A stretch of 64,000 bases of DNA from Owenia fusiformis (taxonomy: Eukaryota; Annelida; Polychaeta; Sabellida; Oweniidae): NCBI GenBank assembly GCA_903813345.2, contig CAIIXF020000004.1, forward strand, positions 25,297,985-25,361,984, read 5' to 3'. This document shows, piece by piece, positions 1 to 64,000 of this stretch. The position numbers and the translations under genes were made by a program. Position 1 is the first letter of the stretch; the number at the start of each line of letters is the position of its first letter. The notes below the pieces were generated by a model. It searched no databases. It worked only from the letters and a program-made list of their open reading frames with translations, and was not told where the DNA came from.

Positions 1-116
1 GACGTATTAGGGCATTTTGGCCTATGTAAAAAGTATTTACCGGAAGCTGCCATTTTGAAATCTATATTCAACCAATGAGAAGGCTCGTTACAAAATAGTT
101 CGGAAACCGATGAGCG

Positions 117-131
117 GTTGCCAGTGACAAC
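117..131 (+). promoter_or_regulatory. candidate RFX X-box in the NME7 promoter
   Basis: GTTGCCAGTGACAAC fits the bipartite RFX consensus GTNRCC-N(0-3)-RGYAAC with a three-base spacer and one mismatch in the second half site. It lies about 46 bases upstream of the inferred NME7 start codon, and a CCAAT box is at 72-76. RFX factors drive many ciliary genes and NME7 is an axonemal protein, so the position is biologically sensible. The transcription start is not known, so this is a motif-level inference. Confidence 0.5.
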
Positions 132-177
132 ATTTTTACTTTTTGAAAATTACTGTTAAAATTGCATTAACATCAAA

Positions 178-3100
178 ATGGTAAGTTTTTTATTAACATA
201 CGTGTATACTTATGCTAGATAATTATCTTCAGATGACATCTGTCCATGATGAATCGCATATTTACAATACAAAGTGTCTCAAAAACGGAAAATCAGTTCC
301 AAATTTTTGGAAGTTTTTTTGAAAATAAATTGAAAAATCGAAATATTTTTTTTAGGAATGGGCAGCACCTGTAGTTTCAAAAGAAAGTAATGATTATCAA
401 TAATTAATTTTTGATTAAGGATGATATACAACTGCAGATGATACTGCTGTGCTACTGTACTGTGCATCTTCACATTCTGTTTTCTCAACGATCGCGATTG
501 AATTTTATGCTGATATTTAGCATCGTTACAGTTGTACCAGACCTCGGTGGTTGTACATGTGTATTTAGCATTGTCAGGGTTGAACCATACTTTTTGCTAG
601 TATTTAGCATTACCACAGTCGGTTGTTCCAGGAATATATCTTCTTTTGAAACCCCATGAAGCACTGACTGGTTCTTTTTTCGAAAATAACATGTTTACTC
701 ACTGTTCGGGAGATGCGTCGAACTTCGATGTATGGGGCTACTTCGACCAAAGGGTTATAAATTTGACAATTGCCGATGATTCATATTTTCCAGGATCATT
801 CATCTTGATTATGCTTTTTCTTTTAAAAATTTTCAAAAACAAACATGTCATAGAATCGGATATATAAGCCAATGACCAAATGGCCCCATGGTCGAAATAG
901 CCCCATGAAGAAGTAACGTTCATACATCAAAGTTCGTTGGATCTCCCCTAATAGGCTCTTAGCATTATTCCGCCTAACCCCCGGCCTAACCTCCGCGAGA
1001 GAAAACTGATGACTGCGAAACAGTTGTTCAAAGAAATTTCCAGTGTGCAAACATTTCATTGATTCTATATATACAATGAGTATATATGGGATATACTAAC
1101 TTACAACCAGGATGGTATGAAATTTCTTTGAAAAAATGTATTTAATAAGATCTAATGGTCACCTCTTATATCAGGATTGGTCTCCTGAGTAAAGTACTTT
1201 GAAATCTGACAGTTAAACGTATGTATCTTTTTTAGGCAAACCAAGATGAGAGGTTTGCATTCATCGTGGAGTGGTATGACGGTAATGCTGCACTCATACG
1301 ACGATACCAATTCCTCTACTATTCTGCTGACTGCACAGTTGAGATGGTAATAACATTATTACTTGAAATATTCAACTAAAATTTTTAGGTTCTGTGATAT
1401 TGGTACAATACATGTACATTTGTGCATAGGCCCAGGAACATGTATAATTTAAAAAAATTCTTCTCTCAGCCAGTCTCCAATTGGACAAACTTTGATTTGG
1501 GATCAATTATACACGTTCTTTGGCCTATATTCCACAAAATTCTATACATTCAAAAAAGTTAACTATAGTATTGTGATTGTACCCTTTCCATTCCTTTGAC
1601 TTCACTTCTTAAAAGAGAGCTTCTTCTTCACTCTTTCAAACTAAAATAAACCTGTGAACTCACCGCGCCAATCAGTGTTCTTCGGCCAAATTTGACCGAC
1701 GTTCTATATATGGTCATTCCTTCTGACGTCATCGTTGAGCCCAGAATTGGCCAATGACATACGCATTTGGCGTATGTTTCTTCAAGCTCGCTGAATGGTG
1801 GAAGAAAGGCCAGTGCATAGGTCAGAAGTGATTTATTACCCAAACTGTCACCGGTACCCATCGTGGGGCCGGGGCTACTAAACTGTAATATGGTCTCTAC
1901 TAGGCAGAGTGTAGTTTAACTAGACTCTGCACGTGGGGCATTGTGATTGTAATATGACACTGACATGTTTACTGCAGGCCTGTCAACTGTCCCGCAATCT
2001 GCGCATTTGTCACGCATTTGCTGAAGAATTTGAAGTCACGCCAGTTATTTTTGCGTGACAGAAAATGTCACGCAAATACGCATTTTACCTGGTAATTGTC
2101 AAGCCAAATTATTGCTGTAGAAAAATTTCTAAAAAAGTTCGTCTTCACAGCAAAAATACGAACGCCGAAAAAAATTGTACGCATTTCGTTCGGACTTTTC
2201 ACGCGAATTACGTATATGTCACGCATTTCGTTCGAAATTTTTCTGAAGACATGACATCATTGTTATATTACTTCAACATTTTTTGTAGTATGACATCAAG
2301 AACAAGCGCATATTCCTGAAGAGATCAAGGCAAGACTCTGTGCGCCCAGAAGACCTCTATATCGGGAGCACGATCAACTTCAACTCCAGGCAGCTCAAGT
2401 TTGTAGAATATGGAGACGACTACACCAAACAAAGACTAAGCTCAAAGAAAGAAAAGTAAGGAATTTGAACACTTTTGGCTAGTCTTGCTCAAAGACTGTA
2501 TCCATCCCCCCCCCCCCCCCCCCGTTACACTCTCTTTACCTGGCAATATACAGAGAGAAGGATAAAGGGGAGTACAGGGTCTTTTAAGCAAGACTAACTT
2601 TTGGCGCCTCAAAGTAGTGTTCCACTTAGAAGTGTTCCACTTACAAGTGGAATGGTTCACTGAACATTAAGTGAATGGGTCACATGGCTTTAAAATGTCT
2701 TGAAGTGTTCCACTTACAGAGGTTTATTCCACAATAAGTCAATGCGTAACATGACTTTAAAATGCTCAACTTGGAAGTCTTCCACTTACAGAGGTTCACT
2801 TCACATTAAGTGAATGCGTAACAATGCGTAACAATTCGTAAAATCATAGGCAAAGGTCGATAGAAATATTTTTTAAATAAAGATGGCATGGTAATCGATC
2901 TGTGTTTATTTATAAACATTGACATATGGAATTCAAAAACTACATCAACAACTCGTTGAGCACCTGAGAAAAAAAGATACTACTGGATTCTGTTGGTGCT
3001 GCCATCTTTATATCGGCCCAGAACCTATGCGTAAAATGTTCCCCTCTGGGACTACCAATAAAGGTTTTTTATATCTAGTTATTTGGTAAAGGTGAATCTA

Positions 3101-6100
3101 CTTTGAAAAGTGTTCTTCTTTTCAAATGTTGCATTATACATGCTTTACTGTACTTTAAATATGTTGGAACAAAAATTGGAGTTCAAGTGTCCAGCATAAT
3201 TCTTGGAAATAATTTTCAAGCAGTTGCCATAGTTTATAATACATGTAATAGGGTTTATGACATCATAGTTAGATATTTTTAGCTCCTGAAGATACATGTA
3301 TGAGTTTTTTGAGAAATCTCAATCATGATAAGAGTGTTGCAATAATGAATAATGGATTACGGGAATAATTCAGGATGAGAGTGTTGCTTAGAAATTTTCA
3401 ACTCATGTAAGTTAACTCATAAAGGTATAGGTAGCTGTTAAAATTGATATTAATTAATATTGTTATTTTACCAAAAAGTCATAAAGGAATATCTGAATAT
3501 CAAATTGATATCAGAAGTATCTGCATTTGGAGTTGCTTCATTTTTAAAAAACAGGGACATTAAAGAGGGATCCTGTCTGCAATATTTTGTCTTGATTTCA
3601 GTGCACTGAACCACTGGACCTGTATATCTCAACATCTATCTAATCTGAACACCTCTCAATGTGAACACTTTTCTCAGTCCCTTTAATCTCTTATTGGCCA
3701 ACATGTTGAAAAACCTTGAAATGTGAACACCTGCTAGTCCAAACACTCTTGGCCAGCCATGGAGACGTTCGGTTAGACAGGTCTTACTGTACCTACAATG
3801 TAAATATGCATCAAAATAAACTTTAAATCGATTGTATCTGAACTGAACTAACAATGAGTTTCTTATTGTGCATTTAGGACCCTAGCCATGATAAAACCAG
3901 ATGCCATCTCCAACATGGGTCAAATCATCGACCTAATCTGCAAGACTGGCTTCAATATAACAAAACTTAAGATGGTGAGACTAACGAAGAATGAAGCTTT
4001 TGAGTTCTACCAGGAGCACCAGGGGAAACCATTCTTGGAGTAAGTACCAACTATCAGAAAATCATTCTTGGAGTTACCCAATATCAGAAAACCATTCTTG
4101 GAGTTACCCAATATCAGAAAACCATTCTTGGACTGAGTTACCCAATATCAGAAAATTATTCTTGGAGTTACCCAATATCAGAAAACCATTCTTGGAGTAA
4201 GTACCCAATATCAGAAAACCATTCTTGGAGTTACCCAATATCAGAAAACCATTCTTGGAGTAAGTATCCAATATCAGAAAACCATTCTTGGATTCAAAAT
4301 TAAACAGCCGCTTAGAGTAAGTACCCAATATCAGAAAACCATTCTTGGAGTAAGTACCCAATATCAGAAAACCATTCTTGGAGTAAGTACCCAATATCAG
4401 AAAACCATTCTTGGAGTTACCCAATATCAGAAAACCATTCTTGGAGTAAGTATCCAATATCAGAAAACCATTCTTGGATTCAAAATTAAACAGCCGCCAT
4501 TTGCCACTTCAGAATTTGAATAGTAATATTTTGTCTTATTTCCAATCAAAAAATTTCAAAACACACACGAAGTGATCAAGATATTAGTTAAAATATTTTG
4601 AATTGATGATTATGAATTTATAGCCATTTATAATGTCAGACAATAACAAACTTTTCATTGTTGACGTCGGTATTGCAAGAATATCAGCCATTCTCCTTGC
4701 AACTTGCATACATGTGTTCTTTGTCTTAGAAATAAGCACTGAAAAAATTGCCTGGAGATTAAAATATTGAGTTGGATCCATGGGATCTAAACCTCGTTGT
4801 GTAAGGCTCTGCCAATGTATTGTACATTTGTATAATATATCAATGTATTATACAATATGTCAATGTATTGAATAATATGTCAGTATATTGAACGATATCT
4901 TGTTTTAATAATTAATGATAAAGGAACCAATTGAAAACTAAAACTAAAAGACTTGAAGGACGATGAAAGGTCTTTTAAATCCAATGAATTTTGACATTTC
5001 GCCATCTTAATTCTTCAATAACATGTAGATTTGACCACATATCATTGGAAAAATGTACAATCCCTTCTAATTCTTTTATACTTGTAATTGATGTTCCATT
5101 TTCAGAACACTGTTGAGCTTTATATCAAGTGGACCTGTGATAGCAATGGAACTAATGGGAGATAATGCTATAGGGAAGTGGAGAGACACTCTTGGTCCAA
5201 CAGACTCCTCTATTGCAAGGAGTGCAGCTCCTATGAGTATACGTGCAAGGTTTGGAACGGGTGAGTAATGCACTTTTGACATGTCTTGTTTCAGAGGTAG
5301 TTTGTACATAGTAAGGGACATCATTTGCAATTTTAAAAAACGTTCTCAAACAAGGGTGGATGAGGGGTCTAGTTAAACCAATGGATTATATCTTTAATTA
5401 GACTTTTGAGAGAACCTATAAATAAATACACTTAAAAGAAATGTGTATAATGCTTTTTCAATATGTTAATCAAAACAATTTATTAATTTCGTTAATTCAA
5501 ATTATTATTCTCAATTTACAGATAACACTAGAAATGCTTGTCATGGCAAAACAATTTATTAATTTTGTTAATTTAAATCATTATTCTCAATTTACAGATA
5601 ACACTAGAAATGCTTGTCATGGCTCGGATTCACCAATTTCTGCAGCGAGAGAAATTGAATTCTTCTTCCCAACTGCCGGAATAAATCGTCAAAATACAGC
5701 TCAGTTTAACAACTGTACTTGTGCGGTCATTAAACCACACGCAGTTCTAGCAGGTAAATATAGATGGCAGATACGTTGAAATATTGTGTTCTGATTGGTC
5801 AAGGGGATGATGTCACTTTATGAGTAAAAATGAGTGATCAAATCACTTTATATCACCACCAAAGTGGGGACATATTGTTATGGTCTCACGCTTTTTGTGA
5901 CACCGGTTGTGGTCAGCATTCAGAGTTTGGCATTTATAACAATTTGCAATAACTTACAAGGTGGTGCAGGGGCATAGCCAGGAATCTGCAAGGGGTGTGT
6001 GATTTTTTGGGTTTGCATCACTGCAAGCCCTAAAAAGGGGGTATGGGGTTTCACTCTTGGAAATTTTTAAAAATTTACATTTTATATGGGGCATTCCAAG

Positions 6101-9100
6101 CATTGTGAACTATAATTTGTTAATGTTTTTATAAATTTTACAAAACTGCTTTTTTTATTTTGTTGGGTTTGGGGAGAGGAGTGGACGTAATTTTCACAAA
6201 TGTGATTAATAAGACTTGTTTCCATGTGATTTTACAGTAATAAATTGACATGTCAAAATGAGGGGCAAAAAATGACATGACATATATTGATGTGTCATAA
6301 ATTGACATGACATAATGTTTGAAGCATTTCTTTTTAGGTCAAACTGGAAAAATAATCAGCGCAATTCAAGACGCACATTTCGAGATCTCAGCCATACATA
6401 TGTTTCACATAGAGAAAGCTAATGCTGAGGAATTCTACGAGGTTTACAAGGGAGTGGTCCAAGAATATAACAGGTGAATATCATATTTTCTTACTTACAT
6501 AAAGGACCTTAGGAGGGATTATATATGGGATTTATCCTGCAGGGTGATATGATATACAAAAAACCTGTAAGGTGGAACACTTCGTAAGTGGAACACTTCT
6601 AAAATTACAAGTGAAACAACTCTGTAAGTGGAACACTAGCCTTGCCCAAGTAGAGACCGACTTGGGCAAGGCTAGTGGAACACCTCCATAAATGAACACT
6701 TCAGAGTTCCATGATTATTTTAGATAATGAATGGTAAATTATAATCAGAATAAAATGATAGATTCATTTAAGACATGCTGGGTAAATTGACTAAAATGAT
6801 GACAAGAAGATTTTTCCATTTCACAAATGTTAAAACAACACCCCAAACTGATTTCATGCTTGGTCTTAATATGTTTTAATTTCATCATCTTGATCCGTTT
6901 GAAACATTTATGCACCTTACGAGTTATTAGGCTTGAAATAGAAATGTATATAATAGGAGCCTAGGACACCAAAAGGCCTTTAGTGGTACTAGACTATCAT
7001 GTGTTGAAAAAACTACAAGTTGGGCTCAATGAAGAAATTATCTTACATTTGAAAGCCATGTCTTATTATTGATGCCTGGACCCTTTGTTATTTTTTAAAA
7101 CTTTAATAATTAATAATTGGGTATTTCAGCATGGTAATGGAGGTCACTTCAGGCCCATGTATAGCATTAGAGATCAGAGCCCAAGATGCTCCTAATGTTT
7201 ATAATATGTGATAATTGTATCTTACAGCATGGTGATGGAGCTCACTTCAGGCCCATGTATAGCATTAGAGATCAGAGCCCAAGATGCTCCTAATGTTTAT
7301 AATATGTGATAATTGTATCTTACAGCATGGTAATGGAGGTCACTTCAGGCCCATGTATAGCATTAGAGATCAGAGCCCAAGATGCTCCTAATGTTTATAA
7401 TATGTGATAATTGTATCTTACAGCATGGTAATGGAGCTCACTTCAGGCCCATGTATAGCATTAGAGATCAGAGCCCAAGATGCTCCTAATGTTTATAATA
7501 TGTGATAATTGTATCTTACAGCATGGTAATGGAGCTCACTTCAGGCCCATGTATAGCATTAGAGATCAGAGCCCAAGATGCCCCTAATGTTTATAATATG
7601 TGATAATTGTATCTTACAGCATTGTAATGGAGCTCACTTCAGGCCCATGTATAGCATTAGAGATCAGAGCCCAAGATGCCCCTAATGTTTATAATATGTG
7701 ATAATTGTATCTTACAGCATTGTAATGGAGCTCACTTCAGGCCCATGTATAGCATTAGAGATCAGAGCCCAAGATGCCCCTAATGTTTATAATATGTGAT
7801 AATTGTATCTTACAGCATTGTAATGGAGCTCACTTCAGGCCCATGTATAGCATTAGAGATCAGAGCCCAAGATGCTCCTAATGTTTATAATATGTGATAA
7901 TTGTATCTTACAGCATGGTGATGGAGCTCACTTCAGGCCCATGTATGGCATTAGAGATCAGACCCCAAGATGCCCCTAATGTTTATAATATTTGATAATT
8001 GTATCTTACAGCATGGTGATGGAGCTCACTTCAGGCCCATGTATAGCATTAGAGATCAGAGCCCAAGATGCTCCTAATGTTTATAATATGTGATAATTGT
8101 ATCTTACAGCATGGTAATGGAGCTCACTTCAGGCCCATGTATAGCATTAGAGATCAGAGCCCAAGATGCCCCTAATGTTTATAATATGTGATAATTGTAT
8201 CTTACAGCATGGTGATGGAACTCACTTCAGGCCCATGTATAGCATTAGAGATCAGAGCCCAAGATGCCCCTAATGTTTATAATATGTGATAATTGTATCT
8301 TACAGCATTGTAATGGAGCTCACTTCAGGCCCATGTATAGCATTAGAGATCAGAGCCCAAGATGCTCCTAATGTTTATAATATGTGATAATTGTATCTTA
8401 CAGCATGGTGATGGAGCTCACTTCAGGCCCATGTATGGCATTAGAGATCAGACCCCAAGATGCTCCTAATGTTTATAATATTTGATAATTGTATCTTACA
8501 GCATGGTGATGGAGCTCACTTCAGGCCCATGTATAGCATTAGAGATCAGAGCCCAAGATGCCCCTAATGTTTATAATATGTGATAATTGTATCTTACAGC
8601 ATGGTGATGGAACTCACTTCAGGCCCATGTATAGCATTAGAGATCAGAGCCCAAGATGCCCCTAATGTTTATAATATGTGATAATTGTATCTTACAGCAT
8701 GGTGATGGAGCTCACTTCAGGCCCATGTATAGCATTAGAGATCAGAGCCCAAGATGCTCCTAATGTTTATAATATGTGATAATTGTATCTTACAGCATGG
8801 TAATGGAGCTCACTTCAGGCCCATGTATAGCATTAGAGATCAGAGCCCAAGATGCCCCTAATGTTTATAATATGTGATAATTGTATCTTACAGCATGGTG
8901 ATGGAACTCACTTCAGGCCCATGTATAGCATTAGAGATCAGAGCCCAAGATGCTCCTGATGTTTATAATATGTGATAATTGTATCTTACAGCATGGTGAT
9001 GGAACTCACTTCAGGCCCATGTATAGCATTAGAGATCAGAGCCCAAGATGCCCCTAATGCATTCAGAGAAATGGTGGGACCAGCTGATCCGGTAAGTTAT

Positions 9101-12100
9101 ATGATAATTTTTTGAAATGTGCAGTACACAGGAGTTCCAGGGATGCAGTTTGTAAAATGTTGGAAACAATATTTATAATTTTTCATAAATTATGCCAATT
9201 ATTTCCTTAAAATCTAGTTAGGTTTTAGACATGTCTGAATAGTCAAAATATGTAGAAACGCAGTCTCCATGGCAACTTGCATTAAATAACATAAACCAGG
9301 CCAACCTGGCATTATGAAACTAGTAATATTTAGTAGTCCAAAAACTATGCCAATACTCCCATTTGCATATTTTGTGATGTCATGGGCATTATTTCCACTT
9401 TTTGCATTAAAAATTTTATTTTATTGTTATGAAAGTAATGTAGATGCCAGATGGTGAATAATCAAACCAAGGGCAAAGCCAAATCAGAAATTAGTGAGGT
9501 AAATGTAAATATAGGTGAGGCTCTTTGAGGCTAAAGGAGGAGTGGAGTTCAATTTAGCTGAATGTATATATTTCTTGAAAATTTGGTGAGGCAGTTGCCT
9601 CGACTGCCTCATGCCTCACTAAACCCATGTAAACTTTTTTATGTGTACTTTCAAGAGGTTAACTGACTTCTACTTTGGCGCTTCTAAATTTGGCGCTAAT
9701 TATTTTGGCGGATTAGCTGTTTTGAACATTTAATTTGCAATATTGAAAAATATGGCGAACTTCAAAGGGTGCACTTATGAGCCCAATCTCATCCTTCTTG
9801 TTTGACTAGTAAATTATCATTGGTTCATTTAAAGTAGTTGAGAATGGATATATTGTTGGTGTTATTGTACAAAAGCGACGAATTTGAACAATTTTTTTTT
9901 AAAAGACATAATATTCAACTCAAAAATTTGGTTTTGATTATCCCCTGGAATTAAGGAATTTGGCGGCGACTTAACAATTTGCCCAAATTAAAATGGCCAC
10001 CATATAAGGTAGAAGTATCGTACTAGTTTCATACTGATCATGGTATACATAAATAAAAATGCTGTGTTTGTTGCTCATTGATTTATTTATTATTTCAGCA
10101 GTCACTGTTCATTTAAACTATTAATTTAGAAATAATAGTTCTTCACAATAGATCATCACATTAACAATACCTTGAAGTATGTTACTTGGATGTCTTTATG
10201 TACTGTACATGTATATGCAACTATATAACTGAAAAAGGATCACACAAAAATGCAACCCTTTACTTTTGGAATTGTATAGGACAAAATTTTGCTTTTGCGG
10301 GAAACAGATTACTCATTTGAGAGCTTATACACATATCAAATTGAAGAATCGTCCACCTAGACATGCTCTCACTATTAACCATGTGTTGTTATCTTTTCCA
10401 AATTTAGTTAGCACACGACTCAAGATAGCTGATATAATATAACTTTCCAATTGATGTTCCAACAATGAGACGGCCCTGTTTGTCCACTACAACCCCTGAG
10501 GGGCCGACAATATTATCTTCCTTGGTCACCAATAGCTTGATAAACTTTCCATGTGAATTCAAGAGATGCACTGAGTTGGTGCCATAACTCGCAACAATAA
10601 TGTTGTCAAAAGGATCAGTGCATGTTCCCCAGGGATGTTGTAGCTGAGCTTGCTTTTTTAGTCCTTCATATTGTATTAGAGTATCACCTTGTGGACCAAT
10701 AACTTCCAAACTGTTGTTACTGTAGAACGAGAGAATGATCTCATTTCTTGAATTAACTGCAATACAGGGAGGGAGAAAATCATTATTTACACTAAGTGTA
10801 TTGATTAAGGTTTTGGTTTGAGAGTTCATGAGTGATATTTTACCTCCAAAGTATGCTATCAATGTTCCATCTGGTGTGGCTGCAACTGACCAAGCCATAT
10901 ATGGCATTGTAGTGTCAATATTTCCATTATTATCAACCAATTTAAGAGTGCATGATTCGGAATCCAGAGCTGCAATTTGATTGTTTGGAGCTGAGGCAAC
11001 ATAACTACAATCCATCGTAACATGTAACTTCTGTTCATGTGTGACAGGGTCTATGATATTAATACCATCTTTAGCATGAGCTGTAACAATCTCACCATTG
11101 TCTAAAATAGCAAGATCGTGTAATTCAATATTTTCATCTTTGAAGGGAGCTACATCTTTTTCAATCTTAATGTTTTCTTTGATAATGTTCTTGAGCGATG
11201 AAACTTGGCCAAATTGCAGCCCCGGGGTCTTCGATGTCCCATATGTATATGTTAACTTGAACTTAGAATCAAAATCCAATTCTTGAGGTTGTGACCACTC
11301 CTCCGTCTTCTTTGTGATCTCTTTTCTCATGTTAATGATTTCAGCTGGGTGCCCATATTGTTGTTGGGTATCAAGGAGATGTCGTGTGCTTACTGTGATC
11401 CCATTTTGCATTTGGAGACTACTGATATGTGCATCTACTTTCTTTAAGCCTTCAGATTTAAATCTTTCCACCTTGGCTTCTTCTCCATTGTAGTATTTAT
11501 CGATTAATTCATGTTGGGCTTGTCTATCTTTGGTTATCTTGGTTTTCATATCTGATGCATTTCTTTCAATTTTCTCTTTATAGTCATTCATTTCCTGAAT
11601 AACTGCATTTACATTTTCTTCTCTCTGCAGAGATATTTGGATGAGGGATCTGATGTTTTTCATGTCTTGTTTGACATTCTCATTCAAATTCTCACATTTG
11701 TGTCCGCTATGTGTAGTTATACAACAATCCCTGCATAAGACCTCATTGCAGCTTCGACAGTAGAACTTAAATTGTTCATCGGGATGGGACGTGCAGAATT
11801 TCATTCGCTTTGGGATCATCTCAAGTAAAGCGCTAGTGTCTTTACGATCATCTCCAGTTATTTGAATAACTTTATGATCCTTCAACGCTTTAATGTTACT
11901 ATGTACTCTGGTGCATTCTTTACATATATATTGATCACAGTCTATGCATTTGGATGTTGCCTTGACCTTTTCATCTTCGTTTAAACAGATGTCACAATGT
12001 CTGATAGTACTGTCACTTTCCTTTTTTAGTCGTCTCCGTAAGGTGTCTAGCATGTCATTGAGGATGTAGTTGCCCTTAAGGCCTTTGGCGCCCCCTGTTG

Positions 12101-15100
12101 GTGGTTCAAACTCAATGGTACAAACAGGGCATGGGCATTTCCCTTGTCCTTTTTGATTGATCCATTTGTCGAGGCACCCACAGCAAATCGTATGCATACA
12201 GGGAGTCACCTTGGGGTCAGTTAACAGTTCAAGGCATATCGGACAAGTGAGGACCTCTCGATATGTTTCCTCATCTTGATTTCCTGATGAAGCCATTGAA
12301 ATACCTGAAATGTAAGAATGATGGAAATATTAGTTCTTTCTACTATAGTCTTTCATTTGGTTTCTGCTACAGGTAGGTGGAGGTATCATAAGTAATGGAA
12401 GACAGATATTGAATGATGACCAATTCATGGGTCCATACAGCCTAATCCAGCCATTATAAACCATAGGACATTGGAATTATGTCATCTAATCTGAGCCTAC
12501 ATGTAGATTTAGGCTATAGAGAAACAAAAACATTTACAAAAAATAAACAAGGCATTAACATGACAAAATGGCACCATCTAGTTGCTCACAATATTATGAG
12601 TTCAATCTAAGTCAGATTTAATTTCTGGGAACTTGTAGATGATTTAAAAAAAAAGATTGGTCAATTTGAGGCAAGTTGAAAGAAGACCTTTTTAACCTGG
12701 AGAAGGTCATTGAAGGTCAAATCTCAAATCAGATTTGAACTTTTGATAACTTGTAAACGATTTAAAAAATAAATTGGTCAATTTAAAGCAAGTTGAAAAA
12801 GACCTTTTTGACCTTATTAACCTTTTTTGACCTTGAAAGGGTCATTGAAGGTCAAATCTTAAATTTAAAGTCAGATTTGAACTTCTGAAAACTAAAATTG
12901 AAGTCAGTCTAAACAGTATTTGTTATTGGTTATTCAAAGTTGTAAGAATTTGTTAAACGCCAACTGCCACCAGCTGCCGTCACAAACATGGAGACCATAA
13001 CAATATATCACCACTTTTTGGTGTTGACATAATTAGCCTTGTAGAAAGCGTTAGCATTTGTCAATTTTTAAAATTTGGATATCTGTTTCCAAATGAAACG
13101 GCTCTCAATTTGCTCTTCAGATCTCAAATTCTAGTATTGTCAAATTGAGAGTCTTTCATAAGGCTATAATAGGCTACTGAATGTCATTGCTTGCTTGAAG
13201 CCCCTGGACCAACCACCCTTGTGGTAAAATGGAGGAGGGGGTCACAAGGGCTTGTAGCTAGACTTTGTCAATGTTAAATCTGATCGTGTTGTGAAGTTGT
13301 GTTTCTGAAAAATTCAAAATGAAATTGAAATTTTGAAAAGCAGGGATGTAAATATGTAAAATAGCATTCGATTTTGAAAAATTATACAGATTGACACAAA
13401 TTTTTGTTACCTGGCTATATAAACATATGCTAAACTCTAGATATTGTCGATTAAAACAGCTTTGTTGGCGATTTGTCTTTTACTTTTCTTTTGATTTTTT
13501 CACTTCCGGTTCAGAATAGTCTCAAAACAAAACTTAATCGCTTTGTTATGTCATTATCTAGTGAAATATTAAAGTAGTAATACAACAATGGCAAAATATT
13601 AGAAAACATTTAACATGTATTACACATAACTTTTCTTTTGTTATATTACTCAGAATATATGTAAATTAAAAAAGGTTTTGAGACTAGTTTGGTCATTGAT
13701 GAACAAAGGATGGGGAGGGGTATAAATCTTACATGTATATCTATAGATTGCTTCTTTTAAAGGCCATGGTTTTTCTGGGATGAAATGTCTTGAGTTCAGA
13801 TGTCTGTGGTGAAATATATCTGTGATGAAATGTCTTACAGGTGGTAAAACGTCCAAGGCAAAATTTAGGCATGATTTTTTATAGCAGATAAGATATGACT
13901 TAGACTTACTCACTTCGAGAGCCATGTTAGATTTTGAAACTTATGGCTCTCAAACGGAGAAGTGAACAGCTGATCAATAGTGACCTTTGAAATTGAATTA
14001 AGTCGATCCGCGGCTTACTTTTGGTCTCTAACTGTGTCTTACATCAGTATCATCAATCCGTGTAAGTATTGGAGCGCTGGAGTACTTCTTTTTCGATCAA
14101 GACTTGTAAATTGTTCATCGAGTTAAAGTTTTACAGACCTATTTCCAATATGGCGGTTTGCTAGGTGCGAGATACGCAACGAACGAAATGAATTTTGAGA
14201 ATTAGTTAGGTTCGGACAACCTCCGGAGATTTACGAAAATGTCCGAGCAGAAACCGCCATATTGGAATTTGGCAGTAAAACGATTCACTCGACTAACAAT
14301 TACAAGTCTTGATCGAAAAAGAAGTACTCCAGCGCTCCAATACTTACACGGATTGATGATACTGATGTAAGACACAGTTAGAGACCAAAAGTAAGCCGCG
14401 GATCGACTTAATTCGATTTCAAAGGTCACGATCATTGAGCTGTCCAAATGCTCCGTGGGAAAGCTATTATATCAAAATCCAAATAGCTTTCGCAGGAAGT
14501 AAACTTAGACCAGACAAGGATGTTTCATAGATTAGATCTATAGCTAATGGAAGCAATTTGTAAAGCCTGTAAATATGTCTGTAAGATGTATGCTCCTCAA
14601 TGGACAAAAGTATATTGAATTCATATATTTTTAGGAAATTGCCCGACATTTACGACCGAGGACTCTACGCGCCTTATTTGGTAAAGACAAGATTCAGAAC
14701 GCTATTCACTGTACAGATCTCCCAGAAGACGGCTTGTTAGAGGTAAATTTTAACAAAGAAATCCTGTGATGCTTATGTTTTAATAGAAACACAGTTTCCA
14801 TTTTGTAAAATAACAACAACTCTCTCTTCCAGTTTTAATAACACTCGATCATGGGCATTAAGATTTTTCAATATTTTTGCTCATTCCTTTGTAATACAGT
14901 TTTAGAAAAAGTTCTTTATTTCATGATTTTATTTATTATAATTATATTATTATTTGGTATAATTCTAAAAACACTTTTCTAATTTTAAAGAGTTTGGACA
15001 TATCTGAAAGTTTACCTTGAATTGGCCTGTGAAATAAAAAATATCGCTGTTATATAGTTACATCCTGAACATGTGGTACCACTTGAAATAAATAAGAAGG

Positions 15101-16193
15101 GATAGAGAGTTTAAAATGTTGGTAACAATCTTCAAAAAATCATGTCAATATTTTCCTGGCAGTTGGACAGTCATTTATTTTCTGAAAAAATTGGATCTGT
15201 TCACAATACTGTATGTAGTTAATTTGAATGTTGATGAGTTGATAATTTGAAATGTCCAAATTCATTAGAATTTTGAAGGGAGGGGGGGGTGTCAAATCGA
15301 TGGATTATCCTGGAATAAAGTCAGAACTGTAAAAAATTACCCCCATAAATGTGGCGTCGAATTGGCGTTTTTTTTCTTATATTTTTATCATTCTTCACTA
15401 AAATATTAAAAAACGCCAATTCGACCCCACATTTATGGTGGTATAAAAAATAGGCATATCGTGGAATGATGATAGCAAAAAATATGATAAAACTGTCATA
15501 ATTTTTTAGAAAATCATTTGTCGGTCTTCAACACTTCTGGTCCCTTTTAACTGACATGCTAACATGCTTTTGAAACATGGATATCATCATAGGTTTTAGA
15601 CCAATATAAAGATGGCTACATTGCTGGAATTTTATAATATTCGCTCTTGAGAAGATACATGTATGTGAGACAGATGGATTGCACTGCCATCTTTATTTAA
15701 AAACAATTATATCATTGAAACAAATAACCAACAGTCAATACAAATTAACATAAAAACTTTTATTACTAGTAAGATTAATGTGGTAAGGATATTTTAGGGT
15801 ATTTTAGAGGTCCAGCCTCGTAATTAAAGGTTCCAAGAGTTCTAGCTTAGATACATGGAAATCCAGAAAATTTGGAATCTTCTATCCTAAATCTTTATTT
15901 AGTACCCCTCATACATTTTTATCATATTCTTTGATGTATCGTAGAAAAATGTTCAAGATAATTTGGCTCATGAAGTTCATAATTTGTGATGCACATTTTT
16001 TTGTGCAGACATTAATAGTAATACATGTATCAAAAAAATTTAAGTCATGACATTTAAGCATCTAAACCTTTGTTCGATTAACATTGACATTTTGATGGGA
16101 CCACCTTAGCATGGATATAATGATTAATGCAAAATAACATTTTTCTTTTTTTCTTTCCAGGTGGAGTATTTCTTCAAGATCCTAGACAGGTAA
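178..16193 (+). CDS. NME7: NME7 (nucleoside diphosphate kinase homolog 7), ten exons, 376 aa
   Basis: Coding exons, all with GT-AG borders: 178-180 (ATG only), 1236-1346, 2289-2455, 3878-4039, 5106-5260, 5598-5753, 6338-6473, 8992-9091, 14635-14742, 16161-16193 (stop TAA). Phases are consistent throughout and the sum is 376 codons plus stop, equal to human NME7. Domains: DM10 at about residues 1-90; NDK A about 92-225 with the IKPDA motif and active-site type NACHGSD (H207); NDK B about 235-376 with IKPHA and NAIHCTD (H355). The family protein is an inner-lumen component of axonemal doublet microtubules and associates with the gamma-tubulin ring complex; how much kinase activity each NDK domain keeps is family knowledge, not visible here. 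Start: the ATG directly abuts donor GTAAGT, and exon 2 continues ANQDERFAFIVEWYD, matching the family N-terminus. A TRIM gene lies antisense in intron 8, and exons 4, 6 and 8 carry amplified borders. A second exon 9/10 pair lies downstream, so the 3' end may be alternative. Confidence 0.93.
708..955. repeat. foldback element in NME7 intron 1
   Basis: An imperfect inverted repeat: the left arm near 708-755 (GGGAGATG, then a block around TATGGGGCTACTTCGACCA) is complementary to the right arm near 885-950 (TGGTCGAAATAGCCCCAT, ending GATCTCCC). No clear target duplication was found. The short open frames across it are palindrome translations, not genes. The rest of intron 1 (181-1235) shows nothing else recognisable. 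Confidence 0.5.
1347..2288. other. NME7 intron 2, no recognised gene
   Basis: Intronic sequence between exons 2 and 3. It contains a GC-richer stretch around 1660-1860 and a cluster of ACGCATTT/GTCACGCA words at 2000-2230, which may be an old simple repeat. Short frames here have no protein-family features. Confidence 0.4.
2456..3877. other. NME7 intron 3, repeat-bearing
   Basis: It holds an 18-base poly-C tract at 2506-2523 and a diverged tandem repeat at about 2610-2830 built on TTCCACTTACAGAGGTT and CATTAAGTGAATG words. A related GTAAGTGGAACAC series recurs at 6570-6690 in intron 7. The stretch 3630-3810 (clustered GAACAC words, then GGTTAGACAGGTC) looks like the end of an old DNA element but cannot be delimited. 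Confidence 0.4.
4026..4495 (+). repeat. tandem array of the NME7 exon 4 donor border
   Basis: Fourteen copies of the ATTCTTGGA core occur at 4031, 4064, 4094, 4124, 4158, 4188, 4221, 4251, 4284, 4341, 4374, 4408, 4438 and 4469, in units of about 30 or 33 bases. Each unit carries the last bases of exon 4 (AAACCATTCTTGGA) plus either an intact donor GTAAGT (after copies 1, 6, 8, 10, 11, 13) or a degraded GTTACC. Two units (copies 9 and 14) instead run into ATTCAAAATTAAACAGCCG. The first copy is the true exon border. Reading through it gives GAG TAA, an immediate stop, so none of the downstream donors can make full-length protein. Confidence 0.95.
4500..5105. other. remainder of NME7 intron 4
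   Basis: AT-rich intronic sequence with a small run of CAATGTATT/ATAATATGTCA repeats at 4810-4890. No gene or element recognised. Confidence 0.4.
5471..5622 (+). repeat. 76-bp tandem duplication of the NME7 exon 6 acceptor border
   Basis: Copies 5471-5546 and 5547-5622 each hold an AT-rich intron end, TTTACAG, and the first 25 bases of exon 6. The upstream copy would read NTRNACHGKTIY then stop, so the downstream acceptor at 5597 is the functional one; it continues into SDSPISAAREIEFFF of NDK domain A. The copies differ by only a few bases in the intronic part. Confidence 0.93.
5754..6337. repeat. NME7 intron 6 with a dispersed repeat fragment
   Basis: Positions about 5850-5960 (ATCACCACCAAAGTGG, then CAGAGTTTGGCATTTATAAC) resemble 35138-35250 (GTCACCACCACAAGTGG, then CAGAGTTTGGCATCTGTAAC), so both are copies of one dispersed repeat. 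At 6240-6310 there is a short run of TTGACATGTCA/TGACATGACATA words. Confidence 0.55.
6570..6690. repeat. AAGTGGAACAC repeats and hairpin in intron 7
   Basis: Repeated GTAAGTGGAACAC words are followed by an inverted pair, CTAGCCTTGCCCAAG at about 6638 and CTTGGGCAAGGCTAG at about 6661. The words recall the 2610-2830 repeat of intron 3. The remainder of intron 7 up to 7129 shows nothing recognisable. Confidence 0.55.
7130..9091 (+). repeat. 20-copy, 98-bp array of the NME7 exon 8 acceptor and exon start
   Basis: Exon-like starts (C after the acceptor AG) fall at 7130, 7228, 7326 and every 98 bases to 8992, with no length variation across 19 steps. Each unit has TTGTATCTTACAG followed by the first 25 or so codons of exon 8 (MVMELTSGPCIALEI and on), then VYNM and a TGA stop. 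Only the last copy (8992-9091) continues with AFREMVGPADP into donor GTAAGT. The first copy has a different upstream (GGGTATTTCAG), which may be the ancestral intron end. Copies starting at 7914 and 8404 share private variants (TATGGCATT, AGACCCC, TTTGATAATT), pointing to a later five-unit duplication. Confidence 0.97.
9092..10379. other. 5' part of NME7 intron 8
   Basis: Mostly unremarkable AT-rich sequence. A weak foldback may span about 9666-10017 (ACTTCTAC and TTTGGCG words on the left, GGTAGAAGT and CCAAATT on the right), resembling the style of the element at 20256-20589. No gene seen apart from the antisense TRIM that begins further right. Confidence 0.35.
10404..12296 (-). CDS. TRIM-type RING/B-box/coiled-coil/beta-propeller protein, copy 1
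   Basis: An intact 630-codon single coding exon. The RING finger C3HC4 uses C18, C21, C33, H35, C38, C41, C56 and C59. B-box 1 is about residues 101-141 (C101, C104, C117, C120, C125, C128, H132, H141) and B-box 2 about 168-199 (C168, H171, C180, C183, C188, C191, H196, H199). A charged coiled coil spans about 205-320, and the C-terminal third (about 390-630) has NHL-like blades, including DPFDNIIVAS and VVDKQGRLIVG. This is the architecture of predicted E3 ubiquitin ligases related to TRIM45/TRIM56/TRIM71-type proteins, which are expanded in many invertebrates; substrate is unknown. Start: the ATG is preceded eight bases upstream by a splice acceptor (CATTTCAG on the minus strand), so a 5' UTR intron is likely. 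The gene is antisense inside NME7 intron 8. Confidence 0.93.
   Translation of the reverse strand: MASSGNQDEETYREVLTCPICLELLTDPKVTPCMHTICCGCLDKWINQKGQGKCPCPVCTIEFEPPTGGAKGLKGNYILNDMLDTLRRRLKKESDSTIRHCDICLNEDEKVKATSKCIDCDQYICKECTRVHSNIKALKDHKVIQITGDDRKDTSALLEMIPKRMKFCTSHPDEQFKFYCRSCNEVLCRDCCITTHSGHKCENLNENVKQDMKNIRSLIQISLQREENVNAVIQEMNDYKEKIERNASDMKTKITKDRQAQHELIDKYYNGEEAKVERFKSEGLKKVDAHISSLQMQNGITVSTRHLLDTQQQYGHPAEIINMRKEITKKTEEWSQPQELDFDSKFKLTYTYGTSKTPGLQFGQVSSLKNIIKENIKIEKDVAPFKDENIELHDLAILDNGEIVTAHAKDGINIIDPVTHEQKLHVTMDCSYVASAPNNQIAALDSESCTLKLVDNNGNIDTTMPYMAWSVAATPDGTLIAYFGGKISLMNSQTKTLINTLSVNNDFLPPCIAVNSRNEIILSFYSNNSLEVIGPQGDTLIQYEGLKKQAQLQHPWGTCTDPFDNIIVASYGTNSVHLLNSHGKFIKLLVTKEDNIVGPSGVVVDKQGRLIVGTSIGKLYYISYLESCAN
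12297..13949. other. 5' intron and upstream region of TRIM copy 1
   Basis: Minus-strand non-coding sequence whose acceptor AG is at 12305-12306. It aligns with the copy 2 region (pieces of 22540-32500), interrupted there by insertions. A possible first exon ends near 13917, where the minus strand reads CTCGAA then GTGAGT; this donor is tentative. A short frame starting at 13925 (minus strand) has no family features and is out of frame with the TRIM start if that donor is used. Confidence 0.45.
12613..12900. repeat. diverged tandem repeat of about 117-142 bp
   Basis: Two and a bit units, starting at 12613, 12730 and 12872. Each opens with CAGATTT and contains TTGGTCAATTT, GCAAGTTGAAA, GACCTTTTT and GGTCATTGAAGGTCAAATCT. 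Confidence 0.8.
13950..14455. repeat. foldback element with arms of about 200 bp, copy 1
   Basis: The left arm (about 13965-14165) is the near-complement of the right arm (about 14250-14455). Paired words include GCGGCTTACTTTTGGTCTCT with AGAGACCAAAAGTAAGCCGC, and TATTGGAGCGCTGGAGTACT with AGTACTCCAGCGCTCCAATA. A relative lies at 50005-50825. It is absent from segmental copy 2, so it is either an insertion after the duplication or a loss in copy 2. No transposase is present. Confidence 0.9.
14743..16160. other. NME7 intron 9 with a small hairpin
   Basis: AT-rich intron. A 34-base-arm hairpin at 15341-15442 pairs CCCCATAAATGTGGCGTCGA with its near-complement TCGACCCCACATTTATGG, across an AT-rich loop. 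No other feature recognised. Confidence 0.6.
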
Positions 16194-18114
16194 CCATGGC
16201 AACTGCATGATTGACAGGACTGCTTGGGAATATCGATCTAAATCGGGAGAAATGTAAAAAATACAAAAACTGAAAGATGTCATGTTATTCGTTAGGCATT
16301 TACTGTACCCCAGTGCCAGTGGGACTGAGACTCTGAACTTGATAAGGATTCTGCAAAAAGACAATTTGAAAATGAAATATATATCTGAAGGACGTTTCTA
16401 TTAGTATTGCCACTGTAACATTGTTTAAAATCCTACGTCACAAACTCAGAAAACTCTCATGCCAATCTTAAATAATATTAACCCAGGTTAAAATTTTCAT
16501 TGCGATTCATTTGGTACCAAATGCTTTTTAGCCTGTGCATTTTATGCAAAATTTAAAACAGGATAAAAATGCAAAATTATATCAATCATTCAACAAGGTT
16601 ACAGATACGTTCCAGATGTACTTTGTACAAGAATATTTATGCATTGGGTTCCCAATTAGATAGAAAGCCCAGGATTTATGTAAATATTTTTTATTGATTA
16701 CTGATGATGTAAAAACTTTTTTTTGCTTCATCTCACTGTTAACAAATTGTACATACATGACTGATAGAAAATATATGAACCATAGTATTATTTATTTTGT
16801 TATTTTTATTCAAGAATAGTTTTACCAAGGTGCTAATAAGTAATCAGGGATTTCACCACCAGGTGGCTAATTGGGTCAGATAACATGGTAGGCATTGAAA
16901 AAGTTCCTCTAATGAATAGATTTAGGGCAACAATTTTTTTGTAACCCTTTTGATTTTGATAAGTTTACAACATGGGCTCTATGGGGAATCTCCCTAGCCT
17001 AGAAAGTAGTTTTCAGAGAAAATGTTTGTCTTAGGTCCGCATGTAAAGTTTGAAAATATTTTTTTATCATTCATTTACCATTTGTCATGACTAAAAGTTA
17101 TTTTTGAAAAAAAAGTTGTGAGCATTTCATTTCTAAAATATTCAAATTTCCCGCCATTATTAAAAAGAAGAAATTTTTTATCCATCAAATATTTCAAAAA
17201 AGATTATCATTTTAACACCAATGCAAAGATTGAATAAAGGACACACTATTTCAATAATAAAATGCCATATTTAATGGGCCACTTCAATGTTTTAGCATAT
17301 ATTATATATTTTGCAACATGTGATGTCATTATGACTCACTCAGGTGGCAAAAACTTTGAATAAATTGAAAAAAAAATTCTATGGCAATCTTTACTAAATA
17401 CGCTAAACTTCAATAATGAACCAATGTTGATTGTCTAACCAGGATAAAAGGAAGAATATATTATGTTTTAGATATCACTGTATCATTGGTTTCTATGAAA
17501 ACTAAAATTTTGAAATATATTTTCTCTGGACCATTTTATTTATGAACTGATTTCAAAATCAGTTCAAAAAACATGCGAGGATGAATGCTATATGCATTGG
17601 TATGAATCGTGGCTTACTAAGATATGTGTGATCTCTAAAAGTTAGTTTTAAATAAATTCACAATTTTTTGAACAAAAAGTCCTTCAAAAACCACTTTTTG
17701 AAATAAAAAAGTTCCACATATCACACTTTGATAACATTGGGTAAGACTACAATATAAGCCAAAGTGGTTTAAACTTTATATGGGGACTTAAAAACATATA
17801 GTTCCGATTTTTTAAGTAAGAGAGTCCTAATAAATATTATGGTGTCATTTCCTTCATTGTAAAGGAATTAAAGGCAGAATCAGATCTATGGGGGTGACAA
17901 AATTACAAGCAACATGTACAATTGACCTACCAATCTGTTTCTTACAATCTCAAATATACAATATCTCTCTAAAGATTCACGATATTTTATAAATTGATGA
18001 GTGATAATGGATTTCAAACTGCAAAAATGGGTAGAAAATGTTTGAATTCTCCAAAATAATAAGAATGGTAACCATTCTTATAGAAAAATAGTACATTATT
18101 TTAAAAATCTTTAG
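16194..18114. other. NME7 3' UTR (proximal) and following AT-rich DNA
   Basis: The first about 700 bases align with the region after the second exon 10 (36817-37560), consistent with a duplicated 3' UTR. An AATAAA at about 17233 is a possible polyadenylation signal. Beyond about 16930 the similarity to copy 2 stops and no gene is recognised. Confidence 0.45.
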
Positions 18115-18238
18115 TTTTCCTGATAAGAAAATAGACATGAAAAGGAATGACATACTAGTATGTCATTCCTTTTCATGTCTATTTTCTTATGTCATTCCTT
18201 TTCATGTCTATTTTCTTATCAGGAAAACTAGTAAGCCA
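18115..18238. repeat. near-perfect palindrome with a duplicated right arm
   Basis: The left arm carries TTTTCCTGATAAGAAAATAG and GACATGAAAAGGAATGACAT. The right side is its complement, with the block GTCATTCCTTTTCATGTC present twice in a row before TTATCAGGAAAA. A strong hairpin or cruciform former. Confidence 0.9.
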
Positions 18239-18867
18239 GATTTATTCTAAAATTGAAACAATTTTTTGTTAGGCCTTGTTAGGCTAGATCTGATTCTCTC
18301 TTTAAAGTCCCCGATAAATCGGGCTACGTATACCGCCGTGTTTACATTAGGGGATTAGAAGAGTTTATTTTTTATTTAGGTATGCAAGCTACGTATATCA
18401 ATATTAGGCCTTCATTCATGTACTCGTGTGCATGTAATCAGCATACCCTTCAATATTATGTAAACCAGGCTATTCAAGTATAATGTACACTATTTATGTG
18501 TGTACTACATACAATACAATTCCCTGGGAAACAAAACACAAATACGTTTTATATGTTCAAAATGAGCCATTTGATTGATGCAAACACTAAATAGCTTCAT
18601 AAATAACATCTACAAAGTATATCTAATAGTAATTTTCAATTTCAATGTTGAAAATTCCCTGGTTAAGATTATATGGGAAATCATCACGAGACGAAGATCG
18701 TTCGCCTTCCTGGCTTACCTCTGAATCGTGTACCGGGCAATCTCTTTATATAGTTTAGCGAGAGCGGTGCGCCTGCGCAGTTTTAAACTTTGGCGCACAG
18801 TTTAAGGTGAAATTTTCATAGATTAAAGGCAATGTGTTTTGTCTTTATGTTGACCAAATATTATGTA

Positions 18868-19838
18868 CAGGGTGACCCAAAAAAATGCAACCCTCCATTT
18901 TTTCAATATTTTTCTTAAATGGAGATAAATTGCTCTGAGATTTGGCACACATGGACTTCATTCAATGTGGGATCCTCTGGCAAAGTTTTAATAATCATAG
19001 TCTTATATTGATAGAGTTATGGTTGTTTCAAAATATGCAACAGATGTCGTCAATTTCGCTGAAAACAAACTTGCAATGTTCAAGGAAAACTGTTCATAAC
19101 ACGAATGCATTTTTCCCCATGGGTATGGCTCAAATTTTTGTAGCCATTGCTTATTGGAGTTCTGCAATTGTGGTAGGGTTATTTTCATCCAAATTATCCT
19201 TTAAGTAACCCCATATAAAGAAGTCAGGGGCATTGAGATCAAGACTGTGGGATGACCATGGGTTCTCCGTCCTAGGAAAGATCATCTTCTCATAGAAATG
19301 ACTAGTGAGCCAGGCTATGCTATCATCAGAAGTGTGAGGAGAAGCTCCATCCTTCTAGAACCACTGTTCTTGTCTATTGAAGCCTCTATACCACTCTAGA
19401 ACTGCCTTGAACTTCCTGGGAACGCAAATATTGCGATGTGTGTTAACAGTAACATGGCATTATCAACCTCAAATCAAAAGGGGCTGATGATTTCATGTTT
19501 GGAAATTGGCAGCCCAAGCTGTGCATTTAACAGAATGAATGGGGCCTTTGAAGCACTTCATCTTCAATTTGTGATCCCAGAACACATTATTCCTTGAGTT
19601 TACATGTTCAGAAAGAAGGGAATGTGATTCATCTGAAAACCTAACATTGGAAATGGACGACATTTGGAGCATATTTTGGAACGACCATAGCTCTATCAAT
19701 ATAAGACTATGGTTATTGAAACTTTGCCAGAGGATCCCACATTGAATGAAGCCCTTGTGTGCCAAATTTCAGAGCAATTTATCTCCATTTAAGAAAAATA
19801 TTGAAGAAATGGAGGGTTGCATTTTTTGGGTCACCCTG
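18868..19838. mobile_element. Tc1/mariner-type element with long terminal inverted repeats
   Basis: Ends CAGGGTGACCC and GGGTCACCCTG are flanked by TA at 18866-18867 and 19839-19840, the target duplication typical of this superfamily. The inverted repeats are about 190 bp (18868-19055 and 19645-19838). The centre contains a broken minus-strand transposase fragment. The outer flanks are also inverted repeats of each other for about 65 bp (18800-18865 and 19841-19905). Confidence 0.93.
19151..19377 (-). pseudogene. degenerate Tc1/mariner-type transposase fragment
   Basis: The minus strand translates, around an in-frame TAG, to a stretch with KDGASPHTSDDSIAW and later SLDLNAPDFFIWGYLKDN, the second-Asp and C-terminal core of DDE transposases of the mariner type. 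It ends at TAA after AELQ. The upstream catalytic part is missing, so the element is non-autonomous. Confidence 0.85.
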
Positions 19839-20255
19839 TATATTCATAATGTTTGGTCAGTATAAAGACAATATATATTGCCTTCAAATCCCCAAAAATT
19901 CATCTTGAACTTCTCAAAAAATGAAAATGAGAGCATTTGTATTTGTTTTTATTGAATAACCCTCGCACATGTACATGAACATCAGACATTCCAGTTATGT
20001 TACAATCCCGGGGTTACAATATTTGTGAAAATGATACAGTATGTGAGATGTGGTTATGATTTGAAATAAGTGAAGCTTTTTTAGATTTCAACATCTATTG
20101 TATAATTTTAGACTTGCCTGCCTTGATGGGTAAAGACTGAAGTTTACTTGTGCCATATACTAGTACCATACTGCCATAAGCGTAGCTCTAACACTGTTAA
20201 TAAGTTATATGGTTTTTGTTCATAAGTCGCATTTTTGAGTCACCTTGTATACTGT

Positions 20256-20589
20256 AGATACACTTAATTTCGCTACCCTTTTAATTTGACGGATTCGCAG
20301 ATTTAAATAATCCACCAAATTAAAAATCCGCTAATTTTAGGATCTATTTTGGAAAATCCCCAGGGAATTTGTAATTTGCAAATAATTCACTTGTGTAAGT
20401 ATTCCTATTTGGATACCAGTGCTACACCAAGACTTAGATCTACCAAGAATTTATGAATCTGAAATGCTTATTTCCAGATCAATGATAAAACTTGAACTCA
20501 GACATTCTAACTCCGCCAAAGTAAATAGCCACCAATATTTGAAATTGAGCAAAACCGCGAAATTAAGAAGTGTCAAATTAAGTGTATCT
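20256..20589. repeat. foldback element with AGATACACTTAATTTCGC ends
   Basis: Left end AGATACACTTAATTTCGC (20256-20273) and right end GCGAAATTAAG with AATTAAGTGTATCT (ending 20589) are inverted, with internal AAATCCGC/TTTGACGG words also mirrored. No coding capacity. It lies just downstream of TRIM copy 2. Confidence 0.7.
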
Positions 20590-20641
20590 TGTATTGCATT
20601 GATTGACATGGTTCATTTGTTCATGTGTTAATCTTCCTAAT

Positions 20642-22537
20642 TTAGTTGACACATGACTCAAGGTAGCTGATATAATATAACTTTCCCCTTTTTCCAACAA
20701 TGAGACGGCCCTGTTTGTCTACTACAACCCCCGTTGGATTTGAAATCTGATCTTCCTTAGTCGTTACCAATAGCCTCAGAAACTTTCCTTTTGGATTCAA
20801 GAGATGTACTAACTTGTTGCCATTACTCGCTACTATTATGTTGTCAAATGGATCAATGCATGTACCCCAGGGATTATTTAGTTCTTCTTGGTCTTGTCCT
20901 TGATATTTGAACAGATTCTTGCCATTTTGACTAATACCTTCAACAGAGTTATCATTGTTGTAGGCAATAATGATTTCATTTCTTGAATTCACTGCAATAC
21001 TTGGAATTATACCATCATCTTTCACACTAAGAACTTTTTCTTCTTTGGTTTTGGTTTTGGTGTTTATAAATGATAGTTTACCATCCTTGAACACAACCAC
21101 TGTTCCCTCTGGGGAGATAGCAGTTGAATAAGCATCCACTGATGGCATTGTAGTGTCAATATTTCCATTACTGTCAAGTAGTTTCAGAGTGTTTGAGTCA
21201 CCATCTACAGCTGCAATATGATTATCTGGAGCTGAGGCAACAGAACCACAGTTCATGTCAACATGTAGCTTTTGTTCATGTGTGGTAGGGTCGAGGATAT
21301 TTATACCATCCTTGTGATGAGCTGTAACAATGTCCCCATTGTCCAAAACAGTGAGATCCTGTAATTCCATTTTTTCATCTTTGAAGGGAGCTACATCTCT
21401 TTCAATCTTAACATTGCCTTTGATAATATTCTTCAGCGACGCAACTTGACCAAACCGCAGCCCCAAAAATACTGATGTCCCATGGGTGTACGTTAATGTG
21501 AACTTAGAATCAAAATCCAATTCTTGGGGTTTTGACCACTCTTCCGTCTTTTTCATGATCTCTTTTCTCATGTTGATGATTTCAGCTGGGTGGCCGTATT
21601 GTTGTTGGGTATCAAGGAGATGTCGTGTGCTTACTGTAATCCCATTTTGCATTTGGAGAGTATTGATATGTGCATCTACTTTCTTTAAGCCTTCAGATTT
21701 AAATCTTTCCACCTTGGCTTCTTCTCCATTGTAGTATTTATCAATTAAATCATGTTGGGCTTGTCTATCTTTGGTTATCTTGGTTTTCATATCTGATGCA
21801 TTTCTTTCTATTTTCTCCTTATAGTCATTCATTTCCTGAATAACTGCATTGACATTTTCTTCTCTCTGCAAAGATATTTGGATAAGGGATCCAATGTTTT
21901 TCATGTCTTGTTTCACATTCTCATTCAAATTCTCACATTTGTGTCCACTATGTGTAGTTATACAACAATCTCTACAAAGGACCTCATTGCAGCTTCGACA
22001 GTAGAACTTTAATTGTTCATCGGGGTGGAATGCGCAGAATTTCATTCGCTTTGGGATCATCTCAAGTAAAGCGTTAGTGTCTTTGCGATCATCCCCTGTT
22101 AGTTGAATGACCTTATGGTCTTTTAAGACTTTAGTATAAATATGTGACTTTGTGCATGCTTTGCATATGTATTGATCGCAATCTATGCATTTGGATGTTG
22201 CCTTGACCTTTTCATCTTCATTTAAACAGATGTCACAGTGTCTGATGGTACTGTCACTTTCCTTTTTTAGTCGTCTCCGTAAGGTGTCTAACATGTCATT
22301 CAGGATGTAGTTGCCCTTAAGGCCTTTGGCGCCCCCTGTTGGTGGATCAAACTCTATGGTACAAACAGGGCATGGGCATTTCTCTTGTCCTTTTTGATTG
22401 ATCCACTTGTCGAGGCACCCACAGCAAATCGTATGCATACAGGGAGTCACTTTGGGGTCAGTTAACAGTTCTAGGCATATCGGACAAGTGAGGACTTCTC
22501 GATATGTTTCCTCATCTTGATCTCCTATTGAAGCCAT
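20642..22537 (-). CDS. TRIM-type RING/B-box/coiled-coil/beta-propeller protein, copy 2
   Basis: An intact 631-codon paralog of the 10404-12296 gene, with the same RING, two B-boxes (all metal ligands kept) and coiled coil. The first about 330 residues differ from copy 1 at roughly two dozen positions by eye, many of them clustered just after B-box 1 (CKACTKSHIYTK against CKECTRVHSNIK). The C-terminal propeller is much more diverged although the frame and blade motifs (DPFDNIIVAS, VVDKQGRLIVG) persist. A predicted E3 ubiquitin ligase; the propeller would set target choice. The 5' splice acceptor just before the ATG (CT at 22546-22547 on the plus strand) is conserved with copy 1. Its 5' intron is where the retrotransposon and dimeric element inserted. 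Confidence 0.93.
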   Translation of the reverse strand: MASIGDQDEETYREVLTCPICLELLTDPKVTPCMHTICCGCLDKWINQKGQEKCPCPVCTIEFDPPTGGAKGLKGNYILNDMLDTLRRRLKKESDSTIRHCDICLNEDEKVKATSKCIDCDQYICKACTKSHIYTKVLKDHKVIQLTGDDRKDTNALLEMIPKRMKFCAFHPDEQLKFYCRSCNEVLCRDCCITTHSGHKCENLNENVKQDMKNIGSLIQISLQREENVNAVIQEMNDYKEKIERNASDMKTKITKDRQAQHDLIDKYYNGEEAKVERFKSEGLKKVDAHINTLQMQNGITVSTRHLLDTQQQYGHPAEIINMRKEIMKKTEEWSKPQELDFDSKFTLTYTHGTSVFLGLRFGQVASLKNIIKGNVKIERDVAPFKDEKMELQDLTVLDNGDIVTAHHKDGINILDPTTHEQKLHVDMNCGSVASAPDNHIAAVDGDSNTLKLLDSNGNIDTTMPSVDAYSTAISPEGTVVVFKDGKLSFINTKTKTKEEKVLSVKDDGIIPSIAVNSRNEIIIAYNNDNSVEGISQNGKNLFKYQGQDQEELNNPWGTCIDPFDNIIVASNGNKLVHLLNPKGKFLRLLVTTKEDQISNPTGVVVDKQGRLIVGKRGKLYYISYLESCVN

Positions 22538-22605
22538 TGAAATACCTGAAATGTAAGAATGATAGAAATATTAGTTCTTTCTACAGTCTGTCATTTGGTT
22601 TCTAC

Positions 22606-23604
22606 TGTAACAACCCTGGGTTGTTACTTTTTATATTTCATGCCCAGTTTAATTATTTCATATAGCTGTTAATGTAAATATTTGTATTTCAATTTATTGT
22701 AAGGTTTAAAGGTCATTTAAACTTTTTATAACTTTTGAATTTGGTGCCAAAAACTTCAGCCTAGTTTAGATTAGCCAATCAGAGCACGTCTTATAAAAGT
22801 GTTTGGAGGCGCACGTGAAGAATTTGGGTTGACAATTATTTTATATTGGGCGGATTTTAATCGTCTCAAATGTAGGACTTAAGGTCCTAAGATAGGATAG
22901 GATATAATTCTGTTAACAATAAATGGACTAGGATAAGATAGATCAAGTTAAATAGGGTAAGGAAGTTAGTATTGAACAGAAAGAGACGGCTAAGTCAAGT
23001 GACCTAATTTTGCAGAACTTTGAGAAATTCTACATCATTTCTTAGTTGCTATTGTTGATTCCAATCAGATATATTCAGAATTATGTCTCCTTTTTGTTCT
23101 GTGAATATTACCAGCTTAGGGTAGCATAGTAATTTTGCAAGGTCTTAGTTGAAGATAGATATTCATAGCCATGTGTGTACTTTTATCAGTTTGAACATTT
23201 GCCAAAAGGTGGCACTAGTGTTGTTAAGCATCTACATGAAGTAGTTGTGTATTATATAAGGTCAGATTGGTAAGAAGATTGAAAACTGTTTTGTTAGGTA
23301 TTTACAGTATCTTGTTTGATATACCATCTGAATGGCCTTAGTTTCATTGTAAAAACTCATTGTACATATTTCATACTTTTAGTTGGTTACATAATATATA
23401 TATTTTAATTCAAATCATATTTTATGTTATTATTGAGATCAGTGTGACAGTCAGTTGTCAGTAGAGCAGATTAGAATTCATAACAACCAACACACTCCCT
23501 AGTCAAGGCCATATACACGCTACCACAGAAATTTCAAGTATATTTGTAACATCTCTTATTTTATGTAACGTCAGGCTAGGCGAGTGTGACCCCCGGTTGT
23601 TACA
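22606..23604 (+). repeat. LTR1 (5' LTR) of composite element
   Basis: Begins TGTAACAACCCTGGGTTGTTAC and ends GGTTGTTACA. Promoter-like signals: CCAAT at 22775-22779 and TATAAAAG at 22792-22799, giving a U3 of roughly 200 bp and a long R-U5. Confidence 0.93.
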
Positions 23605-23605
23605 C

Positions 23606-23623
23606 TGGTTGGCAGCGTCGGGA
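23606..23623 (+). promoter_or_regulatory. putative primer binding site
   Basis: TGGTTGGCAGCGTCGGGA starts two bases after the LTR1 end and begins with TGG, as expected for pairing with a tRNA 3' CCA. The tRNA was not identified. The minus-strand element at 51-64 kb has a similar site (TGGTGGCAGCGGTGTTGGGA). Confidence 0.7.
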
Positions 23624-23803
23624 TTTTGTTAGGTTCTGCCCTATCAAGACCCACAGTTTTGTACTTTTTGTGAAATTTGTATTATTTTCTTTATTTTTAC
23701 CATATGTAGTGGTTACATTTCATTAGTCAGGTATTTTCATATTCTGTTAGGTCAGTTTGAATTTATTGTACACATTTGAGACGATTTAATCAAAAGCACA
23801 ACA

Positions 23804-24739
23804 ATGGGTATAAATCTCCCTCCAAATGCCTCTAATAGTGAAAGTGGACTTATTCAACCAGCAATTAAACTTAACACATATGATGGCACTGATTCGTTTG
23901 AGGACTATGTTACCCAGTTTGACATCATATCATCATTCCTCAAATGGGACAACGATACAAAAGTTGCATATCTCGTATCATGTTTAAGGGACAGAGCACT
24001 TTCTGTACTTTGTGCTATGGACTCCGCAGATAGACAGGATTATTCTAAAATAGTTCGCAACATCTCCATCTATTGTGACAATTCTCTACAGCATACATTT
24101 GAGTTCTACCTTAAGAAGCTGCAAAACCGGGTACGTTTGCCAGGTGAAACCCTCACTGAACTGGCACACGACATCAAACGCTTATCCCGTGGAGCATATG
24201 GGGACAATCAATACAGAGATATTATTGCTGTGCAAACATTTATTGATGCAATTAATGATATTGACTTAAGCTGGAGTATCTGCTCTAAAAACCCTGAGAA
24301 TATTGAGGAAGCCCTAACAACTGGACTACAATATGAAAGTCATTTTAAAGTTAAAGAAACCATGGAACAAATGCCTGTTATTTCTGACAATGCTTTAATC
24401 GAAACTGAACATTCTTCGCAATGTAATGCTCCAGTAAGCTACAAACACATGAAAAATGACAATGACAAAATGCAGCATGTTACCAGAGGGAGAGTTAATT
24501 CAAAGAGGAATCCGCCAGCTTTAAACAAAGCCATTGAAAGGACCCCTTCTGCTAAGAATGAACAATCAAATATTGATGATAACTGTATATTACATGTACC
24601 TGACTATAACGTGAACTGTAAAGATAGGTCCCATTCATATAAACGTAAGAAACACTTGTGCTACAACTGTGCTTCTGCTACACATATATATAGGAACTGT
24701 CCGTTCAAACATGTTCCTGTGACTAGCATCCTGACATAA
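23804..24739 (+). CDS. gag-like capsid/nucleocapsid protein of composite element
   Basis: 311 codons. Residues about 20-190 resemble the retrotransposon gag capsid domain (a YDGTDSFEDYVTQFD start, helical middle, LPGETLTELAHDIKRLSRGAY). One CCHC zinc knuckle lies near the C-terminus (C286, C289, H294, C299, spacing CX2CX4HX4C). The frame stops 12 residues later with no protease or polymerase following. The ATG follows a 199-base leader after LTR1. It presumably packages element RNA and depends on polymerase from another element. Confidence 0.85.
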   Translation: MGINLPPNASNSESGLIQPAIKLNTYDGTDSFEDYVTQFDIISSFLKWDNDTKVAYLVSCLRDRALSVLCAMDSADRQDYSKIVRNISIYCDNSLQHTFEFYLKKLQNRVRLPGETLTELAHDIKRLSRGAYGDNQYRDIIAVQTFIDAINDIDLSWSICSKNPENIEEALTTGLQYESHFKVKETMEQMPVISDNALIETEHSSQCNAPVSYKHMKNDNDKMQHVTRGRVNSKRNPPALNKAIERTPSAKNEQSNIDDNCILHVPDYNVNCKDRSHSYKRKKHLCYNCASATHIYRNCPFKHVPVTSILT

Positions 24740-25510
24740 CTATTAAATCGAAGTCATCGTGGATTATGCTGAAAAATCCCGAAAATGTGCTGTATCTCGC
24801 CATTGGATTGCGTAACCATTAGTGATAACATGTGAAGGCGGGTGTATGTTGATTACACTGCCCATATAAATATATATAGCTGAATAATTTCAACAATATG
24901 GATCATCAATCTGTGCATCATCTTCGTTCTCAGCTCATGTCCTCAATCATCGTAGTGTATATACTGTACCTGTATGTGACATCAACACTTGGACAGTATT
25001 GCGTTTTTGACCGATCTATCAGCTGGTCTGATATTGGAAGGAGTGCACGCCTTCCATCTTTGGAATGAAACTTACTTTAATAACTGTCGCTGTACCATAT
25101 ATTAACATTATGAAGAGGACATCTACATCAGTGACAATCCAGCTAGAGACTGAGCTCAGAGACTGTTAATCTTTGACAATTTGTAGTGATCCAGTATTTT
25201 GCATATATTTTGTATAAATATCTATATTTTGTCCCTATAAACAAAAAGTACAGGTTTAACATGTACATTTGGTACCCTAATATAATCTGATGCTATGCTG
25301 ATTAATGGTATGTCACACAGCATTTGTGTAAAACATTTTATACTACTACTTTGTTTTGAGACATTGTGTCTTATGTAATTTTCACTGAGCTTGTGGCTCA
25401 TATATAAGTATTGTGCCACATGATGTATGTATTTAGTCCTCTATGTAGCCATTTTATACTTTTGATCAACCGTAAATCGAGGACGATTTATTTTTCAAAT
25501 AAGGGGGCAG
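24740..25510 (+). other. 3' non-coding tail and polypurine tract of composite element
   Basis: About 770 bases without a coding frame, ending in AAATAAGGGGGCAG directly before LTR2, a polypurine tract. The same tail recurs at 26529-27307. Confidence 0.85.
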
Positions 25511-26528
25511 TGTAACAACCCTGGGTTGTTACTTTTTATATTTCATGCCCAGTTTAATTATTTCATATACATGTAGCTGTTAATGTAAATATTTGTATTT
25601 CAATTTATTGTAAGGTTAGCAAGGACTTTTAAACTTTTATAACTTTTGAATTTGGTGCCAAAAACTTCAGCCTAGTTTAGATTAGCCAATCAGAGCATGT
25701 CTTATAAAAAGTGTTTGAGGAGGCGCACATGGAGAATTTATGAGATTGTCTATTTTATATTGAGCGGATTATAATCGTCTTAAATGTAGGACTTAAGGTC
25801 CTAAGATAGGATAGGATATGATTCTTTTAACAGTAAATGGCCTAGGATAAGATAGATCAAGTTAAATAGGGTAAGGAAGTTAGTATTGAACAGAGATAGA
25901 CGGCTAAGTCAAGTGACCTAATTTTGCAAAACTTTGAGATTCTACATCATTTCTTTTAGTTGCTATCGTTGATTTCAATCAGATATATTCAGAATTATGT
26001 CTCATTTTGTTCTGTGAATATTACCAGCTTAGGGTAGCATACTAATTTTGCAAGGTTTAAGTGGAAGATAGATATTCATAGCCATGTGTGTACTTTTATT
26101 AGTTTGAATATTTGCCAAAAGGTGGCACTAGTGTTGTGGAGCATCTACATGTAGTAGTTTATTATCTTTTAAAGGTCAGATTGGTAATAAGATTGAAAAC
26201 TGTTTTGTTAGGTATTTACAGTATCTTGTTTGATATACCATCTGAAAGACCTTAGTTTCATTGTCAAAACTCATTGTAAATCTACATATTTCATACTTAT
26301 AGTTGATTACGTAATATATATATATTTTAGTTCAAATCATATTTTATGTTATTATTGAGATCAGTGTGACAGTTAGTTGTCAGTAAAAAGCAGATTAAAA
26401 TTCATAACAACCAACACACTCCCTAGTCAAGGCCATATACACGCTACCACAGAAATTTCAAGTATATTTGTAACATCTCTTATTTTATGTAACGTCAGGC
26501 TAGGCGAGTGTGACCCCCGGTTGTTACA
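25511..26528 (+). repeat. LTR2 (internal, diverged LTR)
   Basis: 1018 bp with the same TGTAAC/GTTACA ends but many substitutions and small indels relative to LTR1 and LTR3 (for example ACATGTAGCTG and GGAGGCGCACATGG). It is older than the insertion that made the outer LTRs. Confidence 0.92.
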
Positions 26529-27307
26529 CATAACTACTAAATCGAAGCCATCATGGATTATGCTGAAAAATCCCGAAAATGTGCTTTATCTCGCCATTGG
26601 ATTGCGTAACCATGAGTGATAACATGTGAAGGCAAGTGTATGTTGATTACACTGCCCATATAAATATATATATAGCTGAATAATTTCAACAATATGGATC
26701 ATCAATCTGTGCATCATCTTCGTTCTCAGCTCATGTCATCAATCATCATAGTGTATATACTGTACCTGTATGTGACATCTACACTTAGACAGTATTGTGT
26801 TTTTGACCGATCTATCAGCTGGTCTGATATTGGAAGGAGTGCACGCCTTCCATCTTTGGGATGAAACTAACTTTAATAACTGTTCACTGTACCATATATT
26901 AACATTATGAAGAGGACATCTACATCAGTGACAATTCAGCCAGAGACTGAGCTCAGAGACTGTTAATCTTTGATAATTTGTAGTGATCCAGTATTTTGCA
27001 TATATTTTGTATTAACATGTATATTTTGTCCCTATAAACATAAAGTACATGTTTAACATGTACATTTGGTACTTTAATATAATCTGATGCTATGTTGATT
27101 AATGGTATGTCACACAGCATTTGTGTAAAACATTTTATACTGCTACTTTGTTTTGAGACATTGTGTCTTATGTAATTTTCACTGAGCTTTTGGCTCATAT
27201 ATAAGTATTGTGCCACATGATATATGTATTAAGTCCTCTATGTATCCATTTTATACTTTTGTTCAAGCGTAAATCGAGGACGATTTATTTTTCAAATAAG
27301 GGGGCAG
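26529..27307 (+). repeat. second tail segment, gag deleted
   Basis: A diverged copy of 24736-25510. It starts at LTR2's end and resumes at the gag stop codon (CATAACT, as in CTGACATAACT), so leader and gag are missing precisely between LTR end and gag stop. The shared ACA at the junction suggests microhomology. It ends with the polypurine tract before LTR3. Confidence 0.88.
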
Positions 27308-28306
27308 TGTAACAACCCTGGGTTGTTACTTTTTATATTTCATGCCCAGTTTAATTATTTCATATAGCTGTTAATGTAAATATTTGTATTTCAATTTATT
27401 GTAAGGTTTAAAGGTCATTTAAACTTTTTATAACTTTTGAATTTGGTGCCAAAAACTTCAGCCTAGTTTAGATTAGCCAATCAGAGCACGTCTTATAAAA
27501 GTGTTTGGAGGCGCACGTGGAGAATTTGGGTTGACAATTATTTTATATTGGGCGGATTTTAATCGTCTCAAATGTAGGACTTAAGGTCCTAAGATAGGAT
27601 AGGATATAATTCTGTTAACAATAAATGGACTAGGATAAGATAGATCAAGTTAAATAGGGTAAGGAAGTTAGTATTGAACAGAAAGAGACGGCTAAGTCAA
27701 GTGACCTAATTTTGCAGAACTTTGAGAAATTCTACATCATTTCTTAGTTGCTATTGTTGATTCCAATCAGATATATTCAGAATTATGTCTCCTTTTTGTT
27801 CTGTGAATATTACCAGCTTAGGGTAGCATAGTAATTTTGCAAGGTCTTAGTTGAAGATAGATATTCATAGCCATGTGTGTACTTTTATCAGTTTGAACAT
27901 TTGCCAAAAGGTGGCACTAGTGTTGTTAAGCATCTACATGAAGTAGTTGTGTATTATATAAGGTCAGATTGGTAAGAAGATTGAAAACTGTTTTGTTAGG
28001 TATTTACAGTATCTTGTTTGATATACCATCTGAATGGCCTTAGTTTCATTGTAAAAACTCATTGTACATATTTCATACTTTTAGTTGGTTACATAATATA
28101 TATATTTTAATTCAAATCATATTTTATGTTATTATTGAGATCAGTGTGACAGTCAGTTGTCAGTAGAGCAGATTAGAATTCATAACAACCAACACACTCC
28201 CTAGTCAAGGCCATATACACGCTACCACAGAAATTTCAAGTATATTTGTAACATCTCTTATTTTATGTAACGTCAGGCTAGGCGAGTGTGACCCCCGGTT
28301 GTTACA
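27308..28306 (+). repeat. LTR3 (3' LTR) of composite element
   Basis: 999 bp, near-identical to LTR1 (a visible difference is CACGTGGAG against CACGTGAAG). TATAAAA at 27494. Followed by CTAC, the right half of the target duplication. Confidence 0.93.
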
Positions 28307-28494
28307 CTACTACAGGTAGGTTGAGGTATGATATGAAATGGAAGAAATAGATTCAATGATGGCCCATACAGGCTAATCTATAGAATAAGCATAGGACATG
28401 GAATTATGTAATCAAATCTGAGCCTAGATTAGGCTATAGAGTAACAAAAACATTTACAAAAAATAAATAGGCTACTGATGTCATTGTCATTACC

Positions 28495-28526
28495 ATGGGC
28501 TTTCAACTAGAGAATTGAAAGCCCAT
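28495..28526. repeat. short hairpin ATGGGCTTTCAA/TTGAAAGCCCAT
   Basis: Perfect 12-base arms separated by eight bases, next to a larger inverted-repeat element. It is absent at the matching point of TRIM copy 1 (near 13185), so it was gained in copy 2. Confidence 0.8.
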
Positions 28527-28532
28527 GTCATT

Positions 28533-29058
28533 ACTAAGAAATTCTCCATCTAAAATGTCACTCGACTTTTTTGTGATTATGAGTCAAAGAAAGCATTCTT
28601 GAGTTTCAAATTGACTTCTGTGGTAACTTGAAACCATCTTCTAATTTATTCCACTTACCTTTTATTGTTTCTCCAAATATATTCTTTGAAAATCGGATTT
28701 TAAGGGTGTTAATCAGGGTAAATCTGTGCCATTTTATCAAAAATCTTGTTGCTATCTAGAAACGAGCAATTGTGATCTTGTTGTTACCTAGGAACGAGCA
28801 ACTGTGATGTCACGTCACACTCATGTTAATTCTGGAATCACATGGCAGCCATTTTGGAAATTTCAAAAAAGTTCCCAATTAAAAAGGCTAAATGCTGTTT
28901 ACAAATTGGAAACTATGGCAGAATCAACAAAGGGTTTGTGAAATAATTAGGATATGGTTTCAAAATTATGCACATGACAATATATGACTACTAAATGCAG
29001 GCAGGGACTTTTAATTGCCAAAAAGTCGAGTGACATTTTAGATGGAGAATTTCTTAGT
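28533..29058. mobile_element. inverted-repeat element with 40-bp termini
   Basis: Termini 28533-28572 and 29019-29058 are essentially perfect complements (ACTAAGAAATTCTCCATC to GATGGAGAATTTCTTAGT). Internal 440 bp are non-coding. It interrupts sequence that is continuous in copy 1 (GTCATTGCTTGCTTGAAGCC), so it was inserted after the duplication. The target duplication could not be resolved because of the adjacent hairpin. Confidence 0.88.
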
Positions 29059-29264
29059 CTTGCTTGAAGCCCCTGGACCCCCCCTCCCAATAAATTTTAA
29101 CACTCAGGCCATTCCCACTCCTCCTCCTCAAGTGAACCCCCCTTGGCAAATCCTGGCTACGGGCCTGCTCCTTGTGGTGAAATGGGGGAGGGGGTCCTAA
29201 GGGATTGTAACTGGACTATGTCAATGTGAATCTCAGTCTGATTGTCATGTTTTGATCCTGAAAA

Positions 29265-31673
29265 CACATGCTATCTATTGCAAGACTTACGCCTGCCACA
29301 ACCGTCACCATGTTAATCAGTGTTTTTTAAGTAGCGCAAGGATCCTGCCATGACCGTGGTAGTGTTATCGTGTAAGCCTGGTATAACCGTGACAGGCTGG
29401 TATAACCGTGACAATGCTGAAGTGTTATCGTGGAAGCCTGGCGCGACCGTAGCCTTTATTGTGGTTTATAAGCGAATGTGAATATTAATGTATAGTCAAG
29501 GAGGATTGGCTCCCAGAATGCAACACCGATATTCTGCAAAACAATCACCTAGCGATAGCTTTGTTGGAGAGTATCGGGTCATTCTCCATGCAGTCGTACA
29601 AATTATACAGACACGAATAGCAAATGACGCATGCGTGGAGATTAAAGAATATCGAGTTGGAACCCTGGCTTCCAATCCTCCTTGTGTATAGTAGTAATTT
29701 TGATTTTGACATGATTAAGGAAGTTAAACACCATGATCATAGTATTAAACTGTTTAATTGTAATGAGGATCACTTAAAATTGTTAAGGATATTCCTGGCA
29801 TTAATGTCATACATATTTACTAGTCATTGCAATACATTATAACGGTCATAGTAGAACTAAGCCTAAATCTCTATATTACCACCCTCATACCTGGCCTTGC
29901 AATACTATATTACATTGTCACAGTCATACCAGGCTTTGCGATCCCATAATACATTGTCATGGTCATGCCAGGTTTTCAAATACACATTGTCACGGTCAAT
30001 TATAGCAATCATAAATTTCTACTATCACCACTCTCATACCCGAACTTGGAATACTATATCACATTGCCATGGCGGTCATACCAAGCCTTGCAATACTATA
30101 TTACATTGCCATGGTCATGCCAGGCTTTGCAATACACATTGTCACGGTTATAGCAGTCCTAATCGTAAATTTCTACATTACCACTCTCATACCTGAACTT
30201 GCAATACTATATTACATTGTCACGGTCATGCCAGGCTTTGCAGTACTATATTACATTGTTACGGTCATACCAAGCCCTTGCAGAACTATATTACATTGTC
30301 ACGGTCATGGCAGGCATTGCAATATAATACAGCATTGTCGCGGTTATACCAGGCTTTCACAATAACATTACCACGGTCATGGCAGGATCCTTGCGCTACT
30401 TAAAAAACACTGAATAACATAGTGACGGTTACGCCAGGCGTTAGTCTTGCAACAGATAGGGTCTCCACATGCTATCTATTGCAAGACTTACGCCTGCCAC
30501 AACCGTCACCATGTTAATCAGTGTTTTTTAAGTAGCGCAAGGATCCTGCCATGACCGTGGTAGTGTTATCGTGTAAGCCTGGTATAACCGTGACAGGCTG
30601 GTATAACCGTGACAATGCTGAAGTGTTATCGTGGAAGCCTGGCGCGACCGTAGCCTTTATTGTGGTTTATAAGCGAATGTGAATATTAATGTATAGTCAA
30701 GGAGGATTGGCTCCCAGAGGCCAGAATGCAACACCGATATTCTGCAAAACAATCACCTAGCGATAGCTTTGTTGGAGAGTATCGGGTCATTCTCCATGCA
30801 GTCGTACAAATTATACAGACACGAATAGCAAATGACGCATGCGTGGAGATTAAAGAATATTGAGTTGGAACCCTGGCTTCCAATCCTCCTTGTGTATAGT
30901 AGTAATTTTGATTTTGACATGATTAAGGAAGTTAAACACCATGATCATAGTATTAAACTGTTTAATTGTAATGAGGATCGCTTAAAATTGTTAAGGATAT
31001 TCCTGGCATTAATGTCATACATATTTACTAGTCATTGCAATACATTATAACGGTCATAGTAGAACTAAGCCTAAATCTCTATATTACCACCCTCATACCT
31101 GGCCTTGCAATACTATATTACATTGTCACGGTCATACCAGGCTTTGCGATCCCATAATACATTGTCATGGTCATGCCAGGTTTTCAAATACATATTGTCA
31201 CGGTCAATTATAGCAATCATAAATTTCTACTATCACCACTCTCATACCCGAACTTGGAATACTATATCACATTGCCATGGCGGTCATACCAAGCCTTGCA
31301 ATACTATATTACATTGCCATGGTCATGCCAGGCTTTGCAATACACATTGTCACGGTTATAGCAGTCCTAATCGTAAATTTCTACATTACCACTCTCATAC
31401 CTGAACTTGCAATACTATATTACATTGTCACGGTCATGCCAGGCTTTGCAGTACTATATTACATTGTTACGGTCATACCAAGCCCTTGCAGAACTATATT
31501 ACATTGTCACGGTCATGGCAGGCATTGCAATATAATACAGCATTGTCGCGGTTATACCAGGCTTTCACAATAACATTACCACGGTCATGGCAGGATCCTT
31601 GCGCTACTTAAAAAACACTGAATAACATAGTGACGGTTACGCCAGGCGTTAGTCTTGCAACAGATAGGGTCTC
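29265..31673. mobile_element. head-to-tail dimer of a 1.2-kb inverted-repeat element with 8-bp target duplication
   Basis: Unit 1 is 29265-30465 (1201 bp) and unit 2 is 30466-31673 (1208 bp). They abut with no intervening bases and differ mainly by a 7-base insertion in unit 2 (AGGCCAG near 30715) and a few substitutions. CCTGAAAA flanks the pair at 29257-29264 and 31674-31681. The ends of each unit are long inverted repeats (TATCTATTGCAAGACTTACG against AGTCTTGCAACAGATA, then TTTTTTAAGTAGCGCAAGGA mirrored). Much of the interior is a decayed series of about 43 bp units with CGGTCATACCAGGCTTTGCA in both orientations. No transposase; the 8-bp duplication suggests a hAT-like mobiliser. Confidence 0.92.
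29490..29692. repeat. nested inverted-repeat insert inside unit 1 (and its copy in unit 2)
   Basis: Ends TATAGTCAAGGAGGATTGG and CCAATCCTCCTTGTGTATA are inverted, enclosing about 160 bases unlike the surrounding CGGTCAT repeats. The matching segment of unit 2 is about 30690-30900. A loosely similar piece (GGAGGGTTGACTCCCAG, then CGATATTCTG) is at 47255-47295. Confidence 0.65.
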
Positions 31674-31681
31674 CCTGAAAA

Positions 31682-34103
31682 TGGAATAATTCTGCCGAAT
31701 AAAATTGTTTCACAATCTAAAGGATGTAAATACTAAATAGCGTTCAATTCTGAGAAATTTACAGATTGGCACAAATGTATGCTATCACTAGAATTACCTG
31801 GCTGTGTAAAATCTTTGCTCATATTAAGATATTGTAGATAAAACTAAACAACTTTGTAATGATTTGTCTTTCACTTTTCTTTTGAATTTTTCACTTCCTG
31901 TTCAGAATAGTCTCAAAACAAAAACGTAATTTATATATTATGTCATTATTCAGTTTTTATGATTTGAGATATTATAAAAGTGAAACAACAAAATTAAACA
32001 ATATAGCATATATCATATCATACTTTACTCTCTCCTTTGTTACAATTTTTTAAAGTTATGTAAATTAAAAAAAGTTTTGAGACTATTTTGGTCATTCTAG
32101 GTATCTCTATATACTAGTATTACATACCTAGCGAAGCATTTGTATGGAAGTCAATGGGAAAGTTAGCGAGCTATATCCACCGATATTGCCCGATTACCCC
32201 GATATAGCCCGCTTACCTCGTTTTGATATTAGATTTCTTTAATAACCATGATAATATCATGACGTCACGTCATTGATACAAAGTAACCATGGGAACAAAG
32301 GCATGTAATACATCAGTTATGTCACTATGACGTGAAATATGCCTTCGTTCTTGCCCAAATATAGAGCCTCCCAAGGTCGGCCTATATTGGGAGAACTCAG
32401 GCATATTTCACGTCATAGTGACATAACCTCTAAGTATTGCTTCTTTCAAAGGCCATGAATTGCCTTTGGGGTGAAATATCTAGAGTAAATTATCTGTGCT
32501 CAAGCCTGTAGCCAGCTATTGGTGGGCTTAAACTATTTTTCAACCAACTCCCTTTGTATATGTCAAGGTATGCTAAAGGTGCAACAATTAGTGCAGGGGC
32601 CATTCAATGATCATCGATCAGTGTCAAAATATATTTAAGTTTGGATATTTCATCAAGACTAACCAATATATTTTTATTATCTACAAAGAAACCCCCTGGA
32701 TGAAGATTATTTCAGCTGATATTCCTCTTGAAACGTGGTGATTCACCGGTGAATCTTAAAAATCTCTAAGTGGGACTCCCTTTATAGAAGCTTTGAACTG
32801 AATTTACAATTCTTAATGCTGAAATTGATAGTTTATCCATACATTTTAAGAAAATAGGTATGTCAAAGAAGATGTTAAGCCAAATATTGATCTGATAACT
32901 CAGAAAAAATAAAAATTTTCAAATTTTGTCTCTACAGACCTTGTTGCCCCTTTAACAAGACACCAGGGCAGCCCCACCTAAGTGAAAAAAACAGCTTGCC
33001 ATATCACTCTAATACACCACTAATAGACCTTTTATATACAACTAGTAGAACATGTTCTATAAGTGATTTATTAGTGGTGATTTTCGTTAACAGACCAATT
33101 TTTACCACTGGCATTGACTTAACAGGTGGTTTATTATAGGTGAAAAAATTCGACCATGCAAATGAGATAAAAATTATTGACCAATCAGAGAGCATGTAAT
33201 TCACTACTAATACAGCAATCCAGAAGGCTCAAATATTACTAACAGACTACTAATATACCACTCCCAGAAGGCTAAGACAATGCACTAATAAACCCGGCAT
33301 TCCTAGTCTAATATGTTACTAACAAACAAACCACTCTGAATCCATTTTATACATCCGAAGGTACAAAATCTCTATTAGTACTAAATTCAGTGATCGTGAC
33401 AAATATGAATAAGATTCAACATATACATCTTCTACATACCTTCATGATTATGTTGACCAAGATTCAATAAAGTCCAGTAACCCTTCTGGTTGTAATGCTG
33501 CGTTTCATTACAGAATTATTTCCCTTATATTTCAACTATTTCCGCCATTTAAAAGAGGTTTCTCATTCTAAATCAAGGACCAGTCTTAATACACTACTAA
33601 TAGACCATTCCAGAAAAAATCGAGTCAATAAATAACTTACAAATCCCTCAACCTAAAAATCCTACTTCCACACCACAGTGGTGTATTAGTTGAGTATTGC
33701 CAGTTTTAATAGAAAACTTACAAACCACTTGACTAAATCACTTTTCATGGTGTATTGGTGGTTTATTGGTGATGTATTAGTGGTATATTCGATTTCTTTT
33801 TTACTTGGGCAAAAAAGTCAAAATTTGGAAAAATAATACCCAAATTGACAAACAATGCTCAGTATTATAAATGCACAGATTTTGGGCCCACAAAATCCAG
33901 GAGGGCAAAAATAACTGAAGACTGCTTGTTGTGTAAACATAATTTAGAAATTCACTGTAAAGTAAAAACATTGTCTGCAGTTAGAAATTGTCCAACATTT
34001 GTGATGGAAGACTCTTGCTACCCTCCTTAATTGCAAGCAAGATTCAAAATGCCATTCGAAATTCACTTCACTGAACAAAAGTATTTAATTTGTGTATTTT
34101 TAG
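31682..34103. repeat. remaining upstream region of TRIM copy 2 / intron before exon 9', with foldbacks
   Basis: The first about 400 bases, and a short piece near 32440-32490, align with 13320-13820. A foldback at 32310-32428 pairs TTATGTCACTATGACGTGAA with TTCACGTCATAGTGACATAA. From about 32974 to 33812 the sequence is dense in ACCACTAATA and TATTAGTGGT words on both strands, with mirrored outer AAGTGAAAAAA and TTTTTTACTTGGG, probably an old foldback. No gene recognised. Confidence 0.6.
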
Positions 34104-34211
34104 GAAATTGCCCGACATTTACGACCAAGGACTCTACGCGCCTTATTTGGTAAAGACAAGATTCAGAACGCTATTCATTGTACAGATCTCCCAGAAGATG
34201 GCTTGTTAGAG
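34104..34211 (+). CDS. NME7: duplicate NME7 exon 9 (exon 9')
   Basis: 108 bases with acceptor TTTTTAG and donor GTAAAT. It encodes the same 36 residues as 14635-14742 (EIARHLRPRTLRALFGKDKI through the NDK B His motif to EDGLLE). Three base differences from exon 9, all synonymous (CCG/CCA, CAC/CAT, GAC/GAT). Phase 0 at both ends, so it can replace exon 9 without changing the frame. Confidence 0.88.
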
Positions 34212-36783
34212 GTAAATTTTAACAAAGAAATCATATGATTCTCATCATGTACATTTATAATATACAGTTGTAGACCTCTCTTGAGGTCAACTGGCAAAAT
34301 TGTATACTGATGCTGTAGACCTTGAAAATACTGTGACCAGAGGTCAAGTCAACAGTACTTTCAAGGTTTATAGTTGAGGTATACAATTTTGCCAGTTGAC
34401 CGAATAGAGAGGTTGTTAGTCCGAAGAATATTATGCAAATATTCAATTTTGTTGAGGTGAATACCTGTGCATCTTTTACAAGGGATATTCCATGAAGCCC
34501 GAAAATAGAATTGAATATTTGTTATATTATTCACTGACATGAATTGAAAAACAAACTATTTATATCTAATTTATCATAACAATTGTTCACTTTTAGTTTA
34601 CCAATCAGAATTGAGTATTTCAACCGAGGTACTAACAATTCATGTATGTATCTATGGTCAAAATAAAGAGATATGACTCTAAAATAATTTGTCATACCAT
34701 TCCTGACCACAGTCTTTTTGGATCATAAAGACCACATTGCCACTTTAATTGAAATAATTGTTTTTTCTACTCTGATCCTTTACTGCCACTTTAAGATTAA
34801 AGGCCACTTCTGTTCAAATATTTAATCTGGTTTCTATTGAATATTTGAGTGTAAGAATTCTTGTCGATAACATCTGTGATTTCAATCAGTGTTTGAATAA
34901 ATTAAACAATACTGTACTCCTGGTATTTTATATATTGAAATATTTTTTTCATAACCTTCAATAACTTGTTCCATGAATATAAATGTACACACTTCACAAT
35001 TGTCAAAGCTAGGAAATAATGTCGGCAAGTTTGGAAAAATAGAAAGGAATATTATGAAATTACATTCTGCATTGTTTTGTGTAGATCGCTATGGTAATGG
35101 TGATTTCTCAAAATTGGGTTTTCATTCATTTTTATGTCACCACCACAAGTGGTGACATATTATGTGTTATAATATCCAACTTTTTTGTGGACAGTGCTTT
35201 GTGTTTGGCATCCGATGGTTGACATCCAGAGTTTGGCATCTGTAACAAATGGCAGGCTGTGACATTTTGCAAGTTTATGCCTTATTAGAATTCACACAAT
35301 TTTCATTACATAACATGTTGTACCCAAAGACAACACTGAACGAAATACTATTGAATCTTGGACACTACGCAAATTAAACTATTGGAATCTTCATGCTATT
35401 TATTTTGCCAATTTTTGAACTTCACAAAAACATGAAATTCAGTAACATTCATATTTAACCAGGCATACAGTATCATTCTCAAATATCACTTTCTTAAGTG
35501 TTGTAAGAATAGATCAATAAATACAATAGTGCCATGTTGAATTCTAATAAAAGAAAATACCGGTAATTTCTTGATCTGACACATACTGTTTTCTCAGCTT
35601 TAAGTTATTGATTACAAAATGATATTCCGATGATCAAGTTTTTGTCAGGACATCGTGCAACTCTCTTGAGTCTTTTTTTATCCATTTATTAATGTTCATT
35701 GTCACAGACTTTATTACAATTTTTTGTTTTAGACGTTTCAAATGCAAACTGCATCCATGATCACTAAATTTTAATTTTTGAAACAAAAAATTGTAATAAA
35801 GTCTGTGACAATAAACGTTAGCAATGGATTTAATATTACCAGACTCGACTATGAACTTATTTAATCTAATCTCTTGAGTCTTGTCTGTATGGGCGATAAC
35901 TCAAATACTAGTGGACTGATCTCATGGTCATTCATATTTGGGCAATAACTGAAATACTACTTAACTAATTTCATTTATATTTAAAATGAAGATGCTAAAT
36001 AGGTAGTTTTACACCAAACCTGAATAAGGGACCATATCAACAGTGACATTTCATACTTAGGGACTAGTTAGATATATCCGTGGCTTCAAATTCTTTCCAA
36101 AGAAATCATTCCTTCCCCCCTCCCCCAATTTGTTTAAAGTTATTTATCCAACATATAAACAAGTTACAAAATACATACACTTCCCCCAAAAATAGTTTAA
36201 CAAATGTAACAGAATTCAACCCTCTCATGGCGTAGGTATAACTATTACCTTTATGGACCTTGATCCCTGACAGATTTAAGTGATTTAGTTTAGGGAGATT
36301 GGTGAAGCAAAAAGAGTGTTCACAAGCTTGAATGTCGATGATGATAATGACAATGATGAGAGTGACAATGATTATTTATAATGATGACAATGATGATTAA
36401 CAATGATGAGAATGACAACGATGATTAGTAATGATGAGAGTGAAAATGATTATTTATAATGATGATTGACAATGATGAGAATGACAATGGTGATTAACAA
36501 TGATGAAAATGACATTGATGATTAACAATGATGAAAATGACAATGGTGATTAACAATGATGAGAATGACAATGGTGATTAACAATGATGAAAATGACATT
36601 GATGATTAACAATGATGAGAGTGAAAATGATTATTTCAAACAATCATGAAAATGATTAATGACAATGTTGAGAATAACAATAATGAAAATGAAGAAAATC
36701 TTATTCTTTGTTAAATTAACATTGTCTTTCTGTTGTAACCACCAAAAGCTAGCGCATGCAAAATAATATTTTTATTTTTCCAG
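34212..36783. repeat. intron between exons 9' and 10', with foldbacks and a minisatellite
   Basis: Contains a foldback at 34273-34413 (GGTCAACTGGCAAAATTGTA paired with TACAATTTTGCCAGTTGACC), the dispersed GTCACCACCACAAGTGGTGAC repeat at 35138-35290, a foldback at about 35690-35820 (GTCACAGACTTTATTACAAT inverted) and a minisatellite at about 36330-36705. No gene found. Confidence 0.7.
36330..36705. repeat. AATGATGA/GAATGACAATG minisatellite
   Basis: Irregular units of about 25-30 bases (GATTAACAATGATGAGAATGACAATG type) repeated over about 375 bases in the last intron before exon 10'. Exon 10's own intron 9 lacks it. Confidence 0.9.
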
Positions 36784-36816
36784 GTGGAGTATTTCTTCAA
36801 GATCCTAGACAGGTAA
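36784..36816 (+). CDS. NME7: duplicate NME7 exon 10 (exon 10') with stop
   Basis: Acceptor TTTTTCCAG, then VEYFFKILDR and TAA, identical in sequence to 16161-16193. The following bases (CCATGGCAACTGCATGATTG) are also shared. A possible polyadenylation signal AATAAA is at 37220. It would terminate transcripts that use exon 9'. Confidence 0.85.
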   Translation: MEYFFKILDR

Positions 36817-38427
36817 CCATGGCAACTGCATGATTGACAGAACTGCTTGGGAATATAGATCTAAATCGGGAGAAATGTAAAAAAATACAAAAAACTGAAA
36901 GATGTCATGTAATTCAATTGGCCTTTGCTGTACCAGTGGAATCAAAGCACTGGACTTGACAAGGTTTCTGCAAAAAGACAATTTAGGAGGCTAATGAAAT
37001 ACATTGCGAACTGAGGGACATTTCTAATACTGTAAATTGCAATCCATGAAGTTTTCTATATTATCTTGGATAATGCTTCTGTTGTAACATTGTTAAAAAT
37101 TCTAATTCATAAACTCGGAAAGTTAAATGATTGTAACCCAGGTTACTTTTATTAACTTTGTCGAAATCCCATATTTTGCTTTTTAACCTGATAAATTTAG
37201 AACAGAACATTTTCCACAGAATAAAATGTAAAATGAAATCAATAATCCACAAGTGTACATTTCACATGCCCTGTTTGTTTATATGAGAACATTTATGTAA
37301 ATATTTTTTAATTACTGAATCGAAGATGTTGTAAGAATTGATTTTTGCTTCATGTCACTGTTAACAAATTGTACATACATGAATCATACATCGCTGATAA
37401 AAATATATAAACCATAGTATTATTTATTTTATTATTTTGTTATTTTTATTCAACAATAGTGAATTTACATTAAAGGGGCTAGTAGTTACCGATTTCACCG
37501 CCAGGTGGCTGATTAGGGTCAGATATCATGGCATGGATAGAAAAAGTTCCTCTAAACTTGAAAAATTAATTCAAGGAGATCGATTTTTATCTAGCCCTTT
37601 TAAAATTATACGGCTTAAAATATGTCCAGTAAATGAAAATTTTTGTCTGTTCAATACAAGTAACAAGAAAAGATAATTCAATTTTCATGATTTTAAATAT
37701 TGCCTCTATTGAGAATCTGATTGACTTGGAAATCATTTTTCAAAGAAAATGAAAATTTCAAAGTTGATAAAAACAATCTTTCGAAATTCAAATGTCAATG
37801 TTGTTTTGTGTGCAAATACTATATCTAAATTATGAATATTTAATGTTTAAAATTAAGATTGTTTCTACTCAGATCTAGTGCTTTGTGACTTTAAAAAGTT
37901 ATTTTTAAGAATCAATACTAGCAACTTCATATACAGTAATTGACACGACGATAAAATGTTTCTCTCCAAACATGCATAACCCTGGTCAGGGGAGTAGCCA
38001 GGGTAAAAATATGCGAATCAAGGCTTATTTAAATAGGCAATGCGAATATGAGTTAAACGAGGGATGTACTACTATTTGCGGATTTTATTTTCACAGTTTC
38101 AAAATCAATATCAAATCAAAAAATGTCTGAATAATATGTTTCTTTCACATTTTGAAGAGGCAATTGTTTCATCCCTGGCTGCAACAATGATACTATACAT
38201 AATTAGAGAGGATGATACAGGAAAATCTGTGTATATTGAACATTTTTACCGAGAAAAATCGTTCAGTGTTGGCAAGTGTTCACTACAGAGAGGGTAATTT
38301 ATAGAGGCAGGTTTTCACTAGAGAGAGGTGCTCATTAAGACATTTTTTACAAAAGAATATAGGCCCTATGAAGTTGTTTAATTAGTCTGAAAGATTACAT
38401 TTAAACCCCTTTTTAAAAAACGATCTA
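36817..38427. other. distal NME7 3' UTR and following DNA
   Basis: Similarity to 16194-16930 continues to about 37560. From about 38040 the sequence is instead related to 41940 onward, the start of the sulfotransferase tandem duplication. No independent gene recognised. Confidence 0.5.
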
Positions 38428-39057
38428 CAGGGTGTCAAAAAACAACGGCACCCCCCTCTACAGCAAAAACTCCTGAATGTTCCATATCATGTCATACCTT
38501 ATTTGAAAGATAATTTAATTCTGGAGTTACTCATCAAATTTCATTCAATAAAACTTAATATTAAAAAAGCTACGTTGTTTCAAAGTTTGCTATTTCGGCA
38601 CTTTGTTTGCTGCTCTGTTACTGGTTAAAAGACAAATCTTCAGGAAGTGAAATATGAAAGAATTACCCCAGATTTCAACTGCACTGAACATATAGGTTCA
38701 TTTCTGAAAAACAGGGTATAGGAACTGATGGAAAAAGAGCCTCTTGAAAAAAGACACAATATAAGGATGTATTTCTGAAGAATGTAAGGAAAGTGCGAAG
38801 AGGATTATGCAATGCTACATAACATAACACCTTTATGTGAATTTTTATTGAAATCATATCTGTCCTAATAAGCTGCTGTTTGAGCAGCAACTGGTGGTCA
38901 TACCAACTACTAAGAATCAGCTGTAAATCTGTAAAATTATATGATATCAAGCTGAGATTTCTCAGGTAACTCCAGAATTAAAATGAGATATGACACACCA
39001 TGTAACATTAAGTACTTTTTGCTGTAGAGGGGGGTGCCGTTGTTTTTTGACACCCTG
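38428..39057. mobile_element. mariner-type miniature element
   Basis: 630 bp between TA dinucleotides (38426-38427, 39058-39059). Ends CAGGGTGTCAAAAAACAACG and CGTTGTTTTTTGACACCCTG are inverted, with TCTGGAGTTACTC/GTAACTCCAGAATTA also mirrored further in. No transposase remnant seen. It lies inside the 3' flank of the first sulfotransferase gene. Confidence 0.9.
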
Positions 39058-39641
39058 TAGTTCTGTGTCACCTTGGTGATCAAATCTTTTTAATATTGAT
39101 TTTTAGTCTCCTAATCCTTTAAACAGAATAGATTCATCATCTCCTTTATATAATGTTTCAAAGCAATAAAGTTGAATTGATTTTCTGTACTTTTGAAGGA
39201 CTGACAAATTGCATTTCTTTATTAATACATGAACATGTTGTACATCTCAAAAATCAATTTTCACATGTAATTAAAGTTGTGAACATACCCAAGTGAAAAA
39301 ACAACTTACCAAACCATTCAAATATTTGAGAATCGGACATAATTATATCATTTTTAGACTATTTTTCTATATGTTATTGCCGGAAGACATCGTGCCCTGC
39401 AATCGAAATAACCATTGTGATATGAAATAAAGTTATTCATAGCTTCAAGATCTAGAAGCTTATAGAGAATATGTCAATGCTGTGATACGATAAACATAAA
39501 AGTAATGTTTGCATTTATATTTTACAACAGGCATAGAGACAATTGAGATTACTTTATATGTAGAACCACGAGTCGTTGTTGCAACATGTATAGCTTCATA
39601 AACAATATATTTTGAAGGGAATGGAAACGCTGGAAATATTA

Positions 39642-40835
39642 TTAGTTAACTATGTATTTTAACTCTTTCATTCTTTTGATGATCTTTCTACTATATGGCC
39701 ACTCTTGCATAGCAAGCTGCCGACAAAGTGTAGCATCAACCGCATCATCATTAAGATTATACCCCATAACCGTGTCATCTTTGTAATCGGCTTTAAATTC
39801 AGGGTCCACAATTTCTGTACCCGGAACCATGTCTTTGACACAAAAGTCGTACCATTTCTTGTTAGTATCTCGAAGCTTCTCGACTTCAATAGTAAGTTTA
39901 TTTCGACCATATTTCTCTACCTTTTCCCAAAATGTTTTATTGAAGTAATTATAGAGACGTACGTCACCAGAATTCCATTTCCTGAGGAGTTCTATTGTTT
40001 CTGATGTAATTTTCTTCTTGGGCTTACGGTTTTTAATTTTGGTTAAATACACAATGTCTTCGGTTGACCAGTTCAAAATATCACGCATTAAAACTAAACT
40101 CTCATCGAAATACTCAGTGAGCATGACCAAGTCAAAGTTTGCGCTAATTTCCTCAACTTTTTCAGTTACAAGAACATCGTTTATTGTATCATTTGATTCT
40201 AGTCCAAAATCAAATAACATCATGTTTCTTGTTGGAAGTACACACCATTTGGCACTCTGTCCACCTTTTACAACAATCTGGGCAAAATCGTCTATTGTCC
40301 CAACACCATTGTAACAGTTCTTATAACCAAAATAGTTGAAGGCCGATACGAATTGTGTATCCGGATTTCTTATGATTGTTATGGATTTTGTCCCTTTAGG
40401 CATTACTTTATGGACATCTGTGCTATATCGCATGTGGTGGGCGATCATGTTGAAGGGTTCCGTCGATTTCATTACATATTTATCTGAGAAAACCTTAGGA
40501 TATTCAAATATATTAATACCTGATTGGAGTCCTAGGGGAATGGCCATATTAAGGTCATTGTTATCTGCAAATCGGAAAAAAAGGTTTTGTAAAGTTGAAC
40601 TGCCAACTTTATGCAGCTTTAGAAAAATCACATTTTTCTGTATTATTTTGCTTTCTTGATATGCCCTATTTGTGTCAGCCTGCGTTTTAGCCTTTTCTTG
40701 AGCATGGCCTCCAGTGTCGCTAATTTCATCCAGATGCAAGGTCTTTTGGAATCCCACGTGGTTCATGATAAACAGAAACCACAGTAACATAATCAAGCTT
40801 AACAGACATAACTTAATTATGAAAGTTTTATTCAT
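39642..40835 (-). CDS. galactose-3-O-sulfotransferase family protein, copy A
   Basis: 397 codons. A type II membrane protein: short cytosolic N-terminus, signal anchor at about residues 6-24, a short stem, then a lumenal sulfotransferase domain. The PAPS 5'-phosphosulfate loop is FLKLHKVGSSTLQNLFF (H75-T81) and the 3'-phosphate motif is TIIRNPDTQFVSAFNYF (R156, S164). The family (galactosylceramide and Gal-3-O sulfotransferases, Gal-3-0_sulfotr) moves sulfate from PAPS to the 3-OH of galactose on glycolipids or glycans in the Golgi. The coding region is a single exon. It is in tandem, same strand, with copy B at 43356-45050, and the C-terminal halves are practically identical. The exact acceptor cannot be predicted. 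Confidence 0.92.
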   Translation of the reverse strand: MNKTFIIKLCLLSLIMLLWFLFIMNHVGFQKTLHLDEISDTGGHAQEKAKTQADTNRAYQESKIIQKNVIFLKLHKVGSSTLQNLFFRFADNNDLNMAIPLGLQSGINIFEYPKVFSDKYVMKSTEPFNMIAHHMRYSTDVHKVMPKGTKSITIIRNPDTQFVSAFNYFGYKNCYNGVGTIDDFAQIVVKGGQSAKWCVLPTRNMMLFDFGLESNDTINDVLVTEKVEEISANFDLVMLTEYFDESLVLMRDILNWSTEDIVYLTKIKNRKPKKKITSETIELLRKWNSGDVRLYNYFNKTFWEKVEKYGRNKLTIEVEKLRDTNKKWYDFCVKDMVPGTEIVDPEFKADYKDDTVMGYNLNDDAVDATLCRQLAMQEWPYSRKIIKRMKELKYIVN

Positions 40836-40908
40836 TATGAACGGTTCAAGAGAAGTATCCGCCTTAGAGTTATATGGTTTTATTTTTTGTTTGGTTTGTT
40901 CCTTTTAA

Positions 40909-41309
40909 GGTACAGCTGGAAAGTAACATTTTGGTAAAAAATTGCTATACCTGCACATGTTATTTTCTGGTACAAAAGAAAGAAAGAAGGCATGTATCAA
41001 TTTCCTTGCTTTTTCAGGAAAGTATGATTACAGTGTTTTATTTTAGAATATCCGGTAGGCGTTCAATGGAAACTCCAGGAAATTCTGATATTTCAAACTT
41101 TCTTTTTTTCCAAATTTTCTTTCAAGTTTCCAGACAACATAGGAGCTAACATGACCTGTTCCCAGGTTTACTAAAAGTAGACAGTGTAGTGATACTTTCC
41201 TGAAAAAAGCAAGGAAATACACACATGCCTTCATACTTAATTTTGTACCAGAAAATAACATGTGCAGGTATTGCAATTTTTTACCAAAATGTTACTTTCC
41301 AGCTGAACC
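40909..41309. mobile_element. piggyBac-type miniature element (TTAA target)
   Basis: 401 bp flanked by TTAA at 40905-40908 and 41310-41313. Termini GGTACAGCTGGAAAGTAACA and its near-complement ending CCAGCTGAACC; complementarity continues for about 130 bases per arm (CTGCACATGTTATTTTCTGG, GCATGT, CCTTGCTTTTTCAGGAAAGT). No transposase. Lies 70 bases upstream of the copy A start codon, so it may influence that gene's promoter. Confidence 0.88.
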
Positions 41310-41313
41310 TTAA

Positions 41314-43355
41314 TAATTTTTGGGATTTGATTATTGTATTCTGCCTCTTCCTGACATTTGTTTTCTTCGTGTTTTTTATATATGTTTTTTTCAATCGTTC
41401 CATTTATTAATTGTTTAGTTTGTTCCTTACATGTGTTGTTTGTTATTACTCCTTTAATTTGTTGTTTTGATTGTTCATTTTTTGTTGTTTTGATTGTTCA
41501 TTTTATTTGTCGTTTTGACTGTTCGTTTCTTTGTTGCTTTGGTTGTTCGTTTCATTCACTGTTTGATTTGTTCCTAATCATTGGTTATAACTTTGGATTG
41601 TTAAATAAGCTAAACTAAGCTCTATACTATATTCGTTTTTATTATTCTTTTTAATTTCTTTTGTTTTGTAGATATTGATTGTTTAATTGTTGTTTTAATT
41701 CAGAATTCCATCTTCTTCAACATTTTTTGTATGGATGTGTCATATTTGACAAGTGTAGAACACTTTTCTATTATCACATAATGTTAGTTAAGACTACACA
41801 AACGTCCTTGAAATTAATCAATGCAATTTCAGACCAAATGTATAAGAATTTAAATGGTTAAAATCTCCATAAACAAGTCAGAATATACCTTACATGGACA
41901 TTGGACACCAAACCTTTATTGAAGAAAAAGAAACGCAGGTATCACTCGACTTTATTTTCAGTTTCCAATTTATTCGGAAAAAGATGTCTGAATAAAATGT
42001 GTCTTTTATATATGTTAACGAGGCAGCTGCCTCCTGTGTGACCTTTCCCATGGTGTTCTCAATAGACGTGGATGATACACCAAAAATACATGTTTATTTA
42101 GTCATTTATTTTTGATAAAGAGATTATTGAAAATTATAGGCAAATATCGAGAGCAATGGATTTAAAATGTATATGATTTTATTGAGGTATTTTTGCTCTA
42201 ATCGTGGCTTGAAAATGCTCAAAGAAACCTTGCTTCGATGAACATGTTATTTTATTGCTTTTTAATCACGCTGACCGATGCTCCTCGTGGGACGTTTTAC
42301 TCCATTGTTTTTTGTTATGGATATTCAAATTTTCTTAAATATTTATTCACACATACCTAGGCAAGGTGTGTCCGATTCCAGCCAATCCGAACAGAGTATT
42401 CACATAATGAACAGTGTGTGAAATATCAATAACACATGCAAGGTCACTAGTTAAACAGTTGTCATGGTGATGAATGGATTTTTCACATAGGATTTGATGA
42501 CTTGCCAATTTGACCCTTGCAAAACATTTCATTGAAAACGTGTTCTTTTAGTGATTTCGTTCTTTTAAGATGATTTTATAGAAAAAATTGCAATGTGTGA
42601 AAAGAATTTAAGCCCAAGACTCAATGCATTGTTGCTGCTTCATTCCACTCAGGCATTGTTTCCTAAACTTTGCATTCCCGCTGCGCGGTCACGCAAAGGT
42701 TTGAAAACAACACCTTCATGGTATGATTCAGCAAACAATGCATTGAGTCTTGGGCTTAAATCCTTCTATTGGTTCAATCTCTAATACTGCAATAGACTTA
42801 TTTTCAGTTTTACATAATGTTTCAAAGCAAAGCAATAAATATCAATTTTAAAATTGTTTTTCTGTCTTTTTAATACCCATTTTAATGGGTATGTATGTGT
42901 AATGAGGTTGATAAATCTCAAATCTAAGATAAACACACAGTAAGATCTACTTTCACACGACAGTCGTACATTAAACTTACTGATACAAATGCTGATGATA
43001 CGTATAGTTTTACTATTCACTAAAGAGTTCACATTTGTGTTTTTAGCTTTCAAACTACTGATTATCTATAACAAAGTTTCAATGCTATTGACCTTATGAA
43101 ACTAGCCGTGAAATCTGACTTTCACTTTCCCTGTAAAGCTAACTCTCTGATTCCGAATAGCTTCAACATCTTGATGCTTATAGAGAACATGTCAATGTTG
43201 TGATACGATAAACATAAAAGCAATGTTTACATTCATATTTTTACAACAGGCAATTGAGATTATTTTATATGTAGAACCACGAGTCATCGTTGTTGCAACA
43301 TGTATAGCTTCATAAACAATATATTTTGAAGGGAATGGAAACGCTGGAAATATTA
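41314..43355. other. intergenic region between the sulfotransferase genes
   Basis: 41340-41580 is T/G-rich with repeated TTTGATTGTTC/TTGTTTG words. From about 41940 the sequence is paralogous to the DNA downstream of copy A (TTTCAAAGCAATAAA and the 3' UTR words), marking the start of the tandem duplication unit. It also contains the hairpin element 42604-42766. Confidence 0.55.
42604..42766. repeat. inverted-repeat element with 30-bp arms
   Basis: The left arm carrying TTTAAGCCCAAGACTCAATG (within 42604-42633) and its complement CATTGAGTCTTGGGCTTAAA (within 42735-42766) enclose about 100 bp. Non-coding. Confidence 0.85.
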
Positions 43356-45050
43356 TTAGTTAACTATGTATTTTAACTCTTTCATTCTTTTGATGATCTT
43401 TCTACTATATGGCCACTCTTGCATAGCAAGCTGTCGACAAAGTGTAGCATCAACCGCATCATCATTAAGATTATACCCCATAACCGTGTCATCTTTGTAA
43501 TCGGCTTTAAATTCAGGGTCCACAATTTCTGTACCCGGAACCATGTCTTTGACACAAAAGTCGTACCATTTCTTGTTAGTATCTCGAAGCTTCTCGACTT
43601 CAATAGTAAGTTTATTTCGACCATATTTCTCTACCTTTTCCCAAAATGTTTTATTGAAGTAATTATAGAGACGTACGTCACCAGAATTCCATTTCCTGAG
43701 GAGTTCTATGGTTTCTGATGTAATTTTCTTCTTGGGCTTACGGTTTTTAATTTTGGTTAAATACACAATGTCTTCGGTTGACCAGTTCAAAATATCACGC
43801 ATTAAAACTAAACTCTCATCGAAATACTCAGTGAGCATGACCAAGTCAAAGTTTGCGCTAATTTCCTCAACTTTTTCAGTTACAAGAACATCGTTTATTG
43901 TATCATTTGATTCTAGTCCAAAATCAAATAACATCATGTTTCTTGTAGGAAGTACACACCATTTGGCACTCTGTCCACCTTTTACAACAATCTGGGCAAA
44001 ATCGTCTATTGTCCCAACACCATTGTAACAGTTCTTATAACCAAAATAGTTGAAGGCCGATACAAATTGTGTATCCGGATTTCTTATGATTGTGATGGAC
44101 TTTGTCCCTTTAGGTATTACTTTATGGACATCTTTGCTATATCGCATATGATGAGCAATCATGTTGAAGGGTTGCGTCGATTTCTTTACAAATTTATCTG
44201 AGAAAACCTTAGGATATCCAAAGTTATTAATACCTGATTGGAGTCCTCGGGGAATGGCCATATTAAGGTCATTGTTATCTGCATACCGGAAAAAAAGATT
44301 TTGTAAAGTTGAACTGCCAACTTTATGGAGCTTCAGAAAAATCACATTTTTATGCATTGTTTTCCGATCTTGGTATGTATTGGAGTTGACATGTTGCTCA
44401 TTTGGGGAAATCTGCTCCTCATTTGAGGATATCTCCTCCTTTTTTGGAGAAATGTGCTCCTTATTTGAGGAACTCTGCTCATCATTTGGGGAAATGTGCT
44501 CCTTATTTTGAGAAATCTGCTCCTCATTTGAGGATATCTCCTCCTTATTTGGAGAAATCTGCTCCTCATTTGAGGATATCTCCTCCTTATTTGGAGAAAT
44601 CTGCTCCTCATTCGAGAATATCTCCTCCTTATTTGAGGAACTCTGCTCATCATTTGGGGAAATGTGCTCCTTATTTGGAGAAATCTGCTCCTCATTTGAG
44701 GATATCTCCTCCTTATTTGAGGAACTCTGCTCATCATTTGAGGATATTTGCTCCTTATTTGAGGAAGTGTGCTCTTCCTTTGAGGAAATATGCTCCTCAT
44801 TGGGGGAAATCTGTTTCTCATTCGAAGAAGTCAGCTCCTCATTTTGGGAAACCTGCTCTTTATTTGGTAATGGTTGGCCTTTGCTAATTCGATTTGCTTT
44901 ACTTCGTATTTTAGCAAGGCCTCTCGATCTAGTGTTGCTTGTTTCATCCTGATACAAGATATTCGGAGATATAAAGTTCATAACATATAGACACCATAGG
45001 AACAAAATCAGGCCTAGCAGACAGAGCTTTATTAGGTAGGCTTTGTTCAT
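43356..45050 (-). CDS. galactose-3-O-sulfotransferase family protein, copy B with heptapeptide-repeat stem
   Basis: 564 codons from the ATG at 45050. The open frame extends seven codons further but only to a TTG, and this ATG aligns with copy A's start (MNKAYLIKLCLL against MNKTFIIKLCLL). Signal anchor at about residues 6-24. The stem holds 23 seven-residue units of the type SNEEQIS, PNKEEIS, PNDEQSS (about 161 residues), absent from copy A. The catalytic domain matches copy A, with HKVGSST and RNPDTQFVSAFNYF. From the 3'-phosphate motif to the C-terminus the two proteins are identical by eye, while the N-terminal parts differ. Golgi PAPS-dependent galactose 3-O-sulfation is the family role; acceptor unknown. 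Confidence 0.92.
   Translation of the reverse strand: MNKAYLIKLCLLGLILFLWCLYVMNFISPNILYQDETSNTRSRGLAKIRSKANRISKGQPLPNKEQVSQNEELTSSNEKQISPNEEHISSKEEHTSSNKEQISSNDEQSSSNKEEISSNEEQISPNKEHISPNDEQSSSNKEEIFSNEEQISPNKEEISSNEEQISPNKEEISSNEEQISQNKEHISPNDEQSSSNKEHISPKKEEISSNEEQISPNEQHVNSNTYQDRKTMHKNVIFLKLHKVGSSTLQNLFFRYADNNDLNMAIPRGLQSGINNFGYPKVFSDKFVKKSTQPFNMIAHHMRYSKDVHKVIPKGTKSITIIRNPDTQFVSAFNYFGYKNCYNGVGTIDDFAQIVVKGGQSAKWCVLPTRNMMLFDFGLESNDTINDVLVTEKVEEISANFDLVMLTEYFDESLVLMRDILNWSTEDIVYLTKIKNRKPKKKITSETIELLRKWNSGDVRLYNYFNKTFWEKVEKYGRNKLTIEVEKLRDTNKKWYDFCVKDMVPGTEIVDPEFKADYKDDTVMGYNLNDDAVDATLCRQLAMQEWPYSRKIIKRMKELKYIVN
44397..44881 (-). repeat. 21-bp coding minisatellite in sulfotransferase B
   Basis: Twenty-three in-frame 21-base units (CTCCTCATTTGAGGATATCTC and variants on the plus strand) encode the acidic stem. 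Groups of units repeat together (SNEEQIS-PNKEEIS pairs, and NKEHIS-PNDEQSS blocks twice), indicating expansion by duplication of multi-unit blocks. The lack of stops in other frames, including long plus-strand frames, is a by-product of the 21-base period. Confidence 0.95.
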
Positions 45051-48000
45051 GGTGGATGATGTTTGGTTCAACTTTGTGGTATATGCTTTTCGTTGCAGTT
45101 TGGATTGGTTTTCGTTGTTTTGTTTGTCCCTTGTATTTGTTATTGTTTCCTTTTATTTTTTTGTTTGAATTATTCCTTTATTTTGATGTTTGGTTCTATT
45201 CCTTGCTTTGCGACAAGTGTAGTCATTGTTCTCTTTCGTCAAATAATATTGGCGAAGACATGTTTTACTCCTGTTTAACAAGCTTACCATACTTTACTTC
45301 TTCGATGATACTGCATTAAAAATTCACATCTTCATGGACAATAAAATGAATAACTTAACCTGACATTCTTATTGAATTAAATATATTCAGGGAATGTATC
45401 AAAACTTAAATTCACGGTGTCCAACCCAAACGTTCTTACATGCACGACGGAGCGTTTTCGCGTTAATGAAACGCCCCGGCGTGCATGTAAGAGAAAAATG
45501 AAATTTGTCATTACTTTTATGCTTGTATGTTATAACATTTATATAAAGAAGAGGGAATCCCCAGAACTTATACATGATTACGTCACTTGCTTACCACTTT
45601 CGTTTGTTCGAATTTTCACCGGCTATTTTCCGAAACCACACGCTGAGATGTTTTAATCGATGTTGAATTGGCATGTTCCATTCATCGTTTTTATATTGAT
45701 CTGAAATAAGAAGCTATGATATTGATAAACACAGCAGATTAATAAAGTAACATCATACGTATGTCTGATCATAAGTTCGAATAATAGCTATGTTTCAAAT
45801 ATTAATCATATGACATCATATATACGAAACCAATGATAATGCTACCAGCGGGAATTGGCCCTGCAGGCCTTACTATTTATACATGTTTTTCTGTTTTGAA
45901 AAATTCGATATCTGGTGTAAATTTCTTTAAATTTTTTCAAAGAAATCTACAAATATTTCGTTGCAGTTTTATCTTCACATCGTAATTTCAATCACCGCCA
46001 TCCACTTTTCAAAACGAGTTGCTTTGAAATATCAAGATGTCATGCTATTCTCATACGTTAGAACTTAATGTGACTGTGACTGTCGTTCACCATTTATTAA
46101 GCAGTAAAATTAATTTGCTTCATAGGTGACAAAATGTTTTTTCTTTCCTGGTGAATGTCGAGTCTCGCATCATGCGAATGTTATCGTTCTGTCTGCATGG
46201 AATGATCAATATCACAATATTGTGACATACATTTCACCAACGTTACAAATTTTTGACATGACCCCTTTCCTCCTAAAAAATAAGTGATGAGAAATTAATT
46301 TAAATAATTTTATTGAATAATTGAAAAATATTACATCGAGCAAAAACATGAAGAGTCTTAATGCAATACCATAACCAACATACCTTTTTCATCGGATATC
46401 AATATATCGATCATTTAAAAAATAACTTTCTTAGAAACGTTTACAAATCTTGTTAAGATGAAATATACAACCAGTAGCTATATTTAGGCTTTAGACCAAG
46501 GCAAGATCGTTCTCAAAATGTCATATCGGTAGTCCTTAAAATCGTAGAACGGGGTGTTCTCAAGGTGAACTTGATAAAATACTTTTGATATACCTAGATC
46601 ATTTGCCCAGATTTATTATTCCGTCGAATTTTCATTTCTATTTTGATTTTTGGGATATCATATGTGATGGATAAACAATGAGTCTTGGGTATCGAAGCTA
46701 TTATTTTCTCTTTAGAAACCAGCCAAATTGTTTATCTAATCATGAGATTTCAAGAGAAAGCCCATGATTTAATTTAAACCCCACACTAATTCTTATGAAG
46801 GGTAAATGGTTCATGATCCAATCTGGATTCTTTATATTTCTTTTGTATTGACTGTTCAACTAGATGTAAAATACATGTAAGTGAGTGAGTGGGTTATAAT
46901 CAGTTCAGGTTTCAACGCGCCGCATGTATATCAGGCCGGGTACAGTGTATTTTGTATTTGCTATTCAACTATTGGTTGAGTTTGCCAAGTGTTCATTCTT
47001 TAAAAACAATAGAACAGGAAAAGTACTATCCCTTTAATTTGATACCACTGTATTCTTTAAAATAAACTACTGTTCATTCTATTGTGTTGCTAACTAAGTT
47101 GTGGTTAATATGCCATAGTGTACAATACATGTGCACGAACACAATCAGCAAACCATTAAATGCAAAACACAAGAGGAAATATAACATATGTGATTAAGTA
47201 TAACATACTTTAAGCGTGACACGAATCATTTAAGTAGAATCTTAGGGTAGCCCGAGGAGGGTTGACTCCCAGGGTTCCCAGTCGATATTCTGTCATATAT
47301 GGAGATTTGTTTGGAGATATGTTTCTGCCAAAATGTGACTTCCAAAACGAATTTTCACCTATCAGTTTCACAATACAGTATGTTGGGGGATGGGTGTGTA
47401 CACGGTTTTGATGCAATATGATTTCTTTATTAAACGTTATCTTGGTTACCTATAAACAAAATTTTAAGTATTTGTGCAATTTTAAGTAAATCAGTGTATT
47501 TCTTTTTTTGCTCATTTTGAATAATAAAAATCCAAAAATCAATTTTGAATCAATAATAATTTAACTGTTTAAACAATACCAATGGAGCTCATATTTGGAT
47601 GTACACATCTTTAAAAGATATATATTTGATATGCTATTAAAGCATCCATGCTTGTCACTGAAATATGTTCCATAAATAAATAATATTGTTACAGCAAAAT
47701 TCAATTAGCTGATTAAACAATCCCCATGCATGCATATTATTAACATATGTGGAGAGAAGAAATAAAAATCTTAACGAGGAAACCTACTATGTAAACATTC
47801 GTAACTTTCCTTGTATTCACGAATGCAACTAGCGCCTGTCGGCTACCGGATTAAATTGCAAACTTAACAATTTCACAATATGACACAAATGGTTTATATT
47901 ATCTCATCAAATGCCAGTAGTGTAGCGTGTATTTTGTGAGTGCACGGCACGGGTGAGCGAAGCGAACGATCTTTAAAGGGGGTATGTTGATGAGTTCTCC

Positions 48001-49226
48001 CCCCGGGGTTCTCCCACAAGAAAATTTGCAAAATAGATTGCAGTTGAAGCGTTCTCGGGCGTTTTGAAATACGAAATTCCGACTAATATTGACTAATAAA
48101 ATGTAACACATAAACCACTTTATTCATTTTTAAAGTGAGGGACAATTCAATTCAATAATAAACTTTTCTCTACATTTTTAGAGTACGCCATGGCGTTTTA
48201 TGAGTATATGATGCTCTGTCATAGAATGTGCAAATATGAAATTTGCGATCGATTCAGGTCATACTTTAAATCAAAAGAGTGTACATTTTTTCATTATTTT
48301 TCCCTACAAAATGCTCCAAAAACAACTTTTACACTTATCAAATATCGTACAACTTTGTCAAACCATATTTGGATAAGATGTAGGGGTGCGTAGGATGCAA
48401 GTGGATTTTGAGAGACACAAAAATACTTCCTGGTTTGGAATCTATGCCTCTTCACTTCATGATTGAATGATGACCCTAATAAGTGGCCTATACATCAATA
48501 CAGTGCTGAATATACTAGGTCAACAAGATAGTGTGCATATAAATGTAATAATAAAAAATCAGATGAATTGATTTTTTCACAGGGAAATCATAATGGAGAG
48601 TACACTACTTCCTTTGCTAACAAATAGATCTGTAGATGTGGCTATGCAGTCCAGTATTTTCAGTTCCCCAGTCTGGAGCGATTGGCAACCCATACTTGAT
48701 CGATCAGTGTGACATTTATCGGGAAACACCCCCTCCCAAAAGGGAATTCTATTTACCAGCCTCGATTTGGACGCCGGTTAATTGAGTCACGTGATCTGCG
48801 AAAAGAGACAGAATGGCCGAGTCAAGTGATGCACAGTGTAAGTTTTATTGTTTTATACATTATAGATGTAATTTTAGTTCGACATAATATTCAGAAATTA
48901 TCATTATATATCGTTTATTGCCTCTATAGTTTGATAGATAGGATTGTGTCTATACTGAAAGAGATAATTGAGAAAATATTGTGCTTCATAAAAATTAGGT
49001 GGGGACCTGTCATCTTCAATCACATTGTGACTTTCCTGTGGGATAGGAAAGAAACACTGTAATCCATGAATCTGACTGAACTCAGCTATTTCCAACTGAC
49101 AGAAATAAACCAATCAACATAGAGTTATGATGCAAATTTAGCAGCAGTACTTTCTCTAGTTGAAAGCCCATGCTTCTTCTAAGGCCACTGTATTGGCTAG
49201 AGACTCGAGTAAGAAATCACCATCTC
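45051..49226. other. intergenic region, no recognised gene
   Basis: A hairpin at about 45434-45492 pairs CTTACATGCACG with CGTGCATGTAAG around GGAGCGTTTTCGCG. The region 47228-47300 loosely resembles the centre of the 29265-31673 element. Small frames such as 48190-48393 and 48709-49062 have no domains, repeats or splice context that supports a gene. Otherwise nothing identified. Confidence 0.5.
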
Positions 49227-49772
49227 TTATCCCGTTCCCGGACTATAGTCCTGCACTGAGCGCATTCATTTGCCTGTACGATTACAACTTGGGAGAATTA
49301 TCTACGCCCCTTACACTTAAGATACCTACCTCAATGCATTATAGAACTCAAGATGTAACTTCTAATATATTGGAACTGCCGATTGTCTGGGTATATCGGC
49401 AGAACGGGAACATTTTCTCTTTTTCATCGAGAGAGATTCCATCACTTTTCAAAATGGCGGTTGGATTTAAAAGGGGAATCCCCCGTTTGGCTGTCCCGGA
49501 TGTAGCCCGGAAGTACCAATATGGAGGAATTTGACGGCTGAAATAAGTTAAATGTTACACGCAAATATTGCGATCAAAAACGAAAATGTCTTCGTTCTGC
49601 CGATAAACCCAGACAATTGTGGATTCAACTACACGAAAAGAATGCTAAATTACCAAGGAATCTATTGAAGTAGGTATCTGAAGTGTAAGATCAGTAAAAA
49701 ATTCTCCCATGTTGTAATCGCACAGGCAAAAGATTGAGATGTTCACAGGACCATAGTCCGGGAACGGGATAA
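49227..49772. mobile_element. hAT-like foldback element with 8-bp target duplication
   Basis: 546 bp between two ACCATCTC copies (49219-49226, 49773-49780). Ends TTATCCCGTTCCCGGACTAT and ATAGTCCGGGAACGGGATAA are inverted; complementarity continues inward, including GATTGTCTGGGTATATCGGC against GCCGATAAACCCAGACAATT. The loop (about 49440-49560) is non-coding. Confidence 0.9.
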
Positions 49773-50004
49773 ACCATCTCTTGATCTAACGATGGGCATT
49801 CATTGATGTATTAGTAGACCTGTAGTATTGTATACTAGTAATTGTAAATCAATAGATTAACTACTGTAAAACTAACAGTGTTGCCATAGATAAAATTTGT
49901 ATATTCTTTAAAAAGGATATCTGCGTTAAACCATGGGCTAGCTTTCATGGTTGATAATTATAATTCAGCATTTTACTCACTTCGAGCCATGTTAGATTTT
50001 GAAA

Positions 50005-50825
50005 CTTATGGCTCGCCCACGGAGCAATGGACAGCTGAAAAATAGTCATGGGCGGTAAGGGCTATATTTTGAGTTGGTACGCACACTCATGAATGCCTGA
50101 TTGCGCTGCTGAAGGCCGTGCATCGCGGGGGTCGGGGTATGCTCCCCTGCGAAATATTTTTCAAGGACGTGATTTGATGGAATCTTAGCGTTTTTATCAA
50201 CTTTAAATGTTGACAATGGTAAACATACAGATATGGTAGGAAGCATCAATAAATTCGCAAATAAATTAATGCATTTTAACAGATTTTTAATTTTTTTCAA
50301 ATTCATTTGGTACGCCTGTGTGTATTTTGCATAATAGGCGCTACGCCCATGATAGTGACCTTTCAAACACGAATTAATGTTATCAGTGGCTTACTTTTGT
50401 TCTCATTCACCATCATCATCCATCCTTGCAAGTATTGGAGCGCTGAATCACTTCCTTTTCGATCAAGACTTGTAATTGTTAGTTGAGGGAATGTTTTTCT
50501 GCCTAATTCCAATATGGCGTTTTTTGCTCGGACATTTTCGTAAATCTCCGGACATTGTCCGAACCTACCTCATTCTCATAATTCATTTCATTCATTGCGA
50601 ATCTCAATAATTATCTAGCAAACCGCCATATTGGATTTATGTCGAAAAAACATTCACTCAATGAACAATTTACAGGTCTCGATCGAAAAAGAAGTACTTC
50701 AGCGCTCCAATACTTGCACGGAAGGATGATAATGATGTATGACACAGTTAGAGACCAAAAGTAAGCCGCTGATCACATTAATTCATGTTTTAAAGGTCAC
50801 TATTATTCAGCTGTCTAGTGCGCAG
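50005..50825. repeat. foldback element, copy 2, interrupted by a 307-bp insertion
   Basis: The same family as 13950-14455: arms with GGCTTACTTTTG, AGTATTGGAGCGCT and AATATGGCG words, mirrored on the right. It shares the flank GAGCCATGTTAGATTTTGAA with copy 1, just left of the left arm. The left arm is split by the insertion at 50046-50352. Confidence 0.88.
50046..50352. mobile_element. 307-bp insertion with TCATGGGCG termini and 3-bp target duplication
   Basis: Ends TCATGGGCG and CGCCCATGA (the right one after an extra TA: GCGCTACGCCCATGA) are flanked by TAG on both sides (50043-50045, 50353-50355). The related foldback at 13977-13985 shows the uninterrupted site (CAATAGTGACC). The 3-bp duplication would fit PIF/Harbinger-like or CACTA-like mobilisation; family not assigned. 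Confidence 0.8.
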
Positions 50826-51166
50826 TGGGAAGGGGCTAGACTAATTTGAAGGGACATAAGATTAACTGCACCGGATTTCAGGAAGATATGCTCTCTGCTG
50901 TGCTGATCAGCAGGAACATTGTTTACAAGGATGAGTCATTCAGATCCTGGTGAAGAATTTCCATATTACTCACTGTGCCTGCAGTATTCTCCTAAATTAA
51001 ATCACAACCAAGAAGTAAATCCATTCATTCACATTGGCGGCTACAGTTATCTCACTCTCCTAGATTTTTTACCAACAAGCTGCAAAGTCTTATTTTACCT
51101 ATTTTGGTCAAAATGTGGCATTATTTCATATATATATGAGGCACAAAATATGGCATTATTTCATAT
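50826..51166. other. flank left of the minus-strand LTR element
   Basis: Non-coding. Contains two copies of TGGCATTATTTCATAT (about 51116 and 51151), the second ending right at the LTR border, so the exact target duplication cannot be read from this side alone. Confidence 0.5.
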
Positions 51167-51599
51167 TGTAACAGTTTGGCCTATTTTTGTGGATATACGT
51201 GGTAGCGTGGCTAATAATAGGCCCACTGTTTAGTAAACGGTGTTTACTTGGTGAGTTACACGGCACACGTTAAATGTGCGATTGTCCCTAAAGAATTAAA
51301 CAGACATATACAATTAAATATAAAATATAAAACAGTATATTGTGGCGTTTATAAGCCCAAATAAAGATGTACATTAAATTTCAAGTCTAATTATAAGAGT
51401 GTTACGATTTTAATATCTCTCTCAAAACTCACAACTCAAAAGTCCATATAAGCTAATAATAATCACTAAGAACACAATATCCAGAGTCCATGTAAATTGA
51501 AGCTGATGATCAATATATCACTGTTGTATCTCCAATATTAAAAGTTCATATATGTTGTAATACTTGTACGTCTTGTATTGTACTTGTAACTTGAACCTG

Positions 51600-52735
51600 A
51601 AATAGTAATCTCCTGGATCCTCCTCTATGTAGTGTAGTATGATTCAAATTTGATGATGTGAAATCATCTAAGTCAAACTATTGCTCCGTAAACGTAAATC
51701 TCCTGGATCCTCTTCACTGTATTGTAGTATAATTCAGCTTTGATAATGTGAAATCATCAAGTCAACTATCGGCTCGGTAAATGGCTATCTCCTGGATCCT
51801 CCTCTCTGGGTTGTAGTATAATTCAACTTTGATTATGTAAAATAATCTAAGTCAAACTATCAGTTGTGTAAACTCCTAAGTCCTGGATCCTCCTCAATGT
51901 GTTGTAGTATAATTCAACTTTGATTATGTGAAATAATCTAAGTCAAACTATCAGTTGTGTAAACTCCTAAGTCCTGGATCCTCCTCTCTGTGTTGTAGTA
52001 TAATTCAACTTTGATTATGTGAAATAATCTAAGTCAAACTATAGGCTCTGCAAATGACTAACTCCTGGATCCTTCTCTCTGTGTTGTAGTATAATTCAAC
52101 TTTGATTATGTTAAATAATCCAAGTCAAACTATATCAAGTCTGTAAACGACTATCTCCTGGATCTTCCTCAAAGTGTTGTAGTATAGTTCAACTTTGATT
52201 ATGTGAAATAATCCAAGTCAAACTATTGGCTCTGTAATCGACTATCTCCTGGATCCTTCTCTCTGTGTTGTAGTATAATTCAACTTTGATTATGTGAAAT
52301 AATCTAAGTCAAACTATTAGCTCTGTGAACGGCTATCACCTGGATCCTCCTCAATGTAGATGTATATTCTAACTTCAATGACCCAAAATCATCAAAGTCA
52401 AAATATCTCGCTGGATAATCTGCTAAGTCCTATAACGTCTTTCTCTATAGATGTATCTTCTAACTTTAATGATGCGAAATCACCAAAGTCAAAATGTCTC
52501 GCTTGATAATCTGCTAAGTCCTGGAACGTCCTCTCTGTAGATGTATATTCTAACTTCAATGACCAAAAATCATCAAAGTCAAAATATCTCGTTGAATAAA
52601 CTGCTAAGTCCTGGAACGTCCTCTCTGCAGATGTATATTCTAACTTCAATGACCAAAAATCATCAAAGTCAAAATATCTCGTTGAATAAACTGCTAAGTC
52701 CCAGAACCTCTTCTCTGTAGATGTTTAAGTCAAAC
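51600..52735 (-). repeat. satellite-like array inside the LTR
   Basis: Eight units of about 80-100 bp built on TCCTGGATCCTCCTC, TTGTAGTATAATTCAACTTT and AATAATCTAAGTCAAACTAT, followed by four to five related units of about 90 bp (GCTAAGTCCTGGAACGTCC, AGATGTATATTCTAACTTCA, CATCAAAGTCAAAATATCTC). CTAAGTC/CTAAGTT words continue singly through the rest of the LTR. The 83-codon frame across the second type is a repeat translation. Confidence 0.9.
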
Positions 52736-53637
52736 TATCACAATCTTCAAACTACCAAGTCCAAGGACATCTAATACACGGCATCAACTGCTAAGTCCAT
52801 GTAGCCTGCTTCCTTCACAATTAAATAATAAGGCTACCTACAAATATAGCATGCACACAACGACATATGCAAAAATATAACATATGAAAATATTTGACCT
52901 CTAAAATGACTAAGTTCATTTAATGTTAAGTGATACTGATATTAAAATATTCTAAGTTCAATATTTCTCTTTCCAAAAACAACAAAGTCCAAAATAATGT
53001 TTCAACAAATATTGACTAAGTTAATTTCATACTAAGTTATACTGATGTTAAAATATTCTAAGTTAAATATTTCTATCTCCAAAAATAACAAAGTCCAAAA
53101 TAATGTTTCACCAAATACTGACTAAGTCCAATAATGTTGTAAATCGTCTAAGTTCCTTGATGATCAAAATAGCTTGTTTCTCAAACACAAGTTATGTCAG
53201 CATTTCCTCTCAGTCTATGAAGGCTGGACAATACGTCTAATGCTTTGCGCTGGGGATAGCTTCACCCTGTTGAAGTTTTGTCCAGTCTTGTAGATCTCCC
53301 TTACTTCCAGTGCGATAAATAAACTAAGTCTCACACACTTAGTTGCATCAAAGTTTTCCCAAAATTCCAATCTCCAAAATAAACTAAGTTTCGCACACTT
53401 AGTTTCCTCAATCTGCCCTTGTATACTGCAAACGTATAGCTTGGCTCATCAGATGTATTCTACTAAGGTACAGCTTCTATCTTCATGTGTATACTGCAAA
53501 CGTATAGCTTCAACTCCACAAAATCGACTAAGTTCTATAAAACTTAGAAGATTTTAGCTGTTTCCCGAAATTCCGCTCTGGAGGTCCTTCCTCGACAACA
53601 TCTGGCATCGCACTGACGATCCTTCAACAGCGAGATA

Positions 53638-53660
53638 CTTATATAGGCCCGATGACGTCA
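53638..53660 (-). promoter_or_regulatory. LTR core promoter: CRE palindrome plus TATA box
   Basis: On the minus strand TGACGTCA precedes TATATAAG by seven bases. This is the classic CREB/ATF site and TATA arrangement and would place initiation near 53610. The same block is at 60148-60170 in the second LTR. Confidence 0.65.
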
Positions 53661-54391
53661 TCGATTTTCGTACAAGATTTCAACTGTGAATTACAGCTTA
53701 CTTACGCCATATTTCGCTTCAATATTGATCATACAGCAAGATTATAATATTGACTCAAGAAATACAACAGTAATTAACCACTATCTAGTCTAATTTTCCT
53801 TCGATTCAATCGAATCAAAAGCAGGAAGTAAAATAATAAAGTTGTCAGGTAAGACTACCGATCAACTACAAATTAGACTGCCAGATAAGACTACCCGATC
53901 AACCTAAACAAAATCGTGATCAAATAAATAAAACATGTGAACTATTTCACCTCTGTAAGTACAACCTAAGTGCTACAAATGATACTACATTTATAAATCT
54001 TAATAATCTCAATGGGAAATTACTTTCCAGGTGTAATAATTACCTTATGTACAAAAAGACAGCACTAAATTAAAAATCAAAAATTTTACATTTTAAAATT
54101 CCGTTACACTCCCCCCTACCAAGATATTGGTACGTCCTCGTACCAAACTAAGACAAATGTACTTTCTAACTAACTTCAAACTTACAAAATGTATAACTTA
54201 CAAAAATGTTTAACATGTCAAATATGTTTAACCTATCAATCATGTTTAACCCCGGGGTTAACTAACTATCAATACAATGTTCAAATTTCTTAGTACTTGA
54301 ATATCTAACTATCTAAAGCTATCTAGATATCTAACAAGTTAACACCTAACTTTGTTTCATTACACATGTTCAAAGACATACTCATGTGAAT

Positions 54392-57300
54392 TTACTCTCT
54401 CTTGTAGTGCTTCCTGGATGATTGAGACCTGGACCTCCATCGTCTATCATGGGTTCTGGATCTCCAATCATGATCCCGGCTAAACCTTCTGTGACACGGG
54501 AAACTGTCTGGAAGGTCTGCTTCACGAGTATGGTTTGACCTGTTAAGCTCGTTTGATGCTCTCTGTCTCAATCGGGAATGTCTATCAGAAAAATGAGCTG
54601 ATTGATTTCTGTCATGTCGGTATTCTCGGTATCTCCTTGACCTAGGACCATACTTATCTGATCTCCAATCATGTCTGTAATCAGGTGACCTTGAATACGG
54701 CCTCGATTGGTGACTATCTCTGCTTGTTCCAGGCTGGTTGTACACATCATTATGTTCAGAAACCCCAGCCACAAAATCATCTAAGTGTCTGGGACGTTTG
54801 CGTTCCCTCCTGGAAGGTTTGTCATCCACTTCCCTCTTGGGTGATGACTTTACAGTTTTCTTGGAGTCTGGAGTTTCATCTGGGAGAATAGGTTGAGAGT
54901 CTCTTTCAGGCTCTACTTTAGGCTTTTCTTCCTGTTTTGTACAATTCTTAACATTTCCAGAACTCTCTGCTTTAAAAGTCAGTTCACATTTCCCATAATC
55001 TAGTCTGGCCTTAGAAGCAGCTAGGTAATCTGTCCCTAAGATTCCCTCAGATATAATATCAGCCACAACAACCTCTAGCTTCTCTACATGTCCAGCAATA
55101 TTTACCTCGACTTGTGTAACACCCTGCATATGCAAAGGTTTCCCACCAGCTTGCACAAAGACCTTCTTAGGTGGTTCAAGTTTGGGTTGCTTGTGTCGAG
55201 GCATCTTCCTATAGACGTTTGAACTAACAATAGTTTTTGCTGACCCAGAATCTACTACAAAGTCAACATCAGTGTCACATACTGTTCCATTGATCACTAT
55301 ATTCTGGGTATCTTTGAAAAACACAACATCGTTTCTATGTGGAGATATGGATCTAACTGCAGCAATTTGGTTATATTTCCCGGGTACTTCCCCTTTTTGC
55401 TCTTCGGCACGCTTTCTTAAATAACAATCTGCTATTTGATGTCCAGGCTTCTGACAGTAGAAGCACTTGCGTCTATTACTCATGTTCCCACTATTTATGG
55501 ACTCACTGAAGATGCCTTTCTTGATATCACTCTGTCTTGTATGACATTCAGACTGATAATGTCCTAATTTGTCACAATAAAAACATTTAATATTTCTGGC
55601 AACAGGCTTCTTCTCTCTAGGCTCATGAATCTCTTTCAACTCATTTATTACTCTCATCAGATTAGCTGTAGACTCCTTGTGCATTTCTTGCATCACTTTC
55701 ATAAGATTAGCTGTAGATTCTTTATGCAGCTCTTGAAATGCTTTCACCACTTTCAACATCTCATTTTCAACCGGTTCCTCTTCTACAACATTAATTTCCT
55801 CATCTTGAGGTCTTGATTTTAAGCCTTTGCGGATCCTTTCAGACTCAAGATACGACTCCTCTCGTATAGCAATTTCGATGGTGTTGTCCAAAGTGTTACA
55901 ATATTTGCTATTATTATGAATGGATCGCCTAATCTCATCATCAGGGATAGCCTGAGCAAAACGTTCCCTTGCCAATCGATCTTGAGCAGCCCGAGGTAAC
56001 TCAGGATATGCTAATGAAGTCAACCGTCTGACATCTTGACCCAGAGTCTGTAGTGTTTCCTTGGGTTTACGTGTTCGGCTCACCCACTCTGCTTGGTACA
56101 CATCTGCTTTTCCTCCTGGGCCAAACCTTTTATCTAAGGCAGACACCAATTCATCATACGTATAGCCAGGGTCCATCTCATAGATGAGTTGTTGCGCTTG
56201 ACCCCTAAGGCTAGTTGCAAGAAACTGTTTCTTCTCTTCATCGCTCCATGAATTAGCACTCACACACATGGCAAAGTAGGCTTTGTAGTCTATCCAGGGT
56301 GTAGTTCCATTGTAAGTATCCGGCTTGATCTTTGTCTTGTTTTGAGAAGCAGTTTCCTTAGGTATCGTCTCCTCCAATACCTTCCCAACTAACTTAGTCG
56401 TTTCTTCATGCATCTTTGCAAACTGTGCTATCACAGAAGGCATTTCATTATTCATCGGTACGGACGTTTCCTGTTCTTGAGGAGTCAAATGTGACATATT
56501 TGCATTAGTCTGCAGAGCTTCTTCATATCTGGTTTTAGCCTCATTCTGTAATTCATCATATGTAGATCGGTATCTATCATTGGAAGGCTGACTTTGAGTC
56601 TGTTGAGGCACAAACATTCTTTTACTTGGTACATCCATAAACTTTGTCTCACTGGATCTAAAGTCAGCTTCTGACTTTACAGCTGCAACTCTCCTTTTTG
56701 TCGGAGGACTCTTAAACGCAGGTCTCTTTGGCAATCCTGGAAAATCTTCATCAGAATCAATTCTTTTCTGACGTCTGAGTGGCCACTTTGGGGGTGTTAC
56801 CTCTCTATCTCGTTTCACAGGCAATTCTTTATTAGCCGCCATGCGCCCCCCTACCAGTCTTTGCTGGGGGTTAAATGTAGAAGCTACTTCTTGAGACTGT
56901 AATCTTTGAGGGGTTACACTTGACTTCATCTGTAACTCTGTCCTAATCCCTGGATTCAATCCTAATGTAACTACAGGACTTGAAGGTCGGACATTACTCT
57001 GTAATACTGGCTCAGAGCGAGAAGTTGAACTTTGTAATACCATCTGTAATGTCTGGCATAAGTTGTTCACCTGGTCTTTCATCTGTGTTACATCTCCTCC
57101 AAGGTTAGTGACCTGGCTTCCCATGTTAGACATGTGTCCTTTCATATTAGCCATCTTAGTTATCATTGTTGAGGTGCGAGGCATGAATCTGTCTCCTTTT
57201 GGTCTGGCTACCCATGCTTGACTCTGTGGACTATAAACACCATCATGTACTGTGCCTGACCAATAGCCAGTAGTCTGTCTACTCCAGGCTTTCTTAAACT

Positions 57301-57427
57301 CTGCTTCTATCCCAGTCTTATCACTAGGGTAGATTGCTTCTGCACCACCAACTGTACGACGTCTCTCATCTGGATCTGCCTCACTTGGCAACCTCCATTT
57401 CTCCATCGCTGGAAGTTCTGTAGCCAT
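54392..57427 (-). CDS. gag-protease polyprotein of minus-strand LTR element, unit 1
   Basis: 1011 codons. Residues about 1-340 are low complexity; about 350-550 resemble the retrotransposon gag capsid domain (KIKPDTYNGTTPWIDYKAYF, then TYDELVSALDKRF). Two CCHC knuckles start at C615 (CFYCDKLGHYQSEC) and C655 (CFYCQKPGHQIADC). A retropepsin-like protease has the catalytic D726-S727-G728 and the later ILGTDYL flap/helix motif near residue 800. The last about 140 residues are rich in Arg, Ser, Asp, His and Tyr (RSR, RRYREYRHD, SRSQSSRK), like splicing-factor RS tails. The frame ends before the polypurine tract with no reverse transcriptase, RNase H or integrase, so replication would need polymerase supplied in trans. 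Start: first ATG after a 249-base leader that follows the primer site. Confidence 0.9.
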   Translation of the reverse strand: MATELPAMEKWRLPSEADPDERRRTVGGAEAIYPSDKTGIEAEFKKAWSRQTTGYWSGTVHDGVYSPQSQAWVARPKGDRFMPRTSTMITKMANMKGHMSNMGSQVTNLGGDVTQMKDQVNNLCQTLQMVLQSSTSRSEPVLQSNVRPSSPVVTLGLNPGIRTELQMKSSVTPQRLQSQEVASTFNPQQRLVGGRMAANKELPVKRDREVTPPKWPLRRQKRIDSDEDFPGLPKRPAFKSPPTKRRVAAVKSEADFRSSETKFMDVPSKRMFVPQQTQSQPSNDRYRSTYDELQNEAKTRYEEALQTNANMSHLTPQEQETSVPMNNEMPSVIAQFAKMHEETTKLVGKVLEETIPKETASQNKTKIKPDTYNGTTPWIDYKAYFAMCVSANSWSDEEKKQFLATSLRGQAQQLIYEMDPGYTYDELVSALDKRFGPGGKADVYQAEWVSRTRKPKETLQTLGQDVRRLTSLAYPELPRAAQDRLARERFAQAIPDDEIRRSIHNNSKYCNTLDNTIEIAIREESYLESERIRKGLKSRPQDEEINVVEEEPVENEMLKVVKAFQELHKESTANLMKVMQEMHKESTANLMRVINELKEIHEPREKKPVARNIKCFYCDKLGHYQSECHTRQSDIKKGIFSESINSGNMSNRRKCFYCQKPGHQIADCYLRKRAEEQKGEVPGKYNQIAAVRSISPHRNDVVFFKDTQNIVINGTVCDTDVDFVVDSGSAKTIVSSNVYRKMPRHKQPKLEPPKKVFVQAGGKPLHMQGVTQVEVNIAGHVEKLEVVVADIISEGILGTDYLAASKARLDYGKCELTFKAESSGNVKNCTKQEEKPKVEPERDSQPILPDETPDSKKTVKSSPKREVDDKPSRRERKRPRHLDDFVAGVSEHNDVYNQPGTSRDSHQSRPYSRSPDYRHDWRSDKYGPRSRRYREYRHDRNQSAHFSDRHSRLRQRASNELNRSNHTREADLPDSFPCHRRFSRDHDWRSRTHDRRWRSRSQSSRKHYKRE

Positions 57428-57653
57428 GTGTTCCGTAGTCTTTCTTCCTGTATATTGAAGAGTGTCGTCCTTGGCTATGGGATTATCTATCTCACCGTCT
57501 GTAGCTAACTTTACAAAGACAGTCTTCTCTACATCTTTAGACTTGTCTGTATTTGTATCAGAGAGATCACCACTCTCTATTGACTTTGGATCCTCTGTAT
57601 CCCATCTTTAAAGTGCTATAATGTGCCTCTGGTTCAATTCCTCAGAAACAGTC

Positions 57654-57676
57654 AATCCCAACACCGCTGCCACCAA
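57654..57676 (-). promoter_or_regulatory. putative primer binding site of minus-strand LTR element
   Basis: On the minus strand TTGGTGGCAGCGGTGTTGGG directly follows the LTR end. It starts with TGG after one base and shares TGG, GGCAGCG and GGGA with the primer site of the composite element at 23606. The tRNA is not identified. Confidence 0.7.
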
Positions 57677-60618
57677 TGTAACAGTTTGGCCTATTTTTGT
57701 GGATATACGTGGTAGCGTGGCTAATAATAGGCCCACTGTTTAGTAAACGGTGTTTACTTGGTGAGTTACACGGCACACGTTAAATGTGCGATTGTCCCTA
57801 AAGAATTAAACAGACATATACAATTAAATATAAAATATAAAACAGTATATTGTGGCGTTTATAAGCCCAAATAAAGATGTACATTAAATTTCAAGTCTAA
57901 TTATAAGAGTGTTACGATTTTAATATCTCTCTCAAAACTCACAACTCAAAAGTCCATATAAGCTAATAATAATCACTAAGAACACAATATCCAGAGTCCA
58001 TGTAAATTGAAGCTGATGATCAATATATCACTGTTGTATCTCCAATATTAAAAGTTCATATATGTTGTAATACTTGTACGTCTTGTATTGTACTTGTAAC
58101 TTGAACCTGAAATAGTAATCTCCTGGATCCTCCTCTATGTAGTGTAGTATGATTCAAATTTGATGATGTGAAATCATCTAAGTCAAACTATTGCTCCGTA
58201 AACGTAAATCTCCTGGATCCTCTTCACTGTATTGTAGTATAATTCAGCTTTGATAATGTGAAATCATCAAGTCAACTATCGGCTCGGTAAATGGCTATCT
58301 CCTGGATCCTCCTCTCTGGGTTGTAGTATAATTCAACTTTGATTATGTAAAATAATCTAAGTCAAACTATCAGTTGTGTAAACTCCTAAGTCCTGGATCC
58401 TCCTCAATGTGTTGTAGTATAATTCAACTTTGATTATGTGAAATAATCTAAGTCAAACTATCAGTTGTGTAAACTCCTAAGTCCTGGATCCTCCTCTCTG
58501 TGTTGTAGTATAATTCAACTTTGATTATGTGAAATAATCTAAGTCAAACTATAGGCTCTGCAAATGACTAACTCCTGGATCCTTCTCTCTGTGTTGTAGT
58601 ATAATTCAACTTTGATTATGTTAAATAATCCAAGTCAAACTATATCAAGTCTGTAAACGACTATCTCCTGGATCTTCCTCAAAGTGTTGTAGTATAGTTC
58701 AACTTTGATTATGTGAAATAATCCAAGTCAAACTATTGGCTCTGTAATCGACTATCTCCTGGATCCTTCTCTCTGTGTTGTAGTATAATTCAACTTTGAT
58801 TATGTGAAATAATCTAAGTCAAACTATTAGCTCTGTGAACGGCTATCACCTGGATCCTCCTCAATGTAGATGTATATTCTAACTTCAATGACCCAAAATC
58901 ATCAAAGTCAAAATATCTCGCTGGATAATCTGCTAAGTCCTATAACGTCTTTCTCTATAGATGTATCTTCTAACTTTAATGATGCGAAATCACCAAAGTC
59001 AAAATGTCTCGCTTGATAATCTGCTAAGTCCTGGAACGTCCTCTCTGTAGATGTATATTCTAACTTCAATGACCAAAAATCATCAAAGTCAAAATATCTC
59101 GTTGAATAAACTGCTAAGTCCTGGAACGTCCTCTCTGCAGATGTATATTCTAACTTCAATGACCAAAAATCATCAAAGTCAAAATATCTCGTTGAATAAA
59201 CTGCTAAGTCCCAGAACCTCTTCTCTGTAGATGTTTAAGTCAAACTATCACAATCTTCAAACTACCAAGTCCAAGGACATCTAATACACGGCATCAACTG
59301 CTAAGTCCATGTAGCCTGCTTCCTTCACAATTAAATAATAAGGCTACCTACAAATATAGCATGCACACAACGACATATGCAAAAATATAACATATGAAAA
59401 TATTTGACCTCTAAAATGACTAAGTTCATTTAATGTTAAGTGATACTGATATTAAAATATTCTAAGTTCAATATTTCTCTTTCCAAAAACAACAAAGTCC
59501 AAAATAATGTTTCAACAAATATTGACTAAGTTAATTTCATACTAAGTTATACTGATGTTAAAATATTCTAAGTTAAATATTTCTATCTCCAAAAATAACA
59601 AAGTCCAAAATAATGTTTCACCAAATACTGACTAAGTCCAATAATGTTGTAAATCGTCTAAGTTCCTTGATGATCAAAATAGCTTGTTTCTCAAACACAA
59701 GTTATGTCAGCATTTCCTCTCAGTCTATGAAGGCTGGACAATACGTCTAATGCTTTGCGCTGGGGATAGCTTCACCCTGTTGAAGTTTTGTCCAGTCTTG
59801 TAGATCTCCCTTACTTCCAGTGCGATAAATAAACTAAGTCTCACACACTTAGTTGCATCAAAGTTTTCCCAAAATTCCAATCTCCAAAATAAACTAAGTT
59901 TCGCACACTTAGTTTCCTCAATCTGCCCTTGTATACTGCAAACGTATAGCTTGGCTCATCAGATGTATTCTACTAAGGTACAGCTTCTATCTTCATGTGT
60001 ATACTGCAAACGTATAGCTTCAACTCCACAAAATCGACTAAGTTCTATAAAACTTAGAAGATTTTAGCTGTTTCCCGAAATTCCGCTCTGGAGGTCCTTC
60101 CTCGACAACATCTGGCATCGCACTGACGATCCTTCAACAGCGAGATACTTATATAGGCCCGATGACGTCATCGATTTTCGTACAAGATTTCAACTGTGAA
60201 TTACAGCTTACTTACGCCATATTTCGCTTCAATATTGATCATACAGCAAGATTATAATATTGACTCAAGAAATACAACAGTAATTAACCACTATCTAGTC
60301 TAATTTTCCTTCGATTCAATCGAATCAAAAGCAGGAAGTAAAATAATAAAGTTGTCAGGTAAGACTACCGATCAACTACAAATTAGACTGCCAGATAAGA
60401 CTACCCGATCAACCTAAACAAAATCGTGATCAAATAAATAAAACATGTGAACTATTTCACCTCTGTAAGTACAACCTAAGTGCTACAAATGATACTACAT
60501 TTATAAATCTTAATAATCTCAATGGGAAATTACTTTCCAGGTGTAATAATTACCTTATGTACAAAAAGACAGCACTAAATTAAAAATCAAAAATTTTACA
60601 TTTTAAAATTCCGTTACA
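57677..60618 (-). repeat. LTR (2942 bp), shared middle copy
   Basis: Same as 51167-54108, offset by exactly 6510 bases. It serves as 5' LTR of unit 1 and 3' LTR of unit 2. Satellite array at about 58110-59245, CRE plus TATA at 60148-60170. Confidence 0.92.
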
Positions 60619-60901
60619 CTCCCCCCTACCAAGATATTGGTACGTCCTCGTACCAAACTAAGACAAATGTACTTTCTAACTAACTTCAAACTTACAAAAT
60701 GTATAACTTACAAAAATGTTTAACATGTCAAATATGTTTAACCTATCAATCATGTTTAACCCCGGGGTTAACTAACTATCAATACAATGTTCAAATTTCT
60801 TAGTACTTGAATATCTAACTATCTAAAGCTATCTAGATATCTAACAAGTTAACACCTAACTTTGTTTCATTACACATGTTCAAAGACATACTCATGTGAA
60901 T

Positions 60902-63900
60902 TTACTCTCTCTTGTAGTGCTTCCTGGATGATTGAGACCTGGACCTCCATCGTCTATCATGGGTTCTGGATCTCCAATCATGATCCCGGCTAAACCTTCT
61001 GTGACACGGGAAACTGTCTGGAAGGTCTGCTTCACGAGTATGGTTTGACCTGTTAAGCTCGTTTGATGCTCTCTGTCTCAATCGGGAATGTCTATCAGAA
61101 AAATGAGCTGATTGATTTCTGTCATGTCGGTATTCTCGGTATCTCCTTGACCTAGGACCATACTTATCTGATCTCCAATCATGTCTGTAATCAGGTGACC
61201 TTGAATACGGCCTCGATTGGTGACTATCTCTGCTTGTTCCAGGCTGGTTGTACACATCATTATGTTCAGAAACCCCAGCCACAAAATCATCTAAGTGTCT
61301 GGGACGTTTGCGTTCCCTCCTGGAAGGTTTGTCATCCACTTCCCTCTTGGGTGATGACTTTACAGTTTTCTTGGAGTCTGGAGTTTCATCTGGGAGAATA
61401 GGTTGAGAGTCTCTTTCAGGCTCTACTTTAGGCTTTTCTTCCTGTTTTGTACAATTCTTAACATTTCCAGAACTCTCTGCTTTAAAAGTCAGTTCACATT
61501 TCCCATAATCTAGTCTGGCCTTAGAAGCAGCTAGGTAATCTGTCCCTAAGATTCCCTCAGATATAATATCAGCCACAACAACCTCTAGCTTCTCTACATG
61601 TCCAGCAATATTTACCTCGACTTGTGTAACACCCTGCATATGCAAAGGTTTCCCACCAGCTTGCACAAAGACCTTCTTAGGTGGTTCAAGTTTGGGTTGC
61701 TTGTGTCGAGGCATCTTCCTATAGACGTTTGAACTAACAATAGTTTTTGCTGACCCAGAATCTACTACAAAGTCAACATCAGTGTCACATACTGTTCCAT
61801 TGATCACTATATTCTGGGTATCTTTGAAAAACACAACATCGTTTCTATGTGGAGATATGGATCTAACTGCAGCAATTTGGTTATATTTCCCGGGTACTTC
61901 CCCTTTTTGCTCTTCGGCACGCTTTCTTAAATAACAATCTGCTATTTGATGTCCAGGCTTCTGACAGTAGAAGCACTTGCGTCTATTACTCATGTTCCCA
62001 CTATTTATGGACTCACTGAAGATGCCTTTCTTGATATCACTCTGTCTTGTATGACATTCAGACTGATAATGTCCTAATTTGTCACAATAAAAACATTTAA
62101 TATTTCTGGCAACAGGCTTCTTCTCTCTAGGCTCATGAATCTCTTTCAACTCATTTATTACTCTCATCAGATTAGCTGTAGACTCCTTGTGCATTTCTTG
62201 CATCACTTTCATAAGATTAGCTGTAGATTCTTTATGCAGCTCTTGAAATGCTTTCACCACTTTCAACATCTCATTTTCAACCGGTTCCTCTTCTACAACA
62301 TTAATTTCCTCATCTTGAGGTCTTGATTTTAAGCCTTTGCGGATCCTTTCAGACTCAAGATACGACTCCTCTCGTATAGCAATTTCGATGGTGTTGTCCA
62401 AAGTGTTACAATATTTGCTATTATTATGAATGGATCGCCTAATCTCATCATCAGGGATAGCCTGAGCAAAACGTTCCCTTGCCAATCGATCTTGAGCAGC
62501 CCGAGGTAACTCAGGATATGCTAATGAAGTCAACCGTCTGACATCTTGACCCAGAGTCTGTAGTGTTTCCTTGGGTTTACGTGTTCGGCTCACCCACTCT
62601 GCTTGGTACACATCTGCTTTTCCTCCTGGGCCAAACCTTTTATCTAAGGCAGACACCAATTCATCATACGTATAGCCAGGGTCCATCTCATAGATGAGTT
62701 GTTGCGCTTGACCCCTAAGGCTAGTTGCAAGAAACTGTTTCTTCTCTTCATCGCTCCATGAATTAGCACTCACACACATGGCAAAGTAGGCTTTGTAGTC
62801 TATCCAGGGTGTAGTTCCATTGTAAGTATCCGGCTTGATCTTTGTCTTGTTTTGAGAAGCAGTTTCCTTAGGTATCGTCTCCTCCAATACCTTCCCAACT
62901 AACTTAGTCGTTTCTTCATGCATCTTTGCAAACTGTGCTATCACAGAAGGCATTTCATTATTCATCGGTACGGACGTTTCCTGTTCTTGAGGAGTCAAAT
63001 GTGACATATTTGCATTAGTCTGCAGAGCTTCTTCATATCTGGTTTTAGCCTCATTCTGTAATTCATCATATGTAGATCGGTATCTATCATTGGAAGGCTG
63101 ACTTTGAGTCTGTTGAGGCACAAACATTCTTTTACTTGGTACATCCATAAACTTTGTCTCACTGGATCTAAAGTCAGCTTCTGACTTTACAGCTGCAACT
63201 CTCCTTTTTGTCGGAGGACTCTTAAACGCAGGTCTCTTTGGCAATCCTGGAAAATCTTCATCAGAATCAATTCTTTTCTGACGTCTGAGTGGCCACTTTG
63301 GGGGTGTTACCTCTCTATCTCGTTTCACAGGCAATTCTTTATTAGCCGCCATGCGCCCCCCTACCAGTCTTTGCTGGGGGTTAAATGTAGAAGCTACTTC
63401 TTGAGACTGTAATCTTTGAGGGGTTACACTTGACTTCATCTGTAACTCTGTCCTAATCCCTGGATTCAATCCTAATGTAACTACAGGACTTGAAGGTCGG
63501 ACATTACTCTGTAATACTGGCTCAGAGCGAGAAGTTGAACTTTGTAATACCATCTGTAATGTCTGGCATAAGTTGTTCACCTGGTCTTTCATCTGTGTTA
63601 CATCTCCTCCAAGGTTAGTGACCTGGCTTCCCATGTTAGACATGTGTCCTTTCATATTAGCCATCTTAGTTATCATTGTTGAGGTGCGAGGCATGAATCT
63701 GTCTCCTTTTGGTCTGGCTCCCCATGCTTGACTCTGTGGACTATAAACACCATCATGTACTGTGCCTGACCAATAGCCAGTAGTCTGTCTACTCCAGGCT
63801 TTCTTAAACTCTGCTTCTATCCCAGTCTTATCACTAGGGTAGATTGCTTCTGCACCACCAACTGTACGACGTCTCTCATCTGGATCTGCCTCACTTGGCA

Positions 63901-63937
63901 ACCTCCATTTCTCCATCGCTGGAAGTTCTGTAGCCAT
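60902..63937 (-). CDS. gag-protease polyprotein of minus-strand LTR element, unit 2
   Basis: 1011 codons, the same as the 54392-57427 product except residue 73 (Gly here, Val there). Intact zinc knuckles, protease Asp and RS-like tail. The upstream LTR of this unit lies outside the window. Confidence 0.9.
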   Translation of the reverse strand: MATELPAMEKWRLPSEADPDERRRTVGGAEAIYPSDKTGIEAEFKKAWSRQTTGYWSGTVHDGVYSPQSQAWGARPKGDRFMPRTSTMITKMANMKGHMSNMGSQVTNLGGDVTQMKDQVNNLCQTLQMVLQSSTSRSEPVLQSNVRPSSPVVTLGLNPGIRTELQMKSSVTPQRLQSQEVASTFNPQQRLVGGRMAANKELPVKRDREVTPPKWPLRRQKRIDSDEDFPGLPKRPAFKSPPTKRRVAAVKSEADFRSSETKFMDVPSKRMFVPQQTQSQPSNDRYRSTYDELQNEAKTRYEEALQTNANMSHLTPQEQETSVPMNNEMPSVIAQFAKMHEETTKLVGKVLEETIPKETASQNKTKIKPDTYNGTTPWIDYKAYFAMCVSANSWSDEEKKQFLATSLRGQAQQLIYEMDPGYTYDELVSALDKRFGPGGKADVYQAEWVSRTRKPKETLQTLGQDVRRLTSLAYPELPRAAQDRLARERFAQAIPDDEIRRSIHNNSKYCNTLDNTIEIAIREESYLESERIRKGLKSRPQDEEINVVEEEPVENEMLKVVKAFQELHKESTANLMKVMQEMHKESTANLMRVINELKEIHEPREKKPVARNIKCFYCDKLGHYQSECHTRQSDIKKGIFSESINSGNMSNRRKCFYCQKPGHQIADCYLRKRAEEQKGEVPGKYNQIAAVRSISPHRNDVVFFKDTQNIVINGTVCDTDVDFVVDSGSAKTIVSSNVYRKMPRHKQPKLEPPKKVFVQAGGKPLHMQGVTQVEVNIAGHVEKLEVVVADIISEGILGTDYLAASKARLDYGKCELTFKAESSGNVKNCTKQEEKPKVEPERDSQPILPDETPDSKKTVKSSPKREVDDKPSRRERKRPRHLDDFVAGVSEHNDVYNQPGTSRDSHQSRPYSRSPDYRHDWRSDKYGPRSRRYREYRHDRNQSAHFSDRHSRLRQRASNELNRSNHTREADLPDSFPCHRRFSRDHDWRSRTHDRRWRSRSQSSRKHYKRE

Positions 63938-64000
63938 GTGTTCCGTAGTCTTTCTTCCTGTATATTGAAGAGTGTCGTCCTTGGCTATGGGATTATCTAT

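Follow-up and report, generated by a model that had tools for sequence, protein, structure and literature searches.

A 98-bp minisatellite across a splice acceptor of NME7 in the annelid Owenia fusiformis, and similar arrays at splice boundaries of other genes

The window analysed here is a 64,000-nucleotide stretch of the Owenia fusiformis assembly GCA_903813345.2 (contig CAIIXF020000004.1, positions 25,297,985 to 25,361,984 of the forward strand), and its left part contains an NME7 gene. A tblastn search with human NME7 as the query finds the exons collinear along the + strand, between 1239 and 16187. From these matches together with splice sites and open frames, the exons are assigned to 1236–1346 (the first coding exon recognised), 2289–2455, 3878–4039 (supported also by a donor scan, its 3′ end and donor being repeated), 5106–5260, 5598–5753, 6338–6473 (directly 5′ of the main array described below) and 8992–9091. 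Two more follow on the same strand, one at 14635–14742 (EIARHLRP...DGLLE; tblastn, donor scan and frame check) and the last coding exon at 16161–16193 (VEYFFKILDR-stop; tblastn, with boundaries set by eye). The seven exons through 9091 join into a single open frame of 329 amino acids whose best match among solved NME7 chains is 8snb_4J (E 1.9e-143). The exon at 8992–9091 encodes MVMELTSGPCIALEIRAQDAPNAFREMVGPADP, a 33-residue peptide for which solved NME7 chains are already found when it is searched by itself (best E 8.6e-13), and three aligned NME7 chains pass across the 6473/8992 junction without an insertion. The gene name given in the initial annotation, which was made from the letters of this DNA, is thus borne out. 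The number it gave to this exon, exon 8, stands if one ATG exon is assumed upstream, since six recognised exons precede it in the window.

There are several other features of this region. The last two NME7 coding exons recur about 20 kb downstream (34104–34211 and 36784–36816), with 105 of 108 bases of the penultimate exon matching and an identical 36-residue translation, and the duplicates are possible candidates for alternative 3′ ends. Two unbroken open reading frames of 641 and 642 amino acids (10404–12329 and 20642–22570, both on the minus strand) are 86% identical in DNA and by eye resemble RING/B-box TRIM-NHL proteins; the first lies antisense within an NME7 intron. Further right are two ORFs that look sulfotransferase-like by eye (39642–40904 and 43356–45152, both minus strand), the second of which has a 21-bp coding minisatellite (44397–44866) that was not seen in the first. 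A tandem duplication of 6.3 kb (51167–57490 and 57677–64000, 99.98% identical) holds an ORF that by eye has zinc-knuckle motifs and resembles the gag of a retroelement, and could be either a very recent duplication or an assembly duplicate. Two minisatellites in the window (29885–30354 and 31093–31565) share a 39-bp unit, which is also present in reverse complement at positions 17–367 of a sampled locus on another chromosome, C2 (L008), adjoining a Pdx-like homeobox; judged by eye, this is a putative dispersed minisatellite family.

The main array lies at 7113–9059 on the + strand, where TRF finds a period of 98 bp, 19.9 copies, 97% matches, 0% indels and a score of 3607, which is far above chance. 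Exon starts fall at 7130+98k for k=0 to 19 (7130 to 8992), and all 19 steps are exactly 98, as had been claimed for the array. The first 68 bp of each unit are shared with the start of the exon, and the remaining 30 bp are the end of an intron, closing with the next acceptor, TTGTATCTTACAG. The array had been described as twenty exact copies, which is true of its period but not of its letters: the 19 full 98-bp units comprise 11 variants with nine variable columns and a mean pairwise identity of 97.36%. Copy 20 is the one that leads into single-copy sequence, continuing into CATTCAGAGAAATGG up to the donor CCG/GTAAGT (a slash marks the splice boundary) at 9091/9092, and the copy together with its continuation forms the 100-nt functional exon at 8992–9091. 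The nineteen decoy units (7130–8991) have translations that resemble MVMELTSGPCIALEIRAQDAPNVYNM, some with one to three residues altered, and in all nineteen a frame check finds an in-frame TGA after 26 codons. Copy 20 alone is open to the 9091 donor, and both of these features had been correctly anticipated. Eight of the variable columns are in the exon part of the unit, and by eye five of them alter the encoded residue, the other three being silent.

The acceptors themselves are well preserved. AG is kept in all 20 copies. Over the 25 bases 5′ of the exon start, 16 of the 19 decoys show no difference from the functional copy, and 18 agree with it at 23 or more positions. The most divergent is copy 1, with 18 of 25 bases as in the functional acceptor, and its upstream flank agrees with the unit at 20 of 31 bases; the earlier description of the upstream acceptors as near-identical needs a correction for copy 1. 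We also considered whether the array has higher-order repeats, as the variant order resembled repeated blocks, a pattern that would bear on concerted evolution within the array. A shuffle test with exact variant classes gives p values of 0.37 and 0.40, and values of 0.048 and 0.044 were obtained solely when two classes were pooled with closely related ones; the variant order is therefore not used as evidence here.

Arrays of this kind are described in the globin, Adh3, TnC and PGBD5 genes of amphioxus, where they are termed mirages (PMC3087553, PMC3902484). The NME7 array is a mirage in the same sense, being a minisatellite whose unit lies across an exon-intron boundary, and its authentic site is an edge copy that leads into a single-copy exon (copy 20, at 8992). 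A DNA search of the 498-Mb assembly (525 contigs), in which very common words are skipped and the best candidates alone are scored, finds the array once. This single occurrence would be compatible with a short or single-copy exon start having been inflated during assembly, but the 11 distinct variants among the units, and the presence of arrays differing in period and sequence at many independent loci (see below), make such an artefact most improbable. Copy 1 is preceded by an intron of its own with an AG acceptor and is the copy that a process scanning the intron would reach first, which would fit use of the first acceptor and loss of this NME7 copy. Against this, the seven exons form a stop-free frame of 329 amino acids, two more exons with homologous frames are present downstream, and no second full NME7 is seen among the 12 genome matches listed, nine of which correspond to the exons of the window or the downstream duplicate and three of which are weaker and lie on C9 and C10. 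We consider loss of the gene very unlikely.

Donor sites within the array were scored in bits with a human donor matrix. On this scale the strongest cryptic donors in the decoy units have 4.85–5.06 bits, and the eight real NME7 donors have 4.56–10.41, the weakest of them being ATG/GTAATA (4.56). The statement that the decoys have no good donor is thus close to correct, but the weakest real donor is no better by the human matrix. The junction in the array is CAG/CAT rather than AG/GT, and the closest donor-like site is an ATG/GT that lies 4 nt inside the unit and is present in 16 of the 20 copies (4.85–4.98 bits by the human matrix). A second GT, at unit offset 78, could give an exon of 78 nt, which is a multiple of three and from which the TGA would be spliced away, and the array copies might then be joined as additional coding or cassette exons. 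This GT scores just 1.65 bits by the human matrix and is missing from copies 9 and 14, the intron to the following copy would be 20 nt, and the three aligned NME7 chains have no insertion at this junction. We therefore find it scarcely believable that the copies serve as extra exons.

The exon part of each unit closes with CCTAATG. By eye, the CTAAT within this motif fits the branch-point consensus yUnAy, with its A 32 nt ahead of the point where the next acceptor ends. The sole substitution private to one copy is at column 64 of copy 19 (8894–8991), the last decoy, where CTAAT is changed to CTGAT just 5′ of the real acceptor. Of all the acceptors, the real one alone thus has an altered branch-point-like motif, and a local cue for acceptor choice is therefore possible. 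Edge copies in arrays frequently differ, and since this substitution was also noticed post hoc we treat it as a lead.

There are two further mirages within NME7. The first is a donor mirage at 4026–4478 (+ strand; TRF, donor scan and sequence) with a 33-bp period and 14.4 copies, the units being mostly 30–33 bp. It repeats the end of the exon at 3878–4039, CCATTCTTGGA/GTAAGT, and GTAAGT is kept at seven of the 13 listed GA/GT sites, one of which is authentic and six of which are decoys; one decoy outscores the real site (7.02 versus 6.14 bits by the human matrix). The second is an acceptor mirage at 5471–5623 (+ strand; TRF and tblastn) consisting of two copies of 76 bp, in which the first 25–26 bases of the exon are doubled. 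The decoy exon start is at 5522, the authentic one is at 5598, and the decoy has a stop after 12 codons. Between 1236 and 16193 there are seven distinct TRF arrays with a period of at least 20, of which three lie across a splice boundary, although this is not a fair rate because the gene was chosen for one of the arrays.

To look beyond NME7 we sampled 90 loci of about 3.2 kb, comprising 14 with homeobox matches, 28 with myosin head matches, 28 with dynein C-terminal matches and 20 with kinesin matches, the kinesin loci having been added afterwards as a replication; genes were thus chosen by family and not at random. Counting arrays with a period of at least 20 and at least 1.8 copies, and merging overlaps, there are 60 distinct arrays in the sample. 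At least eight of these span the splice boundary at one side of a coding exon, as found by an open-frame scan (of the 46 arrays of 70 loci, and of the kinesin arrays) and by eye; eight is a lower bound because the procedure can overlook short exons, as well as arrays at the ends of loci. One candidate (L034, with a 17-bp period and 2.2 copies) falls below the period cut-off of 20, and another (L021) was rejected because its array begins past the exon. The initial annotation had presented the array as a peculiarity of one NME7 exon, and this is not supported, as NME7 itself has two more such arrays and further ones are found in genes unrelated to it.

The families of these genes (homeodomain, myosin, kinesin, dynein) come from searches, and the names Scr, KIF3-like and KIF4-like are our own assignments from sequence. 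Three of the exons have Pfam matches above the cut-off, and these have acceptor mirages in Scr (L004, units mostly 75–76 bp), in a myosin (L030, 61 bp) and in a dynein (L046, 91 bp). Three others have Pfam matches below the cut-off together with supporting gene context: a myosin donor mirage of four 41-bp copies (L037, E 0.0022), a KIF3-like acceptor mirage with a 93-bp unit (L075, E 0.00025) and a kinesin acceptor mirage of 17 copies of 64 bp (L087, E 0.00083). Two are less certain. One is a probable donor mirage with a 100-bp unit in the dynein locus L046, where the array starts at base 1 of the locus and the authentic copy is out of view, and the other is a probable donor mirage of 14 copies of 61 bp in L079, whose exon is without a Pfam match. 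An additional case on C2 (L091) has 18 kinesin matches to the same 38 profile positions, spaced 159 bp apart, and corresponds to a KIF4-like exon; of its 18 acceptors 17 are decoys, and every decoy has a stop after 44 codons. This locus was picked for its pattern and therefore carries no rate information and is outside the count of 60 arrays.

The homeobox loci have some features of their own. In the homeodomain search the matches form a run on C1 at 17.97–18.47 Mb, with one more at 56.85 Mb on C1. Translations were made for 12 of the 14 loci, leaving two minus-strand loci, and include a KLTGP motif that follows the Lox5 homeodomain, as well as tails of Lox2/Lox4 type (KEINEQ- and KDLNES-like) and homeodomains of Post1 and Post2 type; these assignments from signatures are our own. 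The signatures are spiralian and speak against amphioxus, which had been a first guess for the source, and the layout fits Owenia fusiformis. A GFP family search and a search with a lancelet fluorescent protein, both of which would be expected to succeed in a lancelet, gave no matches, although such negative answers prove little, and a COX1 search for the mitochondrion gave none either. Locus L012, at one end of the Hox run, has two Post2-type homeodomains (1150–1326 and 1501–1677) that are 351 bp apart, start to start, and from its sequence is a predicted tandem-duplicated homeobox.

The mirages vary in how well their decoys are preserved. AG is kept in all 68 acceptors that could be located by position or exon sequence, a count that diverged units would escape and from which Scr is left out because its search pattern requires AG; the copy numbers for Scr and for other arrays located by exon pattern are lower bounds, because such patterns miss diverged units. 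Decoys with at least 23 of the 25 upstream bases as in the functional copy make up 15 of 15 in L087, two of three in L075, two of three in L046, one of three in L030, two of nine in Scr and two of 17 in L091. Eight of the nine Scr decoys have a stop, and the nearest decoy (L004 1403–1478) is in frame into the real exon, so that its use would lengthen the protein and not truncate it. The KIF3-like mirage (L075 1835–2114) differs in another way, in that all four units found have TAG/GTATG and each acceptor could therefore double as a donor (dual-specific), unlike those of NME7. Assuming 1 to 3 splice boundaries per kb, random placement predicts 2.7–8.0 boundary-crossing arrays among the 60, against the at least eight seen; the boundary density is assumed, and the estimate therefore says just that strong purging is not seen. 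The observed eight is at the top end of the random expectation; these numbers neither establish nor rule out an enrichment, for which a further cause would be required.

We propose that the NME7 array is probably a neutral minisatellite that was born across the acceptor, one of many in this genome, and that copy 20 is picked by exon definition. The 98-bp unit would have arisen by chance across the acceptor of an NME7 exon and expanded by tandem duplication, while the donor and the remaining part of the exon stayed single-copy, and productive message would come from splicing to copy 20 alone. In exon definition an acceptor is paired with a donor across a short exon. Pairing a decoy acceptor with the 9091 donor gives an exon of 198 to 1962 nt, as compared to 100 nt for copy 20, and the acceptor that closes the short 100-nt exon with a strong downstream donor would win; by the same logic the first donor would be taken in donor mirages. 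More generally, a genome that generates many minisatellites would have some arise on splice boundaries, with splicing coping, and neutrality would follow. The initial annotation had also put forward exon definition as a possible explanation for the skipped decoys, and we find it the natural one.

The strength of these arguments varies. The anatomy, the frames, the local identity of the decoys and the recurrence in other genes are observed directly. We infer the exclusive use of copy 20 from the reading frame alone, and at the NME7 array we infer exon definition and neutrality as well. In their immediate surroundings most NME7 decoy acceptors do not differ from the real acceptor, and acceptor choice is therefore probably by position. 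The poorer local identity of the decoys in the KIF4-like, Scr and myosin L030 mirages counts against the proposal, as do the private substitution in copy 19 and older experiments with duplicated splice sites, in which a site close to the opposite end of the intron can reportedly win; such a preference would favour copy 1.

The decoys could alternatively be used to a meaningful extent, with the in-frame stop leading to nonsense-mediated decay and the copy number of the array tuning NME7 output. The retention of AG in all nineteen decoys and of a nearly unchanged 25-nt context in eighteen would suit such a role, as would the stop after 26 codons in every decoy, and a cassette running from the acceptor of copy k to the weak donor 4 nt into copy k+1 would be 102 nt long with the stop inside. 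However, the same architecture is present in unrelated genes at a rate within reach of random placement, early stops past the junction would be expected in AT-rich intron sequence, and with five changing and three silent columns no coding constraint is apparent in the decoys. Moreover, amphioxus mirages are reported not to disturb regular splicing (PMC3087553, PMC3902484). We thus regard tuning of NME7 by the array as unlikely. A broader version, in which boundary minisatellites are so common that many genes carry rows of near-equal competing sites, some of them leaky, and the extent of nonsense-mediated decay depends on copy number in a way that is inherited and might also vary somatically, as a genome-wide expression rheostat, seems to us distinctly unlikely. 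A neutral origin with exon definition remains the reading we prefer. The arrays are natural competition assays, with up to 20 near-equal acceptors per intron that differ mainly in their distance from the donor. Long-read cDNA of one species could measure the effects of distance and exon length on site choice in many genes together.

Several known systems have features in common with these arrays. Poison exons act by alternative splicing coupled to nonsense-mediated decay (AS-NMD), and resemble the NME7 decoys in being exon pieces with an in-frame stop (19 of 19), but the decoys are without a strong donor of their own. The same lack of a strong donor, with an in-frame stop in each decoy, distinguishes them from tandem exon duplications that yield mutually exclusive exons. 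The polyubiquitin gene UBC has a dual-specific array in which, similarly, a splice signal recurs once per tandem unit. Its sites, however, lie between coding monomers and can each work as a 5′ or a 3′ site, giving isoforms that vary in monomer number (PMC10809524), whereas the NME7 unit has CAG/CAT in place of the AG/GT of dual-specific sites and its decoys are non-productive by frame. Internal tandem repeats in human segmental duplications are a further case in which minisatellites at an exon edge can alter gene structure, and there recent changes in paralogs are tied to exon or intron elongation (PMC2812944); in Owenia the extra copies appear to remain intronic and the product unchanged.

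The closest likeness is to the amphioxus mirages of Adh3, the globins BflGb6 and BflGb9, troponin C and PGBD5, in which the unit spans an intron-exon boundary at an acceptor or donor and many units retain splice signals (PMC3087553, PMC3902484). Length instability is also reported for them. They differ in that they are from another phylum, and the arrays described here are in several gene families of one genome; the copy numbers differ too, with BflGb6 having six and three units in two haplotypes compared to 20 and 18 here. No report of mirages in annelids was found in the open-licence PMC literature, and what seems new is their presence in another phylum, where they are apparently common in one genome and have copy numbers above those of the globin cases. 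In the work on amphioxus globins, mirages are put forward as material from which new introns could arise (PMC3087553), and a second, distant lineage with seemingly common mirages would allow that proposal to be tested.
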